A stretch of DNA of 64,000 bases from Pseudosulfitobacter pseudonitzschiae (GTDB taxonomy: Bacteria > Pseudomonadota > Alphaproteobacteria > Rhodobacterales > Rhodobacteraceae), in the NCBI RefSeq assembly GCF_900129395.1, contig NZ_FQVP01000005.1:124001-188000 (forward strand), in the 5' to 3' direction. Below the pieces are notes generated by a model. It had not been told where the DNA came from. It made no database searches and saw only the letters and a program-made list of their open reading frames with translations. This document shows, piece by piece, positions 1-64,000 of this stretch; the stretch's first letter is position 1; every line of letters begins with the position of its first letter. Both the position numbers and the translations under genes were made by a program.

Positions 1-387
1 GACACTTTGGGCGTCTCGGATCTGCTTTGCGATGCGCAGCCGCGCACCAAGTTCGGTGATATGGAAAGGCTTGTTGGCGTAATCCGTCGCCCCCGCCTTG
101 AAGGCGCGATCCACATAGTCCCTGTCAGTCATCGAGGTCAGCATGATGATCGGGGTGTCGCGGTAGGCGGGCAGGGCGCGCACGAGAGCGCACAGTTCAA
201 TGCCGTTCATACCCGTCATCATGATATCGAACAGCAAGCAGTCGAACGGCACAGGTTCGCGCCCGATCAGATCGAACGCGTCTTCGCCGGATGATGCGGT
301 TGTGACGTCATGAAAGCCCAGTTGCCCGGTCAATTGGGACAACAAGTCGAGTGTCAGCTGATTGTCATCGACGGCAAGAATTTTCAT
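1..387 (-). CDS. Response regulator receiver protein (C-terminus outside window)
   Basis: The first 129 codons of a response regulator are visible; the gene continues past the left edge. The protein begins MKILAVDDN, giving the acidic pocket (Asp7, Asp8), with the phospho-acceptor Asp54 in LLFDIMM and the conserved Thr and Lys in IIMLTS and ANKPF. It closely resembles the receiver encoded at 562-1527, including the spacing of all these residues, so the two are paralogues. The 174-base gap between them contains an inverted repeat (CCCACCAG at 479-486, CTGGTGGG at 520-527). The output domain cannot be seen; by analogy with the neighbour it may be a degenerate GGDEF-like domain, which is inference only. 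Confidence 0.85.
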   Translation of the reverse strand, partial: MKILAVDDNQLTLDLLSQLTGQLGFHDVTTASSGEDAFDLIGREPVPFDCLLFDIMMTGMNGIELCALVRALPAYRDTPIIMLTSMTDRDYVDRAFKAGATDYANKPFHITELGARLRIAKQIRDAQSV

Positions 388-561
388 GGGTCCCTGACAC
401 TGTTGTGTGCGGCTTAAATATTCCGCAAGAAATGATGTGATGTGAAAATCGGTTTGGCTGTTTTCGGGTACGGGTTCCCCCACCAGGCGGGCTGTTCGAC
501 GGGGCAGAGCGCGGCTCGTCTGGTGGGACAATTGGCGGGTATTCGGTTCAGGTGCTAACGA

Positions 562-1527
562 TCAGAGACTGTGCACCTCGTTTTCGGTCGCTTTGAATTT
601 TGTGGCCTGGCGGGCTTCTGCCAGACGAATTACCCGATCAAAGGTAAACTTGACCCGCTGGGTCTTGTTGGCCGAAGGGTGGACAGGTCGACCGACCGAC
701 AGCGTGACCTTCATCTGACGCCCATCGTCGTCACGCAGGTCCATGTTGTCCAAAGCGGACTGAAGCCGGTCCTCAAGCTCGTGCCAGACCGGGGGGCGTT
801 CTTCGGTGACGATGCCCAGAATTGTACCGTCTCCGGCATAGGCCATCAAAAGTTGCGTACGGTCCACGACCTCTGCAATTGCCTGTGCAGCAGCAGCGAT
901 GGCGCCGACAAATTCGCGGCTTGTGCCGTTGCGATACAGCGCGTCGATATCGTCGATCTTTACCGCGAAAGCCTGGCAGATCTTCAGATTGCTGCGCGAC
1001 AGTTGCGACAGGTAATTGCCCAGGGAAAACGGCAGAACCAGCTGGTTGACGCCAAGAACATACACCGGATCTTCAAGTCCGAACTTGTGGATGCCGGGCA
1101 GGCCGTTCTTGGTCATGGTGTTCGGATTGAGCCGCGGCGCCTTGTCCGAGGTTTCTGTCATACGCTTGGCCACGCGCAAACGTGTGGCCATCTCTTTGAT
1201 CTCGAAAGGTTTCGTGAGATAGTCGTTGGCGCCCGCTGCAAAAGCCTGTTCGATCGACACCGGGTCAGACTTCAGCGTCAGCATCAGGATCGGTGTGTTG
1301 TGATAGGCGTCCATGCTGCGGATTCGACGGCACAGGGTGATCCCGTCCATCTCTGGCATTTCGATATCCAGCAGCAGGCAATCAAACGGCGCTTCCGCTT
1401 CGGCCAGAATATCAAGCGCCTGTGGACCCGATGCCGCGACGCTTACGTCCGGAAAGTCGGTTTTCTGAAGAATGGCCGGCAGGAAATCAAGAATGAACGG
1501 ATTGTCATCAACAGCAAGAATTCTCAT
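562..1527 (-). CDS. Response regulator with degenerate GGDEF-like output domain
   Basis: A 321-residue protein with an N-terminal receiver domain (residues 1-125; Asp7/Asp8, phospho-acceptor Asp54 in LLLDIEMPEMDG, Lys in LTKPF). The C-terminal part from about residue 155 has the outline of a nucleotide-cyclase fold: AGDGTILGIV sits where GGDEF would be and VTLSVGRP resembles the following strand. The GGDEF signature itself is lost, so diguanylate cyclase activity is unlikely. The start at 1527 was chosen because it gives the canonical receiver N-terminus; an ATG further upstream (1716) would add a non-homologous leader overlapping the preceding gene. The preceding membrane-protein gene stops 13 bases upstream, suggesting one transcript. 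A partner kinase is not certain; the hybrid kinase at 6428 is a candidate. Confidence 0.8.
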   Translation of the reverse strand: MRILAVDDNPFILDFLPAILQKTDFPDVSVAASGPQALDILAEAEAPFDCLLLDIEMPEMDGITLCRRIRSMDAYHNTPILMLTLKSDPVSIEQAFAAGANDYLTKPFEIKEMATRLRVAKRMTETSDKAPRLNPNTMTKNGLPGIHKFGLEDPVYVLGVNQLVLPFSLGNYLSQLSRSNLKICQAFAVKIDDIDALYRNGTSREFVGAIAAAAQAIAEVVDRTQLLMAYAGDGTILGIVTEERPPVWHELEDRLQSALDNMDLRDDDGRQMKVTLSVGRPVHPSANKTQRVKFTFDRVIRLAEARQATKFKATENEVHSL

Positions 1528-1540
1528 CTTTTCGACTTTC

Positions 1541-1843
1541 TCATTTGGCTTTTGCCGTTTCACAGATGCGACCTGGCGCCGAGGTGTTGCGTTGATCTTC
1601 GGGATGCTCCGGTGCCTCGGCAAGTGTCGCGCGCCGTTGCAGCATCGCGTGAACAAGGATGGAAACCATCGTGGCCACGCCACCGCCCAGAACATAGGCC
1701 AGTGCCACCAGCCCAAGATGCCCGCCCAGCAAGAAGATCACTGCCGCCGACAGGTTGGCGTAGATCAGCCCGATAAACAGAAAGGCCCAGATGCCCGGAC
1801 CTGGTGGCTGTTTGGTCGCGACCGGGGGCAGGGCGTATTTCAT
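1541..1843 (-). CDS. Small two-helix membrane protein, unknown function
   Basis: About 100 residues with this start. A proline-rich N-terminus is followed by two hydrophobic segments (roughly residues 19-40 and 45-66) and a polar, probably cytoplasmic tail. No family was recognised. The frame stays open upstream to 2128, but that part is rich in Arg and Pro and does not look like protein; ATG at 1843, preceded by a weak AGG, is the preferred start. The stop lies 13 bases before the receiver gene at 1527, so the two are probably co-transcribed, suggesting a membrane partner for that regulator. The exact start is uncertain. Confidence 0.5.
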   Translation of the reverse strand: MKYALPPVATKQPPGPGIWAFLFIGLIYANLSAAVIFLLGGHLGLVALAYVLGGGVATMVSILVHAMLQRRATLAEAPEHPEDQRNTSAPGRICETAKAK

Positions 1844-2099
1844 TTCGACCTGGTCTACGTCGTAGGTTACGGCGGACAATCGTTGCGGATCCGCCTTTGC
1901 GTGAGATCTGCGTCTGCGTCCCTGAGCGGTCTGGAAGGCCGCGGATGCGTCGTATCCTTCACAAGGTAAAAAGGCTGACCGGAACGTGCCGGGGGGCACG
2001 GGTGTTCCGGTCAGCCCAGTGAAATGGCCCCTCGTGTCTGCCCGGGCTGGCAGCATGAAAAAGGGACCAAATCCTCGTTTCATCTCTGGGAGTCTCCGA

Positions 2100-3875
2100 T
2101 CAGATGTCCGGGGCGCCATTGAGGCCATCAGTCAGGCCGCCCAGCAGATCGCTGCCATCCGTCAGGCTGTCCAGCGTGCCGCCCAGCAGGTCGCCGCCGC
2201 CGAGCAGGCCACCGACCAGGCCATCGTCACCGGTCAGGCCATCCAGCAGGTCGCCACCGCCAAGGACATCACCCAAAGGTCCGTCCTCGCCCAGCAGCCC
2301 GTCCAGCAAGCCGCCCGCAGTGCCGTCTTCGCCAGTGCTGTCACCCAGCAGGCCAGTGTCGAGCAGTTCACCGACCAGGCCTTGGTCGCCTGTCACGTCG
2401 GCCAGAAGACCGTCGTTCCCGACAACATCACCCAGCAGGCCGTCCGAGCCGGTCACGTCGCCCAGCACTCCGGAATTGCCGGTGACATCACCCAGCAGGC
2501 CCTCATCGGCGATGACCGGGTCCAGAATGCCCCGTTCGGGTGCAAGCCCGCCTGTCAGCCCTTCGAGCGTGCCGGACAAGCCGTCCTCGCCGCCCAGCAG
2601 GCCGCCAGTGAGGCCGCCCAACAGGTCGCCTTCGCCGCCGAGCAGCCCACCGACCAGGCCATCTTCGCCGACGATACCATCCAGCAGATCGCCACCGCCC
2701 AGAACATCACCCAAAGGACCGTCCTCGCCGATCAGTCCGCCAAGCAGGTCGCTGTCACCCAGCAAACCACCCAGCAGGCCGTCTTCTCCGGTCAGGCCAT
2801 CAAGCAGCCCGCCTGTCCCGTCTCCGCCTGTGCCGTCACCCAGCAGGCCGGTGCCGGTCAGATCACCGACCAGTCCGTCGTTGCCGCTTACGTCACCCAG
2901 CGATCCGGTGTTGCCGACAAGATCACCCAGCAGCCCGTCAGAGCCGGTGATATCGCCCAAGATACCATTGTTGCCGGTGATATCGCCCAGCAGGCCGGTG
3001 TCCGAGACGATCCCGTCAAGAATACCGGTTTCTCCATCGACGCCATCGCCAAGCACCGGTTGTCCCAGCAGGTCCTCGGTAAGATCACCAAGCGGCGAGT
3101 CCTCACCCACCAGGTCACCGAGCAGGCCGTCAGACCCCGTCACGTCACCCAGCAGCCCATCGTTTCCGGTCAGGTCCCCGAGGAGCCCGTCATCAGAGAT
3201 GATGGGGTCCAAGAGGCCTTGGGTGTCGGTATCCGTCGGATCGGTGGGATCTGTTGGGTCCGTCGGATCTGTTGGGTCGGTTGGGTCGGTTGGGTCAGTC
3301 GGATCTGTTGGGTCGGTTGGGTCAGTCGGATCCGTTGGATCTGTTGGGTCAGTCGGATCCGTTGGATCTGTTGGGTCCGTCGGATCTGTTGGATCTGTGG
3401 GGTCCGTTGGATCTGTGGGGTCCGTTGGATCTGTCGGATCGGTTGGATCTGTTGGGTCCGTCGGATCTGTTGGATCTGTTGGGTCCGTCGGATCGGTCGG
3501 GTCCGTCGGATCAGTTGGGTCCGTCGGATCAGTTGGATCAGTTGGGTCCGTCGGATCAACAGGGTCGTCGTCACCACCACCTGCTGCGCCAAGCAGTCCC
3601 AGGCCTCCGACCACGGCAGCCGCGATTACGCCGGCATCATCCATGGTGCCGCCTACGCCCGCTTCACCGGCAATCTCGGTGCCGTCAGCCATCACCAGGC
3701 TGTGCAGCGAACCATCCGCGGTGGGCACATAGTAATCGAGGACAGTGATTACATCGCCATTCTTGAGCGTGATGAACAGGTCATCGCCCTTGCGGGCATA
3801 GTTGGCAACGTCTGCTTGGTTGGCATCGATTTTGATACCAATTTCCGCGCCGGCCTGGATGGTTGTGTTTGCCAT
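2100..3875 (-). CDS. Acidic BapA-prefix repeat protein with DPT stalk (putative type I-secreted adhesin)
   Basis: A 591-residue, strongly acidic protein. Residues 1-60 form a BapA/LapF-type prefix domain (VANYARKGDDLFITLKNGD then ITVLDYY). Residues 80-100 are a Gly/Ala-rich hydrophobic stretch ending in GGGDDD. Residues 107-213 are about 36 Asp-Pro-Thr triplets. The rest consists of Gly/Asp/Leu repeats of about 10 residues (type GLLGDVTGSD), grouped into three longer blocks that each open with LLDP- or ILD-. No RTX nonapeptides (GGxGxDxxx) are seen. The start at 3875 has AGGAG seven bases upstream. In related adhesins the prefix domain marks cell-surface proteins exported by type I systems; such a system is encoded at 11963-16591. 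Export and adhesion are inference. Large open frames on the other strand are artefacts of the repeats. Confidence 0.8.
   Translation of the reverse strand: MANTTIQAGAEIGIKIDANQADVANYARKGDDLFITLKNGDVITVLDYYVPTADGSLHSLVMADGTEIAGEAGVGGTMDDAGVIAAAVVGGLGLLGAAGGGDDDPVDPTDPTDPTDPTDPTDPTDPTDPTDPTDPTDPTDPTDPTDPTDPTDPTDPTDPTDPTDPTDPTDPTDPTDPTDPTDPTDPTDPTDPTDPTDPTDPTDPTDPTDPTDPTDTDTQGLLDPIISDDGLLGDLTGNDGLLGDVTGSDGLLGDLVGEDSPLGDLTEDLLGQPVLGDGVDGETGILDGIVSDTGLLGDITGNNGILGDITGSDGLLGDLVGNTGSLGDVSGNDGLVGDLTGTGLLGDGTGGDGTGGLLDGLTGEDGLLGGLLGDSDLLGGLIGEDGPLGDVLGGGDLLDGIVGEDGLVGGLLGGEGDLLGGLTGGLLGGEDGLSGTLEGLTGGLAPERGILDPVIADEGLLGDVTGNSGVLGDVTGSDGLLGDVVGNDGLLADVTGDQGLVGELLDTGLLGDSTGEDGTAGGLLDGLLGEDGPLGDVLGGGDLLDGLTGDDGLVGGLLGGGDLLGGTLDSLTDGSDLLGGLTDGLNGAPDI
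3236..3557 (-). repeat. 9-bp minisatellite encoding about 36 Asp-Pro-Thr triplets
   Basis: A tandem array of an imperfect 9-base unit (GGATCTGTT / GGGTCCGTC on the plus strand) within the 591-residue surface protein. Every unit keeps the reading frame, so gain or loss of units would lengthen or shorten the stalk without disrupting the gene. Third-base variation among units shows the array is not a very recent duplication. Confidence 0.9.
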
Positions 3876-3970
3876 GTCTGAACTCCTGATGGTGGTGCGC
3901 TGCAAACCACGCATATGCTAAAGTATGTTAATAAACCTTAAGTATGTAAAACCATACCAAAGGTGTATCT
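3876..3970 (-). promoter_or_regulatory. Upstream region with direct repeats of an 11-bp element
   Basis: On the plus strand CTAAAGTATGT lies at 3918-3928 and CTTAAGTATGT at 3937-3947, 19 bases apart. A weaker third copy (CCAAAGGTGTAT, from 3957) follows about 20 bases further on. Read on the gene's strand the element is ACATACTTWAG. The same element lies upstream of the other acidic-protein genes (6167-6212, 17476-17486, 20373-20493), so it probably binds a common regulator. The region is AT-rich and just upstream of the start at 3875. The binding protein is unknown. Confidence 0.55.
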
Positions 3971-4084
3971 GTCAACGCTTCTGGTTGTTTGGCGATGGGA
4001 TGAAATTAACCGGAGCTTGCAGGGTATGATGCCTGAATTGTTCGGTAAGAATATGTATTTAAAAGGAAATACTTCGAAAAAGTG

Positions 4085-4112
4085 AAAAGCCCCGCCAGGC
4101 GGCGGGGCTTTT
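4085..4112 (-). terminator. Rho-independent terminator after the 4143-6134 gene
   Basis: A perfect 12-bp stem (AAAAGCCCCGCC at 4085-4096 with GGCGGGGCTTTT at 4101-4112) and a 4-base loop. On the minus strand the stem is followed by TCACTTTTTC. It lies 30 bases after the stop of the 663-residue repeat protein and before the promoter region of the next repeat gene, so the two repeat genes are probably separate transcription units. Confidence 0.85.
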
Positions 4113-4142
4113 GCTATTGGCTAAGAATTGGAAATTGTCTGT

Positions 4143-6134
4143 TCACACCCCGTCCAGCGTCGATGTGAGGCAGGAAAGCAGACCATCGTCCCCGGTCAGC
4201 CCGCCCAACAGGTCACCGCCAAGCAGGCCGCCCGTCAGCCCCCCAAGCAAGCCGCCCGATGTGCCATCTTCGCCGGTACCATCGCCCAGCAGGCCGGTGC
4301 CGGTCAGATCGCCAACCAGGCCTTCATCGCCTGTCACGTCGGCCAGAAGACCATCGTTCCCGACGACATCACCCAGCAAGCCATCCGAGCCTGTCACATC
4401 ACCCAGGATGCCGTGGTTGCCGGTGACGTCACCCAACAGGCCCTCATCGGCGATGACCGGGTCCAGCAAGCCATCTTCGGCTCCGAGTGTGTCCAGCAGC
4501 CCGCCAGTCAGGCCGCCGAGCAGATCGTCTTCACCACCCAGCAAGCCGCCGGTCAGACCGCCGAGCAGATCGTCCTCACCACCGAGCAAGCCGCCGGTCA
4601 GACCGCCGAGCAGATCGTCCTCACCACCGAGCAAGCCGCCGGTCAAACCGCCGAGCAGACCGTCCTCGCCACCCAGCAAACCGCCGGTCAGTCCACCCAA
4701 CAGGTCGTCCTCGCCACCCAGCAAGCCACCGGTCAGCCCGCCGAGCAGACCGTCCTCACCACCGAGCAGGCCACCAGTCAGACCGTCGAGCAGACCATCC
4801 TCGCCACCAAGCAAGCCACCGGTCAGCCCGCCCAACAGGTCGCCTTCACCGCCAAGCAATCCGCCGGTCAACCCGTCGAGCAAGCCGCCCGCCAGTCCGT
4901 CTTCACCGGAGCCATCGCCCAGAAGGCCAACACCTGTCAGATCGCCGACCAAGCCATCTGCGCCTGTCACGTCGCCCAGCAGGCCGTCGTCGCCGATCAG
5001 ATCACCGGCCAGACCATCCGAACCTGTGATGTCGCCCAGAATGCCCGAGTTGCCAGTGATGTCGCCCAGCAGCCCGCCATCGGCAACCAGCGGATCAAGG
5101 AGGCCGGTGTCTGCACCAAGCCCGCCCAGCAAGCCTTCGACCGTGCCCGACAGGCCACCCAGCAAGCCGTCGTCGCCGCCCAGGACGCCATCCAGAAGGC
5201 CGCCGCCGCTGCCCAGAAGTCCGCCAACGACACCGTCTTCGCCGAGCAAGCCACCGACAATGCCTTCATCGCCGAGAATCCCATCGGTCAGCCCGGTGCT
5301 GCCCAGCAGGCCGCCCACGACACCCTGATCGCCCAGAACACCGTCAAGAACACCTTCGACAGTTTCCAGAACGCCGTCCACAGCGCTGCCTTCTCCCAGC
5401 AGGCCATCGGTCAGGCCAGTGCTGCCGAGCACGCCACCCAGCAGGCCATCCTCGGACACCAGGCCTCCGGTCAGGCTGCCCGAACCATCGCTGTCACCCA
5501 GCAGGCCAGTGCCCAACAGGCCACTGACCAAACCATCTGAACCAGTCACATCCCCCAACAGCCCGTCTTCGCCGACGAGTTGGCCCAAAAGACCGTCCGA
5601 GCCTGTCACCGCGCCCAAAAGCCCGTCGTTGCCAGTCAGATCGCCCAGCAAGCCTTCGTCTGCCAGAACGGGGTCAAGCAGTCCCTCGACGGCTGGTTCC
5701 GTTGGATCGGTCGGCTCTGTGGGGTCAGTCGGTTCCGTGGGGTCAGTCGGCTCTGTGGGATCAGTAGGCTCCGTCGGCTCGGTTGGGTCCGTCGGCTCTG
5801 TGGGATCGTCATCGCCACCATTGGCGGCCACCAGGCCGGTTGCGAGAGCGGCGAGACCTGCGCCGATTTCTTCCATATTCATGCCAAGGCCTGCGACTTC
5901 TTCGGTTTCGTCTGCAATCCCTTCGACACCACTGAAGCTTCCGTCAGAGAACATCAGCTTGTGTGCTGCGCCACCGGCTGCGCGATCGTAGAAATCAGTG
6001 ACCGTGATGCTTTGGCCATTGGTCAGTTCGACAACCAGATTGTCCCCGGATTTTACGTAGCGAGCGACGTCAGCCTTTGTGGCGGGTATGGTTACGTTCG
6101 CTGCCGCCCCAGCTTGGATTTTTGTGGTAGCCAT
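4143..6134 (-). CDS. Acidic BapA-prefix repeat protein with DPT/EPT stalk (putative type I-secreted adhesin)
   Basis: A 663-residue paralogue of the 591-residue protein downstream. Residues 1-55 form the prefix domain (VARYVKSGDNLVVELTNGQ then ITVTDFYD). A hydrophobic Gly/Ala stretch at 90-105 ends in NGGDDD. A short stalk of alternating DPT/EPT triplets covers about residues 111-148. The rest is Gly/Asp/Leu repeats: three LLDP-headed superblocks (starting near 5675, 5095 and 4465 in DNA) and a run of about eight 15-residue units of type LTGGLLGGEDGLLGG between the second and third. The protein ends in DGV, with one Cys near the C-terminus and no RTX motifs. The start at 6134 has GAGGA nine bases upstream. 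A strong terminator follows. Export by the type I system at 11963-16591 is inferred from locus and domain type. Confidence 0.8.
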   Translation of the reverse strand: MATTKIQAGAAANVTIPATKADVARYVKSGDNLVVELTNGQSITVTDFYDRAAGGAAHKLMFSDGSFSGVEGIADETEEVAGLGMNMEEIGAGLAALATGLVAANGGDDDPTEPTDPTEPTEPTDPTEPTDPTEPTDPTEPTDPTEPAVEGLLDPVLADEGLLGDLTGNDGLLGAVTGSDGLLGQLVGEDGLLGDVTGSDGLVSGLLGTGLLGDSDGSGSLTGGLVSEDGLLGGVLGSTGLTDGLLGEGSAVDGVLETVEGVLDGVLGDQGVVGGLLGSTGLTDGILGDEGIVGGLLGEDGVVGGLLGSGGGLLDGVLGGDDGLLGGLSGTVEGLLGGLGADTGLLDPLVADGGLLGDITGNSGILGDITGSDGLAGDLIGDDGLLGDVTGADGLVGDLTGVGLLGDGSGEDGLAGGLLDGLTGGLLGGEGDLLGGLTGGLLGGEDGLLDGLTGGLLGGEDGLLGGLTGGLLGGEDDLLGGLTGGLLGGEDGLLGGLTGGLLGGEDDLLGGLTGGLLGGEDDLLGGLTGGLLGGEDDLLGGLTGGLLDTLGAEDGLLDPVIADEGLLGDVTGNHGILGDVTGSDGLLGDVVGNDGLLADVTGDEGLVGDLTGTGLLGDGTGEDGTSGGLLGGLTGGLLGGDLLGGLTGDDGLLSCLTSTLDGV

Positions 6135-6427
6135 CTCAACATCCTCTGTGCGGAAGATCGCACTATCTAAAGTTTGTGTTTACATACTTAATAGAACAAA
6201 CACATACTAAAGTTGCAGTCAATACGACTCACGTGTTGAGGGCGCCGCTTTTGCAGAATGTGGCACCCGATTGTTTTCTAACCATATAATAATGGCGCTC
6301 CGTGGTGCCGTAGTTGACAGGCGGGAGATTGGAATACAGGGTTTTATATAAGGAAAATACCCTCTTAAGGTGTATTCAGACCTGAAAATGTGTGCGTTCG
6401 GGAAACGATCCGAACTGGGAGAGCGCA
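6135..6427. promoter_or_regulatory. Divergent promoter region with three copies of the 11-bp element
   Basis: This 293-base AT-rich gap separates the divergent repeat-protein gene (start 6134) and hybrid kinase gene (start 6428). It contains CTAAAGTTTGT (6167-6177), ACATACTTAAT (6182-6192) and ACATACTAAAG (6202-6212); the last two are 20 bases apart in the same orientation. A looser match (CTTAAGGTGTAT, 6364-6375) lies close to the kinase start. A TTGACA hexamer is present at 6314-6319 but no well-spaced -10 was found. No coding sequence is credible here. Confidence 0.5.
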
Positions 6428-8383
6428 ATGACACGAAAAGCAGATCTTTCGAAAGACGCGACCGCGGTACGGCCCGTTCTTCAGGCTATTGCGCGTCTGA
6501 TCTCGACAGACCGGCGCGCTGTGATTCTCGCAACGGACAAGGCCGAGGTGTTGTTGTCCAACGCCCCCGCCACACGGGTCGGGATGGACACCGAAGGGTT
6601 GAGCGCGGCATTTGACTGGCCAGCTTTGTGTGCACGTGCCCGTCGCGCAGGCAGCATCGCGGTTTCAAAAAACTTTCGGAACACCGAGCTTGAGGGCGAG
6701 CTGGTTTATGTGCCCCTGGGGGCAGCGGACAGTTTCATGCTGCGTTTGGCCGAGACGGACCAGGAGGCGGCGGTGTTGCGCAACCGCACCCGCACGGCGA
6801 CGCTGCTTCGTGTCTCGCATGACCTCAGAACCCCGATCCAATCCTTGCTGGCCGCAACCGACGCAATGCTGAATTCGAAAGATACCGGCACCGCCGATAC
6901 GCGCCGTGACCAAATGCAGCGGTCGGCGCAACTGGCGCTGAGCCATATCGACAATGTCATCAAGGTGATCCGGGGCGAACTGACAACTGCCGAAATCCAG
7001 TCGGACGAGGATTTCAGCCTCGCGGAAGAGGTGCGGGCGACATTGGATATGATCCGGCCCATTGCGGGCACACGCGGCACCTCAGTGGCGTTGACGATTG
7101 ATCCGCCCGCCGAGGAACGGGTGAACGGTCCGGTGCGGTTTGTCAGGGCGCTGTTGCAGAACATGTTCGACAATTCGGTCAAACATGGCGGGACAAAGGT
7201 CGAGGTGCGCGTCACCAGCGAAAGTGCTGCGGAAACGGCCGCCAATCGAAACATCATGGTCGAAGTGAGCGATCTGGGCGGGGGGCTGCCCGACGCACAA
7301 AAGGCACGGCTGATGCGTGCCATTGATCTGGCGGACATCTCACTGGCGCGGCAGTCCGGCGCGGCAACCGGACCGGCAGAGGGGCGGCCATCTGCAGGGC
7401 TGAACGTGCTGGCCTATGCATTGAGCCAGCTTGGCGGGACGCTGGAAGTGTTCGACCGCGGCGAGGACGGAGAAGCGATTGCAGAAGGTTCGACTGCCAA
7501 GGTGGCGGGCACGATCCTGCGGGCGCGGTTCGATCTGGCGGTGGCAGAGGCGGCCGCGCATCCGGCTACGACACCGCACCCTGTCGCTGTCGACAGCCAG
7601 CTTTTGCGCGGCATTGGCGTGCTGGTGGTCGAGGACAGTCCCTCCAGCCGCGATTGGGTCGTCCATTGTCTGCGCGCTGCGGGTGCCCAGGTGGTGGCGG
7701 TTGAAAACGGCCTGCGTGCACTGGAGACGCTTCAAGGTCCCGATGCGGTTGAAAACATCGACTTGCTGCTGACCGATATGACTTTGCCCTACATCAACGG
7801 TCTCGAACTGGTGCAGCGGCTTATCGCACAGCAAACTTCGGGTGCGCTGGCCTGGCGCGGCAAGATCCTGGGCCTTTCTGCCCATATAGATGATGACCTG
7901 CGGAAGGCCTGCCTGAAGCTGGGGATGGCGCAACTGCTGGAAAAGCCCATCCGAAGCGTGGACCTGTGCCGTTCGGTTCAGGATGTGGTGCGCGCGTCGT
8001 CCTGCGATATCGCGCCCTTGCCGGATCAGAAGGCAGCGGGCGGTGCGGATTGTTCGCGCGCGGACCCGTTGGCCGAAAGCATGGTCAAAGAGCTTGTCGC
8101 ACAGCTGGGTCTGGACACCGCACGCGGCTTTATGCTGCGGGCGCGATCCGAAGCGCAGGCGGTGTTCGAAGATATCCTGCATCAGGGCATGCATGCAGAC
8201 ACGGGCCGTATGCTGCATGCGGCGACAGGTGCGTGTGGACTGACAGGGCTGAAGCTGTTGGAGCGCAGTTTGCGCGAACTGGAAATTCTGGCAAAGGCGT
8301 CAAAACCGATTTCCGAGAGGCAACTTGGCGATCTGAAGGCGACGCTGGCCGCAACCGGGAGGGCGATTGAACACTTGGGCTGA
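6428..8383 (+). CDS. Soluble hybrid histidine kinase with receiver and Hpt domains
   Basis: A 651-residue protein without membrane segments, so it should sense in the cytoplasm. An N-terminal region of about 115 residues has no clear family. Then come a HisKA domain with His131 (SHDLRTP), an HATPase domain (N-box FDNSVKHG, G-box DLGGGLPDA), a receiver domain near residues 393-520 with phospho-acceptor Asp450 (LTDMTLP) and Lys in EKPI, and a C-terminal helical domain with HAATGACGL (His597) resembling an Hpt phosphotransfer site. This is a complete phosphorelay in one chain. The start at 6428 follows GGGAGAG; ATG at 6392 is less likely. A LuxR-type response regulator follows 168 bases downstream on the same strand and is the likely final acceptor. 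Confidence 0.85.
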   Translation: MTRKADLSKDATAVRPVLQAIARLISTDRRAVILATDKAEVLLSNAPATRVGMDTEGLSAAFDWPALCARARRAGSIAVSKNFRNTELEGELVYVPLGAADSFMLRLAETDQEAAVLRNRTRTATLLRVSHDLRTPIQSLLAATDAMLNSKDTGTADTRRDQMQRSAQLALSHIDNVIKVIRGELTTAEIQSDEDFSLAEEVRATLDMIRPIAGTRGTSVALTIDPPAEERVNGPVRFVRALLQNMFDNSVKHGGTKVEVRVTSESAAETAANRNIMVEVSDLGGGLPDAQKARLMRAIDLADISLARQSGAATGPAEGRPSAGLNVLAYALSQLGGTLEVFDRGEDGEAIAEGSTAKVAGTILRARFDLAVAEAAAHPATTPHPVAVDSQLLRGIGVLVVEDSPSSRDWVVHCLRAAGAQVVAVENGLRALETLQGPDAVENIDLLLTDMTLPYINGLELVQRLIAQQTSGALAWRGKILGLSAHIDDDLRKACLKLGMAQLLEKPIRSVDLCRSVQDVVRASSCDIAPLPDQKAAGGADCSRADPLAESMVKELVAQLGLDTARGFMLRARSEAQAVFEDILHQGMHADTGRMLHAATGACGLTGLKLLERSLRELEILAKASKPISERQLGDLKATLAATGRAIEHLG

Positions 8384-8551
8384 GGCTTGACGTCATCTTG
8401 TCGATGTCACTTCACCTACACTTGGAATTCACCTATGAACTAGAAACCCAGGCAAACACTCAGGACTGTGAAGGTCTTGCGGGTGATCCGGAGGAACCAG
8501 ATTGGGGCCCCGATTGTTCGCAAAGCTGTGCAAAAGCCTTACCAAGCTGAA

Positions 8552-9202
8552 ATGGACCTTATGAATACCTCAAAACCCGAAATTCTAAGAGTTCTCATCG
8601 CAGACGATCATGCCATGATTTTGGAGATGTTCGAACAATTCTTGTCCGGGCTCCCCGATTTTGAGGCACAGACAGCGCCGGATCTCGACTCCGCATTGGC
8701 GCAGATCGACAACGCCGGTGGGTTCGATCTGGTATTGGTAGATCTGGATATGCCCGGAATGAACGGCGTTGCCGGGCTGGCCAAGGCGATTGAACGCAAT
8801 GGCGGCAAGCCGGTTGGTATCATCACCAGCAACCCGACGCCTCATGTGGTCTCCGAAACTCTGGCGATGGGGGGGGCGGGTATCGTTCTCAAGACGGAAT
8901 CCCTGAACAACCTCACGAATGAAATCCGCTTTATGGCGAACGGTGGTCGCTATGTCCCCGTCGAACTGATCGACCGTCAACGGGTCAGCAAGCCGCGCGA
9001 AAGCAACGGCGCGTCTTTGTCAGAGAGGGAAATGACCGTGCTGGCGCTGTTGGCCGAAGGCAAACCAAACCGCGAGATCGGCACCGACCTTGGGCTGGCC
9101 GAAGCCACGGTCAAGATGCATGTCAAATCCATCTGCTCGAAGCTGGGGGCCAACAACCGCACCCAAGCGGTGATTGTGGCGCGCGATCACGGCCTGTTCT
9201 GA
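8552..9202 (+). CDS. NarL/LuxR-type response regulator
   Basis: A 216-residue two-domain protein. The receiver domain (about 10-125) has the acidic pair in LIADDH, phospho-acceptor Asp in VDLDMPGMNG and the conserved Lys in VLKTES. The C-terminal LuxR-type helix-turn-helix runs over the last 65 residues (LSEREMTVLALLAEG, then NREIGTDLGLAEATVKMHV). Starts at 8552 and 8561 are both plausible; the GTG at 8468 would add a leader of about 28 residues not typical of the family. It follows the hybrid kinase gene and is its probable partner. NarL-family proteins often bind seven-base half-sites beginning TAC, so it is a candidate to bind the TACTTAA-containing element found before the surface-protein genes. 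That link is inference. Confidence 0.85.
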   Translation: MDLMNTSKPEILRVLIADDHAMILEMFEQFLSGLPDFEAQTAPDLDSALAQIDNAGGFDLVLVDLDMPGMNGVAGLAKAIERNGGKPVGIITSNPTPHVVSETLAMGGAGIVLKTESLNNLTNEIRFMANGGRYVPVELIDRQRVSKPRESNGASLSEREMTVLALLAEGKPNREIGTDLGLAEATVKMHVKSICSKLGANNRTQAVIVARDHGLF

Positions 9203-9301
9203 ATACCCCCGCATCGGTCCGCAGGCCTACAGACCCGAGTTGCATCCCTAAGTATGGGTGATGTAGGCTGATTGCCACGGGCCGCCGCGCGGCTGTCTGG
9301 C

Positions 9302-10552
9302 ATGGGGATCGGGCGATTGACCAAACCGGTGATTGTGTTCGTGGGCGCCGTTTATCCGGGCCAGTTCGGGCGGTTGTGTGATTACCTGCGCGAAACAGGC
9401 ATGGCCGACAGCTATTTCTTGACCACGCCGGGCCATATGGAACGCAATCGCGCGCGCGGGGCGCATATCCTTGGGTTCAAGCCGGACGGCAATATCGTTG
9501 GCGCGCAAAGCTATTATTATACGTCCAAGTTGGAACGATCTGCACGGATTTCACGCGGGGTGCTTTCGGCGCTGACCGCGTTTCAGAAGCGCCGCAAGAT
9601 CGACGTGGTTGTGTGCCATTCATTATGGGGCGCGCCGCATTTTCTGTACGATGAAATTGACGCGGCCATTGTCAGCTATATCGAATTTCCCAGTTTTCGC
9701 GCCCATGGCTGGGACCCGGCCTATCCGCCGGACCAGTCCCAGCGGATGACCGATCGCAACGCCGAGATGCTGAATTTCCATCAGGCACTGCGCAGCGATC
9801 TGGTGATCTGTCCCAGCCGCCATGCCAAGCAGATGTTTCCCAAGGCTTTGCAATCGAATATCGAGGTGCAGATGGAAGGGTTCGACTTTGCCGCGATGCC
9901 CGAGGCCGAAGTTGCGACCGAACCACGACCGTTCACCATCGGTTTCGCATCGCGCGATTTGTCCTCGGCCAAGGGGTTTGAGACATTCATGCGCATCACT
10001 GACAAGCTGGTGGGGCAGGGTGTGGATGCCCGTTTTGTGGCCTTTGGCGGTGCGGGTGTGGCGACCTATGGCTACGAAGAGCAGGCCGTGCAGCGGCTGC
10101 ATGACGGCAAGGTCAAGAATTTCCGCGATCATTTACTGCTTAAATACCCCCGCGCAGCATCAGCCGTCGAATTTCCGGGAAAGCTGCCATATGACGAATT
10201 TTCCAAACGCGTCGCCGAAGTTGATCTGTTCCACTACCCGCTGCAATTCGGCGTGGCGAACTGGGGACTGGTCGAGATCCTGGGCCGTGGCGGCTGTGTG
10301 CTGGCGCCCGACCGTGGCTATGCCGCCGAACTGATTCAGGACGACATCAACGGCCAGCTTCTGCCCGATGACGATGATGCCTGGATTGCCGCGACATTGG
10401 CGTTAAAGGACGATCCGTCCCGGCGGCTGCGGTATGGTCAGGCGGCTAGCGCGATGGCGCGCGCGCAATATGATCTGTCAGCGGTCGCGCCGCGTTACAT
10501 GGGGCTGTTCAGGCAGGCGATGCTGAACCGCGCAGCGCGGGCTGCGGGCTAA
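9302..10552 (+). CDS. GT-B fold glycosyltransferase (GT4-like)
   Basis: A 416-residue protein with the two-domain layout of GT-B glycosyltransferases. The N-terminal half contains VIVFVGAVYPGQFGRL; the C-terminal half has the GT4-type donor region, with IGFASRDLSSAKGFETF, FHYPLQFGVANWGLVEILG (an E in the position of the EX7E motif) and a terminal helix region typical of the family. The ATG at 9302 was preferred to TTG at 9272. A partial copy of the locus element (CCTAAGTATGG, 9247-9257) lies upstream. The gene is convergent with the Omp85 gene and overlaps its end by 4 bases. The location suggests it could glycosylate a surface protein or build a surface glycan, but acceptor and sugar are unknown. 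Confidence 0.75.
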   Translation: MGIGRLTKPVIVFVGAVYPGQFGRLCDYLRETGMADSYFLTTPGHMERNRARGAHILGFKPDGNIVGAQSYYYTSKLERSARISRGVLSALTAFQKRRKIDVVVCHSLWGAPHFLYDEIDAAIVSYIEFPSFRAHGWDPAYPPDQSQRMTDRNAEMLNFHQALRSDLVICPSRHAKQMFPKALQSNIEVQMEGFDFAAMPEAEVATEPRPFTIGFASRDLSSAKGFETFMRITDKLVGQGVDARFVAFGGAGVATYGYEEQAVQRLHDGKVKNFRDHLLLKYPRAASAVEFPGKLPYDEFSKRVAEVDLFHYPLQFGVANWGLVEILGRGGCVLAPDRGYAAELIQDDINGQLLPDDDDAWIAATLALKDDPSRRLRYGQAASAMARAQYDLSAVAPRYMGLFRQAMLNRAARAAG

Positions 10553-11913
10553 AAACGCGTGCTCAGGCTTAGCCCAAAGACCTGATGTTCATCGCCGGGC
10601 TGGTCCTCGATGGGCGTGGCCACGTAAAGCGAAACGGGGGTGTTGCCCACGTCAAAGACAACGGACAGGCCGACACTGCTGCGCCGGTGCAGGCTGTCGT
10701 CGATGGTGCCGCCAAGTGTGTCATCCAGATCCCAGCTTGCGCCGCTGTCGACAAAGATGCCTGCACGGAACGGAGTGCGATAAATCTCGCCAAAGTCGCG
10801 TTGCAGTTCGATCGAGACTTTGGCGTAGGTGTTGCCCCCCAGCGCGTCGTTGCCGTCACGCGGGCCGATGCCGCGCGGGGCAAAGCCGCGAAAGGTGTCT
10901 GCACCGGGATAAAACCGGTCGATGGCGCGGGTGGCATTGCCGCTGGTGCCGTTGATGTTCCCGGCGTCAAAGCCGAAGAGCAATCGCAGATTGGAGGCCA
11001 GCGGAAATTGCATGCGCGTCTCAAGGCGCGTGTCCGAGATCGGGTCGTCCGTGCCGATGTTCCAAAAATACTGGTCCAGCCGGATGCGATAGCCGAACCG
11101 ATCCCAATCTTCCTGTCCATCCTGCGCCTCTGCGGTGCGTTCGTGACGCAGGCCCAGCCGTACATAAGGCGCCGAAATGCCGTCGGTCTGTTCTTGCAAA
11201 AGCAGGGCGCTGGCGGTTGGTTCCACATCATACAGCCGGTGGTCGCGGTAGCCGATCCCGGCTTCCAGCTTTGTCGAAGGGGACAGCGCCCAGCCCAGAT
11301 AGGTCTCGATCCGCAGGGATTCGTGGGTGTAGCTGCGGTCGTCATAATCGTCGCGCCCGCCTGCCAACTCAAAGCCGAGGTCGAAATCCGTCTCGAACGC
11401 TTCGGTGCGGTACAGGTTCAGGCTGTAGCGTTGCACCTCTTCGCCGTACTCAAGGTTGACCGCGCCATAGGTCCGGTCGAACAGGTTGTAGCGTTCATAA
11501 GACAGGCTGCCCACGACGCCGTCCTGGGACGCATAGGCCAGCGTTGCATCAATGCGGCCGGGGCGGGTGTCCAGTTCCTGTACGTCGATGACCAATGTGT
11601 CGCCTTCACGTGACAGGGCCACCGTTTCGAAAACGCCCGTGGACATAAGACAGTCTTCAATCGCGCGCAGCTCAAGGTCGATGTATTCGACGCCCTCTTC
11701 GGCGCCGCAGGTTGCCTTGATGTCTTGTTCGGGAATGAACTGCGCCCCACGCACTTCGACGGTGTTGACCATTTGCGACTGGACAGGTGTCGCGGTGGCC
11801 AGGGCGAGACCGAAAGCCCCCGTTGTGAGCAGGGTTTTGGTGAAATCCAAAGTGCCGTGGCAGCCGGCAAAGTGCAGTTGTGGCAAGGGGCAGTCTCTTT
11901 CTTGATCTTTCAT
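10549..11913 (-). CDS. Omp85/BamA-like outer-membrane barrel with a single POTRA domain
   Basis: About 454 residues. A signal peptide precedes a cleavage site near TATPVQSQ, then one POTRA-like domain (VNTVEVRGAQFIPEQDI, TGVFETVAL, LVIDVQE), then a barrel of repeated amphipathic strands ending in Phe (SLSTRF). FRGFAPRGIGP matches the conserved VRGF/L6 region of Omp85 proteins. Two Cys in the POTRA (KATCGAEE and IEDCLMS) could form a disulfide. It is too short for BamA (five POTRAs) and lacks the two POTRAs of usual TpsB proteins. It is the last gene of the type I secretion operon, 49 bases after the adaptor gene, so a role in exporting or inserting the acidic repeat proteins is plausible but unproven. 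Confidence 0.75.
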   Translation of the reverse strand: MKDQERDCPLPQLHFAGCHGTLDFTKTLLTTGAFGLALATATPVQSQMVNTVEVRGAQFIPEQDIKATCGAEEGVEYIDLELRAIEDCLMSTGVFETVALSREGDTLVIDVQELDTRPGRIDATLAYASQDGVVGSLSYERYNLFDRTYGAVNLEYGEEVQRYSLNLYRTEAFETDFDLGFELAGGRDDYDDRSYTHESLRIETYLGWALSPSTKLEAGIGYRDHRLYDVEPTASALLLQEQTDGISAPYVRLGLRHERTAEAQDGQEDWDRFGYRIRLDQYFWNIGTDDPISDTRLETRMQFPLASNLRLLFGFDAGNINGTSGNATRAIDRFYPGADTFRGFAPRGIGPRDGNDALGGNTYAKVSIELQRDFGEIYRTPFRAGIFVDSGASWDLDDTLGGTIDDSLHRRSSVGLSVVFDVGNTPVSLYVATPIEDQPGDEHQVFGLSLSTRF

Positions 11914-11962
11914 CACCGCAAGCAAGCAGGTCAGCAGCGACCCGCCACAGGATTGGAGGTTA

Positions 11963-13135
11963 TTATTGTAGCCGCGCTTTGAGAAGGGGGCGGGTGAGAT
12001 AGCTGAGGACGGACCGTTTGCCGCTTTCGATGTCGACCTGGGCAATCATGCCGGGACGGATCGCGAACTCTTCGCCGCCGCGCTCCAGATAGCTGCGTTC
12101 GGTCTTGACCATGACGCGGTAGAAATCCTGCGGACCCTGGGGCGTGTCCTCTTCGACGGTGTCTTCCGAGATTTGGATGACGGTGCCGCGCAGGTCGCCG
12201 TAAGTGGCAAAGTCATAGGCGGTGATCTTGACACTGGCGGGCATGCCGGGCGCGATAAAAGCCACGTCGCGCGGTTGCACCTTGGTTTCGATGATCAACT
12301 GGTCATCCGTGGGCGTGATTTCCATGATCGGTTCGCCGGGCTGGACAACACCGCCAAGCGTGGTGATGTCGATGTTGTTGACACGCCCGGCCACGGGCGA
12401 GCGGATTTCGGTCCGTTGGAATTCGTCCTCTTTCTGGATCAGATCCTGCTGGATCATCAGCAGCTTGGCCCGGCGCTGCGCCAGATCCTTGTAGGAATCC
12501 TGCACATAGACGTTGCGTGTTTCACTGATCTTGCCGTCAATCTCGGCCTTTTTCTGTTCCAGTTGCAACAGGTTGATCTTGCTGACCGAACCGGAGGCTG
12601 TCAGCGGACGGGTGATGTCGATCTGCTCCTGAATGGCGGTCTGTTCTGCCTCCAGCGCCGACAGGGACGCCTCAAGCTTGGTGCGCCGGGCAGTGAACAG
12701 GCGCAGTTCCGTCTGCTCGGCGGCGTTCGGCTCGGGGCCAAAGTCCAGCTCGGGCTTTTCCAGCACCTCCGCCTGCAGGCGGGCCACTTCGGCAGTCAGC
12801 GCGGTGATCTCGGATTGTGCGGACAAAAAGGCCGATTGCGACCGGGTGGGGTCGAGGCGGGCCAGAACCTGGCCTTCTTCGACGATGTCGCCTTCGCTGA
12901 CTGCAAGCTCGGACAGGATGCCGCCTTCAAGGCTTTGGATGGTCTGCATCCGCCGCAAGGGGATTACGCGTCCATCGCCGCGTGTGATTTCGTTGATCTG
13001 TGCAAGGGCGGCCCAAGTAACGCCAATGATCAGCGCCAGAATAATGGTTTGAATGGTCAGCCGCGCCACCCGCAGCGTTTGGCGTCGGTAACTGCCATCC
13101 ATATGGCTGGATGTCATGGCATCCGCGTTGCTCAT
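11963..13135 (-). CDS. HlyD/LapC-family type I secretion adaptor (membrane fusion protein)
   Basis: A 390-residue periplasmic adaptor. One transmembrane helix lies near residues 26-46. Then comes the HlyD signature region (QTIQSLEGGILSELAVSEGD and GQVLARLDP), a long coiled-coil section rich in Gln and Glu (about 110-230), and the barrel-sandwich second half (IRSPVAGRVNNI, GGVVQPGEPIMEI). It links the inner-membrane ABC transporter to the TolC channel. Its ATG overlaps the stop of the transporter gene by 4 bases (ATGA), showing translational coupling. Confidence 0.92.
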   Translation of the reverse strand: MSNADAMTSSHMDGSYRRQTLRVARLTIQTIILALIIGVTWAALAQINEITRGDGRVIPLRRMQTIQSLEGGILSELAVSEGDIVEEGQVLARLDPTRSQSAFLSAQSEITALTAEVARLQAEVLEKPELDFGPEPNAAEQTELRLFTARRTKLEASLSALEAEQTAIQEQIDITRPLTASGSVSKINLLQLEQKKAEIDGKISETRNVYVQDSYKDLAQRRAKLLMIQQDLIQKEDEFQRTEIRSPVAGRVNNIDITTLGGVVQPGEPIMEITPTDDQLIIETKVQPRDVAFIAPGMPASVKITAYDFATYGDLRGTVIQISEDTVEEDTPQGPQDFYRVMVKTERSYLERGGEEFAIRPGMIAQVDIESGKRSVLSYLTRPLLKARLQ

Positions 13136-15267
13136 GTGACGGCTTGGACTGGTCGGGTTTTAACCGAATTGGCGCGCGCCGAATTCAGGATCTGCATCAG
13201 GTCGCCGTCCCGCGCCACGCGCCCGTCTTTCAGAACGATGGCCCGTTCGGTCAGGGCGAGCAATTCGCGCTTGTGGGTCGAGATGACCGTGGTGCGCCCT
13301 TCCAGCCAGTCCTTCATGTGGCTGATAACCTTGCTTTCGGTGATGTGGTCAAAAGCGGCGGTGGGTTCGTCCAGCAAAACCACCTTGGGATCTTGCAACA
13401 GCACCCGCGCGAGGCCGATCGACTGGCGCTGGCCGCCTGACACGTTGGCGTTGCCTTGCAGTTGCAGGTCCAACCCGCGCACGTGGCGCCGCACGAATGT
13501 GCCAAGTCCGACAGCATCCAGCGCCTCGAGCAATTCGTCATCGCTGTGCAGGCCGTGGTCCAACAGAAGGTTGTCGCGCAATGTGCCTTGGAACAGTGCA
13601 ACGCTCTGCGGCAAATAGCCGATCTGCCGACGCCGGTCGATGGGGTCGATCTGGGACAGCGACAGGCTGTCGATCAACACGCTGCCCGATTGCGGATCGG
13701 TCAGCCCGGCCATCAGGCGCAGCAGGGTGGATTTGCCCGCGCCGTTGCCACCCAGCAATGCGATGCGTTCTCCTGCTCCGATGGACAGGTCGGGGATCGA
13801 GATCACGGGCGGGGCTTCGGGATCGTGGCGGAACACCACGTCGTCAATCTTGTAGTTGCCCGAGAGGGAGGAGGCGCGCACGAAATGACGGTCCACGGGG
13901 CGCTCGACGGGCAGGGCCATGATCTCGTCCAGCCCTTCCATCGCGGCGCGCACCTGCTGCCAGCGCGCCAGCAGGCCCGCGACCTGACCCATGGGGGACA
14001 TGGTGCGGCTGGACAGCAGCGTGCAGGCGATCAGGCTGCCGACGGTCAGCTCGCCCGCGCTGATCAGATAGACACCGGCGATGATGACACCGGCATAGGC
14101 CAGCTTCTGAACCGTGCTGACCAGTTGCGTCATGATGTTGGTGATGCTGCGCGTCTTGATCGCGGTCGTCGCCATGGTCGCCGACAGTTGGGCGTGGGCG
14201 CGCTGCAACCGGCCTTCTGCGCGCGATGCCTTAACGGTTTCAAGGTTCGAGATGGTTTCCAGCAGCAACCCGTTCAGCGCCGCCGCCTCGCGGGTGTTTT
14301 CACGCGATGCACGGGCCAGTTTCTTTTGCATCAGGATGCCGGGCAGGATCGTGGCGATCACCCCTGCCAGCACCACAAAGGCGATATTGCCGCCGATGAA
14401 CCAGATCACGCCGACAAAGATCAGCACGAAGGGCAGGTCGCAGATGGCCGTGACGGTGCCAGAGGTAAAGAACTCTCGCACAGTCGCGAAATCACGAACC
14501 TGGTTGGCAAAGACGCCTGTGGACGCGGGCTGATGCTTCAGCCGCATGTTGGCAACTTTATCAAAGAGTTGCGCAGACAACCTCAAGTCGAGATCGCGGC
14601 CCGAAACGTCCACCAAAGTCGACCGCATCAACCGCAGGACCAGTTCAAGGATGATCGCAATGCCGACACCGCTGGCCAGAATCCACAGCGTGTCAAAGGC
14701 GTTGCTGGGCACCACACGGTCATAGACCTGCATCGAGAAAAGGGCCGTCGCCACCGCCAGGATGTTCGCAGCAAAGGAGGCCAGAACCACATCGCGGTAG
14801 ATCACCCAGTTGCCCAGCACAGGCCCCAGGATCCAGTGGCGTTTGTCCTTGCTTGGCGCGTCCAGCCGGTCAGATACGATGTCGATGGGCTTGGACACCA
14901 GAATGCGCCCGTCGTGCACGGCTTCGAGCTCGGCGCGCGACCACATGCAGCGGCCGCCACCAGCTTCGGGAACGATCACCTTGGCGTGGGTTTTGGTCAG
15001 GCTTTCCAGAATGACCGTCCGTCCGTTCTTCAGGAACAACAGGGCAGGCAGGCCGTGATCGGGAAAATCTTCGATGGATTCGTGGCTGATCCGGCAGCTC
15101 ATATTGACGCGGCGCAAGGCCAGTGTCGCAAGGCTCTCACCCGCGGCGCCATCCTTGGCCTTGGGCAGCCCGTCTATCAGCTGACTGGACGACGTCGCAA
15201 CACCCTGTACGCGGCACAGTTCGACAAGGCCTTCGATAAGCGGGTCTGAGGATGATGCATTTTTCAT
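13132..15267 (-). CDS. LapB/HlyB-like type I secretion ABC transporter
   Basis: A 711-residue ABC exporter. Residues 1-130 resemble a C39 peptidase-like domain; no catalytic Cys-His arrangement is evident, so it is probably a substrate-docking domain rather than a protease. A six-helix membrane domain follows (about 150-430). The nucleotide-binding domain has Walker A GGNGAGKST, signature VSGGQRQ, Walker B VVLLDEPTAAFD and the switch His in STHKRE. This layout fits exporters of RTX and LapA-type adhesins. Together with the neighbouring TolC and HlyD genes it forms a complete type I system whose most obvious substrates are the acidic proteins encoded in the same locus. Confidence 0.92.
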   Translation of the reverse strand: MKNASSSDPLIEGLVELCRVQGVATSSSQLIDGLPKAKDGAAGESLATLALRRVNMSCRISHESIEDFPDHGLPALLFLKNGRTVILESLTKTHAKVIVPEAGGGRCMWSRAELEAVHDGRILVSKPIDIVSDRLDAPSKDKRHWILGPVLGNWVIYRDVVLASFAANILAVATALFSMQVYDRVVPSNAFDTLWILASGVGIAIILELVLRLMRSTLVDVSGRDLDLRLSAQLFDKVANMRLKHQPASTGVFANQVRDFATVREFFTSGTVTAICDLPFVLIFVGVIWFIGGNIAFVVLAGVIATILPGILMQKKLARASRENTREAAALNGLLLETISNLETVKASRAEGRLQRAHAQLSATMATTAIKTRSITNIMTQLVSTVQKLAYAGVIIAGVYLISAGELTVGSLIACTLLSSRTMSPMGQVAGLLARWQQVRAAMEGLDEIMALPVERPVDRHFVRASSLSGNYKIDDVVFRHDPEAPPVISIPDLSIGAGERIALLGGNGAGKSTLLRLMAGLTDPQSGSVLIDSLSLSQIDPIDRRRQIGYLPQSVALFQGTLRDNLLLDHGLHSDDELLEALDAVGLGTFVRRHVRGLDLQLQGNANVSGGQRQSIGLARVLLQDPKVVLLDEPTAAFDHITESKVISHMKDWLEGRTTVISTHKRELLALTERAIVLKDGRVARDGDLMQILNSARANSVKTRPVQAVT

Positions 15268-15298
15268 GCGAATTTCCAGTTTTACCTACGGGGCAAGC

Positions 15299-16591
15299 CT
15301 ATTGCGTGTGTGAAGCGGAAATGATCAGCGTGCCCAGCACACCCAGATCATGCGCCGCGCGGTATTCGGTGCGTTTGCGTTCGTCGTATGTGTCGATCTT
15401 GTCGATTTGCGAGTCGTAAAGGTCACGGCCGGTTGTCAGCAGGTCCAGCAGCTCGCGCTGACCGCCGATAAACTGTTGTTCATAGTTGTCCAAAACCCGT
15501 TGCGCTTCGGCCAACTGCTGCGCTCTGGAGTTTTCCGTCGTGCGCAGAATGTTGATTTGCTGACGGGCGCTCGAAGCGGTGTTGGTCAGGTCGCGTTCAA
15601 CCGAAACCAGGGTGGATTTGGCCGCTTGCAAGTTCAGCTCGGCGGATTGCACGCCGCGTTTGCCAAACCCGCTCGAACTGAGATCGACCCCCGTGGAGAT
15701 GCCGATTGCGGTGCGGCTTCGGCCACCATTCAGGTCGGCGCGGCCCTGGGCCTGCAGCTTGATGGTGGGTAGGCGCGCGGCCTTGGCGGTTTGTACACCT
15801 GCGGCGGCCTCATCGGCCGAGGCGCGCGCAGCGATATAACTGGGCGCGATATGGACCGCAGACCGCACCTTTGCCGCCTGGGCATAGCGGCTGGCAAAGC
15901 CCAGTTCTGGCGGATACTGGATGCCTGAAACCGGTTGCCCTACCAGAAATTCGATTTGCGACAGGGCAATGCGGCGGTTTGCGACCAACTGTGCCATCTG
16001 GTCCTCGGCACGTGCGATCTCAAGCCGGGCGCGTGCCACCTCGCCATTGTCACTGATGCCAGCGGTGGCGCGGTCCTGTGCCTGCCCCGAAATCCTGCGC
16101 GCAAAGGTGGTGTAGGCTTGGGTGCGGGCGATTTTGAGATCGATGGTTTCGATATCGATAAAGAATTCCGCCACCTGCAGCGACAGGCCCTCCACCTCCA
16201 TTTTCAGATCGGAAACAGCCTGAACGCGCACATGCGATGCCGCGTTGATCTTGCTGCGGATCAGGCCCCAGTCGTACAGCACCTGTGACACGGTCAGTGT
16301 GATGCCGGCCCCGTTCGAATCCGTGGTCGAGCTGTCGCCGGACAGGCTGATGCTGGGATAGTATTCATCACGCGCAGCCTGAATGTCGATCGAACGGCTC
16401 GCCACTGTCTGCCGAAGTGCTGCCACATTTCCATCACGTTCGGTTGCACGCAAAACGGCCGCTTCTAACGACATTTGCGCAGCGGCGGGCAGTGACATGG
16501 CCACCGTAAAAAGCGCAGCGGCCAGCGGTGCCAACCGGATGCCGGGGCGCTGCATGCGCCTGTTTTGCTTGGGCCGTGTCAGCACGATCAT
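15299..16591 (-). CDS. TolC/LapE-family outer-membrane channel of the type I system
   Basis: A 430-residue protein with a signal peptide (cleavage after SLPAAAQ) and the two-fold repeated coiled-coil architecture of outer-membrane efflux proteins. Recognisable family stretches include SLEAAVLRATERDGNV at the start of the mature chain, LSLSGD-like early barrel sequence, VSQVLYDWG, and the second half with AEAQRVLDNYEQQFIGGQR. The ATG at 16591 overlaps the TGA of the preceding gene by one base (TGATG). The next gene, the ABC transporter, begins 31 bases downstream. It completes the export path across the outer membrane. Confidence 0.9.
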   Translation of the reverse strand: MIVLTRPKQNRRMQRPGIRLAPLAAALFTVAMSLPAAAQMSLEAAVLRATERDGNVAALRQTVASRSIDIQAARDEYYPSISLSGDSSTTDSNGAGITLTVSQVLYDWGLIRSKINAASHVRVQAVSDLKMEVEGLSLQVAEFFIDIETIDLKIARTQAYTTFARRISGQAQDRATAGISDNGEVARARLEIARAEDQMAQLVANRRIALSQIEFLVGQPVSGIQYPPELGFASRYAQAAKVRSAVHIAPSYIAARASADEAAAGVQTAKAARLPTIKLQAQGRADLNGGRSRTAIGISTGVDLSSSGFGKRGVQSAELNLQAAKSTLVSVERDLTNTASSARQQINILRTTENSRAQQLAEAQRVLDNYEQQFIGGQRELLDLLTTGRDLYDSQIDKIDTYDERKRTEYRAAHDLGVLGTLIISASHTQ

Positions 16592-17367
16592 CAAGTGATC
16601 TCCGTCATCAATTCAGTGAACAGTCCATCTTGCGCCTCGGGAATGTACAGCAAGCTCGGGTCTGGCGAATCTGATACTAAAAAACCTGAAGTTTCTGGCA
16701 ATTCAGTGGCATTTTCACCGCTAAATTCTGAAGAAGCTGCTTCTGCATCCTCGGAAGGAGGCGTATCTGCCGCCTCGGGGTCGAAGTCCGATGGTTCCAA
16801 GATCATATCCTCTGGACCCGTCAGTTCCTCGATGGCTGTCGCCAGATCGGTCTGGGTATCAGGCTGAGTGTTCTGTGCGACTGGGGCGGGCGTGTTTTCA
16901 TCGTCAGACAAGTAGGCGATGCCGCTGCCCAGCGAGAAACCGGCGCCTGCAAACAGTGCCGTGTCGCCCCAATCTCCCGCGCCGCCTGCGTCCGCACTTT
17001 CGATGTCGGAAGAACCCGAACTGACCGGGGTCACGCCCTCGGTCGTCTGCATGGCTTCGGTAAATTCGGTGTCCTGCGCCAGATCAGGCTCGGGCGCCAT
17101 AAGTCCGGTCACAACAGGGGAGCCATCGGCTGACAACAAGCGACTGAAATCGCCGTTTGGCCCGATGACAAAGAAGTTTTCAATGTTCAGGGTTTCGCCG
17201 TTTGACAGGCGCACAACCAGATCCTGCCCTGATTTCTCAGTGCCCAAAATGGACGCGCTGACGGACACATCCGTGGGTTCGCTCAGGATGCGCCGGGACA
17301 TCACAGGTGCCGCGAGCGCTTGTGCCGCGTCCTTTGCCTGTGTGGTTACTCCAACGGTCACTGCCAT
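16591..17367 (-). CDS. Short BapA-prefix protein co-transcribed with type I secretion genes
   Basis: A 258-residue acidic protein. Residues 45-68 carry the same prefix-type motif as the long repeat proteins (SGQDLVVRLSNGETL then NIENFFV). A hydrophobic Gly/Ala-rich stretch near 133-150 (ALFAGAGFSLGSGIAYL) leads into an Asp/Glu/Pro/Thr-rich tail without tandem repeats. The start at 17367 gives the most protein-like N-terminus; the open frame extends to 17418. It is the first gene of the secretion operon and its stop overlaps the tolC-like start. Having prefix and hydrophobic segments but no repeats, it might be a minor surface component or an accessory for the other prefix proteins. The function is not known. 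Confidence 0.7.
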   Translation of the reverse strand: MAVTVGVTTQAKDAAQALAAPVMSRRILSEPTDVSVSASILGTEKSGQDLVVRLSNGETLNIENFFVIGPNGDFSRLLSADGSPVVTGLMAPEPDLAQDTEFTEAMQTTEGVTPVSSGSSDIESADAGGAGDWGDTALFAGAGFSLGSGIAYLSDDENTPAPVAQNTQPDTQTDLATAIEELTGPEDMILEPSDFDPEAADTPPSEDAEAASSEFSGENATELPETSGFLVSDSPDPSLLYIPEAQDGLFTELMTEIT

Positions 17368-17677
17368 CTCACTAACAAAATTGTTTTTACCTGACTTCGC
17401 CCCGCGCTGGATGAGCACTCAACCAAAAGTTGCCGAGCACATCACGAAGGCTGACGGGGCGTCTTTTGACAGCCAACATACTACAGCCTTATTTGTTAAC
17501 TAATTGTTAACTTCTTTCAAGCGTGAGTTAAGGTTCAGGTTGTATTTTTCGGCACCACACAATCTTTTGTGGCGTTAATACCGTTTAAAATTATTAATTT
17601 ACGGGCAAGGCTCCCTGACTTGGGGAACCTTTAATAGTTAAGATCAGGTCACCCCTAGGTTGCCGGATTGCCTTGAT
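17368..17677 (-). promoter_or_regulatory. Secretion-operon promoter region with CtrA-like site and 11-bp element
   Basis: A 310-base AT-rich gap without a credible gene. It contains ACATACTACAG (17476-17486), a 10 of 11 match to the element found before the repeat-protein genes, and TTAACTAATTGTTAA (17496-17510). The latter is an exact TTAA-N7-TTAA full site as bound by CtrA in alphaproteobacteria, and is also a direct repeat of TTGTTAACT. Several further TTAA tetramers lie between 17520 and 17645. The position, about 130 bases upstream of the start at 17367, suits transcription of the secretion operon. Confidence 0.5.
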
Positions 17678-20236
17678 TTAGACAGAGTCGGAATCTGTTG
17701 AGTTGCCGAAGACACTATCCAGAAGCGTTGTTCCGGCATCGTCGACCTGACTGAAGAGTGTGTTCATCGCGTCTTCAATTGCGTCGTCTGCCAGCAAGCC
17801 GCTTTCGAACGAAGATGCGTCGTCGCCGGTTGTCTCGGCGTTCAACAAGTCGTCGAATGTATTGTGCTCTCCAAGGACGTCCTCGACGCCGCCGGCAAGA
17901 ATGTCGTTCAGCAAGCCGTCGATCTCGGGGTCCGCAGCGTCACCGCTTTCAGCGGGCGCCGGTTCGAACAGGCCTTGGTCAACAAGCGTGCCGGTCAGGC
18001 TGGCATCACCGCTCAGACCCGCAAAGAGATCATCGGCAGTAAGATCTGTATCAACCACGTCCAGGCCAAAGATGTCCTCTTCACCTAGCAGGCCGTCAAA
18101 AATAGACGCCTCGGAGGCATCCGCGCTCGCGCCTCCAAAGCCTGGAAGGAACGCAAGGCTGTCGCCTCCGATCAGCGTATCAAGAAATCCGTCGTCGCCA
18201 GTCAACAACCCGTCTTCGCCGGTCACATCGTCCAGAAGGCTAGGGATGATGCTGGTCACGTCCTCGACGACAGTCTCAACCGGGGCCGTTACGGTTTCCA
18301 GAAGGTCCTCGGTTGTCTCGATGACGGTCTCTGCCGGGGCCGTTACGGTTTCCAGAAGGTCTTCGGTTGACTCGACGGCGGTGTCCACCGGAGCCGTTAC
18401 GGTTTCCAACACGTCCTCGGTTGTCTCGACGACAGTGTCCACCGGAGCAGTTACAGTCTCCAGAAGATCTTCGGTTGTCTCGACGACGGTCTCGACCGGA
18501 GCCGTTACGGTTTCCAGAAGCTCCTCGGTTGTCTCGACGACGGTCTCTGCCGGAGCCGTTACGGTTTCCAGAAGGTCCTCGGTTGTCTCGACGACGGTCT
18601 CGACCGGAGCCGTTACGGTTTCCAGAAGGTCCTCGGTTGTATCAACGACGGTCTCTACCGGAGCTGTTACGGTTTCCAGAAGGTCCTCGGTTGTCTCGAC
18701 GACGGTGTCCACCGGAGCCGTCACGGTTTCCAGAAGGTCCTCGGTTGTCTCGACAACGGTCTCGACCGGAGCCGTTACGGTTTCCAAGAGGTCTTCGGTT
18801 GTCTCGACGACGGTGTCCACTGGCGCCGTTACGGTTTCCAAAACGTCCTCGGCTGTCTCGACGACAGTCTCCACCGTATCGGTCACGGTTTCGACAACTT
18901 GTTCCGTGGTCCCGACCACAGTTTCAACCGTGTCTGTCACCGTATCTGTTAGGGGCTCGATGCTGTCCACGACAGTAGAGAGCGGATCGTCCAGAACATC
19001 CGAGGATTCGCTCTCCGTGATGCCGCCAAGAAGTCCGCCGACCAGCCCATCCGTGCCAAGCAAGCCACCGACAATACCGTCTTCTCCGAGGATGGTATCA
19101 ACCAAACCATCTTCACCCAGCAGCGTGTCCACAACGTCATCGACAACGCCGTCCTCGCCGAGCACGGTGCCGACAACGCCGTCATCGCCCAGAACCGTAT
19201 CCACGACCGTATCGACAACACCGTCATCGCCGAGCACGATATCGACAACACCGTCTTCCCCCAGAATGGTGTCCACCACGTCATCGACAACGCCATCATC
19301 GCCGAGCAGGGTATCGACAACACCGTCTTCACCCAGAAGGGTGTCCACAACGTCATCTACAACGCCGTCATCACCAAGAACGGTATCCAGAACACCGTCC
19401 TCGCCCAACAGGGAGTCCACGACAGTATCAACGACACCGTCCTCGCCCAGCAGTGTGTCCACGACCGTGTCGACGACGCCGTCTTCGCCGAGCAGTGTGT
19501 CCACGACCGTATCGACGACACCGTCCTCGCCCAGCAGGCTGTCCACGACCGTATCGACGACACCGTCCTCGCCCAGCAGGCTGTCCACGACTGAATCAAC
19601 GACGCCATCTTCCCCCAGAAGGCTGTCGACGATACCGTCTTCACCGCCAATCAGGTTGGTCACCGGGGCCAGTGGCGTGCTTGAGGTCGGGGTGCCTGTC
19701 GAAGTTGGGGGCTTCTGGGCCGTTGTTGTCTGCGGTGTGGCAGAGGTATCTTCGCCCGGTTTCAAGGACTCCTTGAAATAGGGTTGATCGTCTTGCGAGC
19801 CATGCAAGGGGGCCGCGCCCAGGCTGGCCATCTTTGGCTCGGCGGGTGCGTCAATGCTGTTGCTGTCAGGTGTGGCTTCGACGGAGACATCCAGAGCCGC
19901 CACGTCAAATGCCTGTGCCGCAGCGCTGGCCGTGTCTTGCTCGGGATCTGCAAGGGTCTGATCCTGCGCGGCGGGGGTGTGATCGCCAGCTTTGGTATCT
20001 TGCGGGTGCGTGTCGCGGTCGGGAAGCGTTTCGGCAAATGCCTGCAATCCATCAGGCGAGCCGCTTTGCAGGGCAAGGCCCATTCCGATCGCGGTTGCCG
20101 TCGCCGAAACACCGCTCGCGCGTCCGCCACGGTCTTCTGCACTCTGGAGAGGGCGGCCAGGCAAACTCAGACCGTTGGCTTGATCGCCAAGCGTCTGACG
20201 CACCTGGGTGCCGCTGAGATTTCCACGCTTGCCCAC
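17678..20236 (-). CDS. Acidic protein of 14- and 18-residue tandem repeats, unknown function
   Basis: An 852-residue, very acidic protein. Residues 1-190 are low-complexity (Ala, Asp, Gln, Thr, Pro). Next come about 15 imperfect units of LLGEDGVVDTVVDS (residues about 195-400). A bridge follows, then 11 copies of the 18-residue unit TEDLLETVTAPVETVVET (about 455-655). The C-terminal 200 residues are acidic with scattered LLGEDG-like motifs. No prefix domain, RTX motif or signal peptide is visible. The start is GTG at 20236, supported by GGAG nine bases upstream and by the absence of an in-frame ATG. It lies upstream of the secretion operon but is separated from it by its own gap. The 18-residue units have a helix-like heptad character; secretion is inferred from context only. 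Confidence 0.75.
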   Translation of the reverse strand: MGKRGNLSGTQVRQTLGDQANGLSLPGRPLQSAEDRGGRASGVSATATAIGMGLALQSGSPDGLQAFAETLPDRDTHPQDTKAGDHTPAAQDQTLADPEQDTASAAAQAFDVAALDVSVEATPDSNSIDAPAEPKMASLGAAPLHGSQDDQPYFKESLKPGEDTSATPQTTTAQKPPTSTGTPTSSTPLAPVTNLIGGEDGIVDSLLGEDGVVDSVVDSLLGEDGVVDTVVDSLLGEDGVVDTVVDTLLGEDGVVDTVVDTLLGEDGVVDTVVDSLLGEDGVLDTVLGDDGVVDDVVDTLLGEDGVVDTLLGDDGVVDDVVDTILGEDGVVDIVLGDDGVVDTVVDTVLGDDGVVGTVLGEDGVVDDVVDTLLGEDGLVDTILGEDGIVGGLLGTDGLVGGLLGGITESESSDVLDDPLSTVVDSIEPLTDTVTDTVETVVGTTEQVVETVTDTVETVVETAEDVLETVTAPVDTVVETTEDLLETVTAPVETVVETTEDLLETVTAPVDTVVETTEDLLETVTAPVETVVDTTEDLLETVTAPVETVVETTEDLLETVTAPAETVVETTEELLETVTAPVETVVETTEDLLETVTAPVDTVVETTEDVLETVTAPVDTAVESTEDLLETVTAPAETVIETTEDLLETVTAPVETVVEDVTSIIPSLLDDVTGEDGLLTGDDGFLDTLIGGDSLAFLPGFGGASADASEASIFDGLLGEEDIFGLDVVDTDLTADDLFAGLSGDASLTGTLVDQGLFEPAPAESGDAADPEIDGLLNDILAGGVEDVLGEHNTFDDLLNAETTGDDASSFESGLLADDAIEDAMNTLFSQVDDAGTTLLDSVFGNSTDSDSV
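18262..18870 (-). repeat. 54-bp tandem repeat (11 copies of an 18-residue unit)
   Basis: Eleven near-identical 54-base units encode TEDLLETVTAPVETVVET with small substitutions (VET/VDT/AET). The high nucleotide identity between units suggests recent duplication or gene conversion and makes copy-number variation between strains likely. Ends are approximate. Confidence 0.85.
19040..19640 (-). repeat. Repeat array encoding LLGEDGVVDTVVDS-type units
   Basis: About 15 imperfect units of 30 or 42 bases encode LLGEDGVVDTVVDS or its shortened form LGDDGVVDT. Units are less uniform than the 54-base array downstream. The motif DG-(V/L)(V/L) preceded by LLGE links it to the DGLLGD repeats of the two prefix proteins. 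Ends are approximate. Confidence 0.8.
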
Positions 20237-20862
20237 TTAGGCAACTCCATATTTAGCCTGCGCTGTGCGCAACCGAAGCTTTAGAAACTGCGAGGCGGAC
20301 CATCCGAAAGAGGCGGGTCTCATTCCTCATTGCAAACCTGTTACAGCACATAGTGGACTCCCTCGAAAGAATCCATACTTAAGCTTCAAACTAGATACTA
20401 TAGTATGCGATTTTGTGATCTTTTCGCAAGCGCGAAGTGGAAAGCACATAAAAACGCGAAATAATTGGTATAAACACCCATCCAAAAGTATGTATTCCGC
20501 TTCATGCGCGATTTCAACGTCGGGGTGCGTTGCCTCCATTCCTTCGATCAAAGTGCACAAGAACGGCGCCAAACATTGCCTGAGCGACTCGCTCTGGACC
20601 TCGTTCAACCTGTGCAGATCACTTTGGTCGCGTATCGGACCGGACATCTTACGTGCTGCAACAACAGGGCAAGAGCGCGCGCGAAATGCCCTGTTTCCGA
20701 CATCTTCGGCGGGTTGGCTTCTGAAAAGAGTGCATTCTGCCCGTTGACGGGGATAGAAGTTCGACGTTCTTTGCTGCACCAAAGTCGATGACCCGGACAC
20801 AGGGCATATCAACGGCCGATACAACCACGAACCACAAGTACCATCTTGAAGGAGGAGTTGAG
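20237..20862. promoter_or_regulatory. 626-base intergenic region between divergent genes, with locus element copies
   Basis: No convincing gene is present. Near the repeat-protein start are CCATACTTAAG (20373-20383), AGATACTATAG (20393-20403, exactly 20 bases on) and CTATAGTATGC (20398-20408); the last two overlap to form the palindrome ATACTATAGTAT. CAAAAGTATGT lies at 20483-20493. These match the element before the other acidic-protein genes. A minus-strand frame (20327-20647 with an ATG start at 20647, about 106 residues) is open but unlike any family known to me and overlaps the element copies, so it is not called. The TRAP binding-protein gene has GGAGGAG just before its start at 20863. 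Confidence 0.5.
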
Positions 20863-21822
20863 ATGAACACCTTTATGAAAACGACGCTGGCCGCACTGGC
20901 GGTCGCCGCTCTGGGCGTCACTGCAGCCTCGGCGGAAACGCGAATCACTTATAAATCCGCCAAGACAGGATCGTCCTATTACCAGATGGGCGTTGAACTG
21001 GCCGAGGCGATGAAAACAGGCACCGATGGCGCGCTGATTGTCACCATCGAAGAAAGCCAGGGTTCCGTGCAGAACGTGATGGAGGTCAAGGCGCGCGGCG
21101 CGGATTATGTGTTCACCACTCCACCTGCGCTGGTTGGCCTGGCGCAGCAGGGCAAGGCAATGTTTGATGGCAAGGGCGACCCCAAGTTCGACGAGATCCG
21201 CGCCCTGTTTCCGATCCCCTCGCTGACCATGCATTTCGTGATGTCCGCAGACAGCGGTGTGACCGACCTCATGGGCATGGAGGGCAAGCAGATCCTGCTG
21301 GGCAAAGGATCGTTCGGTGCCACCGAGGGCGAGAAATACATCGAGACCTTTGGCCTGACCGACAAGGTCAAGATCGCGGATGCGGAACTGTCCAACGCGG
21401 TAGCTGCGTTGAAAAACGGCCAGATCGACGGTTTTGTCACCGCCGGATCGTGGCCTGCGCCCAATGTGATCGAGGCGGCGGCCTCGACCCCCGTGACCGT
21501 TCTGTCGCTGACCGATGAGCAGATTGCACAAACCGGCCGCACAAAGCTGGTGATTCCGGCGGGCACCTATGCAGGGCAGGACGCCGATATTCAAACCACC
21601 TCGTTGCCGGTCGTGGCCTATACCACCACCGCAATGGACGATGACACGGCCTATGCGCTGACCAAGACCTTCTGGGAGAGCAAGGCCAAGCTGGGCGACA
21701 CCTCGCCGTGGTGGAATGGTGTGGATCAGGACCTGATGGCCAACATCGCAGGCAAAATTCATCCCGGCGCGCAGCGTTACTATGAAGAGGCAGGCATTGC
21801 CCTCACCGACGCGCAAAAGTAA
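20863..21822 (+). CDS. TAXI-family TRAP transporter substrate-binding protein
   Basis: A 319-residue exported binding protein. A signal peptide (MKTTLAALAVAALG... cut near ASAET) is followed by the TAXI-type opening TRITYKSAKTGSSYYQMGVELAEA and the later region LLGKGSFGATEG. It binds a small organic anion in the periplasm and delivers it to the fused permease encoded next. The substrate cannot be read from sequence. ATG at 20863 is chosen over 20788 because GGAGGAG lies six bases upstream and the signal peptide then starts directly. Confidence 0.88.
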   Translation: MNTFMKTTLAALAVAALGVTAASAETRITYKSAKTGSSYYQMGVELAEAMKTGTDGALIVTIEESQGSVQNVMEVKARGADYVFTTPPALVGLAQQGKAMFDGKGDPKFDEIRALFPIPSLTMHFVMSADSGVTDLMGMEGKQILLGKGSFGATEGEKYIETFGLTDKVKIADAELSNAVAALKNGQIDGFVTAGSWPAPNVIEAAASTPVTVLSLTDEQIAQTGRTKLVIPAGTYAGQDADIQTTSLPVVAYTTTAMDDDTAYALTKTFWESKAKLGDTSPWWNGVDQDLMANIAGKIHPGAQRYYEEAGIALTDAQK

Positions 21823-21833
21823 TGCGCCCTTTG

Positions 21834-21864
21834 CAGGCCGGGCATCGTTCCGGCCTGATCTTTT
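21834..21864 (+). terminator. Stem-loop between TRAP binding-protein and permease genes
   Basis: CAGGCCGG (21834-21841) pairs with CCGGCCTG (21850-21857) across an 8-base loop and is followed by ATCTTTT. In this position, just after a binding-protein gene, it probably acts as a partial terminator or 3-prime mRNA stabiliser that lets the binding protein be made in excess over the permease. Confidence 0.6.
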
Positions 21865-21879
21865 ACAGCGACAGGTTCA

Positions 21880-23667
21880 ATGATGGATATGCTTCCCAAA
21901 GGGCGCGTGCACGCGGCGTTCTGGCTTTTGCTTGCAACGGCTCTGGTGGGGTATCATCTGGCCCTTATCTTCTCTGGACTTGTGCCCAACCTGGTCAGCC
22001 GCCCATTGCACATGGCGTTCATCCTGCCGTTCATCCTGGTTTTGGGCGCATCAGGCCCCGCGAGCCGGATCAGCGGGGCGATCATCGCAATGCTTGGCGT
22101 GGCGGCTGCGCTGTGGGTCGCGCTGAATGCCGACCGGCTGGGGGATCAATACGGGTTTCTTGAGGGCAATTTTCAGGTCGCTGTGGCCGTTGTCCTGCTG
22201 GCCGTCACGCTTGAAGCTGCCCGTCGCGCCATCGGCTGGCCGCTGCCGCTGGTGGCTGCGTCTGCCTTGCTGTACGGGCTGTTCGGTCAATATATCCCGG
22301 GTCAGTTCGGCCACTCGGGCACACCGATCAACAGCTTCCTGGGCACGCTGACCATTGCCGAAGGTGGCATCTGGGGATCGCTGACCGGCGTGTCTGTCGG
22401 TGTCGTGTCGATCTTTGTGATCTTCGGCGCGGTGCTGAATGCGGGTGAGGCAGGGCAGGGGGTCATGAACGTTGCAGCCGCCTTTGCCGGGCGTCTGAGG
22501 GGCGGGGCTGCAAAGGTGTCGGTGATTTCCTCGGCGCTCTTCGGCTCGATCTCAGGTTCGGCCTCGGCCAATGTGGCGTCCACGGGGGCAATCACGCTGC
22601 CCGCGATGACCAAGCTGGGCTATCCCAAACGGCTGGCCGCCGCGGTCGAGGCGGTGGCCTCGTCCGGCGGGCAGATCATGCCGCCGCTGATGGGGGCGGG
22701 CGCCTTTGTCATGGTCGAACTGACCGGCGTGCCCTACACGGCAATCATGGCGGCGGCTGTCCTGCCTGCTTTTCTCTATTTTCTGGCGGTCTGGGTGGGG
22801 ATCAATGCCTATGCCCGACGGTTCGACCTGAAGGGCGTCGACGCATCCGACCAGCCCGCGTCGCGTGACGTAATCATCACCTCGCTGTTTTTCCTTGTGC
22901 CCTTCACGGTGCTGTTGTGGGGCATGTTCTGGGCACAGTTTACCCCCGAATATGCCGCTGCATTGGCGATCCTGGCGGGCGCGCTGTTGTTGTTCGTAAA
23001 TGGCAATCTGCAATGCAAACGCGAACAGGTTGCGGCCCGCTTTGCCTCTGCGGTGATCAACGCCGCGCGGCAGGTGTCGATGATTGCCGCGATCATCCTG
23101 TGCGCCTCGATCATCATCGGGGTGCTGTCGATCACCGGGCTGGGGGTCAAGGTGACCTCGCTGATCCTCGAGGGAGCGGGCGGGCTGTTGTGGCCATCGC
23201 TGCTGTTGACGGCACTGGCCTGTCTGATCCTGGGGATGGAGGTGCCGACGACCGCCGCCTATGTGATCTGTGTGTCCGTTGCAGGACCTGCGCTGACGCA
23301 ACTGGGGCTTGAGCCGCTGCAGGCGCATCTGTTCGTGTTCTGGTTCGCGCTGCTGTCCACCATCACGCCGCCGGTTTGCGGCGCGGTGTTCATTGCGGCC
23401 GGCATGATCGGGGAAAACTGGTTGAAGGTGGCTCTTACCGCGATGGCGCTGGGCGTTGGCCTTTATGTCATCCCGCTGGGCATGGTTGCCAACCCCGACA
23501 TGCTGCGGCTGGCCGATGCACCGGTGGCTGCGTTGATCGCGACGGTGCGGGTCGCGCTCGGCCTGACGTTGCTGTCCTATGGATTGATCGGTGCACGCAG
23601 GCCGGTGCCGACGGTCCTGATGGTGGTCGGTGGCCTGTGCGTTGTGTTCTCGGGGCTGTATTTCTGA
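21880..23667 (+). CDS. TRAP transporter fused permease (TAXI type)
   Basis: A 595-residue very hydrophobic protein with around 15 or more membrane segments. It fuses the small and large TRAP permease subunits, as is usual for TAXI systems. Family stretches include GSISGSASANVASTGAITLPAM and PPLMGAGAFVM in the large-subunit half, and ILGMEVPTTAAYVI and STITPPVCGAVF later. It uses an ion gradient to import the ligand bound by the product of the preceding gene. ATG at 21880 is immediately followed by a second in-frame ATG at 21889; either could be used. Confidence 0.9.
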   Translation: MMDMLPKGRVHAAFWLLLATALVGYHLALIFSGLVPNLVSRPLHMAFILPFILVLGASGPASRISGAIIAMLGVAAALWVALNADRLGDQYGFLEGNFQVAVAVVLLAVTLEAARRAIGWPLPLVAASALLYGLFGQYIPGQFGHSGTPINSFLGTLTIAEGGIWGSLTGVSVGVVSIFVIFGAVLNAGEAGQGVMNVAAAFAGRLRGGAAKVSVISSALFGSISGSASANVASTGAITLPAMTKLGYPKRLAAAVEAVASSGGQIMPPLMGAGAFVMVELTGVPYTAIMAAAVLPAFLYFLAVWVGINAYARRFDLKGVDASDQPASRDVIITSLFFLVPFTVLLWGMFWAQFTPEYAAALAILAGALLLFVNGNLQCKREQVAARFASAVINAARQVSMIAAIILCASIIIGVLSITGLGVKVTSLILEGAGGLLWPSLLLTALACLILGMEVPTTAAYVICVSVAGPALTQLGLEPLQAHLFVFWFALLSTITPPVCGAVFIAAGMIGENWLKVALTAMALGVGLYVIPLGMVANPDMLRLADAPVAALIATVRVALGLTLLSYGLIGARRPVPTVLMVVGGLCVVFSGLYF

Positions 23668-23817
23668 GGCATTTGCCGGTTCTGGAACGCGGTCCGGCGC
23701 GCTGTCGTGAAGTGCTCTAAGATCCGCCGTCTTTGGGTCGCCATATCCGCAAACACTTTTCTCAGCAAAAACTGTACTATATCGTTTCAGAAGAGATATT
23801 TTGCTGAGATCAAGATT

Positions 23818-25212
23818 ATGACCAAATCAAGCTTTCCAGCCAGCGGTGGCGATCACCTTGATCTTTTGCTTGCCACTTCGGAGATCGGTATTTGGGAGCT
23901 TGACGCAGCAACGGGCAAGGCGCTGCGCAATCTCAGGCATGACCAGATTTTCGGACATGATCAGCTTCTGGATCATTGGAGCGGTGATGTCTTTCTGACC
24001 TACGTTGTCGAGGAAGACCGCAAGCGGGTCGGTGCCCTTTTGAATGCGTCGCTGACCGATGGAGAGCCATGGTCCTTTGAAACCCGCATTCGGCGTGCGG
24101 ATGGGGTTGACCGCTGGATCAGTGCCAAAGGCGTGCCGAAATTCTCGGAGACCGGGGAAGTCACCAAGCTGATCGGCCACGTTATTGATATCACTGCGAC
24201 AAAGCTGACCGAGGACCGCCTTAGGTTGCTGTCAAAGGAACTGAACCACCGCGTCGCAAACACCTTCACAATCATGAACTCGATGATCCGTCACGCCTCG
24301 AAAAAGGCGAATACGGTCGATCAGCTCGCGCTCACCCTGATGGAACGGCTCGCGGCCCTTGCCCGGTCAAACAAGGTTCTGGTCGCCGAAGAGGCAGAAC
24401 GCTCCAGCCTGCACGATATCCTGAAAATGGAGCTGGAAGCCTTTCTGGGGTGGCAGAAACGTATCTCGATTTCCGGGAAGTTGCATATCTGGTTTTCAGG
24501 CGAGGCTTCGGAAGCTCTGGCGTTGATCTTTCACGAGTTGCTGACCAATGCCGTGAAACACGGGGCGCTTTCGGTGCCTTCCGGTCGTGTCAATCTGACC
24601 GTCGAGGAGTGCCCTGACAGACGGGTCAAAATCAACTGGGTCGAAACGGGCGGGCCGTCCCTCGTGGGCGACCGGCGCACTGGCATCGGTTCGACGATCC
24701 TGCAAAACGCGATGCGTGACGAGGGCACCGTAAAGCTTGATTTCGCGGCGGAAGGCCTGAAGTGCGACATTGTCATCAATGACAGCTTCCGGCGGGAAGC
24801 GCCGGACATTCCCGAGCCGGTGGCGCCTGCGCGTGAGGACCAGCCGATTGCCGATGATGGCGCGTTTTCGGGGCAACGTATCATGGTTGTCGAAGACGAT
24901 CCGATCATCGGGCTGGATATATCGGATATCCTGAAATCACGCGGCGCGCAGGTGATCGGACCCTTCACGAATGTGGCGAGCGCGTTGAAAGCGATACGCG
25001 ACAAGCCGGACGCGGTGTTGCTGGACGTGAACCTGGGGCAGGAAACGACAGATGTGGTTGCATCGCAGCTTTCCGACCTTTCGATCCCGTTTCTGGTGCT
25101 GAGCGGCCAGTTCGACAGTTCGGATCTTGGTGCGGCATTCAAAGGCGTCACGCTCATGAGCAAGCCCTTTCGGGAACGCGATCTGGTGGCCGCTGTGCAC
25201 CGGCTTTTGTGA
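23818..25212 (+). CDS. PAS-HWE histidine kinase with C-terminal receiver
   Basis: A 464-residue cytosolic protein. A PAS domain (about 15-130, ending in GHVIDITATKL) is followed by an HWE-family kinase core: phospho-accepting His in KELNHRVANTFTIM, N-box HELLTNAVKHGAL, and the W-x-E signature in NWVETGGPSL. A receiver follows (about 355-464) with acidic pair in VVEDDP, phospho-acceptor Asp in VLLDVNLG and Lys in MSKPF. HWE kinases in alphaproteobacteria often sense light or redox, or feed the general stress response; no flavin-binding LOV cysteine motif is apparent in the PAS. The ATG at 23818 was chosen over 23707, whose extra leader looks random. No obvious partner gene is adjacent. Confidence 0.85.
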   Translation: MTKSSFPASGGDHLDLLLATSEIGIWELDAATGKALRNLRHDQIFGHDQLLDHWSGDVFLTYVVEEDRKRVGALLNASLTDGEPWSFETRIRRADGVDRWISAKGVPKFSETGEVTKLIGHVIDITATKLTEDRLRLLSKELNHRVANTFTIMNSMIRHASKKANTVDQLALTLMERLAALARSNKVLVAEEAERSSLHDILKMELEAFLGWQKRISISGKLHIWFSGEASEALALIFHELLTNAVKHGALSVPSGRVNLTVEECPDRRVKINWVETGGPSLVGDRRTGIGSTILQNAMRDEGTVKLDFAAEGLKCDIVINDSFRREAPDIPEPVAPAREDQPIADDGAFSGQRIMVVEDDPIIGLDISDILKSRGAQVIGPFTNVASALKAIRDKPDAVLLDVNLGQETTDVVASQLSDLSIPFLVLSGQFDSSDLGAAFKGVTLMSKPFRERDLVAAVHRLL

Positions 25213-25330
25213 TTTGCCTTCCTGAGGTTCCTAAAACTTCGCAATCTGTGGCGCGTGCGGAACTCGCCTTGGACAGCCCCGATGTCGCTTCGCCAGCGCG
25301 GAATAACCCGGGCAGGGGGAGCGGTGTCTC

Positions 25331-26137
25331 TCACGCGGACTGTGCGACGGGCATCGGCTCCAAGTTGCCCGCCGATTGCGGCAGCATGAACCAGCCACCG
25401 TCCTGCGGGGCCGTGCTGGTGCGGATGTCGCACCCATAGGCGCGCGAGACCTGCGCGTCGGTCAGCACCTCGGCGGGGGTGCCATGGCCGATAATGCGAC
25501 CCGACTGCATCAGCACGATCTGATGGGCAAACATCGCGCTCAGGTTCAGGTCATGCATCACCGCCACCACACCGCCGCCTGCGCGGGCAAAGTCGCGGGC
25601 GATTTGCATGACGGTCAGCTGGTGGCCGATGTCCAGGCTCGACACGGGTTCGTCCAGAAACAACCAGCGGGGCACGCCGCTGACCACGGGGCGCCAGACC
25701 TGGCAGAGCACGCGGGCCAGTTGCACGCGCTGTTGCTCGCCGCCTGACAGCTCTTGGTAAAAACGGTTGGCATAGCCCTCCAGACCCACTCGCGACAGTG
25801 CCGTCAGTGCCAGCCTGTCGTTGGTTTCGATCCCGCCGCGCAGGCCCAGCCGCACCACTTCGACGGCCTGAAACGGAAAGGCCAGCGGAGTCGCCTGTGG
25901 CAACACCGCGCGCTGCGCCGCCAGGTCATAGGGCTTGGCCGTGGCGATGTCGGTGTCGCCCAGCGTGATCCTCCCGCTGAAATCCACATCACCGGTCAGG
26001 GCCCGCATCAGCGTGGTCTTGCCCGACCCGTTGGGGCCGACGATGGCGGTCAGGGTTCCGGGTGCCGCCGTCAGGGTCAGCCCGTGCAGCACCTGTTTCG
26101 GGCCATAGCTGACTGAAATGTCTTTTGCGTACAGCAT
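25331..26137 (-). CDS. hmuV: Heme ABC transporter ATP-binding protein
   Basis: A 268-residue ATPase with Walker A VGPNGSGKTT, signature ELSGGEQQRVQLARV, Walker B LFLDEPVSSLD and switch His in VMHDLN. It powers import of heme from periplasm to cytoplasm with HmuU and HmuT. The SGGEQQRV signature and the context identify HmuV rather than a siderophore ATPase. The ATG at 26137 overlaps the hmuU stop by one base; a longer frame to 26572 lies inside hmuU and is not used. Confidence 0.93.
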   Translation of the reverse strand: MLYAKDISVSYGPKQVLHGLTLTAAPGTLTAIVGPNGSGKTTLMRALTGDVDFSGRITLGDTDIATAKPYDLAAQRAVLPQATPLAFPFQAVEVVRLGLRGGIETNDRLALTALSRVGLEGYANRFYQELSGGEQQRVQLARVLCQVWRPVVSGVPRWLFLDEPVSSLDIGHQLTVMQIARDFARAGGGVVAVMHDLNLSAMFAHQIVLMQSGRIIGHGTPAEVLTDAQVSRAYGCDIRTSTAPQDGGWFMLPQSAGNLEPMPVAQSA

Positions 26138-27204
26138 CACATATCCACCAATCCGCGCTTGCGCAGCAATATCCAGAGAAAAACCGGCGATCCCAGCAGG
26201 GCGGTGAGAATGCCGATGGGCAGTTCGGCAGGCGCCACGACGACGCGTGCGATCATGTCCGCCACCAACAGCAACGACGCGCCCAACAGGCCTGCGTTCA
26301 CCAAAAGCCCACGATGGTCCGGCCCCGTGGCCAGACGCAGCAGGTGCGGCACCACGATGCCGATGAAGCCGATCCCACCCGAGATGGCGACGGCCGTGCC
26401 GGTTGCGGCAGAAACGGCGAGGATGGCAATGGTTTTCGTGCGCTCGACCGGAATGCCCATATGGTGCGCGGCAGCCTCGCCTAGGGCCAGCCCGTTCAGA
26501 CCGCGGCCCAGGGTACAGGCCAAGGCGACCGACACCAGGATGACAGGGGCGGCGATGCTCAATTTCACCCACGATGCTCCGGCCAGCGACCCCAGCGACC
26601 AGAAAGTCAGCTCGCGCAGCTGCATGTCATCGGCCAGAAATATCAGTACCCCCGAAAAGGCGGCAAAAAGCGCGCTGAGCGCGATACCCGCCAGCAGCAT
26701 CGTTGCGACCGAGGTACGCCCCGCACGGGTCGACACGCGGTATAGCAATAACATCGACCCCCAGGCCCCCAGAAAGGCCGCGACCGGCAGCAATCCGGCG
26801 CCCAATGTGGTTTGTACCACGGCAGGCAGGGCGGCACCCAGAACGATAATGCTGATCGCGCCCAGTGACGCACCGGTGGTCACGCCCAGAATACCCGGAT
26901 CGGCCAGTGGGTTGCGGAACAGCCCCTGCATTACCGCACCGGACACGGCCAGCGCGCCACCGACGCAGATCCCCATGACCAGACGCGGCGCACGGATATC
27001 CCACAGCACGACCCGTTCGGTCAGGGTCAGCGCCTCGCCTTGTGCCAGTTTCCACAAGGCCCCCCACAACGAGGTGCCCGAGGCGCCGACGGCGAGGCTG
27101 ACCAGCGACACCAGCACCAGCAGCAGGCCCAGCCAGACGTGCGCGCGCCGCGCCGTGGTGCGCCTGTCGACAAAGGGCAGGGTTGCGGTGTCGCTGGCCA
27201 TCAT
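26137..27204 (-). CDS. hmuU: Heme ABC transporter permease
   Basis: A 355-residue FecCD-family permease with about ten membrane helices. It contains the family stretches FRNPLADPGILGVTTGASLGA and the coupling-helix region ALGEAAAHHMGIPVERTK, and ends in the usual PVFLWILLRKRG. It forms the membrane channel for heme with HmuV. The ATG at 27204 overlaps the TGA of hmuT (TGATG), so hmuT, hmuU and hmuV are translationally coupled. Confidence 0.93.
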   Translation of the reverse strand: MMASDTATLPFVDRRTTARRAHVWLGLLLVLVSLVSLAVGASGTSLWGALWKLAQGEALTLTERVVLWDIRAPRLVMGICVGGALAVSGAVMQGLFRNPLADPGILGVTTGASLGAISIIVLGAALPAVVQTTLGAGLLPVAAFLGAWGSMLLLYRVSTRAGRTSVATMLLAGIALSALFAAFSGVLIFLADDMQLRELTFWSLGSLAGASWVKLSIAAPVILVSVALACTLGRGLNGLALGEAAAHHMGIPVERTKTIAILAVSAATGTAVAISGGIGFIGIVVPHLLRLATGPDHRGLLVNAGLLGASLLLVADMIARVVVAPAELPIGILTALLGSPVFLWILLRKRGLVDM

Positions 27205-28070
27205 CAACCTTGTCCCTGCAACGCATCATGCAGCGCTTGCGCTGCTTGTGGTGTGCGCGGACCAAAGCCCAGCAGCAACAGCCCGTCCATCTTGACCAGC
27301 GCGCCCGCTTCGGCGGCGGGGGTGGTGGCCATTTCGGGCATCGCAAACAGTGCCTCGGCAGTGCTGGAATGATCGCCTTCGCGGTCCATCATCAGTACCA
27401 CGTCCGGTGCCGCGACCGAAATCGCCTCGGCGGTCAGTTCGCGGTAGCCTTCGAACTGGTCAATGGCGTTGATGCCCCCCGCCAGTGCGATGATCGCATC
27501 AGCAGCCGTGTTGCTGCCCGATGCCATGATACGCCCGCCTTGGGTGCTCAGCACGAACAGGACCCGCTTGGGCGCGCCCTGCGATTGGTTTACCTGCTGC
27601 GCGACGGTGTCAAAGTCGGACTTTACCTGATCGCGCAGAATCTGCGCCTTGTCCGGCACACCCAGTGCCGCTCCGATTGCGGTGATCTTGGTCAGCACCC
27701 CGTCCGCCGAAAAGGGCGCAGGAACAACAACCATGGGCACCGATGCAGCTTCGAGCACCGAAATCGTCTCGGGCGGACCCGCGCCCGGCTCGGTCAGGAT
27801 CAGCGTCGGCTGCACGCTCAGCACGCCTTCGGCGGCCAGCGCGCGCATATAGCCGATATCTGTCAGCTCTTCTGCCGCAGCGGGATAGGTCGAGGTGGAA
27901 TCGCGCGCCACCAGGCGGCTCTCCTCGCCCAGGGCATAGACGATCTCGGTCGTGGCCCCGCCAATGGCGACAACGCGGCTGGTATCATAGGGCGCGGCAA
28001 AGGCAGCCAACGGCAGCGTGCAGGCCACCGCCGTTGTTGCCAGCGCCCGCATCAGGGTTCTGCGTTTCAT
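27204..28070 (-). CDS. hmuT: Periplasmic heme-binding protein
   Basis: A 288-residue exported binding protein. The signal peptide ends near LAAFAAP; the mature chain has the cluster A-2 binding-protein pattern, starting RVVAIGGATTEIVYALG and continuing with the heme-family stretch IGYMRALAAEGVLS, whose Tyr is the expected axial heme ligand in HmuT/ShuT proteins. It captures heme delivered by the TonB-dependent receptor and hands it to HmuUV. The start at 28070 overlaps the end of hmuS by 4 bases. Confidence 0.92.
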   Translation of the reverse strand: MKRRTLMRALATTAVACTLPLAAFAAPYDTSRVVAIGGATTEIVYALGEESRLVARDSTSTYPAAAEELTDIGYMRALAAEGVLSVQPTLILTEPGAGPPETISVLEAASVPMVVVPAPFSADGVLTKITAIGAALGVPDKAQILRDQVKSDFDTVAQQVNQSQGAPKRVLFVLSTQGGRIMASGSNTAADAIIALAGGINAIDQFEGYRELTAEAISVAAPDVVLMMDREGDHSSTAEALFAMPEMATTPAAEAGALVKMDGLLLLGFGPRTPQAAQALHDALQGQG

Positions 28071-29122
28071 GCAACCGCCTCCGGCGCAAGCGCGGGCAGG
28101 GCGTCCACGATGGCGCGCCATTGGGGGCGGCTGTCGTAGTCGTCCTTGCGCACGCCAAAGACCTGAAAGATCAGCCCGCCATCTGCATCGAATGCCTCGA
28201 CCGACACGGCCTTGCCGCGCTGGGTGGGCTTGTCGACGGCATAGACCTCGGCCACGTGGTCCAGACGCAGGTGCAGGTTGAAACCGGGGTCCATCACGTT
28301 CTGCCAGGGGCCCATCGGCTTGAGTGTCTCGATAGGGCCGGTGTGGATCTGGATACAACCACGGTTGCCGACAAAGACCATGACCTCGATGCCCGCTGCC
28401 TGAACGTCATGCAACATCCGGTCAATCGCACCGGTGGCCAGCGGGCGCACGAAAGGCGCGCCGGCAATGCGGTAAGCGCCCAAACGGTTCATCCGCAGTT
28501 TCGAGGTCAGGCGCATGAACTGGTGCGTGTCGGTCATCTTGGACCATTCCGATTGCAGCAAGTTCAGCTTTTCAGGATTTGACTTGGCGGCTTCGGTCGG
28601 CGCGCGCGCGGCCAGTTCCAGATGTGTCGGCTGCTCGGACAGGGCAGCCTCGGACCTGGCGGCGTCCCAAGCGGGCACGAAGGCCGCGTCGCGCAGGAAA
28701 ATCTTGTGCACCGCGTCCCCTGCGGCATCGAACACCTGAAGACTGCGGCGCAGTCCGGTCTCTGTTTCCTTTTCGACCATGAAGGCGTGGCGCCAGTGCG
28801 ACGGAAACAGGCGCAGGTCGATCTTGTCGTTCAGCACCATCGCCGCATGTGCGCCCGAGGTGTAGTTGGCATAGCTGCCGACTTTTTCGTTCACGCAAGA
28901 CACGTTGCGCGTCAGCGCCATGACCTCGCCCAGTTGGCTGGCGATGCCCATGATGGTGTCGGGATGCGGCGCGATATGGGTGACGCCCTGACCGGTGTGG
29001 GCGGCAATCAGTTGCGCCTCGGTGATGCCCAGTTTGTCGGCAAGGTCGCGTTCGCGCAACTTGGCGTACTCAATACGCGCTGCGCGAATCTGCTCTGCGG
29101 ATGGTGGTGTTGTTTGGCCCAT
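28067..29122 (-). CDS. hmuS: Cytoplasmic heme-degrading/chaperone protein (HemS/HmuS family)
   Basis: A 351-residue protein with the internal two-fold repeat of HemS/HmuS: each half carries a conserved block (GEVMALTRNVSCVNEKVG in the first; VMVFVGNRGCIQIHTGP in the second). The family binds incoming heme in the cytoplasm and releases iron or passes heme on. It is the first gene of hmuSTUV and is divergent from the receptor gene hmuR, sharing a 236-base control region. Confidence 0.9.
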   Translation of the reverse strand: MGQTTPPSAEQIRAARIEYAKLRERDLADKLGITEAQLIAAHTGQGVTHIAPHPDTIMGIASQLGEVMALTRNVSCVNEKVGSYANYTSGAHAAMVLNDKIDLRLFPSHWRHAFMVEKETETGLRRSLQVFDAAGDAVHKIFLRDAAFVPAWDAARSEAALSEQPTHLELAARAPTEAAKSNPEKLNLLQSEWSKMTDTHQFMRLTSKLRMNRLGAYRIAGAPFVRPLATGAIDRMLHDVQAAGIEVMVFVGNRGCIQIHTGPIETLKPMGPWQNVMDPGFNLHLRLDHVAEVYAVDKPTQRGKAVSVEAFDADGGLIFQVFGVRKDDYDSRPQWRAIVDALPALAPEAVA

Positions 29123-29358
29123 GAAGTCCCTCTGGGTTGCTCAGTATGATGGGAAGAACTGGCTGCGGCCCGAGTTTCGGGGGACGTGGCTGGGCGGGTT
29201 TGGAAAACCTCTGCCTTTAATTCTTGACAGTTTTAGTCTGATTAAATAGGGGACTGCAAGCGACAAGTTTTCGACTTGCCGAGACATCAAAATCAAACGC
29301 CAAGCCAGCCCTTTCGCAAGCCCAAGGCAACCGCCACGCATTGCGAAGGGACTCCTGC
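29123..29358. promoter_or_regulatory. Divergent hmuS/hmuR control region
   Basis: The gap holds TTGACA at 29224-29229 followed by the AT-rich near-palindrome TTTAGTCTGATTAAA (29232-29246). The segment GATTAAAT (29240-29247) also occurs just downstream of TTGACA before hemP (35062-35080), so a common iron-responsive repressor (Irr-, RirA- or Fur-type in this group of bacteria) may act at both. The factor is inferred. Confidence 0.45.
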
Positions 29359-31362
29359 ATGACTTTCCGAACCACACGGGCACGTTTATGTGCTTCTACC
29401 GCCGCGCTGATCACAGTCGGCGTTGCATCGGGCGCGTTTGCCCAAGATCCCACCGAGGATTACCTTGGTGAAATCGTGCTGGGCGAGGGCAAGCGCGCGG
29501 TGCAGACTGACACCGCCATCCCCGTCACCGTCGTTGATCAGGACGAAATCGAAGACCGCCAGGCCGGTACCATTGCCGAGCTGATCGACACTGTTCCCGG
29601 AGTGACACTGGTCAACGGCACCACAGCGGCCGGTTCGGGCATCAACATTCGTGGCTACGGGGCAAACAGCACCTATGGCACAGATGGTAAGGTTCTGGTG
29701 CAGATCGACGGTGCGACCAAGGGCAGCGAAGAGTTGTACCGCATCGGTTCGCAGCTGTACACCGACCCGTTCCTGTACCGCGAGATCGAAGTGTTGCGCG
29801 GCACGGTCGGGTCGTTTGAATATGGCTCTGGCGTGTTCGGCGGCGTTGTGCGGCTGGAAACCATCGACGCCAGGGACCTGACACGGGGAGAGTTGGGCTT
29901 TGTCGGGCGGCAAACGCTGGACTTTTCCACCAACGGCAACGGGTTGGCATCGTCAACCACGCTGGCGTGGCAACCGGATGAACAGTTCGAGGTGTTGTTC
30001 AACTATACCCGCCGCCAGTTGGGCGTGCGCACCGATGGCGATGGCAACCAGATCAATCCTGACGCGGGCGACATTGACGATCCCTCGGGCCTGCTCAAGG
30101 CGCGCTATACCTTTGGCGCGGGCAACGACCAGTTCGTCGAGTTCAGCTATACCAAGACCCAGCAGGAACAGTTCGACGTGCCTTATGACCAGTTTGGCAC
30201 GACACCGTTCGGCAACGTCGACCGTTATATCGAAAACGAAGTCGCCACGCTGCGCTACAACTACAATCCCGGCGATGTGGCATGGCTGAATGTCACAGCC
30301 GAACTGCTGTATTCGGACGAGCTGGTGGAGAGTGAGGCGATCAATGGCCCGAACGCCTTGCTGGATGCCGACAACCGCTATCGCACCACGACATTCCGCG
30401 TGAAGAACGAGGCACTGTTCAGCACGGGCGCCATCGACCACGAACTGCGCACGGGTATCGAATTCATCCAGCGTGAACGCTCTGACGCGACAGCAGGGTC
30501 CGCCCCTGGCGGGACCAAGGATGCGCTGGCGTTCTATGCCGTGGATGAAATGCAGATCGGGGACCGTTGGACGATCACGCCCGCCCTGCGCTATGAAAAC
30601 CAGACGATTACGCAGGACCCGCTGAACGGCAACGCGAAATATGACAAGGACGCGCTGATGGGTGGCGTTTCGGCGCGTTATGCCTTTGGCAATGGTTGGG
30701 CGGTGTTCGGGTCGGCCTCGTACACCGAGAACCTGCCGATCATCGACGATCTGGATGATGCTGTCTTTATCGGTCAGTCGGAACAGGGCCGCAGCTATGA
30801 AATCGGCGTGGCTTACGATTCCGTTGATGTGTTCCGCAGCGGCGACAGCCTTGCGTTCAAGGTCAACTATTACAATGACCACCTGACCGATCTCACCACC
30901 TATGTGGGGCGTCCGGCGACAGAAACCGTCACCGCAGTTGACCGCGAGGGCATCGAACTCGAGGCCGCATATGCGATGGAAAATGGCTATTACATTGACG
31001 CCAACGCGCATATTTCCAAGGGCACAGCCTACAGGGAGAACTCGCTTACCGCGCCCGTAGGCGACTGGTATCAGAACCCGCAGGACAACCTGCGCCTGAC
31101 ACTGGGCCGCAAGTTCAGCGACGAGCTTGACCTGAGCTGGGAAGTCGAAGCGGCCAAACGCTATGACGAAGGTGGCACCGTTTCGCCCGGTTTCGGCGTG
31201 CACAACCTGCGGGCCACCTATGTGCCGCAGAACGGTGTGCTGGAAGGCAGCACCATCCGCTTTGGTGTCGAGAACCTCTTTGACAAGACCTATCAGCCGC
31301 GCCTGTCCACCCGCAACGCGACGGGCCGGACGTTCAAGGTGACCCTGTCCACAACATTCTAA
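29359..31362 (+). CDS. hmuR: TonB-dependent heme/hemoglobin receptor
   Basis: A 667-residue outer-membrane receptor. The signal peptide is cut after SGAFAQ. A TonB-box-like EIVLGE follows, then a plug domain (IPVTVVDQDEIEDRQ, NIRGYGANSTYG, IEVLRGTVGSFEYGSGVFGG) and a 22-strand-type barrel ending in Phe (VTLSTTF). WYQNPQDNL lies where heme receptors carry an NPxxL-type motif. It brings heme across the outer membrane using energy from the ExbB/ExbD/TonB complex encoded downstream. ATG 29359 follows AAGGGA; the in-frame TTG at 29341 is rejected. Confidence 0.92.
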   Translation: MTFRTTRARLCASTAALITVGVASGAFAQDPTEDYLGEIVLGEGKRAVQTDTAIPVTVVDQDEIEDRQAGTIAELIDTVPGVTLVNGTTAAGSGINIRGYGANSTYGTDGKVLVQIDGATKGSEELYRIGSQLYTDPFLYREIEVLRGTVGSFEYGSGVFGGVVRLETIDARDLTRGELGFVGRQTLDFSTNGNGLASSTTLAWQPDEQFEVLFNYTRRQLGVRTDGDGNQINPDAGDIDDPSGLLKARYTFGAGNDQFVEFSYTKTQQEQFDVPYDQFGTTPFGNVDRYIENEVATLRYNYNPGDVAWLNVTAELLYSDELVESEAINGPNALLDADNRYRTTTFRVKNEALFSTGAIDHELRTGIEFIQRERSDATAGSAPGGTKDALAFYAVDEMQIGDRWTITPALRYENQTITQDPLNGNAKYDKDALMGGVSARYAFGNGWAVFGSASYTENLPIIDDLDDAVFIGQSEQGRSYEIGVAYDSVDVFRSGDSLAFKVNYYNDHLTDLTTYVGRPATETVTAVDREGIELEAAYAMENGYYIDANAHISKGTAYRENSLTAPVGDWYQNPQDNLRLTLGRKFSDELDLSWEVEAAKRYDEGGTVSPGFGVHNLRATYVPQNGVLEGSTIRFGVENLFDKTYQPRLSTRNATGRTFKVTLSTTF

Positions 31363-31383
31363 GCGCTAGGAAAAGGAAACCCC

Positions 31384-31824
31384 ATGCAGCCACATCGCCA
31401 CATAGGCACCTCCCTTGCCTTTGCTGCCGCGCTTTTTGGCACGGCGGCGCAGGCCCAGGAGACGACATCGCCCAAAGGCAGTGTCGCATTGGAACTGAAC
31501 GCAGCGGATCTGGTGGGCGAAGCCTGCCGGATCACCTTTGTCGCCACCAACACCGGTGCGGCACCGATTGATCGCGCGGTGTATGAAACCGTTCTGTTTG
31601 ATGCGGACGGCGGGGTGATGATGTTGACGCTGTTTGATTTTGGCAGCCTTCCCGCGGGTGTGCCGCGTGTGCGCCAGTTTCAGATTGCCGACACCGCCTG
31701 CGGGCGGATCGGATCGTTGCTGATCAACGGGGCAGGGACCTGCACGGTTGATGGCGCGGCGTCGGATATCTGCGCCAAGGGACTGGCCACCTCCAGCCGT
31801 CTGAACATCGCATTGCAAGGATAG
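31384..31824 (+). CDS. Small exported protein of the heme locus, unknown function
   Basis: A 146-residue protein with a signal peptide (cut near AAQAQE). The mature part is beta-rich and holds four Cys (GEACRITF, ADTACGRIG, GAGTCTVDG, SDICAKG), which could form two disulfides in the periplasm. It sits between hmuR and exbB, 21 bases after the receptor and 4 before exbB, so it is part of the heme-uptake transcript. No named family is recognised; a role in receptor or Ton function is inferred from position only. Confidence 0.7.
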   Translation: MQPHRHIGTSLAFAAALFGTAAQAQETTSPKGSVALELNAADLVGEACRITFVATNTGAAPIDRAVYETVLFDADGGVMMLTLFDFGSLPAGVPRVRQFQIADTACGRIGSLLINGAGTCTVDGAASDICAKGLATSSRLNIALQG

Positions 31825-31828
31825 AGCC

Positions 31829-32470
31829 ATGTTTGATCTGTCACAGCTTCAGGCGCTTTACGACCTGGGTGGCCCCGTGGTCGCCGTTCTGGTGGGTGTC
31901 TCGATTTTGACGCTGGCCGTCATTCTGTACAAACTCTGGCAGTTTCGCGCCGCCCGCGTGGGCCAGCATACGGCGATCCGGCGCGCGCTGATGCATTGGG
32001 ACGCAGGCGCCCGCGAGGCGGCTGCACGGGATCTGGAAAGCTCGCGCAGCTATCTGGCTCCCGTGGTCGCAAACGCCATGGCCGCGCCCGCAGCAGCAGA
32101 CCGCGCCGCCCGGCTGTTCGCCGAGGCCGAGGCGCGGTTCCTGGCGCTGGAGCGCGGCTTTCGGCTGTTGGACAGCGTCGCACAGCTGGCCCCGCTGATG
32201 GGTCTGTTCGGCACGGTTCTGGGCATGATCGAGGCGTTCCAGGCCTTGCAGAACGCAGGGTCGTCGGTGGACCCGTCGCTGCTGGCCGGGGGGATCTGGG
32301 TGGCACTGCTGACCACGGCGGTCGGGCTGGCCGTGGCGATGCCCACGTCGATTGTCCTGTCGTGGTTCGAGGCGCGGATGACCTCCGAACGTGTCTTTGC
32401 CGAACAGGCGCTGACAACCATTCTAGCCCCGTCCAAGAGCGCGTTGGAACAGGTGCGTGATGCCGCTTAG
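31829..32470 (+). CDS. exbB: ExbB-type proton channel subunit
   Basis: A 213-residue MotA/TolQ/ExbB-family protein with three membrane helices: one near residues 15-35 (VVAVLVGVSILTLAVILYKL) and two in the C-terminal half (APLMGLFGTVLGMIEAF and WVALLTTAVGLAVAMPTSIV). It forms the proton-driven motor with ExbD. The gene ends 11 bases inside the first exbD. Confidence 0.92.
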   Translation: MFDLSQLQALYDLGGPVVAVLVGVSILTLAVILYKLWQFRAARVGQHTAIRRALMHWDAGAREAAARDLESSRSYLAPVVANAMAAPAAADRAARLFAEAEARFLALERGFRLLDSVAQLAPLMGLFGTVLGMIEAFQALQNAGSSVDPSLLAGGIWVALLTTAVGLAVAMPTSIVLSWFEARMTSERVFAEQALTTILAPSKSALEQVRDAA

Positions 32471-32846
32471 GGCCACCAGACAGCGGCGCAAGCTGTCGAT
32501 GACCTCCCTGATCGACGTGATTTTCCTGCTGCTGCTGTTCTTCATGCTGTCCTCGACCTTTTCGAAATTTGCCGAGGTCGAGGTGCAGGCTGCCTCTGGT
32601 GGCGGGCAGCCTTCGGGCGATCAGGCGCTTGCGTTCCTGCGTGCCACGCCAGAGGGGCTGAGCCTGAACGGCACGGCGCTGGGCGTTGATGAATTGCCCC
32701 AACGCCTGCGCGACTTGCAGGCAGGCAAGCCACTGGTTCTGTTGGTGAACCTGAACACTGAGGTCGATGCGCAGGCGATGACCGACATTCTGGTCGCGGT
32801 GCGCGGTATTCCTGATCTGGCAGTGAGCGTCATGGGGGCATCATGA
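32460..32846 (+). CDS. exbD: ExbD-type motor subunit, first copy
   Basis: A 128-residue protein with a short cytoplasmic N-terminus, one membrane helix carrying the essential Asp (SMTSLIDVIFLLLLFFMLSS) and a periplasmic domain. The Asp is present in the expected position, so it should conduct protons with ExbB. ATG 32460 overlaps exbB; a GTG three bases earlier is possible. Confidence 0.9.
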   Translation: MPLRATRQRRKLSMTSLIDVIFLLLLFFMLSSTFSKFAEVEVQAASGGGQPSGDQALAFLRATPEGLSLNGTALGVDELPQRLRDLQAGKPLVLLVNLNTEVDAQAMTDILVAVRGIPDLAVSVMGAS

Positions 32847-33223
32847 GAGCACATAGACAGAAATCCGAACGCGAGCCGACGATTGCGCTGATCAACATCG
32901 TCTTTCTGATGCTGGTGTTCTTCATGGTGGCAGGCACCCTGGCCGCCCCGCTGGACTCTGAGTTGAAGCTGGTCAAAACCGCGGACCTCAAGGGCGAAGC
33001 GCCGGCCGATGCGTTGGTGATCGGGGCCGACGGTGCGCTGACCCATCGCGGTCAGCCGGTGGATGTCGCGAACTTTCTCGCCGCTGTGCCCGCTGCTGTT
33101 CAGACCGCGCGCATGATCCCCGACCGAGCGGCCCCCGCGCATACGGTGATCGAAACGGCCCGGGCCTTGCGTGCGGCGGGTGCGGAACGCGTTGTGATCG
33201 TTACGGAAAAGGCCCTGCAATGA
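32843..33223 (+). CDS. ExbD-type motor subunit, second copy lacking the helix Asp
   Basis: A 126-residue ExbD/TolR-family protein: N-terminal Arg/Lys-rich segment, one membrane helix (IALINIVFLMLVFFMVAG) and a periplasmic domain ending in the usual ERVVIVTE strand. In place of the essential Asp of the ExbD helix (LIDVIF in the first copy) it reads LINIVF, with Asn. This substitution should remove the proton-carrying side chain, so the subunit may act only with the first ExbD in a mixed complex. It overlaps the first exbD by 4 bases and tonB by 4 bases. Confidence 0.88.
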   Translation: MRAHRQKSEREPTIALINIVFLMLVFFMVAGTLAAPLDSELKLVKTADLKGEAPADALVIGADGALTHRGQPVDVANFLAAVPAAVQTARMIPDRAAPAHTVIETARALRAAGAERVVIVTEKALQ

Positions 33224-34125
33224 TCCGTCGTTCCTGGAAGATCGCCGCCCTGTTTCTGGGCTGCTCCGTCGCCGCCCATGCCGCGATACTGAGCCTTGCG
33301 GGCAAGGACGAAGCGCCACAGGTCGAGGGCGGGGCACCGGCGACTGTTGCCGAGCTGGGCAACAGCTTTGCCGATATGGCCGCCGGTGTGATGACGCCAG
33401 ATGCCGTCGAAACGGTGCAAGAGGTGGCCGAGCCACCTGCACAGCAACCCGACACGGCACAGGAAACGCCGCCCGAGCCTGTCGAGATGGCGCGAGCCGA
33501 ACCGGTCGAGGCCGTGCCCGCCGAAACGCAACCTTCTGTTGTCGTGCCGGTCTCTCCGGTGCCAACCACACCGTTGCAAGCCCAAGAACCACCGTCCGAG
33601 GTCACTGCCGCGCTGACGCCCGAGGTTCAACAAGCCTTGCCCGAAGAGCCCGCCACGCAAGTGTCGCGCCGCCCCGCATTGCGTCCCAAATCCATCGAGG
33701 CGCAGGCCCCCAAACCACAACCGAAACCTGCGCCAAAACCGAAGCCGCAGCCCAAAGGGAATGCCAAGGCCAATGCCGTCTCGGGGACCACCGACGGGCA
33801 GGCTGGCGCCAAGGCCAGGGCCGCCGCCGATCGTCAGGCCGCCGCAGCGGCCAAGGCTGCGAATGCCGCGGCCAGCAATTATCCCGGTCAGGTGATGGCA
33901 CGTATTGCCCGCCTGCCGCGTCCGCGCACCAGCAGTCGCGGTTCGGCCACCATCGCCTTTACCATCGCAGGAAACGGAGGACTGTCAGGCGCGCAGGTTG
34001 CTGCCAGTTCCGGTTCGGCGCAACTGGACCAGGCCGCGCTTGAACTGGTGCGCCGCGCCAGTCCCTTTCCGCCGCCACCCAAGGGGGCGCAACGCAGCTT
34101 TTCGATCCGTATCAAAGGGCGCTGA
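33220..34125 (+). CDS. tonB: TonB energy transducer
   Basis: A 301-residue protein. An N-terminal membrane anchor (IAALFLGCSVAAHAAILSL) is followed by a long Pro/Glu/Ala-rich spacer (about 45-205) with a Lys-Pro segment (PKPQPKPAPKPKPQPKG) and a C-terminal TonB domain (YPGQVMARIARLPRP, GSATIAFTIAGNG, ASSGSAQLDQAALELVRRA). It spans the periplasm to drive HmuR. It lies last in the hmuR-exbB-exbD-exbD-tonB run and is probably dedicated to heme uptake. Confidence 0.92.
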   Translation: MIRRSWKIAALFLGCSVAAHAAILSLAGKDEAPQVEGGAPATVAELGNSFADMAAGVMTPDAVETVQEVAEPPAQQPDTAQETPPEPVEMARAEPVEAVPAETQPSVVVPVSPVPTTPLQAQEPPSEVTAALTPEVQQALPEEPATQVSRRPALRPKSIEAQAPKPQPKPAPKPKPQPKGNAKANAVSGTTDGQAGAKARAAADRQAAAAAKAANAAASNYPGQVMARIARLPRPRTSSRGSATIAFTIAGNGGLSGAQVAASSGSAQLDQAALELVRRASPFPPPPKGAQRSFSIRIKGR

Positions 34126-34196
34126 CTCCCACGATTGCTCCTGCGACCTGTTCGACGCACAGTGCCCTCGGGAGCGACGCCAAGAGGAGAAGGCCC

Positions 34197-34968
34197 ATGA
34201 AGATCGTCGATCTGTCGAACCCGCTGGAGAACACGCAATACGCCGATCCGCCGGGTTTGGGTCCCAGGATTGATTACATGGGGCACGACCAGACGGCGGA
34301 TCAGATGTTGCAGTTCTTTCCCGGCGTGACGCGCGACCAGTTGCCCGGCGGCGAAGGCTGGGCGGTCGAGCAGGTCACCCTGTCGACACACAACGGCACC
34401 CATCTGGACGCGCCCTATCATTATCATTCGACAATGGACGGCGGCAGACGCGCGATCACCATCGATGAGGTGCCGCGTGAATGGTGCTACGGGCGTGGGG
34501 TGAAGCTGGACTTTCGCCATTTCGCGGACGGCCATGTGGTGACAGGCGACGAGATGTCCGCGGCCTTTCACGCCATCGGGCATGAACTCACGCCAGGGGA
34601 CATCGTTCTGGTCAACACGGCGGCGGGGGGTGGTTTACGGGCAGGCGCAGTATGTGGGCACAGGCTGTGGCATGGGACACGACGCGACAGTCTTTCTGAC
34701 CGAGCGCGGGGTGCGGGTCTGCGGGACAGATGCGTGGAGCTGGGACGCCCCCTTTGTCCACACCGCAGCACGGGTGGCCGAGACTGGCGACGCCGGGCTG
34801 ATCTGGGAAGGACACCGCGCGGGCATGGTGCGGGGGTACTGCCATATCGAAAAGCTGGCGAACCGCGCGGCGCTGCGAGCGACTGGTTTTGATGTCGCCT
34901 GCTTTCCGGTGAAGATCAAGGATGCGAGCGCAGGCTGGTGTCGTCCGGTGGCGATGTTCCGGGCGTGA
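34197..34968 (+). pseudogene. Cyclase/kynurenine-formamidase-like hydrolase, frameshifted
   Basis: Two overlapping frames together encode one cyclase-family (PF04199-type) metal hydrolase of about 256 residues. The first has the hallmark metal motif STHNGTHLDAPYHYH and runs to NTAAG; the sequence then continues in the +1 frame as VVYGQAQYVGTGCGMG and GTDAWSWDAPF, typical of the family C-terminal half. The break is at a run of six G (34625-34630). Removing one G restores NTAAGVVYG in one frame, so the cause is a single-base insertion or a sequencing error. As written, the first frame reads through into unrelated sequence to 34892. The start has GGAGAAGG upstream. The family includes KynB, but this longer type is not KynB proper. 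Confidence 0.8.
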
Positions 34969-34979
34969 GCTTTTCAACC

Positions 34980-34995
34980 CCCGACTTCGGTCGGG
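34980..34995 (+). terminator. Small stem-loop after the cyclase gene
   Basis: CCCGAC and GTCGGG pair around a TTCG tetraloop, 12 bases after the stop. The stem is only 6 bp and no T-run follows on the plus strand, so it may be a weak terminator or an mRNA end stabiliser. Confidence 0.35.
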
Positions 34996-35061
34996 CGCTG
35001 CCCATTGTGGCGCGGTTTTGCGCAAGCGACAACAAACTCTGGGGTTGAGCCATTTCCCCAT

Positions 35062-35080
35062 TTGACAATTCCGATTAAAT
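35062..35080 (+). promoter_or_regulatory. Promoter/operator candidate upstream of hemP
   Basis: TTGACA (35062-35067) is followed by ATTCCGATTAAAT, sharing GATTAAAT with the hmuR control region. It lies about 85 bases before hemP. A clear -10 at standard spacing was not found, so the segment may be mainly an iron-responsive operator. Confidence 0.4.
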
Positions 35081-35164
35081 CACTCAGGTATTGAAGGAGA
35101 GGTCCAGCCACCCCGAGTCACGCATCGGGCCAGCCCGACGGTTGCAAGACAAAGGGACAGAGCC

Positions 35165-35371
35165 ATGCGTATGGACAAGATTCAAACACCGCACCATTCT
35201 TCCGAAAAACAGACACTTACCGTGAGCGCCAAACCCACCCCCGCCGACAAGGCACCCGCGCATGACGCGCGCAGCTTGACCGAAGGCGGCGACCAGGCGC
35301 GCATCGTGCTGGACGGTCAGGTCTATACCCTGCGCATCACCCGCGCGGGCAAGCTGATCCTGACCAAATGA
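35165..35371 (+). CDS. hemP: Hemin uptake protein HemP/HmuP
   Basis: A 68-residue protein whose last 25 residues carry the HemP signature (LDGQVYTLRITRAGKLILTK). The N-terminal half is Lys/Pro/His-rich and disordered-looking. HemP-family proteins are needed for expression or function of heme receptors and act in the cytoplasm; the position next to the hmu locus agrees. The in-frame ATG at 35171 is an alternative start. It overlaps the next gene by 4 bases (ATGA). Confidence 0.88.
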   Translation: MRMDKIQTPHHSSEKQTLTVSAKPTPADKAPAHDARSLTEGGDQARIVLDGQVYTLRITRAGKLILTK

Positions 35372-35847
35372 GCGGGCCTGCGAACACGCGTGGCGGGGCT
35401 GCGGTGGGGTTGCTGACCGAGCTTGACGGGGTCGAGGCGGCATCGGTCATCTACCTGCGCCTGTGGAGCGACGGGCCGGACGGCCAGGCGATGCTGTGGA
35501 GCGATCTGAGCCGTACGCTGGGCCGCGATCGGGGCAGGCGGACCCTGCAGGCGTTCGAGCAGCTTTGCGCCCTATGCGCCCGACATGGACGCCGTCCGCT
35601 GATGCGCCATTCGGTTGAATGCAAATGTCTGGGTGCGGACGAGGCGTGCTTTGCCAATTTCGTGGCGCTTGCCGCGACCGGGGCGCAAGAGGACGCGATG
35701 CTGATCGCGACATTGCTGGTGCGCGCTGACGTGGCGCCGCAGATCACGTCGCTGGCTGCCAACTTCGGCTTGGGTTTGCAACAGATGCGACCGGCAGCGC
35801 CCCGCGACCTGGACCTGTCCAGACCGCAGGCCGCTACGCTGCACTAA
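35368..35847 (+). CDS. Cysteine-rich small protein coupled to hemP, unknown function
   Basis: A 159-residue soluble protein. The middle holds five Cys in a compact arrangement: CALC (Cys67, Cys70), CKC (Cys85, Cys87) and Cys94 in EACF. This resembles a site for a metal or iron-sulfur cluster. The remainder is helical and Leu/Ala-rich. No named family is recognised. Its ATG overlaps the hemP stop, so the two are co-translated and a role in heme or iron handling is likely by position. Its end overlaps the convergent mtlK gene by 4 bases. Confidence 0.72.
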   Translation: MSGPANTRGGAAVGLLTELDGVEAASVIYLRLWSDGPDGQAMLWSDLSRTLGRDRGRRTLQAFEQLCALCARHGRRPLMRHSVECKCLGADEACFANFVALAATGAQEDAMLIATLLVRADVAPQITSLAANFGLGLQQMRPAAPRDLDLSRPQAATLH

Positions 35848-37322
35848 CCCTTGGCATAGGCGGTCAGCGCCGCTTCTGCCCCATCGGTCCAGATCATCGC
35901 CAGCCAGCGGCCAAAGGGTTGGGCAAAGGCAGGCACATTGGCCAGATTGCCGTAATATTGCGTTTGCGCCAGCCACGCCGCCGGATCGTCCTTGGCCGCT
36001 ATGGCCGCCGTTTGCAGGCTGTCCCAATGCGGGTCGTTGGGCGCGATCATGCTGCCATCCTCGCGGGTGCCTTCGCACATCCGTGCCCACAGTGCCTCGG
36101 CCAGGGCCAGCCCCTCGACGGGGGTGCCCGCAGCCAACCCGTCGCGCAGGATCGGCAGGACGAAACCAGTGTGACGCGATGATCCGTCAAAGGCGACACG
36201 GCGGGTGGTATCGACGATGGCGGTGTTGGCGAAGCGTTCGGAAATCAGGGCGGCGTAACTCTCGGGGGTCATGCCGGGCACCGGCTGGACATGGGGCGCG
36301 ATTTCGTCCCGTTCCACACGATTAAAGAAATCGGCAATCGCGGGATGGGCCATGCAGCCGGAAATCGTCGGGACAGACAGGATTTCGCCCGCATTTGCCA
36401 AAAGCTGGTGTCCTGCGTTCAACATGCGGATCTTCATCGACTCGTACCCTTGCACATCGTCGGTAAAGGTCGCACCCGCACGGTTCCAATCGGGGCGTCC
36501 GGCGCAGAAGTCATCCTCGATCACCCACTGGCGAAAGTTCTCGTGCGTCACGGGGGCGGCATCGTCGATGCCTTGTGCGCGGGCCAAAGCCAGTTCGGCG
36601 GGACCGGTGGCGGGCACGATGCAATCGACCATCGCATTGGGAAAGCTGGCGTTCGTGTCGATCCAGTCGGCCAGCGCCGGATCACTCAGCCGCGCCAGCG
36701 ACACGACCGTTTGCCGCAGGACCGCGCCGTTGCCCTGCAGGTTGTCACAGCTTTGCCCGGTAAAGGGGGGTGTACCTGCCGCCTGTCGCTGCGCCAGTGC
36801 CGCGACCATCGCGCCAAAGGCGGTGCGGGGGCTGTCAGGGTGGGCCGCGTCGTGCTGCATGTCCGGATGGCCCGCGTCAAAGCCGCCGGTGACAGGATCG
36901 ACGTAATAGCCGCCCTCGGTCACGGTCAGCGCGACGATACGGATCGCAGGATCTGCCATCTGGGCGATCAGGGCGGCGTTGTCATCCTCGATGGGAAGAT
37001 AGCCGATCATCGACCCCACGACCTCGGCGCTTACGCCTGAAGGGTCCAGTTCGATAAGCGTTGTCAGACAATCCTGCGCCAGCAGCCGTGCGCGCTGTGG
37101 CGCGTCGGCTTGCCTGACACTGGCGCCGATGATGGCCCAGTCGTGGGCCAGTCCCATCTGCATCAGACGGTGCAAATACCACGCCTGGTGGGCGCGGTGG
37201 AAATTGCCCAGACCGATGTGCACGATCCCCGCGGTCAGCTTGGTGCGGTCATAGGTGGGCACGGACACAGCATCCGGCAACTCAGCCAGCGCGGCGTCGC
37301 GCAGCGGTATCAGCTCATCCAT
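35844..37322 (-). CDS. mtlK: Mannitol 2-dehydrogenase (long-chain polyol dehydrogenase)
   Basis: A 492-residue NAD-dependent polyol dehydrogenase. The N-terminal nucleotide-binding region contains VHIGLGNFHRAHQAWYLH and the catalytic region contains ESMKIRMLNAGHQLLA, with the active-site Lys of the family (usually K-x4-N-x3-H). It oxidises D-mannitol to fructose, and often arabitol. It is the last gene of the polyol operon, its start overlapping the sorbitol dehydrogenase gene by 13 bases. Confidence 0.92.
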   Translation of the reverse strand: MDELIPLRDAALAELPDAVSVPTYDRTKLTAGIVHIGLGNFHRAHQAWYLHRLMQMGLAHDWAIIGASVRQADAPQRARLLAQDCLTTLIELDPSGVSAEVVGSMIGYLPIEDDNAALIAQMADPAIRIVALTVTEGGYYVDPVTGGFDAGHPDMQHDAAHPDSPRTAFGAMVAALAQRQAAGTPPFTGQSCDNLQGNGAVLRQTVVSLARLSDPALADWIDTNASFPNAMVDCIVPATGPAELALARAQGIDDAAPVTHENFRQWVIEDDFCAGRPDWNRAGATFTDDVQGYESMKIRMLNAGHQLLANAGEILSVPTISGCMAHPAIADFFNRVERDEIAPHVQPVPGMTPESYAALISERFANTAIVDTTRRVAFDGSSRHTGFVLPILRDGLAAGTPVEGLALAEALWARMCEGTREDGSMIAPNDPHWDSLQTAAIAAKDDPAAWLAQTQYYGNLANVPAFAQPFGRWLAMIWTDGAEAALTAYAKG

Positions 37323-38083
37323 TGGCCACCATCGACGTTATAGGTTTGCGCAAGGATGTAATCGGCGTCGCTGCTGGCCAGAAACACGGCCATGCCGGTC
37401 AGATCGGCGGCGGTGCCCATGCGACCGTGCGGCACGGCGGCCCCCACCTCGCGTTTCTTCTGACCCGGCGCCTTGCCCTCGTATTTGGCAAAGAACGCAT
37501 CGACCCCATCCCAATGCTCGCCGTCCACTACGCCGGGGGCGATGGCGTTGACGTTGATGCCGTGTTCGATCAGGTTCAGCGCCGCCGATTGGGTCAGGCT
37601 GATAATCGCGGCCTTTGTCGCGCAATAGACGGCAACCAGCGGTTCGCCACGGCGGCCGGCTTGGCTGGACATGTTGATGATCTTGCCGCCACCGCCGCGC
37701 GCAATCATGTGTTTGGCGACCGCTTGCAGGGTGAACAGGGTGCCCGCGACGTTGATGTCGAATGTGCGTTCGAAATCGGAGCGGGTGATTTCGATGATAG
37801 GAGCGGCGGTAAAGATGGCGGCGTTGTTGATCAGGATATCGATCTGTCCCAACTGCGCCACCGTTTCGGCCACCGCGCTGTCGATGCTGGCCTGATCGGT
37901 TACGTCCATGTGCACGGCAATGGCCGCTGCGCCTATGTCGGCCGCTGCTGCGCGGGCACGCGCGATGTCTATGTCTGCGATTGCAACGCGCGCCCCTTCG
38001 GCGACGTAGGCCTGGGCGAAAGCCAAGCCGATGCCGCGTGCTGCCCCTGTGATCAGGGCGCATTTTCCGTTCAGTCGGGTCAT
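37310..38083 (-). CDS. smoS: Sorbitol (L-iditol 2-) dehydrogenase, SDR family
   Basis: A 257-residue short-chain dehydrogenase with nucleotide motif TGAARGIG, structural NNAA, and the catalytic Ser-Tyr-Lys set ([20 protein letters not shown]). The closest known type is SmoS of Rhodobacter sphaeroides, which oxidises D-glucitol to fructose and galactitol to tagatose. The gene order matches that cluster. It overlaps smoK by 4 bases. Confidence 0.9.
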
Positions 38084-39084
38084 TGGATGCGCAGACCCTT
38101 GTCGTCAAAGCGGTGGATCTGGTCCGCGCGCGGATTGAGGTGGATGGTGTCCCCGTGGCGCAGGTTCACCTCGCCCGCGACACGCACGGTCAGCATCTCG
38201 GCCAGACCGGTGTCATGCACGTGAAAGAACGTGTCCGAGCCAAGGTGTTCGGCAACCCCGACACGGCCCTGCCACTGCCCGTCTGTCTCGACCACGTCGA
38301 TATGTTCGGGGCGCACGCCGATGGTGTGAGCGTCGTGTTTGGCGGCCTCGGGCCCTTCGATCAGGTTCATCTTGGGCGAGCCGATAAAGCCCGCGACAAA
38401 GACGTTGCGCGGGGCGCGGTACAGGTCCAGCGGGCTGCCGACCTGTTCGATGTTCCCGGCGCGCAGCACGACGATCTTGTCGGCCATGGTCATCGCCTCG
38501 ACCTGATCGTGGGTGACATAGATCATCGTAGTTTTCAGGCGCTTGTGCAGTTCCGAGATCTCCAGCCGCATCCCCACACGCAGGGCGGCGTCAAGGTTCG
38601 ACAGGGGCTCGTCAAACAGGAACGCCGCAGGTTCGCGCACGATGGCGCGGCCGATGGCGACCCGCTGGCGCTGCCCGCCGGACAGTTGGCCGGGGCGGCG
38701 GTCCAGGTAATCGGTCAGGTTCAGCGCGGTGGCCGCCTGTTCGATCCGGCGGTCCTGTTCCGCCTTGTCGACACCGGCCATGCGCATGGGAAAGGCAATG
38801 TTCTTGCGCACCGACATATGCGGATAGAGCGCGTAGGACTGGAACACCATCGCCAGCCCGCGTTTGGCGGGCGAGATAGCCGTGGCGTCCGCCCCGTCGA
38901 TCAGGATGGTGCCCGAGGTGATGTCCTCGAGCCCCGCGATCAGCCGCAGCAGCGTGGACTTGCCGCATCCCGAGGGTCCGACAAAGACGGTGAATTCGCC
39001 GTCTTCGATGGTCAGGTCCAGTGGCGGAATGACCTGCACGTCGCCAAAGTTCTTGGTGACCTGTTGAAGCGTGATCTGTCCCAT
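38080..39084 (-). CDS. smoK: Polyol ABC transporter ATP-binding protein
   Basis: A 334-residue MalK-type ATPase: Walker [18 protein letters not shown], signature [15 protein letters not shown], Walker [13 protein letters not shown], switch His in [10 protein letters not shown], and a C-terminal regulatory OB domain of about 100 residues. It energises the polyol importer with SmoF and SmoG. It begins 10 bases after smoG. Confidence 0.93.
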
Positions 39085-39094
39085 ATTCTTATCC

Positions 39095-39925
39095 TTATTT
39101 CACAGCGCCGAAGGTCAGGCCGCGCACCAGTTGTTTCTGGCTGAACCAGCCAAGTATCAGGATCGGTGCGATGGCCATGGTCGAGGCGGCAGAGAGCTTG
39201 GCGTAAAACAGCCCCTCAGGGCTTGAGTAGCTGGCGATGAAGGCGGTCAGCGGCGCGGCCTTGGCGGCGGTCAGGTTCAGCGTCCAGAACGCCTCGTTCC
39301 ACGCCAGGATGATGTTCAGCAACACGGTCGAGGCAATGCCGGGCACGGCCATCGGTGTGAGCACATAGAGGATTTCCTCTTTCAACGAGGCACCATCCAT
39401 CCGCGCCGCTTCCAGGATCTCGCCCGGAATTTCGCGGAAATAGGTGTAGAGCATCCAGATGATGATCGGCAGGTTGATCAGCATCAGCACCACGGTCAGG
39501 CCGACGCGACTGTCCAGCAGGCCCATTTTGATGAAGATAAGGTAGATCGGATAGAGCACACCCACCGCAGGCAGCATCTTGGTCGACAGCATCCACAGCA
39601 GGATGTCCTTGGTGCGCGCGGAGGGGACAAAGGCCATGGACCACGCCGCGGGCACCGCCACGATGATGCCCAGCAGGGTGGAGCCGCCCGCTATGATGAC
39701 CGAGTTCCACAGGAACCGCATGTAATCCGAGCGTTCCTGCACCACGCGGTAGTTGTCCAGCGTCCAGTCAAAGAACAGGAACACCGGCGGATCGGCGATG
39801 GCTGTGGCTTCGGACTTGAAGCTGGTCAGGATGGTCCAGAGGATCGGAAAGAAGATCAGCAGGCCGATGCCCCAGGCGAGGACGGTGTTGATGAGCTTGC
39901 GTTGGTTGGTGACGTTGCGTGCCAT
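39095..39925 (-). CDS. smoG: Polyol ABC transporter permease
   Basis: A 276-residue MalG-type permease with six membrane helices and the cytoplasmic EAA loop ([23 protein letters not shown] region). It pairs with SmoF to form the channel. It starts 8 bases after the smoF stop. Confidence 0.92.
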
Positions 39926-39933
39926 GGTCTACC

Positions 39934-40800
39934 TCATGCGTCCAGGTTTTTGCCGACGATGCGCATCAGGAAGATGGCGACGATGTTGGCCAGGATCACG
40001 GCAAAGATGCCGCCCGCCGACCCCAGACCGACGTTCTGGCTTTCCAGCACCCGCTGGTAGATCAGATAGGTCAACGTCTTGGTGCCGAAGGACCCTTGGG
40101 TGGTCACAAAGATTTCGGCAAAGATCGACAGCAGGAAAATGGTCTGTATCAGCACCACGACCGTGATGGCCCGGCTCAGGTGGGGCAGGGTGATATAGCC
40201 GAACCGCGACAGGGGCGGGGCACCATCCATTTCGGCGGCCTCAAGCTGTTCACTGTCCAGCGACTGGATCGCGGTCAGCAGGATCAGCGTGGCAAAGGGC
40301 AGCCATTGCCATGCGACGATGATGACGATCGAGGTCATCGATGCCTGGCTGAGCCATTCGATCGGTGCGGCGCCGAAAAATTTCCACAGGTGGGCGAACA
40401 AGCCGTTCACGGGGTCCATGAACATGTTCTTCCACACCAGCGCCGACACGGTCGGCATGACAAAGAAGGGGGCGATCACGAGGATGCGCACGATGCCCTG
40501 TCCCCACATCGGCTGATCCAGCAGGATCGCCAGCAGGATGCCAAAGACAACTGTAATCGCCAGCACACCGCCGACAATCACCAGCGTGGCAATGACCGAG
40601 GGCCAGAAGGCGGATGAGCTGAAAAAGCGCACATAGTTGTCAAAGCCGACCCAGCCCAGATCACCGCCGCGCAGGGGCAGGTATTTCTTGAACGAGAAGT
40701 AAAGGGTCATGCACAGAGGCACCAGCATCCAACCCAAAAGCAGGATCACGGCGGGGGCCATCATCAGACGTGCGGCGGATCGGGAAGCTTTGGTGGCCAT
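39934..40800 (-). CDS. smoF: Polyol ABC transporter permease
   Basis: A 288-residue MalF-type permease with six membrane helices and the EAA loop (EQLEAAEMDGAPPLSRFGYI). It is the first of the three inner-membrane components after the binding-protein gene. It is separated from smoE by a 116-base gap containing a stem-loop. Confidence 0.92.
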   Translation of the reverse strand: MATKASRSAARLMMAPAVILLLGWMLVPLCMTLYFSFKKYLPLRGGDLGWVGFDNYVRFFSSSAFWPSVIATLVIVGGVLAITVVFGILLAILLDQPMWGQGIVRILVIAPFFVMPTVSALVWKNMFMDPVNGLFAHLWKFFGAAPIEWLSQASMTSIVIIVAWQWLPFATLILLTAIQSLDSEQLEAAEMDGAPPLSRFGYITLPHLSRAITVVVLIQTIFLLSIFAEIFVTTQGSFGTKTLTYLIYQRVLESQNVGLGSAGGIFAVILANIVAIFLMRIVGKNLDA

Positions 40801-40872
40801 GGGGGTCTCCTTGCCAATGGCGTGCCTTGAACAGGGTCACGCAACGGGGGCGTTCAGAGGAACTGTTGGGGA

Positions 40873-40899
40873 TCGGAGGGCAGGTTTGCCGCCCTCCGA
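40873..40899 (-). terminator. Stem-loop between smoE and smoF
   Basis: TCGGAGGGC pairs with GCCCTCCGA around a 9-base loop. There is no T-run, so it is better read as a 3-prime stabiliser or partial terminator that keeps binding-protein mRNA above permease mRNA, as in many ABC operons. Confidence 0.55.
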
Positions 40900-40916
40900 A
40901 AGGTTTGCTCGACGGG

Positions 40917-42236
40917 TCAGTAGCCTGCGGCTTCCATCTCGTCTGTGGTCAGCGCCTGCGCTTTTTCCAGCGCCTCTTCGGCGGTTTGCTGACCGGCAAG
41001 GGCGGCCGAGAATTCCTGGCCCACTTGCGTGGCGATGCCTGCAAACTCGGGGATCGCGACGAACTGGACGCCGGTATAGGGGACGGGGTCCACGGTCGGG
41101 TTGGTCGGATCAGCCGCGTTGATCGATTCCAGCGTCATTTCGGCAAAAGGTGCGGCCGAGGTGTATTCCTCGTTCTCGTACAGCGATGTGCGCGTGCCCG
41201 GAGGGACGTTTGCCCAGCCTTCGTTTGCTGCGACCAGTGCGGTGTATTCCTTGCTCGTGGCCCAGGCGACGAATTTCTTGGCGGCATCAACCTTGTCCGA
41301 TCCTGCGGGGATCGCCAGCGACCACGCCCACAGCCAGTTGCCTCGTTTGCCCAGACCCTTGTCGGGCGCCAGTGCAAAGCCGACCTGGTCGGCAACGGTG
41401 GAATCGTCGGGGTTGGTCACGAAGGACGCCGCAACCGTGGCATCGATCCACATGCCGCATTTGCCTTGCTGGAACAGCGAGAGATTTTCGTTGAACCCGT
41501 TGGTGGACGCGCCCGGAGGGCCGTAGTTGTTCATCAGGTCCAGATAGTCGGTCAGCGTCGCCTTCCATGCGTCGGTGTCGAATTGCGGTTTCCACTCCTC
41601 GTCGAACCAGCGCGCGCCGTACGAGTTGGCCATGGCACTCAGGAACGCCATGTTCTCGCCCCAGCCGGCCTTGCCCCGCAGGCAGATGCCATAAACTTCG
41701 GCATCTTTGTCAGTCATCGCTTCGGCTGCAGCGCGGATGTCGTCCCACGTGGGAGCATCGGGCATTTCCATGCCTGCGGCTTCCATCAGGTCCTTGCGGT
41801 ACATCACCATCGAGCTTTCGCCATAGAACGGTGCAGCGTACAGTTCGCCATCGACGGTCAGACCGCCGCGCATGGCGGGCAGGATGTCATCGGCGTCCCA
41901 TTCCGCAGGCAAGTCGTTCAACGACACCAGCCAGTTTTGCGCGCCCCAGATCGGCACTTCGTAGGTGCCGATGGTCATCACGTCGAACTGCCCGCCCTTC
42001 GTGGCGATGTCCTGTGTCACGCGCTGGCGCAGCACGTTCTCTTCCAGCGTGACCCACTCAAGGGCGATGTCGGGGTTTTTCGCGGTAAAGTCGTCGGTCA
42101 GGCCCTGCATACGGACCATGTCGCCGTTGTTCACGGTCGCAATAGTAAGGGTTGTTGTGTGGCTGTCGGCAAATGCGCCGGTTGCGGTGGCCAGCGCAAG
42201 AACGCTCGCCGCACAAAATGCGGTTCTCAAGGTCAT
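40917..42236 (-). CDS. smoE: Polyol ABC transporter substrate-binding protein
   Basis: A 439-residue family 1 extracellular solute-binding protein. The signal peptide ends near TGAFADS. The mature chain includes NPDIALEWVTLEENVLRQRV and FDVMTIGTYEVPIWGAQ, typical of sorbitol/mannitol binding proteins. It delivers polyols to SmoFG. The start at 42236 has GGGAGGAAA upstream; the longer frame to 42302 crosses the operator and is rejected. Confidence 0.93.
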   Translation of the reverse strand: MTLRTAFCAASVLALATATGAFADSHTTTLTIATVNNGDMVRMQGLTDDFTAKNPDIALEWVTLEENVLRQRVTQDIATKGGQFDVMTIGTYEVPIWGAQNWLVSLNDLPAEWDADDILPAMRGGLTVDGELYAAPFYGESSMVMYRKDLMEAAGMEMPDAPTWDDIRAAAEAMTDKDAEVYGICLRGKAGWGENMAFLSAMANSYGARWFDEEWKPQFDTDAWKATLTDYLDLMNNYGPPGASTNGFNENLSLFQQGKCGMWIDATVAASFVTNPDDSTVADQVGFALAPDKGLGKRGNWLWAWSLAIPAGSDKVDAAKKFVAWATSKEYTALVAANEGWANVPPGTRTSLYENEEYTSAAPFAEMTLESINAADPTNPTVDPVPYTGVQFVAIPEFAGIATQVGQEFSAALAGQQTAEEALEKAQALTTDEMEAAGY

Positions 42237-42309
42237 CCGGTTTCCTCCCTGGTGATTGGATGCTTGACCCGGAGTGAACCAAAGAACTAAGCGCGGAGTC
42301 AATAAAAAC

Positions 42310-42323
42310 TTTACGCGCGTAAA
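42310..42323. promoter_or_regulatory. LacI-type operator upstream of the polyol operon
   Basis: The perfect 14-bp palindrome TTTACGCGCGTAAA lies 74 bases upstream of smoE, between it and the regulator gene. The central CG and dyad symmetry are typical of LacI-family operators. A 13 of 14 copy lies before the regulator gene itself. Confidence 0.75.
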
Positions 42324-42346
42324 TAAGTTGAGGGCGCAAACGGACC

Positions 42347-43375
42347 TCAGGCCGAGGCGCGCATGACCAGTTTTCCCTCAAAAAGGGTTTCGATACGCGG
42401 GCCTGCGCTGCGTCCGCCTTCGATCAGGTGGAACAGCGCCTCGACGCTTCGTTCTGATATTTTTTCGTAATCCTGCGCAATCGTGGTCAGGGGCGGGCAC
42501 CCGAATCGCGAGAAAGGATGGTCGTCATGGCCCGCCACCCGCAGCGCGCAGTCCGCATCGCGGCCTACACGCATCCCGCGTTCATAGCAGGCCGCCAGAA
42601 AGCCGATGGCCAGCCGGTCGTTGCTGCACAATACGGTGTCGGATGTCAGCAGCTTGCGGTCGATCACATCCAGCCCGCCGCGATAGCCGACTTCTTCGAA
42701 CCCCCAGCCTTCGCCGGCGACGCGGATCACCTGGGGGGCAAAGCCATTGGCCTCCATCGCCTGAATGTAACCATTGCGCCGTTTGTTGGCATTCGGGTTC
42801 ACCGGGGGCATTTCAAAAAAACAGGGCGGCTGGCCGGTGCGGCACAGGTATTCGACGCTGAGTTTGACGAATTGCGTGTTGTCTGACCCGACAAACGCTT
42901 CGCCCACGCCCTCGATGTTGCTGTCGAACAGTACGGTGGGCACATCGTCGCAAAACTTTTCGACAGCGGCGCGGTCCGATGCGCGGCCCAGGGGCGCCAA
43001 CAGCACGCCCGCCGGTTTGAGCGAGCGCAGGCTGTCGAGAATTTCCACCTCGAGCGCGCTGTCGCCATGGGCGCTGAACAGGGTGGGCCAGAATCCGGCT
43101 TGCATACAGCGCTGTTCGATGTTGCGCGCAATCTCGGCAAAGAACGGATCGGCCAGATAGGGCACCACGATCCCGATGTTCTTGGTCAGGCGGCGGTTCT
43201 GGTTCACCGCAAAGATGTTAGGGCGATAGTCGTATTGCTCCAACGCCTCTTCGATACGCGCGCGGGTCTTGGGGCGCACGCTGGACGGATCGTTGAAGTA
43301 TTTCGATACCGTAGGACGCGAGATGCCGCTGACGCGGGCGAACTGCTCCATGTTGCGGATCTTGCTGTCGTCCAT
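42347..43375 (-). CDS. LacI-family transcriptional regulator of the polyol operon
   Basis: A 342-residue regulator. The N-terminal helix-turn-helix and hinge (MEQFARVSGISRPTVSKYFN, then RIEEALEQYDYRPN) precede a periplasmic-binding-protein-like sensor domain (NIGIVVPYLADPFFAEIARN). It lies directly upstream of smoE in the same orientation and most likely represses the operon until a polyol binds. An operator copy upstream suggests autoregulation. The start at 43375 is chosen because the helix-turn-helix then begins a few residues in. Confidence 0.9.
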   Translation of the reverse strand: MDDSKIRNMEQFARVSGISRPTVSKYFNDPSSVRPKTRARIEEALEQYDYRPNIFAVNQNRRLTKNIGIVVPYLADPFFAEIARNIEQRCMQAGFWPTLFSAHGDSALEVEILDSLRSLKPAGVLLAPLGRASDRAAVEKFCDDVPTVLFDSNIEGVGEAFVGSDNTQFVKLSVEYLCRTGQPPCFFEMPPVNPNANKRRNGYIQAMEANGFAPQVIRVAGEGWGFEEVGYRGGLDVIDRKLLTSDTVLCSNDRLAIGFLAACYERGMRVGRDADCALRVAGHDDHPFSRFGCPPLTTIAQDYEKISERSVEALFHLIEGGRSAGPRIETLFEGKLVMRASA

Positions 43376-43411
43376 GGCATCGGTCCTTGAGCGGTTGCGC
43401 AACGCGAGAAT

Positions 43412-43425
43412 TTTCCGCGCGTAAA
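43412..43425. promoter_or_regulatory. Second LacI-type operator, upstream of the regulator gene
   Basis: TTTCCGCGCGTAAA differs by one base from the palindrome before smoE and lies 37 bases upstream of the regulator start. Its pairing with the first site supports direct autoregulation and possible DNA looping over the gene. Confidence 0.65.
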
Positions 43426-43613
43426 GCAGATTTCTTTACACGAAACTTAGCCGCGCACAGGCGGGCAGGGCAAGGGCAAGCTGGGAACGGATGTATCCGT
43501 ACCAGCCTTCGAGGCGCGTATCGCTGCGTCACAGCCCGCGGCGGAGGCTTGTCCGTCTGGACACTTGCCCTGCGATCAAGGCACCATGCGCCCGCTGGCA
43601 GGAGGAGCTTTGC

Positions 43614-44453
43614 ATGACCGATCCCTTAACTTCGCGTTTTTTCGCCGTCTCGGTGGCGGATGGTGTGGCCCATATCGAAATGGACAATGCGGCCAAGGCC
43701 AACAGCATGACGCCCGCGTTCTGGGACGACCTGCCGCGCATCGCTGCGGCGCTGGACACCGATCCCGCCGTCCGCTGCGTGGTGATTTCGGGGCGCGGTA
43801 AACATTTTACGGCCGGTATGGATCTGGCCGCCTTTCAGGGCATCATGGAACTGACCGGGCAGGAACCAGGGCGTGCCGCCTATGCCATGCGCAAGCTGGT
43901 GCTGAAGCTGCAAGCGTCGCTGTCTGCGCTGGAAGAGATGCGGGTGCCGGTGATTGCCGCGATACATGGGGCCTGTCTGGGTGGGGGCATCGACCTGATC
44001 ACCGCCTGCGACATCCGGCTGTGCACTGCCGACACCGCGTTCGGCATCGAGGAAATCAACATCGGCATGGCCGCCGACGTGGGCACGCTGCAGCGTATGC
44101 CCAAGCTGATGGCCCCCGGTGTTGTGCGCGAACTGGCCTACACGGGGCGGCGGTTTTCGGCGGAGGAGGCCAAGGGCTGGGGCATCGTCAATGCCATACA
44201 CGCCGACCGCGATGCGGTGATTGCCGCCGCATTGGAGATGGCGAAGACCATCGCCGCCCGCTCGCCGCTGGCGGTTGCGGGCATCAAGCAGGCAGTGACC
44301 TATGCGCGGGACCATTCCGTTGCCGACGGGCTGGACCAGATCGCCACATGGAACGCTGGCATGTTGCGCCCTGACGATCTGACCCGCGCGATGGGTGCCA
44401 GGATGAAACAACAGCAGGCCCTGTTCGATGACCTGCTGACAGATGCAGGATAA
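43614..44453 (+). CDS. Crotonase-family protein resembling dienoyl-CoA isomerase (ECH1 type)
   Basis: A 279-residue crotonase. Oxyanion-hole stretches are GKHFTAGMDL and HGACLGGGIDL. The region ITACDIRL, then EEINIGMAADVGTLQRMP, keeps the Asp/Glu/Asp set that marks delta3,5-delta2,4-dienoyl-CoA isomerase in ECH1 rather than a simple hydratase. That enzyme shifts conjugated double bases of unsaturated acyl-CoA during beta-oxidation. The start has GGAGGAG upstream. It begins a three-gene run with an alcohol dehydrogenase and a thioesterase; the physiological substrate is not evident. Confidence 0.8.
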   Translation: MTDPLTSRFFAVSVADGVAHIEMDNAAKANSMTPAFWDDLPRIAAALDTDPAVRCVVISGRGKHFTAGMDLAAFQGIMELTGQEPGRAAYAMRKLVLKLQASLSALEEMRVPVIAAIHGACLGGGIDLITACDIRLCTADTAFGIEEINIGMAADVGTLQRMPKLMAPGVVRELAYTGRRFSAEEAKGWGIVNAIHADRDAVIAAALEMAKTIAARSPLAVAGIKQAVTYARDHSVADGLDQIATWNAGMLRPDDLTRAMGARMKQQQALFDDLLTDAG

Positions 44454-44457
44454 GCCA

Positions 44458-45609
44458 ATGACACCATTTACCTTCAACACCACACCCAGCATCCGCATGG
44501 GCGACGGCCTGCTGGACCAATTGGGCGACATGGCCCGCGCGACCTGCGGCGGCAGTGTTCTGCTGGTGACCGATCCGGGCATGATGGCCACGGGCATCGT
44601 TGATCGCGCGCTTGCAGCGATTGAGGCGGCAGGCGTGGCTGTTACCGTGTTCTCGGATGTCAAAGCCGATCCACCCGAAGCGGTGATCCTGCAAGCGGTT
44701 GCTGCGGCCAAAGGTATGGACGGAGTGATCGGTCTGGGAGGAGGGTCCTCTATCGACGTGGCCAAGCTGGCGGCACTTCTGGCCCGTTCCGGTGAGACGC
44801 TGACCGATTGCTATGGCGTTGGCATGGCCAAGGGGCCGCGCCTGCCGTTGATCGCGGTGCCGACGACATCCGGCACCGGGTCGGAGGTCACGCCAATCAG
44901 CATCGTGACCACGGGAGCGTCCGAGAAAATGGGCGTCGTCAGCCCGTTGATCATCCCCGATGTTGCCCTGCTGGACCCCGAGCTGACCCGCGACCTGCCG
45001 GCACATGTCACGGCTGCCACAGGCATCGATGCCATGGTCCACGCCATCGAAAGCTATGCAAGTGCCTCGCCGAACAACAACCCGGTCAGCCGCGCGCTGG
45101 CGGTCGAGGCGTTGCGCCTGATGGGCGGTGCGCTGGAACGCGCGGTGAAAGAGCCGCATGACATGGCCGCACGCGGTGACATGCTGCTGGGCTCGCTTCT
45201 GGCAGGGCAGGCATTCGCGAACAGCCCGGTGGCGGCGGTGCATGCGCTGGCCTATCCCATCGGCGGGCATTTCAAGGTGCCGCACGGGTTGTCCAACGCG
45301 CTGGTGCTGCCCCATGTGCTGCGGTTCAATGCCATGACGGCACCCACACCCTATGCCGAACTGGCTGGCATCACCTTTCCGGAACTGGCCGACTTGCAAG
45401 GTCAGGAGGCCGCGTCCGCCTTTGCAGATGCGCTTCAAGACCTGTCAACACGCTGCGGGCTGCAAAAGGGCTTGCGCGAGGTTGGCATCGGGCAGGACGA
45501 CCTGCCAATGCTGGCGCGCGATGCGATGAACCAGACGCGTCTGCTGGTCAACAATCCGCGCGCGTTGGACCAGACCGACGCCCAATCCATCTATGAGGCC
45601 GCATGGTGA
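44458..45609 (+). CDS. Iron-type alcohol dehydrogenase
   Basis: A 383-residue group III dehydrogenase. It has the nucleotide motif GLGGGSSIDVAK, the stretch VPTTSGTGSEVT and the metal-binding region (GIDAMVHAIESY with HALAYPIGGHFKVPHG). It probably oxidises or reduces a hydroxyacyl or short alcohol/aldehyde substrate. ATG 44458 has AGGA eight bases upstream; ATG 44443, overlapping the crotonase gene, is an alternative. It overlaps the thioesterase start by 7 bases. Confidence 0.88.
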   Translation: MTPFTFNTTPSIRMGDGLLDQLGDMARATCGGSVLLVTDPGMMATGIVDRALAAIEAAGVAVTVFSDVKADPPEAVILQAVAAAKGMDGVIGLGGGSSIDVAKLAALLARSGETLTDCYGVGMAKGPRLPLIAVPTTSGTGSEVTPISIVTTGASEKMGVVSPLIIPDVALLDPELTRDLPAHVTAATGIDAMVHAIESYASASPNNNPVSRALAVEALRLMGGALERAVKEPHDMAARGDMLLGSLLAGQAFANSPVAAVHALAYPIGGHFKVPHGLSNALVLPHVLRFNAMTAPTPYAELAGITFPELADLQGQEAASAFADALQDLSTRCGLQKGLREVGIGQDDLPMLARDAMNQTRLLVNNPRALDQTDAQSIYEAAW

Positions 45610-46046
45610 GCCGCCCCGCACCTGGCACGCGGGCCGATTACACCGCGTTTTCCGTCATCACGACTCGTTGGCTGGACAATGACACCTACGGCCACATGAA
45701 CAACGCCATGCACTACCAGCTGTTCGATACGGCGGTGAACGGACACCTGATCGAACAGGGGGTGCTGGACCTGAAGACCAGCCCGACGGTGTTTCTGGTG
45801 GTGGAAACCGGCTGTGTCTATCACGGCGAGCTGGCCTTTCCCGATGTGATCCACGCAGGCATCCGCGTCGCCCGTTTGGGCGGATCGTCGGTGCACTACG
45901 AGATCGGGCTATTTCGCAACGACGACGACACCGCCGCCGCCGAAGGGCGGTTTGTGCATGTAAACGTCGACCGCGTGACACGCAGGCCGTTGCCGATTGC
46001 GGATGAGGCACGGGCAGTGCTTGAGGCGTTGATGAAGGCGGCGTGA
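45603..46046 (+). CDS. Hotdog-fold acyl-CoA thioesterase (4HBT family)
   Basis: A 147-residue single-hotdog thioesterase. The active-site region WLDNDTYGHMNNAMHY has the catalytic Asp and the His-Met-Asn-Asn sequence of 4-hydroxybenzoyl-CoA thioesterase relatives. It releases an acid from an acyl-CoA. With the dienoyl-CoA isomerase-like protein and the alcohol dehydrogenase it may form a small acyl-CoA pathway of unknown substrate. Confidence 0.85.
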   Translation: MVSRPAPGTRADYTAFSVITTRWLDNDTYGHMNNAMHYQLFDTAVNGHLIEQGVLDLKTSPTVFLVVETGCVYHGELAFPDVIHAGIRVARLGGSSVHYEIGLFRNDDDTAAAEGRFVHVNVDRVTRRPLPIADEARAVLEALMKAA

Positions 46047-46219
46047 GGGGCTGACCGGGATGATCCGCCTGCGCGCAGGTCCGGTGTTTTGGACTTTTCT
46101 GACTGCCGGACACATTCCACCGATCAGTCAGGCGCAACTGCAATCAAATCGCCGTGCCGTAGGGTGGCCCGTCATGTCAGAGATTAAAATCAGGTGCCAA
46201 CCACCATCGGTGCAAAGCC

Positions 46220-47296
46220 TCAGCGTTTTTTCTTCTGCTGCACCGTCTTGATCTTCTTGTGAAACGACTTCTCGTGCGCCTTGCGCTGGGCCAGCGTCGC
46301 GGTGTTGAACCGCTCCTCTGCCGCCAGTTTGCGCCAGCGCGCCAGACGGTCAGCGTCGATTTCGCCTGCCTCCAGCGCCTTTCGCACGGCACAGCCGGGT
46401 TCGGTCTCGTGGGCGCAGTCGTTGAACCGGCACCGGCCCGCCAGTGTCACCAGATCGTCAAAGACCTCGGCAATCCCGTCCTCGACGTCGGTCAGTTGCA
46501 GCTCGCGCATCCCCGGCGTGTCCAGCACCGCGCAGCCGTCCGGTGTAAAGTGCAACTGGCGATGCGTCGTCGTGTGGCGCCCGCGATTGTCGTCCTCGCG
46601 GACGGCACCGGTGTCAGCGACACTGCGTTGGAACAGCGCGTTGACCAGTGTGGATTTGCCCACGCCGGATGACCCCAGAAAGGCAACCGTCTGCCCCGGC
46701 GTGCACCAGCTTGCGAGCTTGTCCGCAGGCTCGGAGCTCTTGGCGTTCAGCGCCTCGACCACCACGCGGTTTGAAATCGCCCGTGCATCGTCCAAATAGG
46801 GGGCGGTGTCGTCGCATAGGTCCGCCTTGGTCAGCAGAATCACCGGCGTCACCTGAGCCTCGAAGGCCAGCGCCACGAACCGTTCCAGCCGTGCCACATT
46901 GAAATCGCGGTTGCACGAAGTGACGATAAACACCGTGTCCACATTGGCCGCGATCATCTGGCGTTTGCGGTCGTGGCCCGCCGCGCGGCGCTCGAACAGG
47001 CTGATGCGGTCCAGCAGGATGCTGTTGGCGGGGTTGGTCTGGTCGAGCAGGAACCAGTCGCCCACTGTTGCTTCTGGTCCGGGCGGGATGGTGGTGTCAA
47101 TACCGTCGCCCAGCACGCGCAGGCCTGACCGGTGCACTTCGGTCACCCGCACAGGGGGGGTGGTGGCAAGGGTGTCGACGTCGGTTTGTTGGCTGAAGAA
47201 CGGTTTCCACCCCAGCATCTGCAAAGGCGACGGTGCGCGTTTGGGCAGGGGGGACGATCCTGCGGGGGTCAGGAACTTGGAATAGTCTCGTGTCAT
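46220..47296 (-). CDS. rsgA: Ribosome small-subunit biogenesis GTPase
   Basis: A 358-residue circularly permuted GTPase. An OB domain is followed by G motifs in the permuted order: LLTKADLC (G4) before GSSGVGKSTLVN (G1) and LDTPGMREL (G3). The C-terminal zinc-binding region is CRFNDCAHETEPGC. It checks late 30S maturation. It stands alone, convergent with the thioesterase gene and divergent from the catabolic operon. Confidence 0.93.
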   Translation of the reverse strand: MTRDYSKFLTPAGSSPLPKRAPSPLQMLGWKPFFSQQTDVDTLATTPPVRVTEVHRSGLRVLGDGIDTTIPPGPEATVGDWFLLDQTNPANSILLDRISLFERRAAGHDRKRQMIAANVDTVFIVTSCNRDFNVARLERFVALAFEAQVTPVILLTKADLCDDTAPYLDDARAISNRVVVEALNAKSSEPADKLASWCTPGQTVAFLGSSGVGKSTLVNALFQRSVADTGAVREDDNRGRHTTTHRQLHFTPDGCAVLDTPGMRELQLTDVEDGIAEVFDDLVTLAGRCRFNDCAHETEPGCAVRKALEAGEIDADRLARWRKLAAEERFNTATLAQRKAHEKSFHKKIKTVQQKKKR

Positions 47297-47661
47297 CGGA
47301 ATGAACTCTCATGTTCAGAGGCGGGGCATGGCCCACACTGACAAAATGTCGTGTGACGAGATTGCAGAAAGGCAGCGCCCGACAACCTGTCGTGCGGGCG
47401 TGCGTGCTGTGCGGTTCTGCATCGGGAGGACGCGATGCCTCCCCACTTTAACAGGTCATACCCTCTCCATGAGTGTTTCAGTTTGATAGGCCGCCGGTTG
47501 GAGATCGGCAAGGTTTTTCAATGTCCCGACAACAGTGCGTGCACACAGTTTGAGCAATTGGCAGCTGACAATGATAATATATTTTAGGTTTAAAATATTT
47601 TTGCTTGAAATAAAAAGGAATCGCTCCTAGCCTCGATCTTGCTTGGATGAGGGAGATGATT
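47297..47661 (+). promoter_or_regulatory. Promoter region of the 2-aminobenzoyl-CoA operon with an inverted repeat
   Basis: A 365-base gap with no credible gene, becoming very AT-rich near the operon. ATATTTTA (47579-47586) and TAAAATAT (47591-47598) form an 8-bp inverted repeat with a 4-base spacer; pairing resumes after one mismatch on each side. A MarR-family gene lies within the operon and is the likely binding protein, since MarR proteins usually bind AT-rich inverted repeats near their own promoters. The start at 47662 is preceded by AGGGAG. Confidence 0.55.
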
Positions 47662-49953
47662 ATGCGTGCTGTATGTCTGGGGGGCGGTCCTGCTGGTCTC
47701 TATTTCGCAATCTCGCTAAAGCTGCGCGATCCGCAGGCGCAAGTGACCGTGATCGAACGGAACAAGGCAGATGACACCTTTGGTTGGGGTGTGGTTCTGT
47801 CGGACGAGACATTGGGCAACCTGGCCGCGAACGATCCCGTCAGCGCTGAAACCATCCGCCAGCATTTCGCCTATTGGGATGACATCGCGCTGCACCACAA
47901 GGGCCAGCGGATCGTCAGCACCGGCCACGGGTTCTGCGGAATCGGACGCAAGACGCTGCTCAGCCTTTTGCAGGAGCGCGCCCGCGATCTGGGGGTCGAA
48001 CTGCAATTCGAAACCGAAGTCGGCAGCGCCAGCGATTATATGGACGACTACGATCTGGTGGTGGCCTGTGACGGGCTGAATTCCAAGACACGGCTGGAAT
48101 TTCAGGACACGTTCAAACCCGACATCGACGTGCGTCGCTGCCCCTTTGTCTGGCTTGGCACGCATCAGAAATTCGACGACGCCTTTACCTTTATCTTCGA
48201 GCAGACCGAACACGGCTGGGTCTGGGCGCACGCCTATCAGTTCGACCCTGACACGGCGACCTTCATCGTTGAATGTTCGCAGGCGACCTATGACGCTTTC
48301 GGCTTTGAGCACATGAGCAAAGAGGAAAGCATTGCCACCTGCGAGCGCATCTTTGCGGCGCATCTGGATGGCCATGCGCTGATGTCCAATGCCAATCACG
48401 TGCGCGGCTCGGCCTGGATCAAGTTTCCCCGTGTGCTGTGCGAAACCTGGCATCACGAGAATGTCGTGCTGCTGGGCGATGCCTCGGCCACGGCGCATTT
48501 CTCGATCGGATCGGGGACCAAACTGGCGCTGGAATCGGCGGCCAAGCTGGCCGAGGCGGTGGTGAACGAGCCGGACCTTGGAAAGGCATTCGTCGATTAC
48601 GAGGCCGCCCGCCGTCTGGAAGTGCTGCGCCTGCAATCGGCGGCCCGCAACTCGCTGGAATGGTTCGAGGATGTGGAACGTTATCTGGACATGGACCCGG
48701 TGCAGCTGAACTATTCGATGCTGACGCGGTCGCAGCGGATCAGCCACGAGAACCTGCGTGAACGCGACCCGAAATGGCTGGCCGATGCGGAAGGGTGGTT
48801 CATGGCGCAGGCCGGTGCCGCGCCAACCAACGCGCCCCGGGCGCCCATGTTTGCGCCGTTCCGCCTGCGGGAACTGACGCTGGCCAACCGTATCGTTGTC
48901 TCTCCCATGGCGCAGTACAAGGCGGTGGACGGCTGCCCGACCGACTGGCACCTGATCCATTATGGCGAGCGGGCCAAGGGCGGCGCGGGGCTGGTCTATA
49001 CCGAGATGACTTGCGTGTCGGCGGATGGCCGGATCACGCCGGGTTGCCCGGGCCTCTATGCGCCTGAACACGAGACAGCATGGAAGCGGCTGGTGGATTT
49101 CGTCCACAGCGAAACCGACGCCGCAATCTGTTGCCAGATCGGCCACGCGGGCCGAAAGGGATCGACGCAAGTGGGTTGGGAAACGATGGACGCGCCGCTG
49201 CCTGCGGGCAACTGGCCGCTGATCTCGGCCAGCGCTCTGCCATGGTCCGACCGCAATGCCATGCCGCGCGCAATGTCGCGCGATGATATGGATACCGTTC
49301 GGGACCAGTTTGTAGCGGCGGCGGAAATGGCCGAGCGTGCAGGCTTTGACATGATCGAACTGCATGCGGCACACGGCTATCTGATCTCGTCCTTCATCTC
49401 GCCGTTGTCGAATGTGCGCGACGATGAATACGGCGGGTCGCTTGAAAATCGTCTGCGCTATCCGTTGGAAGTCTTTGAGGCCATGCGTGCCGTGTGGCCT
49501 GCAGCCAAGCCGATGGCGGTGCGGATTTCGTCGACCGACTGGCATGACATGGGCGTGACCCCCGAAGAGGCCGTCGACATCGCCCGTGCCTTTACCGCCG
49601 CAGGTGCTGACATCATCGACGTAAGCGCAGGCCAGACCAGCACCGAAGCCCGCCCCGTCTATGGTCGCATGTTCCAGACCCCCATGTCCGACCGCATCCG
49701 CAACGATGCAGGCGTCGCAACCATGGCCGTCGGCAACATCTACGAGGCCGATCACGTCAATTCGATCCTAATGGCGGGGCGCGCCGATCTGGTCTGCCTT
49801 GCACGGCCGCATCTGGCCGATCCCTACTGGACCCTGCGCGAAGCTGCGCGGATCGGTGACAGACAGGCCGCCTGGCCGCGACCATATGGCCCGGGACGGG
49901 ATCAGCTTTGGCGGCTGGCCGACCGCGCTGCAGAGACAGAGGAACGGGTATGA
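47662..49953 (+). CDS. 2-aminobenzoyl-CoA monooxygenase/reductase-like fusion enzyme
   Basis: A 763-residue two-domain flavoenzyme. Residues 1-385 are an FAD monooxygenase ([41 protein letters not shown]). Residues 395-763 are an old-yellow-enzyme oxidoreductase ([51 protein letters not shown]). This fusion is known in salicylyl-CoA 5-hydroxylases and in 2-aminobenzoyl-CoA monooxygenase/reductase of Azoarcus evansii, which hydroxylates and partly reduces the ring. Neighbouring kynA, kynU and a benzoate-type CoA ligase favour 2-aminobenzoyl-CoA as substrate. The start at 47662 has AGGGAG upstream. It is the first gene of the operon; the next start overlaps its stop. Confidence 0.85.
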
Positions 49954-50669
49954 GACAGGTTTTGATCACGGGGGGCGGTTCGGGCATCGGGCGCGGGATT
50001 GCGCAGGCGATGGCCGATGCAGGCGACGCGGTGACCGTCGCGGGCCGCCGGATGGATGCGCTGCAAGAGACCGACGGCGGGCGCGGCATGACCTGCCTGA
50101 CCTGCGATGTGACGGACGAGGCATCGGTCAATGCGCTGTTTTCCAAACCCTACGACGTGGTGATCGCCAACGCGGGCGCGGGCAAGTCGATGAAACTGCG
50201 CGATATGCCGCTGGATGTGTTCAAGGGCACGGTGGATGTCAACCTGACGGGCACTTTCCTGACCTTCCGCGCGGCACTGCAAACGATGACGCGCGGCGGG
50301 CGGCTGATTGCCATCGCCTCGACCGCAGGGCTGCAGGGGGGGCCGAACATCTCGGCCTACGTGTCAGCGAAACATGGTGTGGTCGGGCTGGTGCGTGCGC
50401 TGGCGACCGAGGTTGCACGTGACGGCATCACCTGTAACGCGGTCTGCCCCGGCTTCGTGGATACGCCCATGGGGCAGGCGGCGGCAGAAGGCGTTGCCGC
50501 GCGGTTCAACATCAGCCTGGACGAAGCCACGGCGCGCATCACGTCGGGAAACCCGATGCGCCGGATGATCACCGTGGAGGAAGTCGTCGCGGCTGTGACC
50601 TTCCTGGCTTCTGAAGGCGCGTCGATGGTGAATGGTCACACGTTGTCCGTCTCGGGCGGCGAGATATGA
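49950..50669 (+). CDS. SDR-family dehydrogenase, 3-hydroxyacyl-CoA type
   Basis: A 239-residue short-chain dehydrogenase with [15 protein letters not shown], and the catalytic set [19 protein letters not shown]. In the operon it probably oxidises a hydroxyacyl-CoA formed after ring modification, a beta-oxidation-type step. Its ATG overlaps the stop of the monooxygenase gene (ATGA) and its stop overlaps the MarR start. Confidence 0.85.
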
Positions 50670-51124
50670 CCAACGCAAAGGATCGCCTGCGCCTGTGGTT
50701 GCGCCTGCTGAAGGTCACACGCGGCATTGAGGCGCGTCTGCGCGAGGCGCTGCGCCGCGAGTTTGAAACGACCTTGCCGCGCTTTGACATGATGGCAGCC
50801 CTGTCACGCCACCCCGAGGGGTTGAAGATGAGCGCCCTGTCCGGCGTGCTGCGTGTCTCGAACGGCAATGTCACCGGCATCGTGGACCGGCTGACCGCCG
50901 AAGGGCTGGCCGAACGCATTCCGGTGCCGGGCGACCGCCGCGCGATGGTGGTGCGCCTGACTGCTGACGGACAGGCCGAGTTCTCCCGCCAGGCCGAGGC
51001 ACATGAAGGCTGGATCAATGACATGCTTGGCGACTTCACCGCAGAGGAGGCCCGGACACTGGCCGCGCGCCTGCTGCGTCTGGCCGAAACACAAGACCAA
51101 GAGGAGATGACCAATGCGCTCTGA
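50666..51124 (+). CDS. MarR-family regulator of the anthranilate operon
   Basis: A 152-residue winged-helix protein: dimerising helices at both ends and the DNA-binding region [21 protein letters not shown] followed by the wing [13 protein letters not shown]. MarR proteins in aromatic operons commonly sense the CoA thioester of the substrate. Located between dehydrogenase and hydratase genes and translationally coupled to both, it is expected to repress the promoter at 47579-47598. Confidence 0.9.
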
Positions 51125-51914
51125 CGTAACCCATTTCGAATGCGAGATCGCCGAGGGCATCGCCACGGTGCGGCTCAGCCGACCCGAGCGGAAGAACCCG
51201 CTGACCTTCGACAGCTACGCCGAGCTGCGCGATTGGTTCCGCGATCTGCATTATGCGGATGACGTGCACGCGGTGGTCTTTGCCTCGAATGGGGGTAACT
51301 TCAGCTCTGGAGGGGATGTGCATGATATCATTGGTCCTTTGACCAACATGAACATGAAGGAACTGCTGCGGTTCACACGTATGACCGGTGATCTGGTCAA
51401 GGCCATTCTGGGGTGCGGCAAGCCGGTGATTGCCGCCATTGACGGCATCTGTGTGGGTGCGGGGGCGATCATTGCCATGGCGTCGGATCTGCGGATCGGC
51501 ACGCCCGAGGCCAAGACCGCGTTTCTGTTCACCCGCGTGGGACTCGCGGGCTGTGACATGGGCGCTTGCGCGATGCTGCCCCGTATTATCGGTCAGGGTC
51601 GGGCGGCGGAGCTGCTGTATACGGGCCGCTCGATGAGCGCAGAGGAAGGTGAAAAATGGGGATTTTTCAACCGCCTCGTCGATGCTGATGCGCTGGAGGC
51701 AGAGGCGCGCGCGTTGGCGGTGCAAATCGCGGCGGGTCCGAACTTTGCCCATATGATGACCAAGACCATGCTGGCGCAGGAATGGTCGATGTCGCTGGAT
51801 CAGGCGATCGAGGCCGAAGCGCAGGCACAGGCGATTTGCATGCAGACGACGGATTTCGAACGCGCCTACCGCGCTTTTGTCGCCAAGGAACGCCCCGTTT
51901 TCGAGGGAGATTGA
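51114..51914 (+). CDS. Enoyl-CoA hydratase/isomerase family protein
   Basis: A 266-residue crotonase. Oxyanion-hole stretches are [12 protein letters not shown] and [17 protein letters not shown]. The later region [22 protein letters not shown] has Cys-Asp-Met where many hydratases have a Gly-Gly or Glu-bearing segment, so the exact reaction (hydration, isomerisation or ring cleavage) is open. It is coupled to the MarR gene by an 11-base overlap with GAGGAGATG upstream. Confidence 0.85.
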
Positions 51915-51968
51915 GGATGGGCACCTCCGGCGGTGATTTTATGAACCAGAGAAGAAGGGCTTGTGACC

Positions 51969-53114
51969 ATGTCTGACCGTACGTTCCTGAACTGGCCGTT
52001 TTTCGACGCCCGTCACAAGGCGTTGGCCGATGATCTGGATGCGTGGTGTGCGGCGCACCTGCCGGTGGATCACGCCGACGTTGACGGTGCGTGCCACGCG
52101 TTGGTGGCGGCGCTGGGGGATGCGGGATGGTTGCAACACACAGGCGGCGATTTGGATGTGCGCACGCTGTGCCTGATCCGCGAAACACTGGCGCGGCATG
52201 ACGGGCTGGCCGACTTTGCCTTCGCGATGCAGGGGCTGGGGACGGGAGCGATTTCGTTGTTCGGGACCGAAGCACAGAAAGAGGTCTGGTTGCCGCTGAC
52301 GCGGACGGGGCAGGCGATTTCCGCCTTTGCCCTGACAGAGCCGCAATCGGGGTCTGACGTGGCGAATTCCACAATGTCAGCGGTGCTGGACGGCGACGAA
52401 TTTGTGCTGAACGGGCAAAAGACCTGGATCAGCAATGGCGGCATTGCCGATGTTTATACCGTCTTTGCCCGGTCCGAGGACGCGCCCGGCGCGCGGGGGC
52501 TGTCGGCCTTTGTCGTGCCTGCGGATACGCCCGGTCTGGAGATCACCGAGCGGTTGCAGGTGATCGCCCCGCACCCACTGGCGACGCTGACGTTCAAGGA
52601 TTGTCGCGTGCCTGCATCGGCCCTTTTGGGCGAGCGGGGCAAGGGATTTGGCATCGCGATGTCGGTTCTGGATGTTTTCCGCTCGACCGTGGCGGCGGCG
52701 GCTTTGGGTTTTGCCCGGCGCGCGCTGGACGAGGCATTGGAGCGGGTCACAACCCGGCAAGTGCAGGGTGCGGCGCTGGCAGAATTGCAATTGGTTCAGG
52801 GGCACATTGCCGAAATGGCGCTGGATGTCGATGCCTCGGCCTTGCTGATCTACCGGGCGGCCTGGACCAAGGATTCAGGCGCACCACGGGTGACGCGCGA
52901 GGCTGCCATGGCCAAGCTGTTTGCCACCGATCAGGCGCAGAAGGTGATTGATGCGGCGGTGCAACTGCACGGCGGCGACGGGGTCCGCAGCGGTCACATG
53001 GTGGAAAGCCTGTACCGCGAGATCCGCGCCTTGCGCATCTACGAGGGGGCGTCGGATGTGCAAAAGGTTGTGATCGCACGGCAGACCTTGGCGAATTTTG
53101 CAGGAGAAAAATGA
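51969..53114 (+). CDS. Acyl-CoA dehydrogenase
   Basis: A 381-residue flavin dehydrogenase: substrate/FAD region [28 protein letters not shown], and the C-terminal region [15 protein letters not shown] with [16 protein letters not shown]. It introduces a double bond in a ring- or chain-derived acyl-CoA of the pathway. ATG 51969 is two codons after GTG 51963. Its stop overlaps the ligase start by 4 bases. Confidence 0.9.
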
Positions 53115-54733
53115 TGTTGGGACCGACAGCACATCTGGATACGTTTTCGCGCGACAACCTGCCGCCACAGGATCAGTGGCCGGAATTTGCGATGGACGGG
53201 TTCGACTATCCCGAGGTTCTCAATGTGGGTGTCGCCCTGACCGACGAGATGGTGGCGAAAGGATTTGGCGACCACACCGCATTGATCGGGAACGGGCGGC
53301 GGCGGACCTATAAAGAGATGTCGGATTGGACCAACCGGTTGGCCCATGTGTTGGTTGAGGATCTGGGTGTAAAGCCCGGTAATCGCGTGCTTATCCGATC
53401 TGCGAATAACCCTGCGATGGTGGCCTGCTGGCTGGCGGCGACCAAGGCGGGTGCGGTGGTGGTGAACACCATGCCCATGCTGCGCGCGGGCGAGTTGCGC
53501 GCAATTGTGGACAAGGCGCAGATCAGCCATGCGCTGTGTGACACGCGCCTGATGGACGAGCTGATGACCTGCGCGGAAGGTTCGGATTTCTTGACCAGCG
53601 TGACCGGATTTGACGGCACCTCGAACCACGAGGCCGAATTGGACCGGCTGGCCTTGGAAAAACCGGTCAGGTTCGACGCGGTGCAGACCGGTCGGGACGA
53701 TGTGGCGCTGTTAGGGTTCACCAGCGGCACCACCGGCAGCCCCAAGGCGACGATGCATTTTCACCGCGATCTGCTGATGATTGCCGACGGTTATGCGCGC
53801 GAGGTTCTGGGTGTGGTGCCCGAGGATGTCTTTGTCGGTTCGCCACCCTTGGCGTTTACCTTCGGTCTGGGCGGGCTGGCGATTTTCCCGCTGCGGTTCG
53901 GTGCTGCGGCGACTTTGCTGGAAACGGCGTCACCGCCGAACATGATTGAGATCATTGAAAAATACCGCGCGACTGTCTGCTTTACCGCGCCCACCGCCTA
54001 TCGCGCCATGCTGCGCGCGATGGATGAGGGCGCGGACCTGAGCAGCCTTCGGGCGGCCGTGTCGGCGGGTGAAACGCTGCCCGCGCCGGTCTATGACGAA
54101 TGGATGGCCAAAACCGGCAAGCCGATGCTGGACGGAATCGGTGCGACCGAGATGTTGCATATCTTCATCTCGAACCGCTTTGACGATCATCGCCCTGCCT
54201 GTACGGGCAAGCCGGTTACGGGATATCGGGCCAGGGTCGTGGACGCTGACGGCGTGGAAGTGCCGCGCGGTACGGTGGGGCGGCTGGCGGTGCAGGGGCC
54301 AACCGGATGCCGCTATCTGGCGGATGCGCGCCAGGCGGAATACGTGCAAAACGGCTGGAACATCACCGGCGACAGCTTCACGATGGACGAAGACGGTTAC
54401 CTGCACTTCGCCGCGCGCAATGACGATATGATCGTCAGCGCAGGCTATAACATCGCCGGACCCGAGGTCGAGGCGGCGCTGTTGTCCCACCCGGATGTGG
54501 TGGAATGCGCGGTGGTGGCCAAACCGGATGAGGCACGCGGCCAGATCGTTCAGGCGCATGTGGTTGTTGGCAAGGGTGTTGTAAAAGATGCCAATCTGAT
54601 CAAAGCGCTACAAGACCATGTTAAAGCGACAATTGCCCCCTATAAATACCCCCGTGACATCCGTTTCGTCGATGCGTTGCCCAAAACGGCGACGGGGAAG
54701 ATCCAACGATTTGCCTTGAGGGAAACAGAATGA
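53111..54733 (+). CDS. 2-aminobenzoate/benzoate-CoA ligase
   Basis: A 540-residue AMP-forming ligase. The AMP-binding P-loop is [19 protein letters not shown], the adenylate region [15 protein letters not shown] matches benzoate and 2-aminobenzoate-CoA ligases, and the C-terminal Lys lies in [14 protein letters not shown]. It makes 2-aminobenzoyl-CoA from anthranilate in the cytoplasm, the entry step to the route begun by the monooxygenase/reductase. It sits directly before kynA, whose pathway produces anthranilate, supporting this substrate over plain benzoate. Confidence 0.88.
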
Positions 54734-55545
54734 CCGAGCACCACGGCGCGAAACTCGATTTCAGCAAGGATATGTCCTATGGTGACTATCTGGGGCTGGA
54801 TGCGATCCTGACGGCACAGCATCCGCGCTCGGATGCGCATGACGAGATGCTGTTTATCGTGCAGCACCAGACATCCGAACTGTGGATGCGGCTGGCGATT
54901 CACGAACTGCAGACCGCGCGGGCACGCGTGGCGTCGGGTGATTTGCAGACTGCTTTCAAGATGTTGACCCGTGTTGCGCGGATATTCGAGCAGTTGAACG
55001 GGGCGTGGGATGTGCTGCGCACGATGACGCCCAGCGAATACACTGCTTTTCGTCCGTCCTTGGGCAATTCGTCCGGGTTCCAGTCGCATCAGTACCGGAT
55101 GGTCGAGTATCTGTTGGGCAACCGCCAGGTGGCATTGAAAAAGGTGCACGAACACCGTTCCGAGGCGCATGCGGCGCTCGAGGCCGAGTTGGCCCAGCCC
55201 AGCCTGTATCAGGTGGCGCTTGCGGTGGTGGCCGAACGGTTGGGTGTCGCAGCCCCCGATGCGGCCCCCTCGCAAACGGCTTGGGCGGCTGAACCTGCGG
55301 TGCAGGATATGTGGAAAACGGTTTATCAAGATCCTGCAACCCATTGGGAATTATACGAACTGGCGGAAAAGCTGGTGGACCTTGAGGATTACTTCCGGCG
55401 CTGGCGGTTCAACCACGTGACCACGGTGGAACGGATCATCGGGTTCAAACGGGGCACGGGCGGCACCTCGGGGGTGGCCTATTTGCGCAAGATGCTCGAG
55501 GTCGAGCTGTTCCCCGAGCTTTGGCATGTCAGAGGAGAGTTGTAA
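54730..55545 (+). CDS. kynA: Tryptophan 2,3-dioxygenase
   Basis: A 271-residue heme enzyme opening the indole ring of L-tryptophan to N-formylkynurenine. Family stretches are MLFIVQHQTSELWMRL, FRPSLGNSSGFQSHQYR and the C-terminal RFNHVTTVERIIGFKRGTGG with the heme-ligand His. It overlaps the ligase stop by 4 bases and kynU by 1 base. Confidence 0.95.
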   Translation: MTEHHGAKLDFSKDMSYGDYLGLDAILTAQHPRSDAHDEMLFIVQHQTSELWMRLAIHELQTARARVASGDLQTAFKMLTRVARIFEQLNGAWDVLRTMTPSEYTAFRPSLGNSSGFQSHQYRMVEYLLGNRQVALKKVHEHRSEAHAALEAELAQPSLYQVALAVVAERLGVAAPDAAPSQTAWAAEPAVQDMWKTVYQDPATHWELYELAEKLVDLEDYFRRWRFNHVTTVERIIGFKRGTGGTSGVAYLRKMLEVELFPELWHVRGEL

Positions 55546-56729
55546 TGGTGCTGCGCAAAGAGATGTTCGATCTGCCAGAGGGCGTGCTGTACTTGGACGG
55601 CAATTCGCTTGGCCCGCTGCCCAAGGCGGCGCAGGCGCGGGTGTCTGGCATGATTGCGGATGAGTGGGGCCAGATGCTGATCCGGGGTTGGAACGAAGCC
55701 GGATGGATGGCGCAGCCTGCGCGTATCGGCGACAAAGTGGGCCGTTTGATCGGCGCACCAGAAGGATCGGTCGTGATGGGCGACACGCTGTCGATCAAGG
55801 TCTATCAGGCGGTCGCCTCGGCCCTGAAAATGCGGCCGGGCCGCAAGGTGATCCTGAGCGACACCGGCAACTTCCCCACCGATCTTTACATGGTGCAGGG
55901 GCTGATCAACACGCTGGATCAGAGCTATGAACTTAAAACCGTGGCTCCCGAGGACGTGGCCGGTGCCATAGACGACACCATCGCTGCCGTGATGCTGACC
56001 GAAGTGGATTACCGCACGGGCCGCAAGCATGACATGAAGGCGATCACCGAGATTGCCCATGCCAGCGGTGCGGTGATGATCTGGGATCTGGCGCATTCCG
56101 CCGGTGCGGTGCCCGTCGATCTGGCCGGCAGCAATTGCGAGATGGCAGTGGGATGCACGTATAAATACCTGAACGGGGGCCCCGGCGCGCCCGCGTTTAT
56201 CTATGTGCGCCCCGATCTGGCGGGGCGTGTCCAGCCGGCGCTGGCCGGGTGGATGGGACATGATGCCCCCTTTGATTTCGACCAGGATTACCGCCCCGCA
56301 GGCGGGATCGAGCGGATGCGCGTCGGCACGCCGCCGATCATCCAGTTGGCCGCACTCGAGGCTGCGATGGAAGTCTGGGACGGCGTCGACATGGCCGAGG
56401 TGCGCAAGGCGTCGATTGCCCTGCAAGAGCTGTTCATCAAAGAGGTAGAGGCCCGCGTGCCCGCCCTCACACTCGCCAGTCCGCGCGATGCGCAACAGCG
56501 CGGCAGTCAGGTCTCGTTCCGGTTCGAGGAAGGGTATGCCGCAATGCAGGCGCTGATCGCGCGGGGCGTGATCGGGGATTTCCGTGCGCCCGACACCATG
56601 CGTTTTGGCTTTACGCCGCTGTATCTGGACCAAGAGGACGTGTTGGCTGCCGTGGCGCATATTGAAACTGTGATGCGTGACAAACTGTGGGATGACCCGC
56701 AATATCGCAAACGCAGCCGGGTGACCTGA
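55545..56729 (+). CDS. kynU: Kynureninase
   Basis: A 394-residue PLP enzyme splitting kynurenine to anthranilate and alanine. YLDGNSLGPLPKAAQ near the start, VIWDLAHSAGAVPVDL (Asp binding the cofactor ring) and GCTYKYLNGGPGAPAF (Schiff-base Lys) match the family. The start at 55545 (TAATG with the kynA stop) has AGAGGAG upstream. No kynurenine formamidase gene lies between kynA and kynU, though it is required by the pathway. Confidence 0.95.
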   Translation: MVLRKEMFDLPEGVLYLDGNSLGPLPKAAQARVSGMIADEWGQMLIRGWNEAGWMAQPARIGDKVGRLIGAPEGSVVMGDTLSIKVYQAVASALKMRPGRKVILSDTGNFPTDLYMVQGLINTLDQSYELKTVAPEDVAGAIDDTIAAVMLTEVDYRTGRKHDMKAITEIAHASGAVMIWDLAHSAGAVPVDLAGSNCEMAVGCTYKYLNGGPGAPAFIYVRPDLAGRVQPALAGWMGHDAPFDFDQDYRPAGGIERMRVGTPPIIQLAALEAAMEVWDGVDMAEVRKASIALQELFIKEVEARVPALTLASPRDAQQRGSQVSFRFEEGYAAMQALIARGVIGDFRAPDTMRFGFTPLYLDQEDVLAAVAHIETVMRDKLWDDPQYRKRSRVT

Positions 56730-56799
56730 GAACAGGCCACCCTTTGAGAAACGAAAACAAGAGGGGCGCAATGACCCCATCATCAAGGGAGACGACCAA

Positions 56800-57942
56800 A
56801 TGAAGATCAAATCACTGGTAGCAGCGGCCTGCATGGCGCTGGCGGGCTCGGCGGCGTTGGCCGACGGGCACGGCGGCAAGGTCAAGGTCGGCATGATCAC
56901 CACCCTTTCGGGCGGCGGCGCAGGTCTGGGCATTGACGTGCGTGACGGCTTTTTGCTGGCGGCCAAGGGCAATGAGATGCTGGACATCGTCGTCGAGGAT
57001 GACCAGCAAAAGCCGGACATCGCGGTGCAGCTTGCCGACAAGATGATCCAGTCCGAAAAGGTCGACGTGCTGACCGGCATCATCTGGTCGAACCTGGCCA
57101 TGGCCGTCGTGCCCAGTGTCACGGCACAGGGTAAATTCTACCTGTCGCCCAACGCCGGTCCTTCGGCTCTGGCAGGCAAGGGATGCAGCCCGTTGTATTT
57201 CAACGTCGCATGGCAGAACGACGCCTTTTACGAGGCGGGCGGGCTTTGGGCCAATGAAAACGGCATCGGCAAGGTGTTCCTGATGGCGCCCAACTATCCG
57301 GCGGGCATCGACGGCATGACCGGCTTCAAGCGCACTTTCGAAGGCGAAGTCGTGGGCGAAGTTTATACCAAGCTGGGCCAGACCGACTATGCCGCCGAGA
57401 TTGCGCAGATCCGTGCGTCGGATGCCGACACGGTCTATTTCTTCCTGCCGGGTGGCATGGGCATTTCGTTCATGAAGCAGTGGGCCGGATCGGGTGTTGA
57501 GAAGAACGTGATGGGGCCCGCTTTCAGCTTTGACCAAGGTATCCTTGGCGCGATTGGCGATGCAGCCCTGGGCGTCAAGAACACCGCGCATTGGTCCAAG
57601 GATCTGGACGTCCCCGGCAACGCCGATTTCGTGAAGGCATTTCAGGATGAATACGGCCGTCTGCCCTCGCTTTACGCAGCCCAGGGGTATGACACTGCGC
57701 TGTTGCTGATCTCGGCCATGGCCAAGGCGGATGTAAAAGACGCAGCCGCGTTCCAGGCCGCGTTGGAAGAGGCGGATTTCCAGTCGGTGCGTGGCAAGTT
57801 CTCGTTCGCGGCGAACCATCATCCGATCCAGGACATCTATATGCGTGAAGTCGTCAAGGAAGGTGATGTCGTCACCAACCAGATCGTTGGCGTGGCCGCG
57901 ACCGATCATACGGACGTCTACGGCGCTGATTGCAAGATGTAA
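56800..57942 (+). CDS. LIV-type ABC transporter substrate-binding protein
   Basis: A 380-residue periplasmic binding protein of the branched-chain amino acid type. The signal peptide is cut near AALADG. The mature chain begins VKVGMITTLSGGGAGLG and continues with VLTGIIWSNLAMAV. In this operon the ligand is probably tryptophan, kynurenine, anthranilate or another aromatic acid rather than leucine. A strong stem-loop follows the gene. Confidence 0.9.
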   Translation: MKIKSLVAAACMALAGSAALADGHGGKVKVGMITTLSGGGAGLGIDVRDGFLLAAKGNEMLDIVVEDDQQKPDIAVQLADKMIQSEKVDVLTGIIWSNLAMAVVPSVTAQGKFYLSPNAGPSALAGKGCSPLYFNVAWQNDAFYEAGGLWANENGIGKVFLMAPNYPAGIDGMTGFKRTFEGEVVGEVYTKLGQTDYAAEIAQIRASDADTVYFFLPGGMGISFMKQWAGSGVEKNVMGPAFSFDQGILGAIGDAALGVKNTAHWSKDLDVPGNADFVKAFQDEYGRLPSLYAAQGYDTALLLISAMAKADVKDAAAFQAALEEADFQSVRGKFSFAANHHPIQDIYMREVVKEGDVVTNQIVGVAATDHTDVYGADCKM

Positions 57943-57949
57943 GTCACGT

Positions 57950-57976
57950 GGCCCTGGCGGGTGAGCCGCCGGGGCC
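57950..57976 (+). terminator. Stem-loop after the binding-protein gene
   Basis: GGCCCTGGCGG (57950-57960) pairs with CCGCCGGGGCC (57966-57976), 11 bp with one T-G wobble, and a 5-base loop; CAATTTCC follows. A likely partial terminator or mRNA stabiliser raising binding-protein yield over the downstream permeases. Confidence 0.65.
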
Positions 57977-58040
57977 AATTTCCTGAAACCGGATTAATTC
58001 CAAAGGCTTGTCGTCGCGGCGCGCGGGGCAGGGGTGGTAG

Positions 58041-58958
58041 ATGACACCAATCTTATTGATAGAACAGGTCCTGAACGGGCTGCAATCGGGGATCATGCTG
58101 TTCCTGATGGCGGCCGGTCTGACGCTGATTTTCGGGGTCATGGGGCTGATCAATCTGGCGCATGGTTCGCTTTACATGATCGGTGCCTTCGCAGCGGCGG
58201 CAGTGGCGGGCTGGACCGGTTCGTTCACGCTGGCCTTGGCTGCGGCGCTGGCGGCTGCTGCGCTGGCGGGGTGCATCATCGAGATGGTGGTGATCCGCAG
58301 GCTTTATGACCGTGACCATCTGGACCAGGTGCTTGCGACCTTTGCGCTGATCCTGATCTTTTCCGAAGGCACGCGCTGGCTGTTCGGGTCGTTCCCGCTG
58401 TATCTGGACGTACCGGCGGCGCTGTCCGGTCCGGTGCGCTTGCCCGGTGGCATACTCTATCCCTCTTACCGGTTGCTGATCATCGTCATCGGGCTGCTGA
58501 TCGCCATTGGCCTGTTTCAGTTGATCGCGCGCACCCGCATCGGCATCCAGATCCGCGCAGGCGAAAGCGACCGCGAGATGATCGGTGCCTTGGGCGTCGA
58601 TATCAGCCGTCTTTACACGATCGTTTTTGCCCTTGGCGCGGCTCTTGCCGGTCTGGCCGGCGCACTGGTGGGCGCGATCCAATCGGTGCAGGTGGGCATG
58701 GGCGAACCTGTGCTGATCCTGGCCTTTGTCGTGATTGTGATCGGTGGCATCGGCTCGATCAAGGGGGCGCTTGTGGGCGCGCTGTTGGTGGGGCTGACCG
58801 ATACGCTGGGCGGGGTGTTGTTGCCGCTGTTTTTTGGTCTGTTCATGGACCCGTCCAGTGCCACGACCATCGGGTCGGCGCTGGCGTCTATGTCGATCTA
58901 TATTCTGATGGCGCTGGTTCTGCTGTTCCGGCCCACCGGCCTGTACGGGAGGGCATGA
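58041..58958 (+). CDS. LIV-type ABC transporter permease (LivH-like)
   Basis: A 305-residue permease with about eight membrane helices. MGLINLAHGSLYMIGAF and the coupling region RIGIQIRAGESDREMIGALG are typical of LivH. It partners the LivM-like permease encoded 1 base downstream. Confidence 0.92.
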   Translation: MTPILLIEQVLNGLQSGIMLFLMAAGLTLIFGVMGLINLAHGSLYMIGAFAAAAVAGWTGSFTLALAAALAAAALAGCIIEMVVIRRLYDRDHLDQVLATFALILIFSEGTRWLFGSFPLYLDVPAALSGPVRLPGGILYPSYRLLIIVIGLLIAIGLFQLIARTRIGIQIRAGESDREMIGALGVDISRLYTIVFALGAALAGLAGALVGAIQSVQVGMGEPVLILAFVVIVIGGIGSIKGALVGALLVGLTDTLGGVLLPLFFGLFMDPSSATTIGSALASMSIYILMALVLLFRPTGLYGRA

Positions 58959-58959
58959 G

Positions 58960-59943
58960 ATGCGGCGCGAAACCATATTGAACGCGGTGCTTTACCTGGC
59001 GATGCCGGTTGCCGCCGCTCTGGCCTTTGCCATGGACGAGCCGTTCCTGATCACGCTGATCACCCGTGCCGCGATCTTTGCGCTGGCGGCGGTGGGGCTG
59101 AACCTGGCCTTGGGGCTGGGCGGATTGGTCAGCCTGGGCCATGCGGCATTTTTCGGGATCGGCGGCTATGCCATGGGGATACTGGCCCATCACGCGCAGA
59201 CCTACAGCCCGATGATCGACAGCTGGATTGTGATCGAAGGGACCAAGTCGATGCCGGTGATCTGGCTGGTGGCAATCGTCACCAGCGCGCTGACCGCATT
59301 GGCCATCGGGGCACTGTCGCTGCGCACCTCGGGCGTTTACTTCATCATGATCACGCTCGCCTTCGGGCAGATGTTCTATTACTTCGCGATTTCCTGGCCT
59401 GCCTACGGCGGTGAAGATGGCCTGAGCATCTATGTGCGCAACAGCTTTCCTGGCCTCAATACGCTGGACCCGATGCAATTCTTTGTGCTGGTCTTTGTCA
59501 TCCTGTCGGCGGTTCTGTGGTGGATGGGCCGCCTGGCCCGCGCCCCCTTTGGACTGGCGCTGAGTGCGGCACGGCAGAATGCCGAGCGGGTTGAAACTGT
59601 GGGTCTTGGGCCATTCCGACTGCGGTTGGTGGCCTTCGTCATCTCGGGCGCGGTGACCGGGCTGGCTGGGGCGCTGTTTGCAGACCTCAACCGGTTCGTC
59701 AGCCCGACCATGTTCAGCTGGCAGATGTCGGGAGAATTCATCGTGTTCATCGTGCTGGGCGGCGTCGGGCGTCTGTTCGGACCCGTGGCGGGCGCGATGC
59801 TGTTCGTACTGCTGGAGTACCTGCTGTCGCCGCTGTCCGAGTTCTGGCTGATCTATGTGGGGGCGATCCTGCTGGTGGTCGTTCTGTTCGCACGCGGCGG
59901 GCTGATCGGGTCGCTGGCCGGACGGGAGGTGGCCCATGACTGA
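58960..59943 (+). CDS. LIV-type ABC transporter permease (LivM-like)
   Basis: A 327-residue permease with about nine membrane helices, including LALGLGGLVSLGHAAFFGIG, the stretch TSGVYFIMITLAFGQM, and the coupling region ALSAARQNAERVETVGL. It overlaps the ATPase gene by 8 bases. Confidence 0.92.
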   Translation: MRRETILNAVLYLAMPVAAALAFAMDEPFLITLITRAAIFALAAVGLNLALGLGGLVSLGHAAFFGIGGYAMGILAHHAQTYSPMIDSWIVIEGTKSMPVIWLVAIVTSALTALAIGALSLRTSGVYFIMITLAFGQMFYYFAISWPAYGGEDGLSIYVRNSFPGLNTLDPMQFFVLVFVILSAVLWWMGRLARAPFGLALSAARQNAERVETVGLGPFRLRLVAFVISGAVTGLAGALFADLNRFVSPTMFSWQMSGEFIVFIVLGGVGRLFGPVAGAMLFVLLEYLLSPLSEFWLIYVGAILLVVVLFARGGLIGSLAGREVAHD

Positions 59944-60691
59944 ACCGCTGTTGCATATCGACGGGCTGTACAAGGCCTTTGGTGCCTTGCAGGCCACGGA
60001 CGGGGTGACGCTGACGCTGTTGCCCGGTGAAATTCACGCGCTGATCGGGCCGAACGGGGCCGGAAAATCGACGCTGATCAAGCAGATCGCGGGCGGGGTG
60101 ACGCCGGACGCGGGCCGCGTGTGGTTCAAGGGGCAGGACGTAACGGCTCTGAGCACGCAGGCGCGGGCGCAGGCGGGGCTGGGACGGACGTTCCAGATCT
60201 CGTCGCTGGCGATGGAGGCGACGGTGCTGCAAAACGCGGTGCTGGGCGCGCTGGGGCGGGCCGGATCAGTCTGGCGGTTCCTGCGCCCGGTGATGCGCGA
60301 TGCCGCGTTGGTGGCACAGGCGCAGGCGGCGCTGGAGCGCGTGGGGCTGGCCGATCATGCCGCGACCCGCACGGCAGAGCTGAGCCACGGCCAGCGGCGG
60401 TTGCTTGAGGTGGCGGTGGCGCTGACGCTGAAACCCCATGCCTTCGTGATGGACGAACCTATGGCGGGGCTTGGCGCGTCGGGCTCGAAACGTATGACCA
60501 CCTTCCTTGACGGGTTGCGCCGCGAAGCGCCGATCCTGCTGGTGGAACATGATATGGACGCGGTCTTTGCCTTGGCCGACCGGATCAGCGTGCTGGTCTA
60601 TGGCAAGATCATTGCCACCGGCACGGCGGACGAAATTCGCGCTGATCCGCTGGTACGCACCGCCTATCTGGGCGAGGAGGATGTGGCATGA
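59936..60691 (+). CDS. LIV-type ABC transporter ATPase (LivG-like)
   Basis: A 251-residue ATPase: Walker A GPNGAGKSTLIKQIAG, signature ELSHGQRRLLEVAVAL, Walker B FVMDEPMAGLG, switch His in LVEHDMD. It overlaps the next gene by 4 bases. Confidence 0.92.
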   Translation: MTEPLLHIDGLYKAFGALQATDGVTLTLLPGEIHALIGPNGAGKSTLIKQIAGGVTPDAGRVWFKGQDVTALSTQARAQAGLGRTFQISSLAMEATVLQNAVLGALGRAGSVWRFLRPVMRDAALVAQAQAALERVGLADHAATRTAELSHGQRRLLEVAVALTLKPHAFVMDEPMAGLGASGSKRMTTFLDGLRREAPILLVEHDMDAVFALADRISVLVYGKIIATGTADEIRADPLVRTAYLGEEDVA

Positions 60692-61377
60692 GCTTGCTGG
60701 AACTGGAACAGGTGCAGGCCTCTTACGGACCGTCGCAGGCACTGTTTGGCGTTGATCTGGACGTGGCCGAAGGCGAGGTCGTGGCCCTGATGGGGCGCAA
60801 CGGCATGGGCAAATCCTCGACGATCAAGGTGATCAGCCGTCTGCTGAAACACAAATCCGGCAGCGTAAAGCTGGAGGGCCGCGACATTGGCAGCTTGGCC
60901 CCGCACAAGGCGGCCCGGGCCGGGCTGGGTCTGGTGCCCGAGGGGCGGCGGTGCTTTGCCAACCTGACGGTGCGCGAAAACCTGATCGCGGCCGCGCGGT
61001 CCGGGCATTGGGACATGGCGCGGGTGACCGCGCTGTTCCCGCGCCTGGAGGAGCGACAGGACCAGCTTTCGTCGTCGCTGTCCGGGGGCGAGCAGCAGAT
61101 GCTGGCCATTGGTCGCGCGTTGATGACCAACCCGCGCCTGCTGATGCTGGACGAGGCCACGGAAGGGTTGGCACCCGTGGTGCGGCAGGAAATCTGGGCC
61201 GCTGTGCGCACATTGAAATCCGAGACAGGGCTTGCCCTGCTGGTGGTCGACAAATCGCTGGCCGAACTGCGTCAAATCGCAGATCGCGCTGTTATTCTTG
61301 AACGTGGCATTTCGGTGTGGCGTGGTGATATGGCCGCGCTGGACCATGAAATTGCAGATAAATTCCTGGGCGTCTGA
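60688..61377 (+). CDS. LIV-type ABC transporter ATPase (LivF-like)
   Basis: A 229-residue ATPase: Walker A GRNGMGKSSTIKVISR, signature LSGGEQQMLAIGRAL, Walker B LMLDEATEGLAP. The residue following the last beta-strand is Asp in LLVVDKSLAEL, where LivF and LivG normally have His (VEQN or VEHD), so the switch residue is unusual. It is the last transporter gene, 24 bases before the Rid-family gene. Confidence 0.9.
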   Translation: MSLLELEQVQASYGPSQALFGVDLDVAEGEVVALMGRNGMGKSSTIKVISRLLKHKSGSVKLEGRDIGSLAPHKAARAGLGLVPEGRRCFANLTVRENLIAAARSGHWDMARVTALFPRLEERQDQLSSSLSGGEQQMLAIGRALMTNPRLLMLDEATEGLAPVVRQEIWAAVRTLKSETGLALLVVDKSLAELRQIADRAVILERGISVWRGDMAALDHEIADKFLGV

Positions 61378-61401
61378 CGTTCATATTTACGGAGGTGGCT
61401 T

Positions 61402-61794
61402 ATGGCCCATCGCATCATTCAACCCGACGGCTGGAAACCTGCCAAGGGCTACGCCAACGGCGTTCTGACCAAGTCCGGCACGCTTTATGTGGGCGGACAG
61501 ATCGGCTGGACTGCCGAGCAGGTGTTCGAAGCGCATGATTTCATCGGCCAGATGCGCCAGGCGCTGACCAACATCCGCACCGTGGTCGAAACGGCGGGCG
61601 GCACCTGTGCCGACATCGTGCGGCTGACGTGGTATGTCACCGACAAGGCCGATTACCTGGCGCATCAGGCCGAGGTCGGTGCGGTGTACCGCGAGGTGTT
61701 GGGGCGGAACTTTCCGGCGATGACCATGGTGGTGATCGACGCGCTGGTCGAGGATGAGGCCTTGCTGGAGATTGAAGCTACCGCCGAGCTTTGA
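61402..61794 (+). CDS. Rid-family protein without the RidA catalytic Arg
   Basis: A 130-residue YjgF/Rid-fold protein (GYANGVLTKSGTLYVGGQIGW, IVRLTWYVTDKADY, EIEATAEL). RidA deaminases carry an Arg in the segment FPARS; here the segment is FPAMTMV, with Met. The protein therefore belongs with Rid subgroups not shown to have RidA-type imine hydrolysis. It closes the aromatic operon, with GGAGG upstream, and its end overlaps convergent znuB by 17 bases. Since the pathway passes through an enamine (2-amino-oxocyclohexene carbonyl-CoA), deamination is a tempting but uncertain role. Confidence 0.8.
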   Translation: MAHRIIQPDGWKPAKGYANGVLTKSGTLYVGGQIGWTAEQVFEAHDFIGQMRQALTNIRTVVETAGGTCADIVRLTWYVTDKADYLAHQAEVGAVYREVLGRNFPAMTMVVIDALVEDEALLEIEATAEL

Positions 61795-62575
61795 TGGCGC
61801 TGCGCAGCAGTGAGGTCAGCACAAAGGCACCTGCGGCCACGCTGACGATGCTGGGACCTGTGGGCGTATCCCATTGAAAGGATGCGCCCAATCCGCCCAG
61901 AGCGGAGAATGCCCCGATGCCTGCGGCAATAGCTGCCATGGCTTCGGGCGTGCGCGCCAGGGGCCGTGCTGCAGCCGCTGGAATGATCAGCAGGGCGGCA
62001 ATCAGCAGCGCGCCGACAACCTTGATCGCACAGGCCACGGTGATGGCCAGCGTCAGCGTCAGCACTAGTTGCTCGCGGCGCGGGTTGATACCGCTGGCCC
62101 GCGCGAGATCCGGGTTCAGCGTGGCCGACAACAGCGCGGTCCAGCGCCAGGTCAGCAGGGCGATGACCAGAACAGCGCCACTCCAGATCAGCGCCAGATC
62201 GGATTTGGTCACGGCCAGAATGTCGCCGAAGAGATAGGCCATAAGGTCCACGCGTACCCCCTGCAGGAGCGACACCGCAACCAGCCCCAGCGCAAGGGCG
62301 GCATGGGCCATGACGCCCAGCAACGTATCCTCGCCCAGCCCGCGCCCGGACAGGGTGCTGACCGCCAGCGCCATCAGCAGCGCGACGACCAGAACGCCCA
62401 ACAGCACCGGCCCCTGAAAGGTCAGTGCCAGTGCCACGCCCAAAAGCGCCGCGTGCGATGTGGCATCCCCGAAATAGGCCATGCGTCGCCAGACCACGAA
62501 ACAGCCAAGCGGGGCGGCAGCTAGGGCGACACCGATGCCCGCGAGGGCGGCGCGCAGGGCAAAATCATCCAGCAT
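61778..62575 (-). CDS. znuB: Zinc ABC transporter permease
   Basis: A 265-residue metal ABC permease with eight or so membrane helices. FVVWRRMAYFGDATSHAALLGVAL is the conserved coupling region of ZnuB/MntB proteins, and KVVGALLIAALLIIPAAAA the second family block. It imports zinc with ZnuC and ZnuA. ATG 62575 overlaps the znuC end by 11 bases. Confidence 0.93.
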   Translation of the reverse strand: MLDDFALRAALAGIGVALAAAPLGCFVVWRRMAYFGDATSHAALLGVALALTFQGPVLLGVLVVALLMALAVSTLSGRGLGEDTLLGVMAHAALALGLVAVSLLQGVRVDLMAYLFGDILAVTKSDLALIWSGAVLVIALLTWRWTALLSATLNPDLARASGINPRREQLVLTLTLAITVACAIKVVGALLIAALLIIPAAAARPLARTPEAMAAIAAGIGAFSALGGLGASFQWDTPTGPSIVSVAAGAFVLTSLLRSAIKARR

Positions 62576-63317
62576 GGGTGTGGCCTTCGTGGTCGTGGTG
62601 ATCATGTCCATGATCATGGTTGTGTTCGTGCCGGTACAGCGCCAGCGCGCCTTGGGTGCCGGAACCGAACAGCGCGCGATATTCCGGCGCGTCGCGCACC
62701 ACCTCTGGCGTGCCTTCGCAGCAGATGTGCCCGTTGACGCACAACACCCTATCAGACGCGGCCATGACCACGTGCAGGTCGTGGCTGACCATCAGAACGG
62801 CACAGCCCAAATCTGCGCGGACCTCTTCGATCTGGCGGTAAAAGGCGGCAGAGCCGGGTTGATCGAGGCCTTGGGTCGCTTCGTCCAATATCAGCAGGTT
62901 GGGCCGCATCAGCAGCGCACGCGCCAGCAGCACACGCTGGAACTGGCCGCCCGAAAGCTCGGACATCTGCGCGCTGCCCAGATCGGGCAGGCCAGCGTGG
63001 CGCAGGGCCTCGGCCACCGCCTGCGGTTTGCTGCGGCGTGGCAGGTTCATGAAACGCTGCACGGTCAGCGGCAGTGTCGGGTCAATGTGCAGGCTTTGCG
63101 GGACATAGCCGATGGACAGGTCGGGCGCGCGGGTGACGGTCCCTGACACGGGCGTCAGCGCGCCGATCAACCCCTTGAGCAGCGTGGACTTCCCGGACCC
63201 GTTCGGTCCGACGATGGTCACAATCTCGCCCGCGTTGATGGCGAAATCGACGTGACGCAGAACGGGCGTGCCACCCTGTGCCAGCGTCATGCCGCGCGTT
63301 TCGATCAGCGGGCTCAC
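62565..63317 (-). CDS. znuC: Zinc ABC transporter ATPase with His-rich tail
   Basis: A 250-residue ATPase: Walker A GPNGSGKSTLLKGLIG, signature ELSGGQFQRVLLARAL, Walker B LILDEATQGLD, switch His in VSHDLHV. The C-terminal tail (HEHNHDHGHDHHDHEG) holds about nine His and probably binds zinc. GTG at 63317 overlapping the zur TGA (GTGA) is preferred to the GTG at 63344 lying inside zur. Confidence 0.92.
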   Translation of the reverse strand: MSPLIETRGMTLAQGGTPVLRHVDFAINAGEIVTIVGPNGSGKSTLLKGLIGALTPVSGTVTRAPDLSIGYVPQSLHIDPTLPLTVQRFMNLPRRSKPQAVAEALRHAGLPDLGSAQMSELSGGQFQRVLLARALLMRPNLLILDEATQGLDQPGSAAFYRQIEEVRADLGCAVLMVSHDLHVVMAASDRVLCVNGHICCEGTPEVVRDAPEYRALFGSGTQGALALYRHEHNHDHGHDHHDHEGHTHAG

Positions 63318-63793
63318 GCAGCGGCGTCCTGACAGTCGGGGCACAGCCCCTCAGCCTCGATCACGGTGCGTTCGATCTTGAACCCGGTGTCGCGGGCGGC
63401 GTCGCCCAGTCGGCCACGGGCCATTTCGGTTTCGGCTTCGGCCACGGATTTGCAGGACCGGCAGATCAGGAAGGCCGGTGCGTGATCCGACCCAAGATGG
63501 GCGCAGGCGATATAGGCATTCAGACGCTCGATCTTGTGGGCAAATCCGGCCGAGGTCAGAAAATCCAGCGCGCGATAGGCGACAGGGGGTTGCGAGCCAA
63601 GCCCATCCTCTGCCAGATGCCCCAGCAGGTCATAAGCCCCCAGCGCGCGGTGTTCCCGCAGCAGGATTTCCAGCGCACGGCGACGCACCGGCGTCAGTTT
63701 CAGCTTGTGCGCGGCACAGTGGCGTTCGGCGGCTGCGATCGAGGTGTCGATACAGGCGGCGTGATCGTGGCGGTGAAAACCGATGGCAGGCAT
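63314..63793 (-). CDS. zur: Zinc-responsive Fur-family repressor
   Basis: A 159-residue Fur-family regulator. The winged-helix part is followed by the metal-binding C-terminal part with CRSC and CPDC, two Cys pairs that form the structural zinc site. With zinc bound it represses znu genes. It is coupled to znuC and divergent from znuA, with a palindrome between. The start at 63793 has GGAG upstream; the frame to 63841 crosses the operator and is rejected. Confidence 0.92.
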   Translation of the reverse strand: MPAIGFHRHDHAACIDTSIAAAERHCAAHKLKLTPVRRRALEILLREHRALGAYDLLGHLAEDGLGSQPPVAYRALDFLTSAGFAHKIERLNAYIACAHLGSDHAPAFLICRSCKSVAEAETEMARGRLGDAARDTGFKIERTVIEAEGLCPDCQDAAA

Positions 63794-63825
63794 AAGGGAA
63801 ATCTCCGTCGTTTTGTGGGTTGATA

Positions 63826-63840
63826 TGTTATAGCATAACA
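63826..63840. promoter_or_regulatory. Zur operator between zur and znuA
   Basis: TGTTAT and ATAACA form an inverted repeat with a 3-base centre, within GATATGTTATAGCATAACA. It matches the ATGTTATANNATAACAT type of alphaproteobacterial Zur boxes and lies between the divergent zur-znuCB and znuA genes, so one site can control both. Confidence 0.75.
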
Positions 63841-63877
63841 AATAGCAAGGCCTCGATTTTACACCGGAGAGACTGTC

Positions 63878-64000
63878 ATGATCAGAAAAATAGGGTTGGC
63901 CCTAGTGTTCAGCGCAACTGCAGCGATGGCGGACGCGCCGCGTGTGGCGGTGGACATCGCCCCCGTGCACGCTTTGGTCGCACAGGTGATGAAGGGTGTA
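63878..64000 (+). CDS. znuA: Zinc ABC transporter substrate-binding protein (N-terminal part only)
   Basis: The first 41 codons are in the window: a short signal peptide (cut near ATAAMAD) followed by VAVDIAPVHALVAQVM, the usual start of ZnuA, including the first metal-ligand His in PVHALV. The rest runs off the right edge. The start has GGAGAG upstream. Confidence 0.88.
   Translation, partial: MIRKIGLALVFSATAAMADAPRVAVDIAPVHALVAQVMKGV

What the first reader, a model, noticed from the sequence alone, without database searches (positions are those of the whole stretch)
16591..17367. Repeat-free prefix-domain protein as first gene of the secretion operon
It keeps the prefix motif and hydrophobic segment of the large adhesin-like proteins but has only an acidic Pro/Thr tail. 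Its stop overlaps the tolC-like start, so it is made in step with the exporter. It could be a retention plug, periplasmic adaptor or priming substrate rather than an adhesin.
Basis: inference. Interest (0 to 1): 0.6.

Follow-up and report, generated by a model that had tools for sequence, protein, structure and literature searches.

The report
Repeat-free mini-BapA protein beside TolC
A small, conserved protein made together with a bacterial secretion channel looks like a giant surface adhesin with its repeats removed; it is probably a short cargo of the same channel, but its job is unproven and several lineages do without it.

Summary
The ORF is real: 16591-17367(-), 258 aa, ATG at 17367; its TGA shares one base with the tolC ATG. 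It has a BapA prefix domain (PF22783, E 9.5e-8, above gathering score), a weakly hydrophobic Gly-rich segment and an acidic tail with 0 Lys/Arg in 164 residues. The prefixes of the window's large proteins are true homologues (hhalign 98%). It is a conserved gene, not debris: of 29 informative rhodobacteral exporter loci found with HlyD alone, 21 have a short prefix ORF at this spot and 8 do not; on the exporter tree that takes at least 3 changes, most simply losses. Where some other bacteria keep a giant bapA directly before tolC, this gene takes that place, and its prefix groups with canonical BapA prefixes rather than with the local large substrates. Best reading: a repeat-less "mini-BapA", a short type I cargo whose folded prefix leaves last and probably stays at the exporter. 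An essential adaptor or plug is unlikely, because lineages without it keep exporter and substrates; no LapG match was found in the genome and no LapA-type retention model matched. The papers searched describe no such protein. New variant of a known kind; moderate interest.

The parts
16591..17367 (-). small prefix protein ('mini-BapA'), 258 aa, with stop
17098..17352 (-). predicted beta prefix domain, residues about 6-90 (PF22783 match at residues 38-90)
   Evidence: AlphaFold2, mean pLDDT 80-91 for residues 21-90; Pfam
16906..16962 (-). Gly-rich, weakly hydrophobic segment, residues 136-154
   Evidence: G141 and G143 are nearly invariant in 28 relatives
16594..17085 (-). acidic tail without Lys, Arg or Cys, residues 95-258 (contains the Gly-rich segment)
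16591..16593 (-). stop codon whose last base is the first base of the tolC ATG
15299..16591 (-). TolC-like outer membrane protein of the exporter
   Evidence: Pfam OEP E 2.9e-38
13132..15267 (-). type I ABC transporter, LssB subfamily
   Evidence: TIGR03375, 801 bits, over cut-off
11963..13135 (-). HlyD-type periplasmic adaptor
   Evidence: TIGR01843, over cut-off
10549..11955 (-). Omp85-superfamily outer membrane protein (start not settled)
   Evidence: Pfam Omp85 E 1.2e-28
17678..20236 (-). upstream acidic repeat protein without BapA prefix, putative cargo (start not settled)
2100..3875 (-). large repeat protein with BapA prefix, putative cargo
   Evidence: PF22783 E 2.9e-11
4143..6134 (-). 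large repeat protein with BapA prefix, putative cargo
   Evidence: PF22783 E 2.1e-10

Best explanation
It is a repeat-less member of the BapA prefix family ('mini-BapA') that holds the bapA position of a bapABCD-like type I secretion operon. Shown: a conserved prefix under purifying selection, a Gly-rich segment, an acidic tail very poor in Lys, Arg and Cys, start-stop overlap with tolC, and absence from several lineages that keep the exporter. Inferred: the tail leaves C-terminus first through ABC-HlyD-TolC; the folded prefix comes last and is held at the exporter or envelope, so that a short acidic tail sits in or just outside the channel. It would be one more, minor cargo of the exporter.
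For: Short prefix ORF (211-380 aa) before tolC in 21 of 29 informative rhodobacteral loci found with HlyD alone. Same place as giant bapA in L063, L073, L084 and L092, and the same N-terminal layout, prefix then Gly-rich hydrophobic stretch. Prefix tree joins small and canonical BapA prefixes against the large rhodobacteral ones, support 100/100. Tails of 30 small proteins: Lys+Arg 1.14%, against 6.4% in their own prefixes, 12.5/10.5/12.5% in TolC/ABC/HlyD and 0.07% in the bodies of 31 large cargo proteins. dN/dS against L006: prefix 0.005/0.197, tail 0.059/0.226. Hydrophobic motif in the last 22 residues of 22 of 30, against 406 of 3986 internal windows of the same tails. The last 30 residues are more alike than the middle in 12 of 14 pairs, not independent.
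Against: Export was not tested. The C-terminal motif is not specific: TolC and HlyD ends match it in 60 of 60, and no recognised type I C-terminal domain was matched. The small tails hold more Lys+Arg (1.14%, up to 5.6%) than the large bodies (0.07%). That the prefix stays at the exporter is taken from LapA-type cargo, and no retention-module model matched.
Confidence: 0.5

Rival explanations
1. Pore plug or gatekeeper: the prefix stays periplasmic and the tail fills TolC when no large cargo is in transit, or it helps to hold the large proteins on the cell.
For: Start-stop overlap with tolC in 21 of 30; a compact predicted prefix followed by a long disordered tail; no LapG match in the own genome, so another way of retention would be needed.
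Against: 8 of 29 informative loci do without it and keep exporter and cargo; no contact with TolC was tested.
Confidence: 0.2
2. Cytoplasmic helper or regulator: the prefix guides the large cargo to the exporter or tunes expression.
For: No signal peptide was noticed by eye in the N-terminus; homology with the cargo prefixes would allow mimicry.
Against: The cargo-like tail has no evident use in the cytoplasm; the gene is absent from lineages that keep the cargo.
Confidence: 0.12
3. Remnant of an old bapA kept mainly as a translational leader of tolC.
For: bapA position and start-stop overlap; a reduced, divergent copy in Shimia (L026) beside a lineage without it.
Against: The prefix is constrained about as strongly as tolC, and its sequence is kept across the group.
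Confidence: 0.1
4. Prefix in trans: it lends its prefix to the prefix-less upstream repeat protein.
For: The two genes are neighbours, and the upstream protein keeps a Gly-rich hydrophobic motif but has no prefix.
Against: All 8 loci without the small gene keep the prefix-less upstream protein; in L020, L042, L045, L046 and L048 the upstream protein has a prefix of its own and the small gene is still there.
Confidence: 0.05

Closest known systems
BapA-type adhesins (PF22783 / NF033677 prefix) of bapABCD operons
   Same: Prefix domain, Gly-rich hydrophobic stretch after it, gene directly before tolC of a type I exporter
   Different: No repeat array and no recognised C-terminal domain; 258 aa instead of some 1500-7000
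LapA-type adhesins with N-terminal retention module and LapG/LapD control
   Same: N-terminal beta domain followed by an unstructured stretch; type I exporter with an LssB-type ABC transporter (LapA side from passages of PMC13090378)
   Different: No retention-module model among the matches of 28 members, no LapG match in the own genome, no repeats
SiiA/SiiB, accessory proteins of the Salmonella SiiE exporter
   Same: Extra proteins of an adhesin exporter that bear on retention (passages of PMC6272769)
   Different: SiiAB are described there as an inner membrane proton channel; the resemblance is of possible role only and is not shown here

Membership tests
BapA_N domain family (PF22783 / NF033677) | Prefix sequence above the curated score | tested here: met
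   Pfam 32.2 bits, gathering 27; NCBIfam 30.3 bits, below its cut-off of 35; 27 of 28 family members match both models, at E<=1 for NCBIfam and E<=0.1 for Pfam
BapA-type giant adhesin | Repeat array after the prefix | tested here: not met
   258 aa, no repeat domain matched
BapA-type giant adhesin | Gene directly before tolC of a type I operon | tested here: met
   same place as giant bapA in L063, L073, L084, L092
LapA-type retention system | N-terminal retention-module sequence | tested here: not met
   No LapA retention-module model among NCBIfam matches of 28 members at E<=1; that NCBIfam holds such a model is recalled, not checked
LapA-type retention system | Retention-module fold | tested here: inconclusive
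   Foldseek: no match at E<=0.001; second look: best Z 4.8, unrelated enzymes and RTX blocks
LapA-type retention system | LapG protease in the genome | tested here: not met
   PF06035: 0 matches at E<=0.001 in the own genome; the control rang in Caulobacter
LapA-type retention system | LapD receptor in the genome | tested here: inconclusive
   PF16448: no match, but no control rang either
Type I secretion substrate | Acidic, Cys-free, Lys/Arg-poor body (recalled as typical, matched to the large cargo here) | tested here: met
   0 Lys/Arg, 37 Asp/Glu in 164 residues, no Cys; 30 tails compared
Type I secretion substrate | C-terminal secretion signal | tested here: inconclusive
   Motif in 22 of 30 ends, but also in 60 of 60 TolC and HlyD ends
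Type I secretion substrate | Export that depends on the ABC transporter | not testable with these tools
   needs a deletion mutant and cell fractionation

The most novel reading that the evidence does not exclude
A dedicated, non-proteolytic plug: a repeat-less BapA made in step with TolC stays lodged in the channel by its prefix, closing idle exporters or competing with the large cargo for retention sites, in genomes without LapG.
Probability: 0.15. Interest if true: 0.7.

Novelty: new variant of a known kind. Interest (0 to 1): 0.42.

Why it matters
How BapA-type cargo stays on cells without LapG is, as far as I know (recalled), open. A natural protein made of little more than the prefix, present in some lineages and absent in near relatives, is a ready minimal construct to ask whether the prefix alone holds a protein at its exporter. 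It also warns that a BapA-prefix annotation need not mean a giant adhesin.

Tried and rejected
Recent truncation or decay of a local large substrate: rejected, because the small prefixes lie with canonical BapA and not with the large rhodobacteral ones and the prefix is constrained. One clade of all small prefixes apart from canonical BapA is neither shown nor rejected (p-AU 0.234).

Small gene moved elsewhere in the genomes without it: not found. In the 8 genomes the alignment search gave no match (1 genome) or large-type or cut frames (7); the two short frames, L105 and L111, are starts of large-type proteins cut by the end of the stretch. Completeness of these genomes is not told.

Stand-alone prefixes elsewhere: in a draw over the phylum 27 of 398 genomes have BapA_N, nearly all in frames over 400 aa (PF22783 is weak on the small type, it did not list the G051 copy). 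In the family of Billgrantia 33 of 201; of its short frames I read L169 and L175 as broken long adhesins, others were cut or left unresolved. Two stand out: 325 aa directly before tolC in Halomonas sp. Y3 (L052), and a 132-aa partial copy of its own bapA prefix in Billgrantia (L060, 91% over 101 residues).

Known fold: nothing convincing in the PDB by Foldseek, its second look, or sequence profile. [TAP]AAG, the LapG-type cleavage motif: absent from the window protein, present in 7 of 30 relatives, not followed up. Promoter and terminator scan: empty. Papers: 7 searches listed none whose title or visible abstract describes a stand-alone BapA-prefix protein; most were seen as listings only.

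Full report
What is there. The ORF 16591-17367(-) encodes 258 residues. Its TGA and the tolC ATG share base 16591. Downstream follow ABC (13132-15267), HlyD (11963-13135) and an Omp85-type protein. On the other strand lie a glycosyltransferase, a LuxR-type response regulator and a hybrid kinase; then, back on the minus strand, two large BapA-prefix proteins. The own genome has four BapA_N matches at E<=0.001, all on this contig: these two, one about 8 kb left of the window, and the small one.

Organism. The same cluster lies on Pseudosulfitobacter plasmids. Two genomes given as same genus have matching contigs of exactly the lengths of these two plasmids (292917 and 246683). The window is therefore from Pseudosulfitobacter or something very near.

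The protein. Residues about 6-90 are a predicted beta domain (mean pLDDT 80-91 for residues 21-90); the rest is mostly low-confidence, likely disordered. The prefix of a large window protein is predicted with a similar order of strands, without the small protein's two N-terminal strands. The two prefix families are homologous by profile comparison (98.2%, E 4.1e-14). Small ones bear a DFFVIGPxGxFSRLL...VTGLxAPEP signature, large ones mostly DFYxPAxxGxxHRL.

How general it is. Of these I treat 30 as the rhodobacteral type (L022-L050, L064; HlyD at 60-83% identity). 21 have a short prefix ORF (211-380 aa) just before tolC, 8 do not, and L039 is cut by the contig end. The window and the eight plasmid loci L014-L021 all have it, but those plasmids were found with the small protein itself, so they are outside that count; with them the totals are 30 of 39, 8 absent, 1 unknown. 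Several loci are near copies (L016/L017, L018/L028/L031, L020/L042, L021/L033), so counts are not independent. On a quick tree of joined ABC and HlyD proteins (39 loci, 5 outgroups) presence changes at least 3 times, and the deepest rhodobacteral branches have the gene. L039 was scored absent there although it is undetermined; it groups with two true absences. Such counts cannot tell gain from loss; loss is my reading. In the family draw only 5 of 394 genomes have the small family at E<=1e-15 (at most six candidates scored per genome), and 7 of 147 nearer relatives, the own genome included, have a match at E<=0.001 (the two in G031 were not examined). The locus is patchy and often on plasmids.

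Relation to bapA. In Novosphingobium (L063, L073), Brevundimonas (L084) and Stenotrophomonas (L092) a giant prefix ORF ends 3 bases inside the longest tolC frame; a Gly-rich hydrophobic stretch follows its prefix. Among all 50 other loci, 8 have a prefix ORF in the fetched stretch, so this layout was seen only where bapA was in reach. The rhodobacteral small gene has the same place and the same N-terminal layout, with the repeats replaced by about 100 residues. The prefix tree splits small plus canonical BapA prefixes from the large rhodobacteral ones with 100/100. It rests on 98 columns, is midpoint-rooted, and an N-terminal stretch missing from the large proteins may add to the split.

Composition and selection. 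Tails of 30 small proteins: Lys+Arg 1.14%, Asp+Glu 20.3%, 1 Cys in 5546 residues. Bodies of 31 large cargo proteins: Lys+Arg 0.07% (the L048 ORF and three frames of 400 aa or less were left out). Small prefixes 6.4%, TolC 12.5%, ABC 10.5%, HlyD 12.5%. Against the orthologue L006 (92% identical): prefix dN 0.005/dS 0.197, tail 0.059/0.226, tolC 0.008/0.180. A C-terminal hydrophobic motif is enriched over internal windows (22 of 30 against 406 of 3986) but is not specific, since TolC and HlyD ends have it in 60 of 60.

Mechanism. The cargo-like tail argues that the protein enters the exporter; repeated absence argues that it is not needed for export or for keeping the large cargo. By analogy with LapA-type cargo, whose N-terminal module remains in the periplasm (PMC13090378, passages seen), the prefix would be the part that stays. 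That is inference: no retention-module match, no LapG match.

Prior knowledge. Papers seen as passages only: PMC13090378, PMC12153261, PMC8277102, PMC6272769; the passages shown treat no stand-alone prefix protein. The six papers holding 'BapA prefix-like domain' were seen as a listing only.

Noticed in passing
window 17678-20236(-): Upstream acidic repeat protein without BapA prefix; a G-[VI]-S...AIGMGLA-x-QS-like motif near its N-terminus recurs in 21 of the 39 loci scanned for it (pattern search), also where the small gene is absent. Putative second kind of cargo.
   Followed up: partly
window 10549-11955(-): An Omp85-type protein follows HlyD in 6 of 7 annotated plasmid loci; its role beside a type I exporter is unexplained.
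   Followed up: no
L050 (also G007:C27): A contig filed under Enemella evansiae (Actinomycetota) carries this rhodobacteral locus; probably a mixed or mislabelled assembly.
   Followed up: no
L020 and L014: The exporter lies inside tad pilus genes in Thioclava pTElox9 and close to tad genes in Pseudosulfitobacter SMR1.
   Followed up: no
L060 5862-6260(+); L052 5509-6486(+): Stand-alone BapA prefixes before tolC in two Halomonadaceae: a 132-aa partial copy of the local bapA prefix, and a 325-aa protein. They may be independent inventions of the same arrangement.
   Followed up: partly
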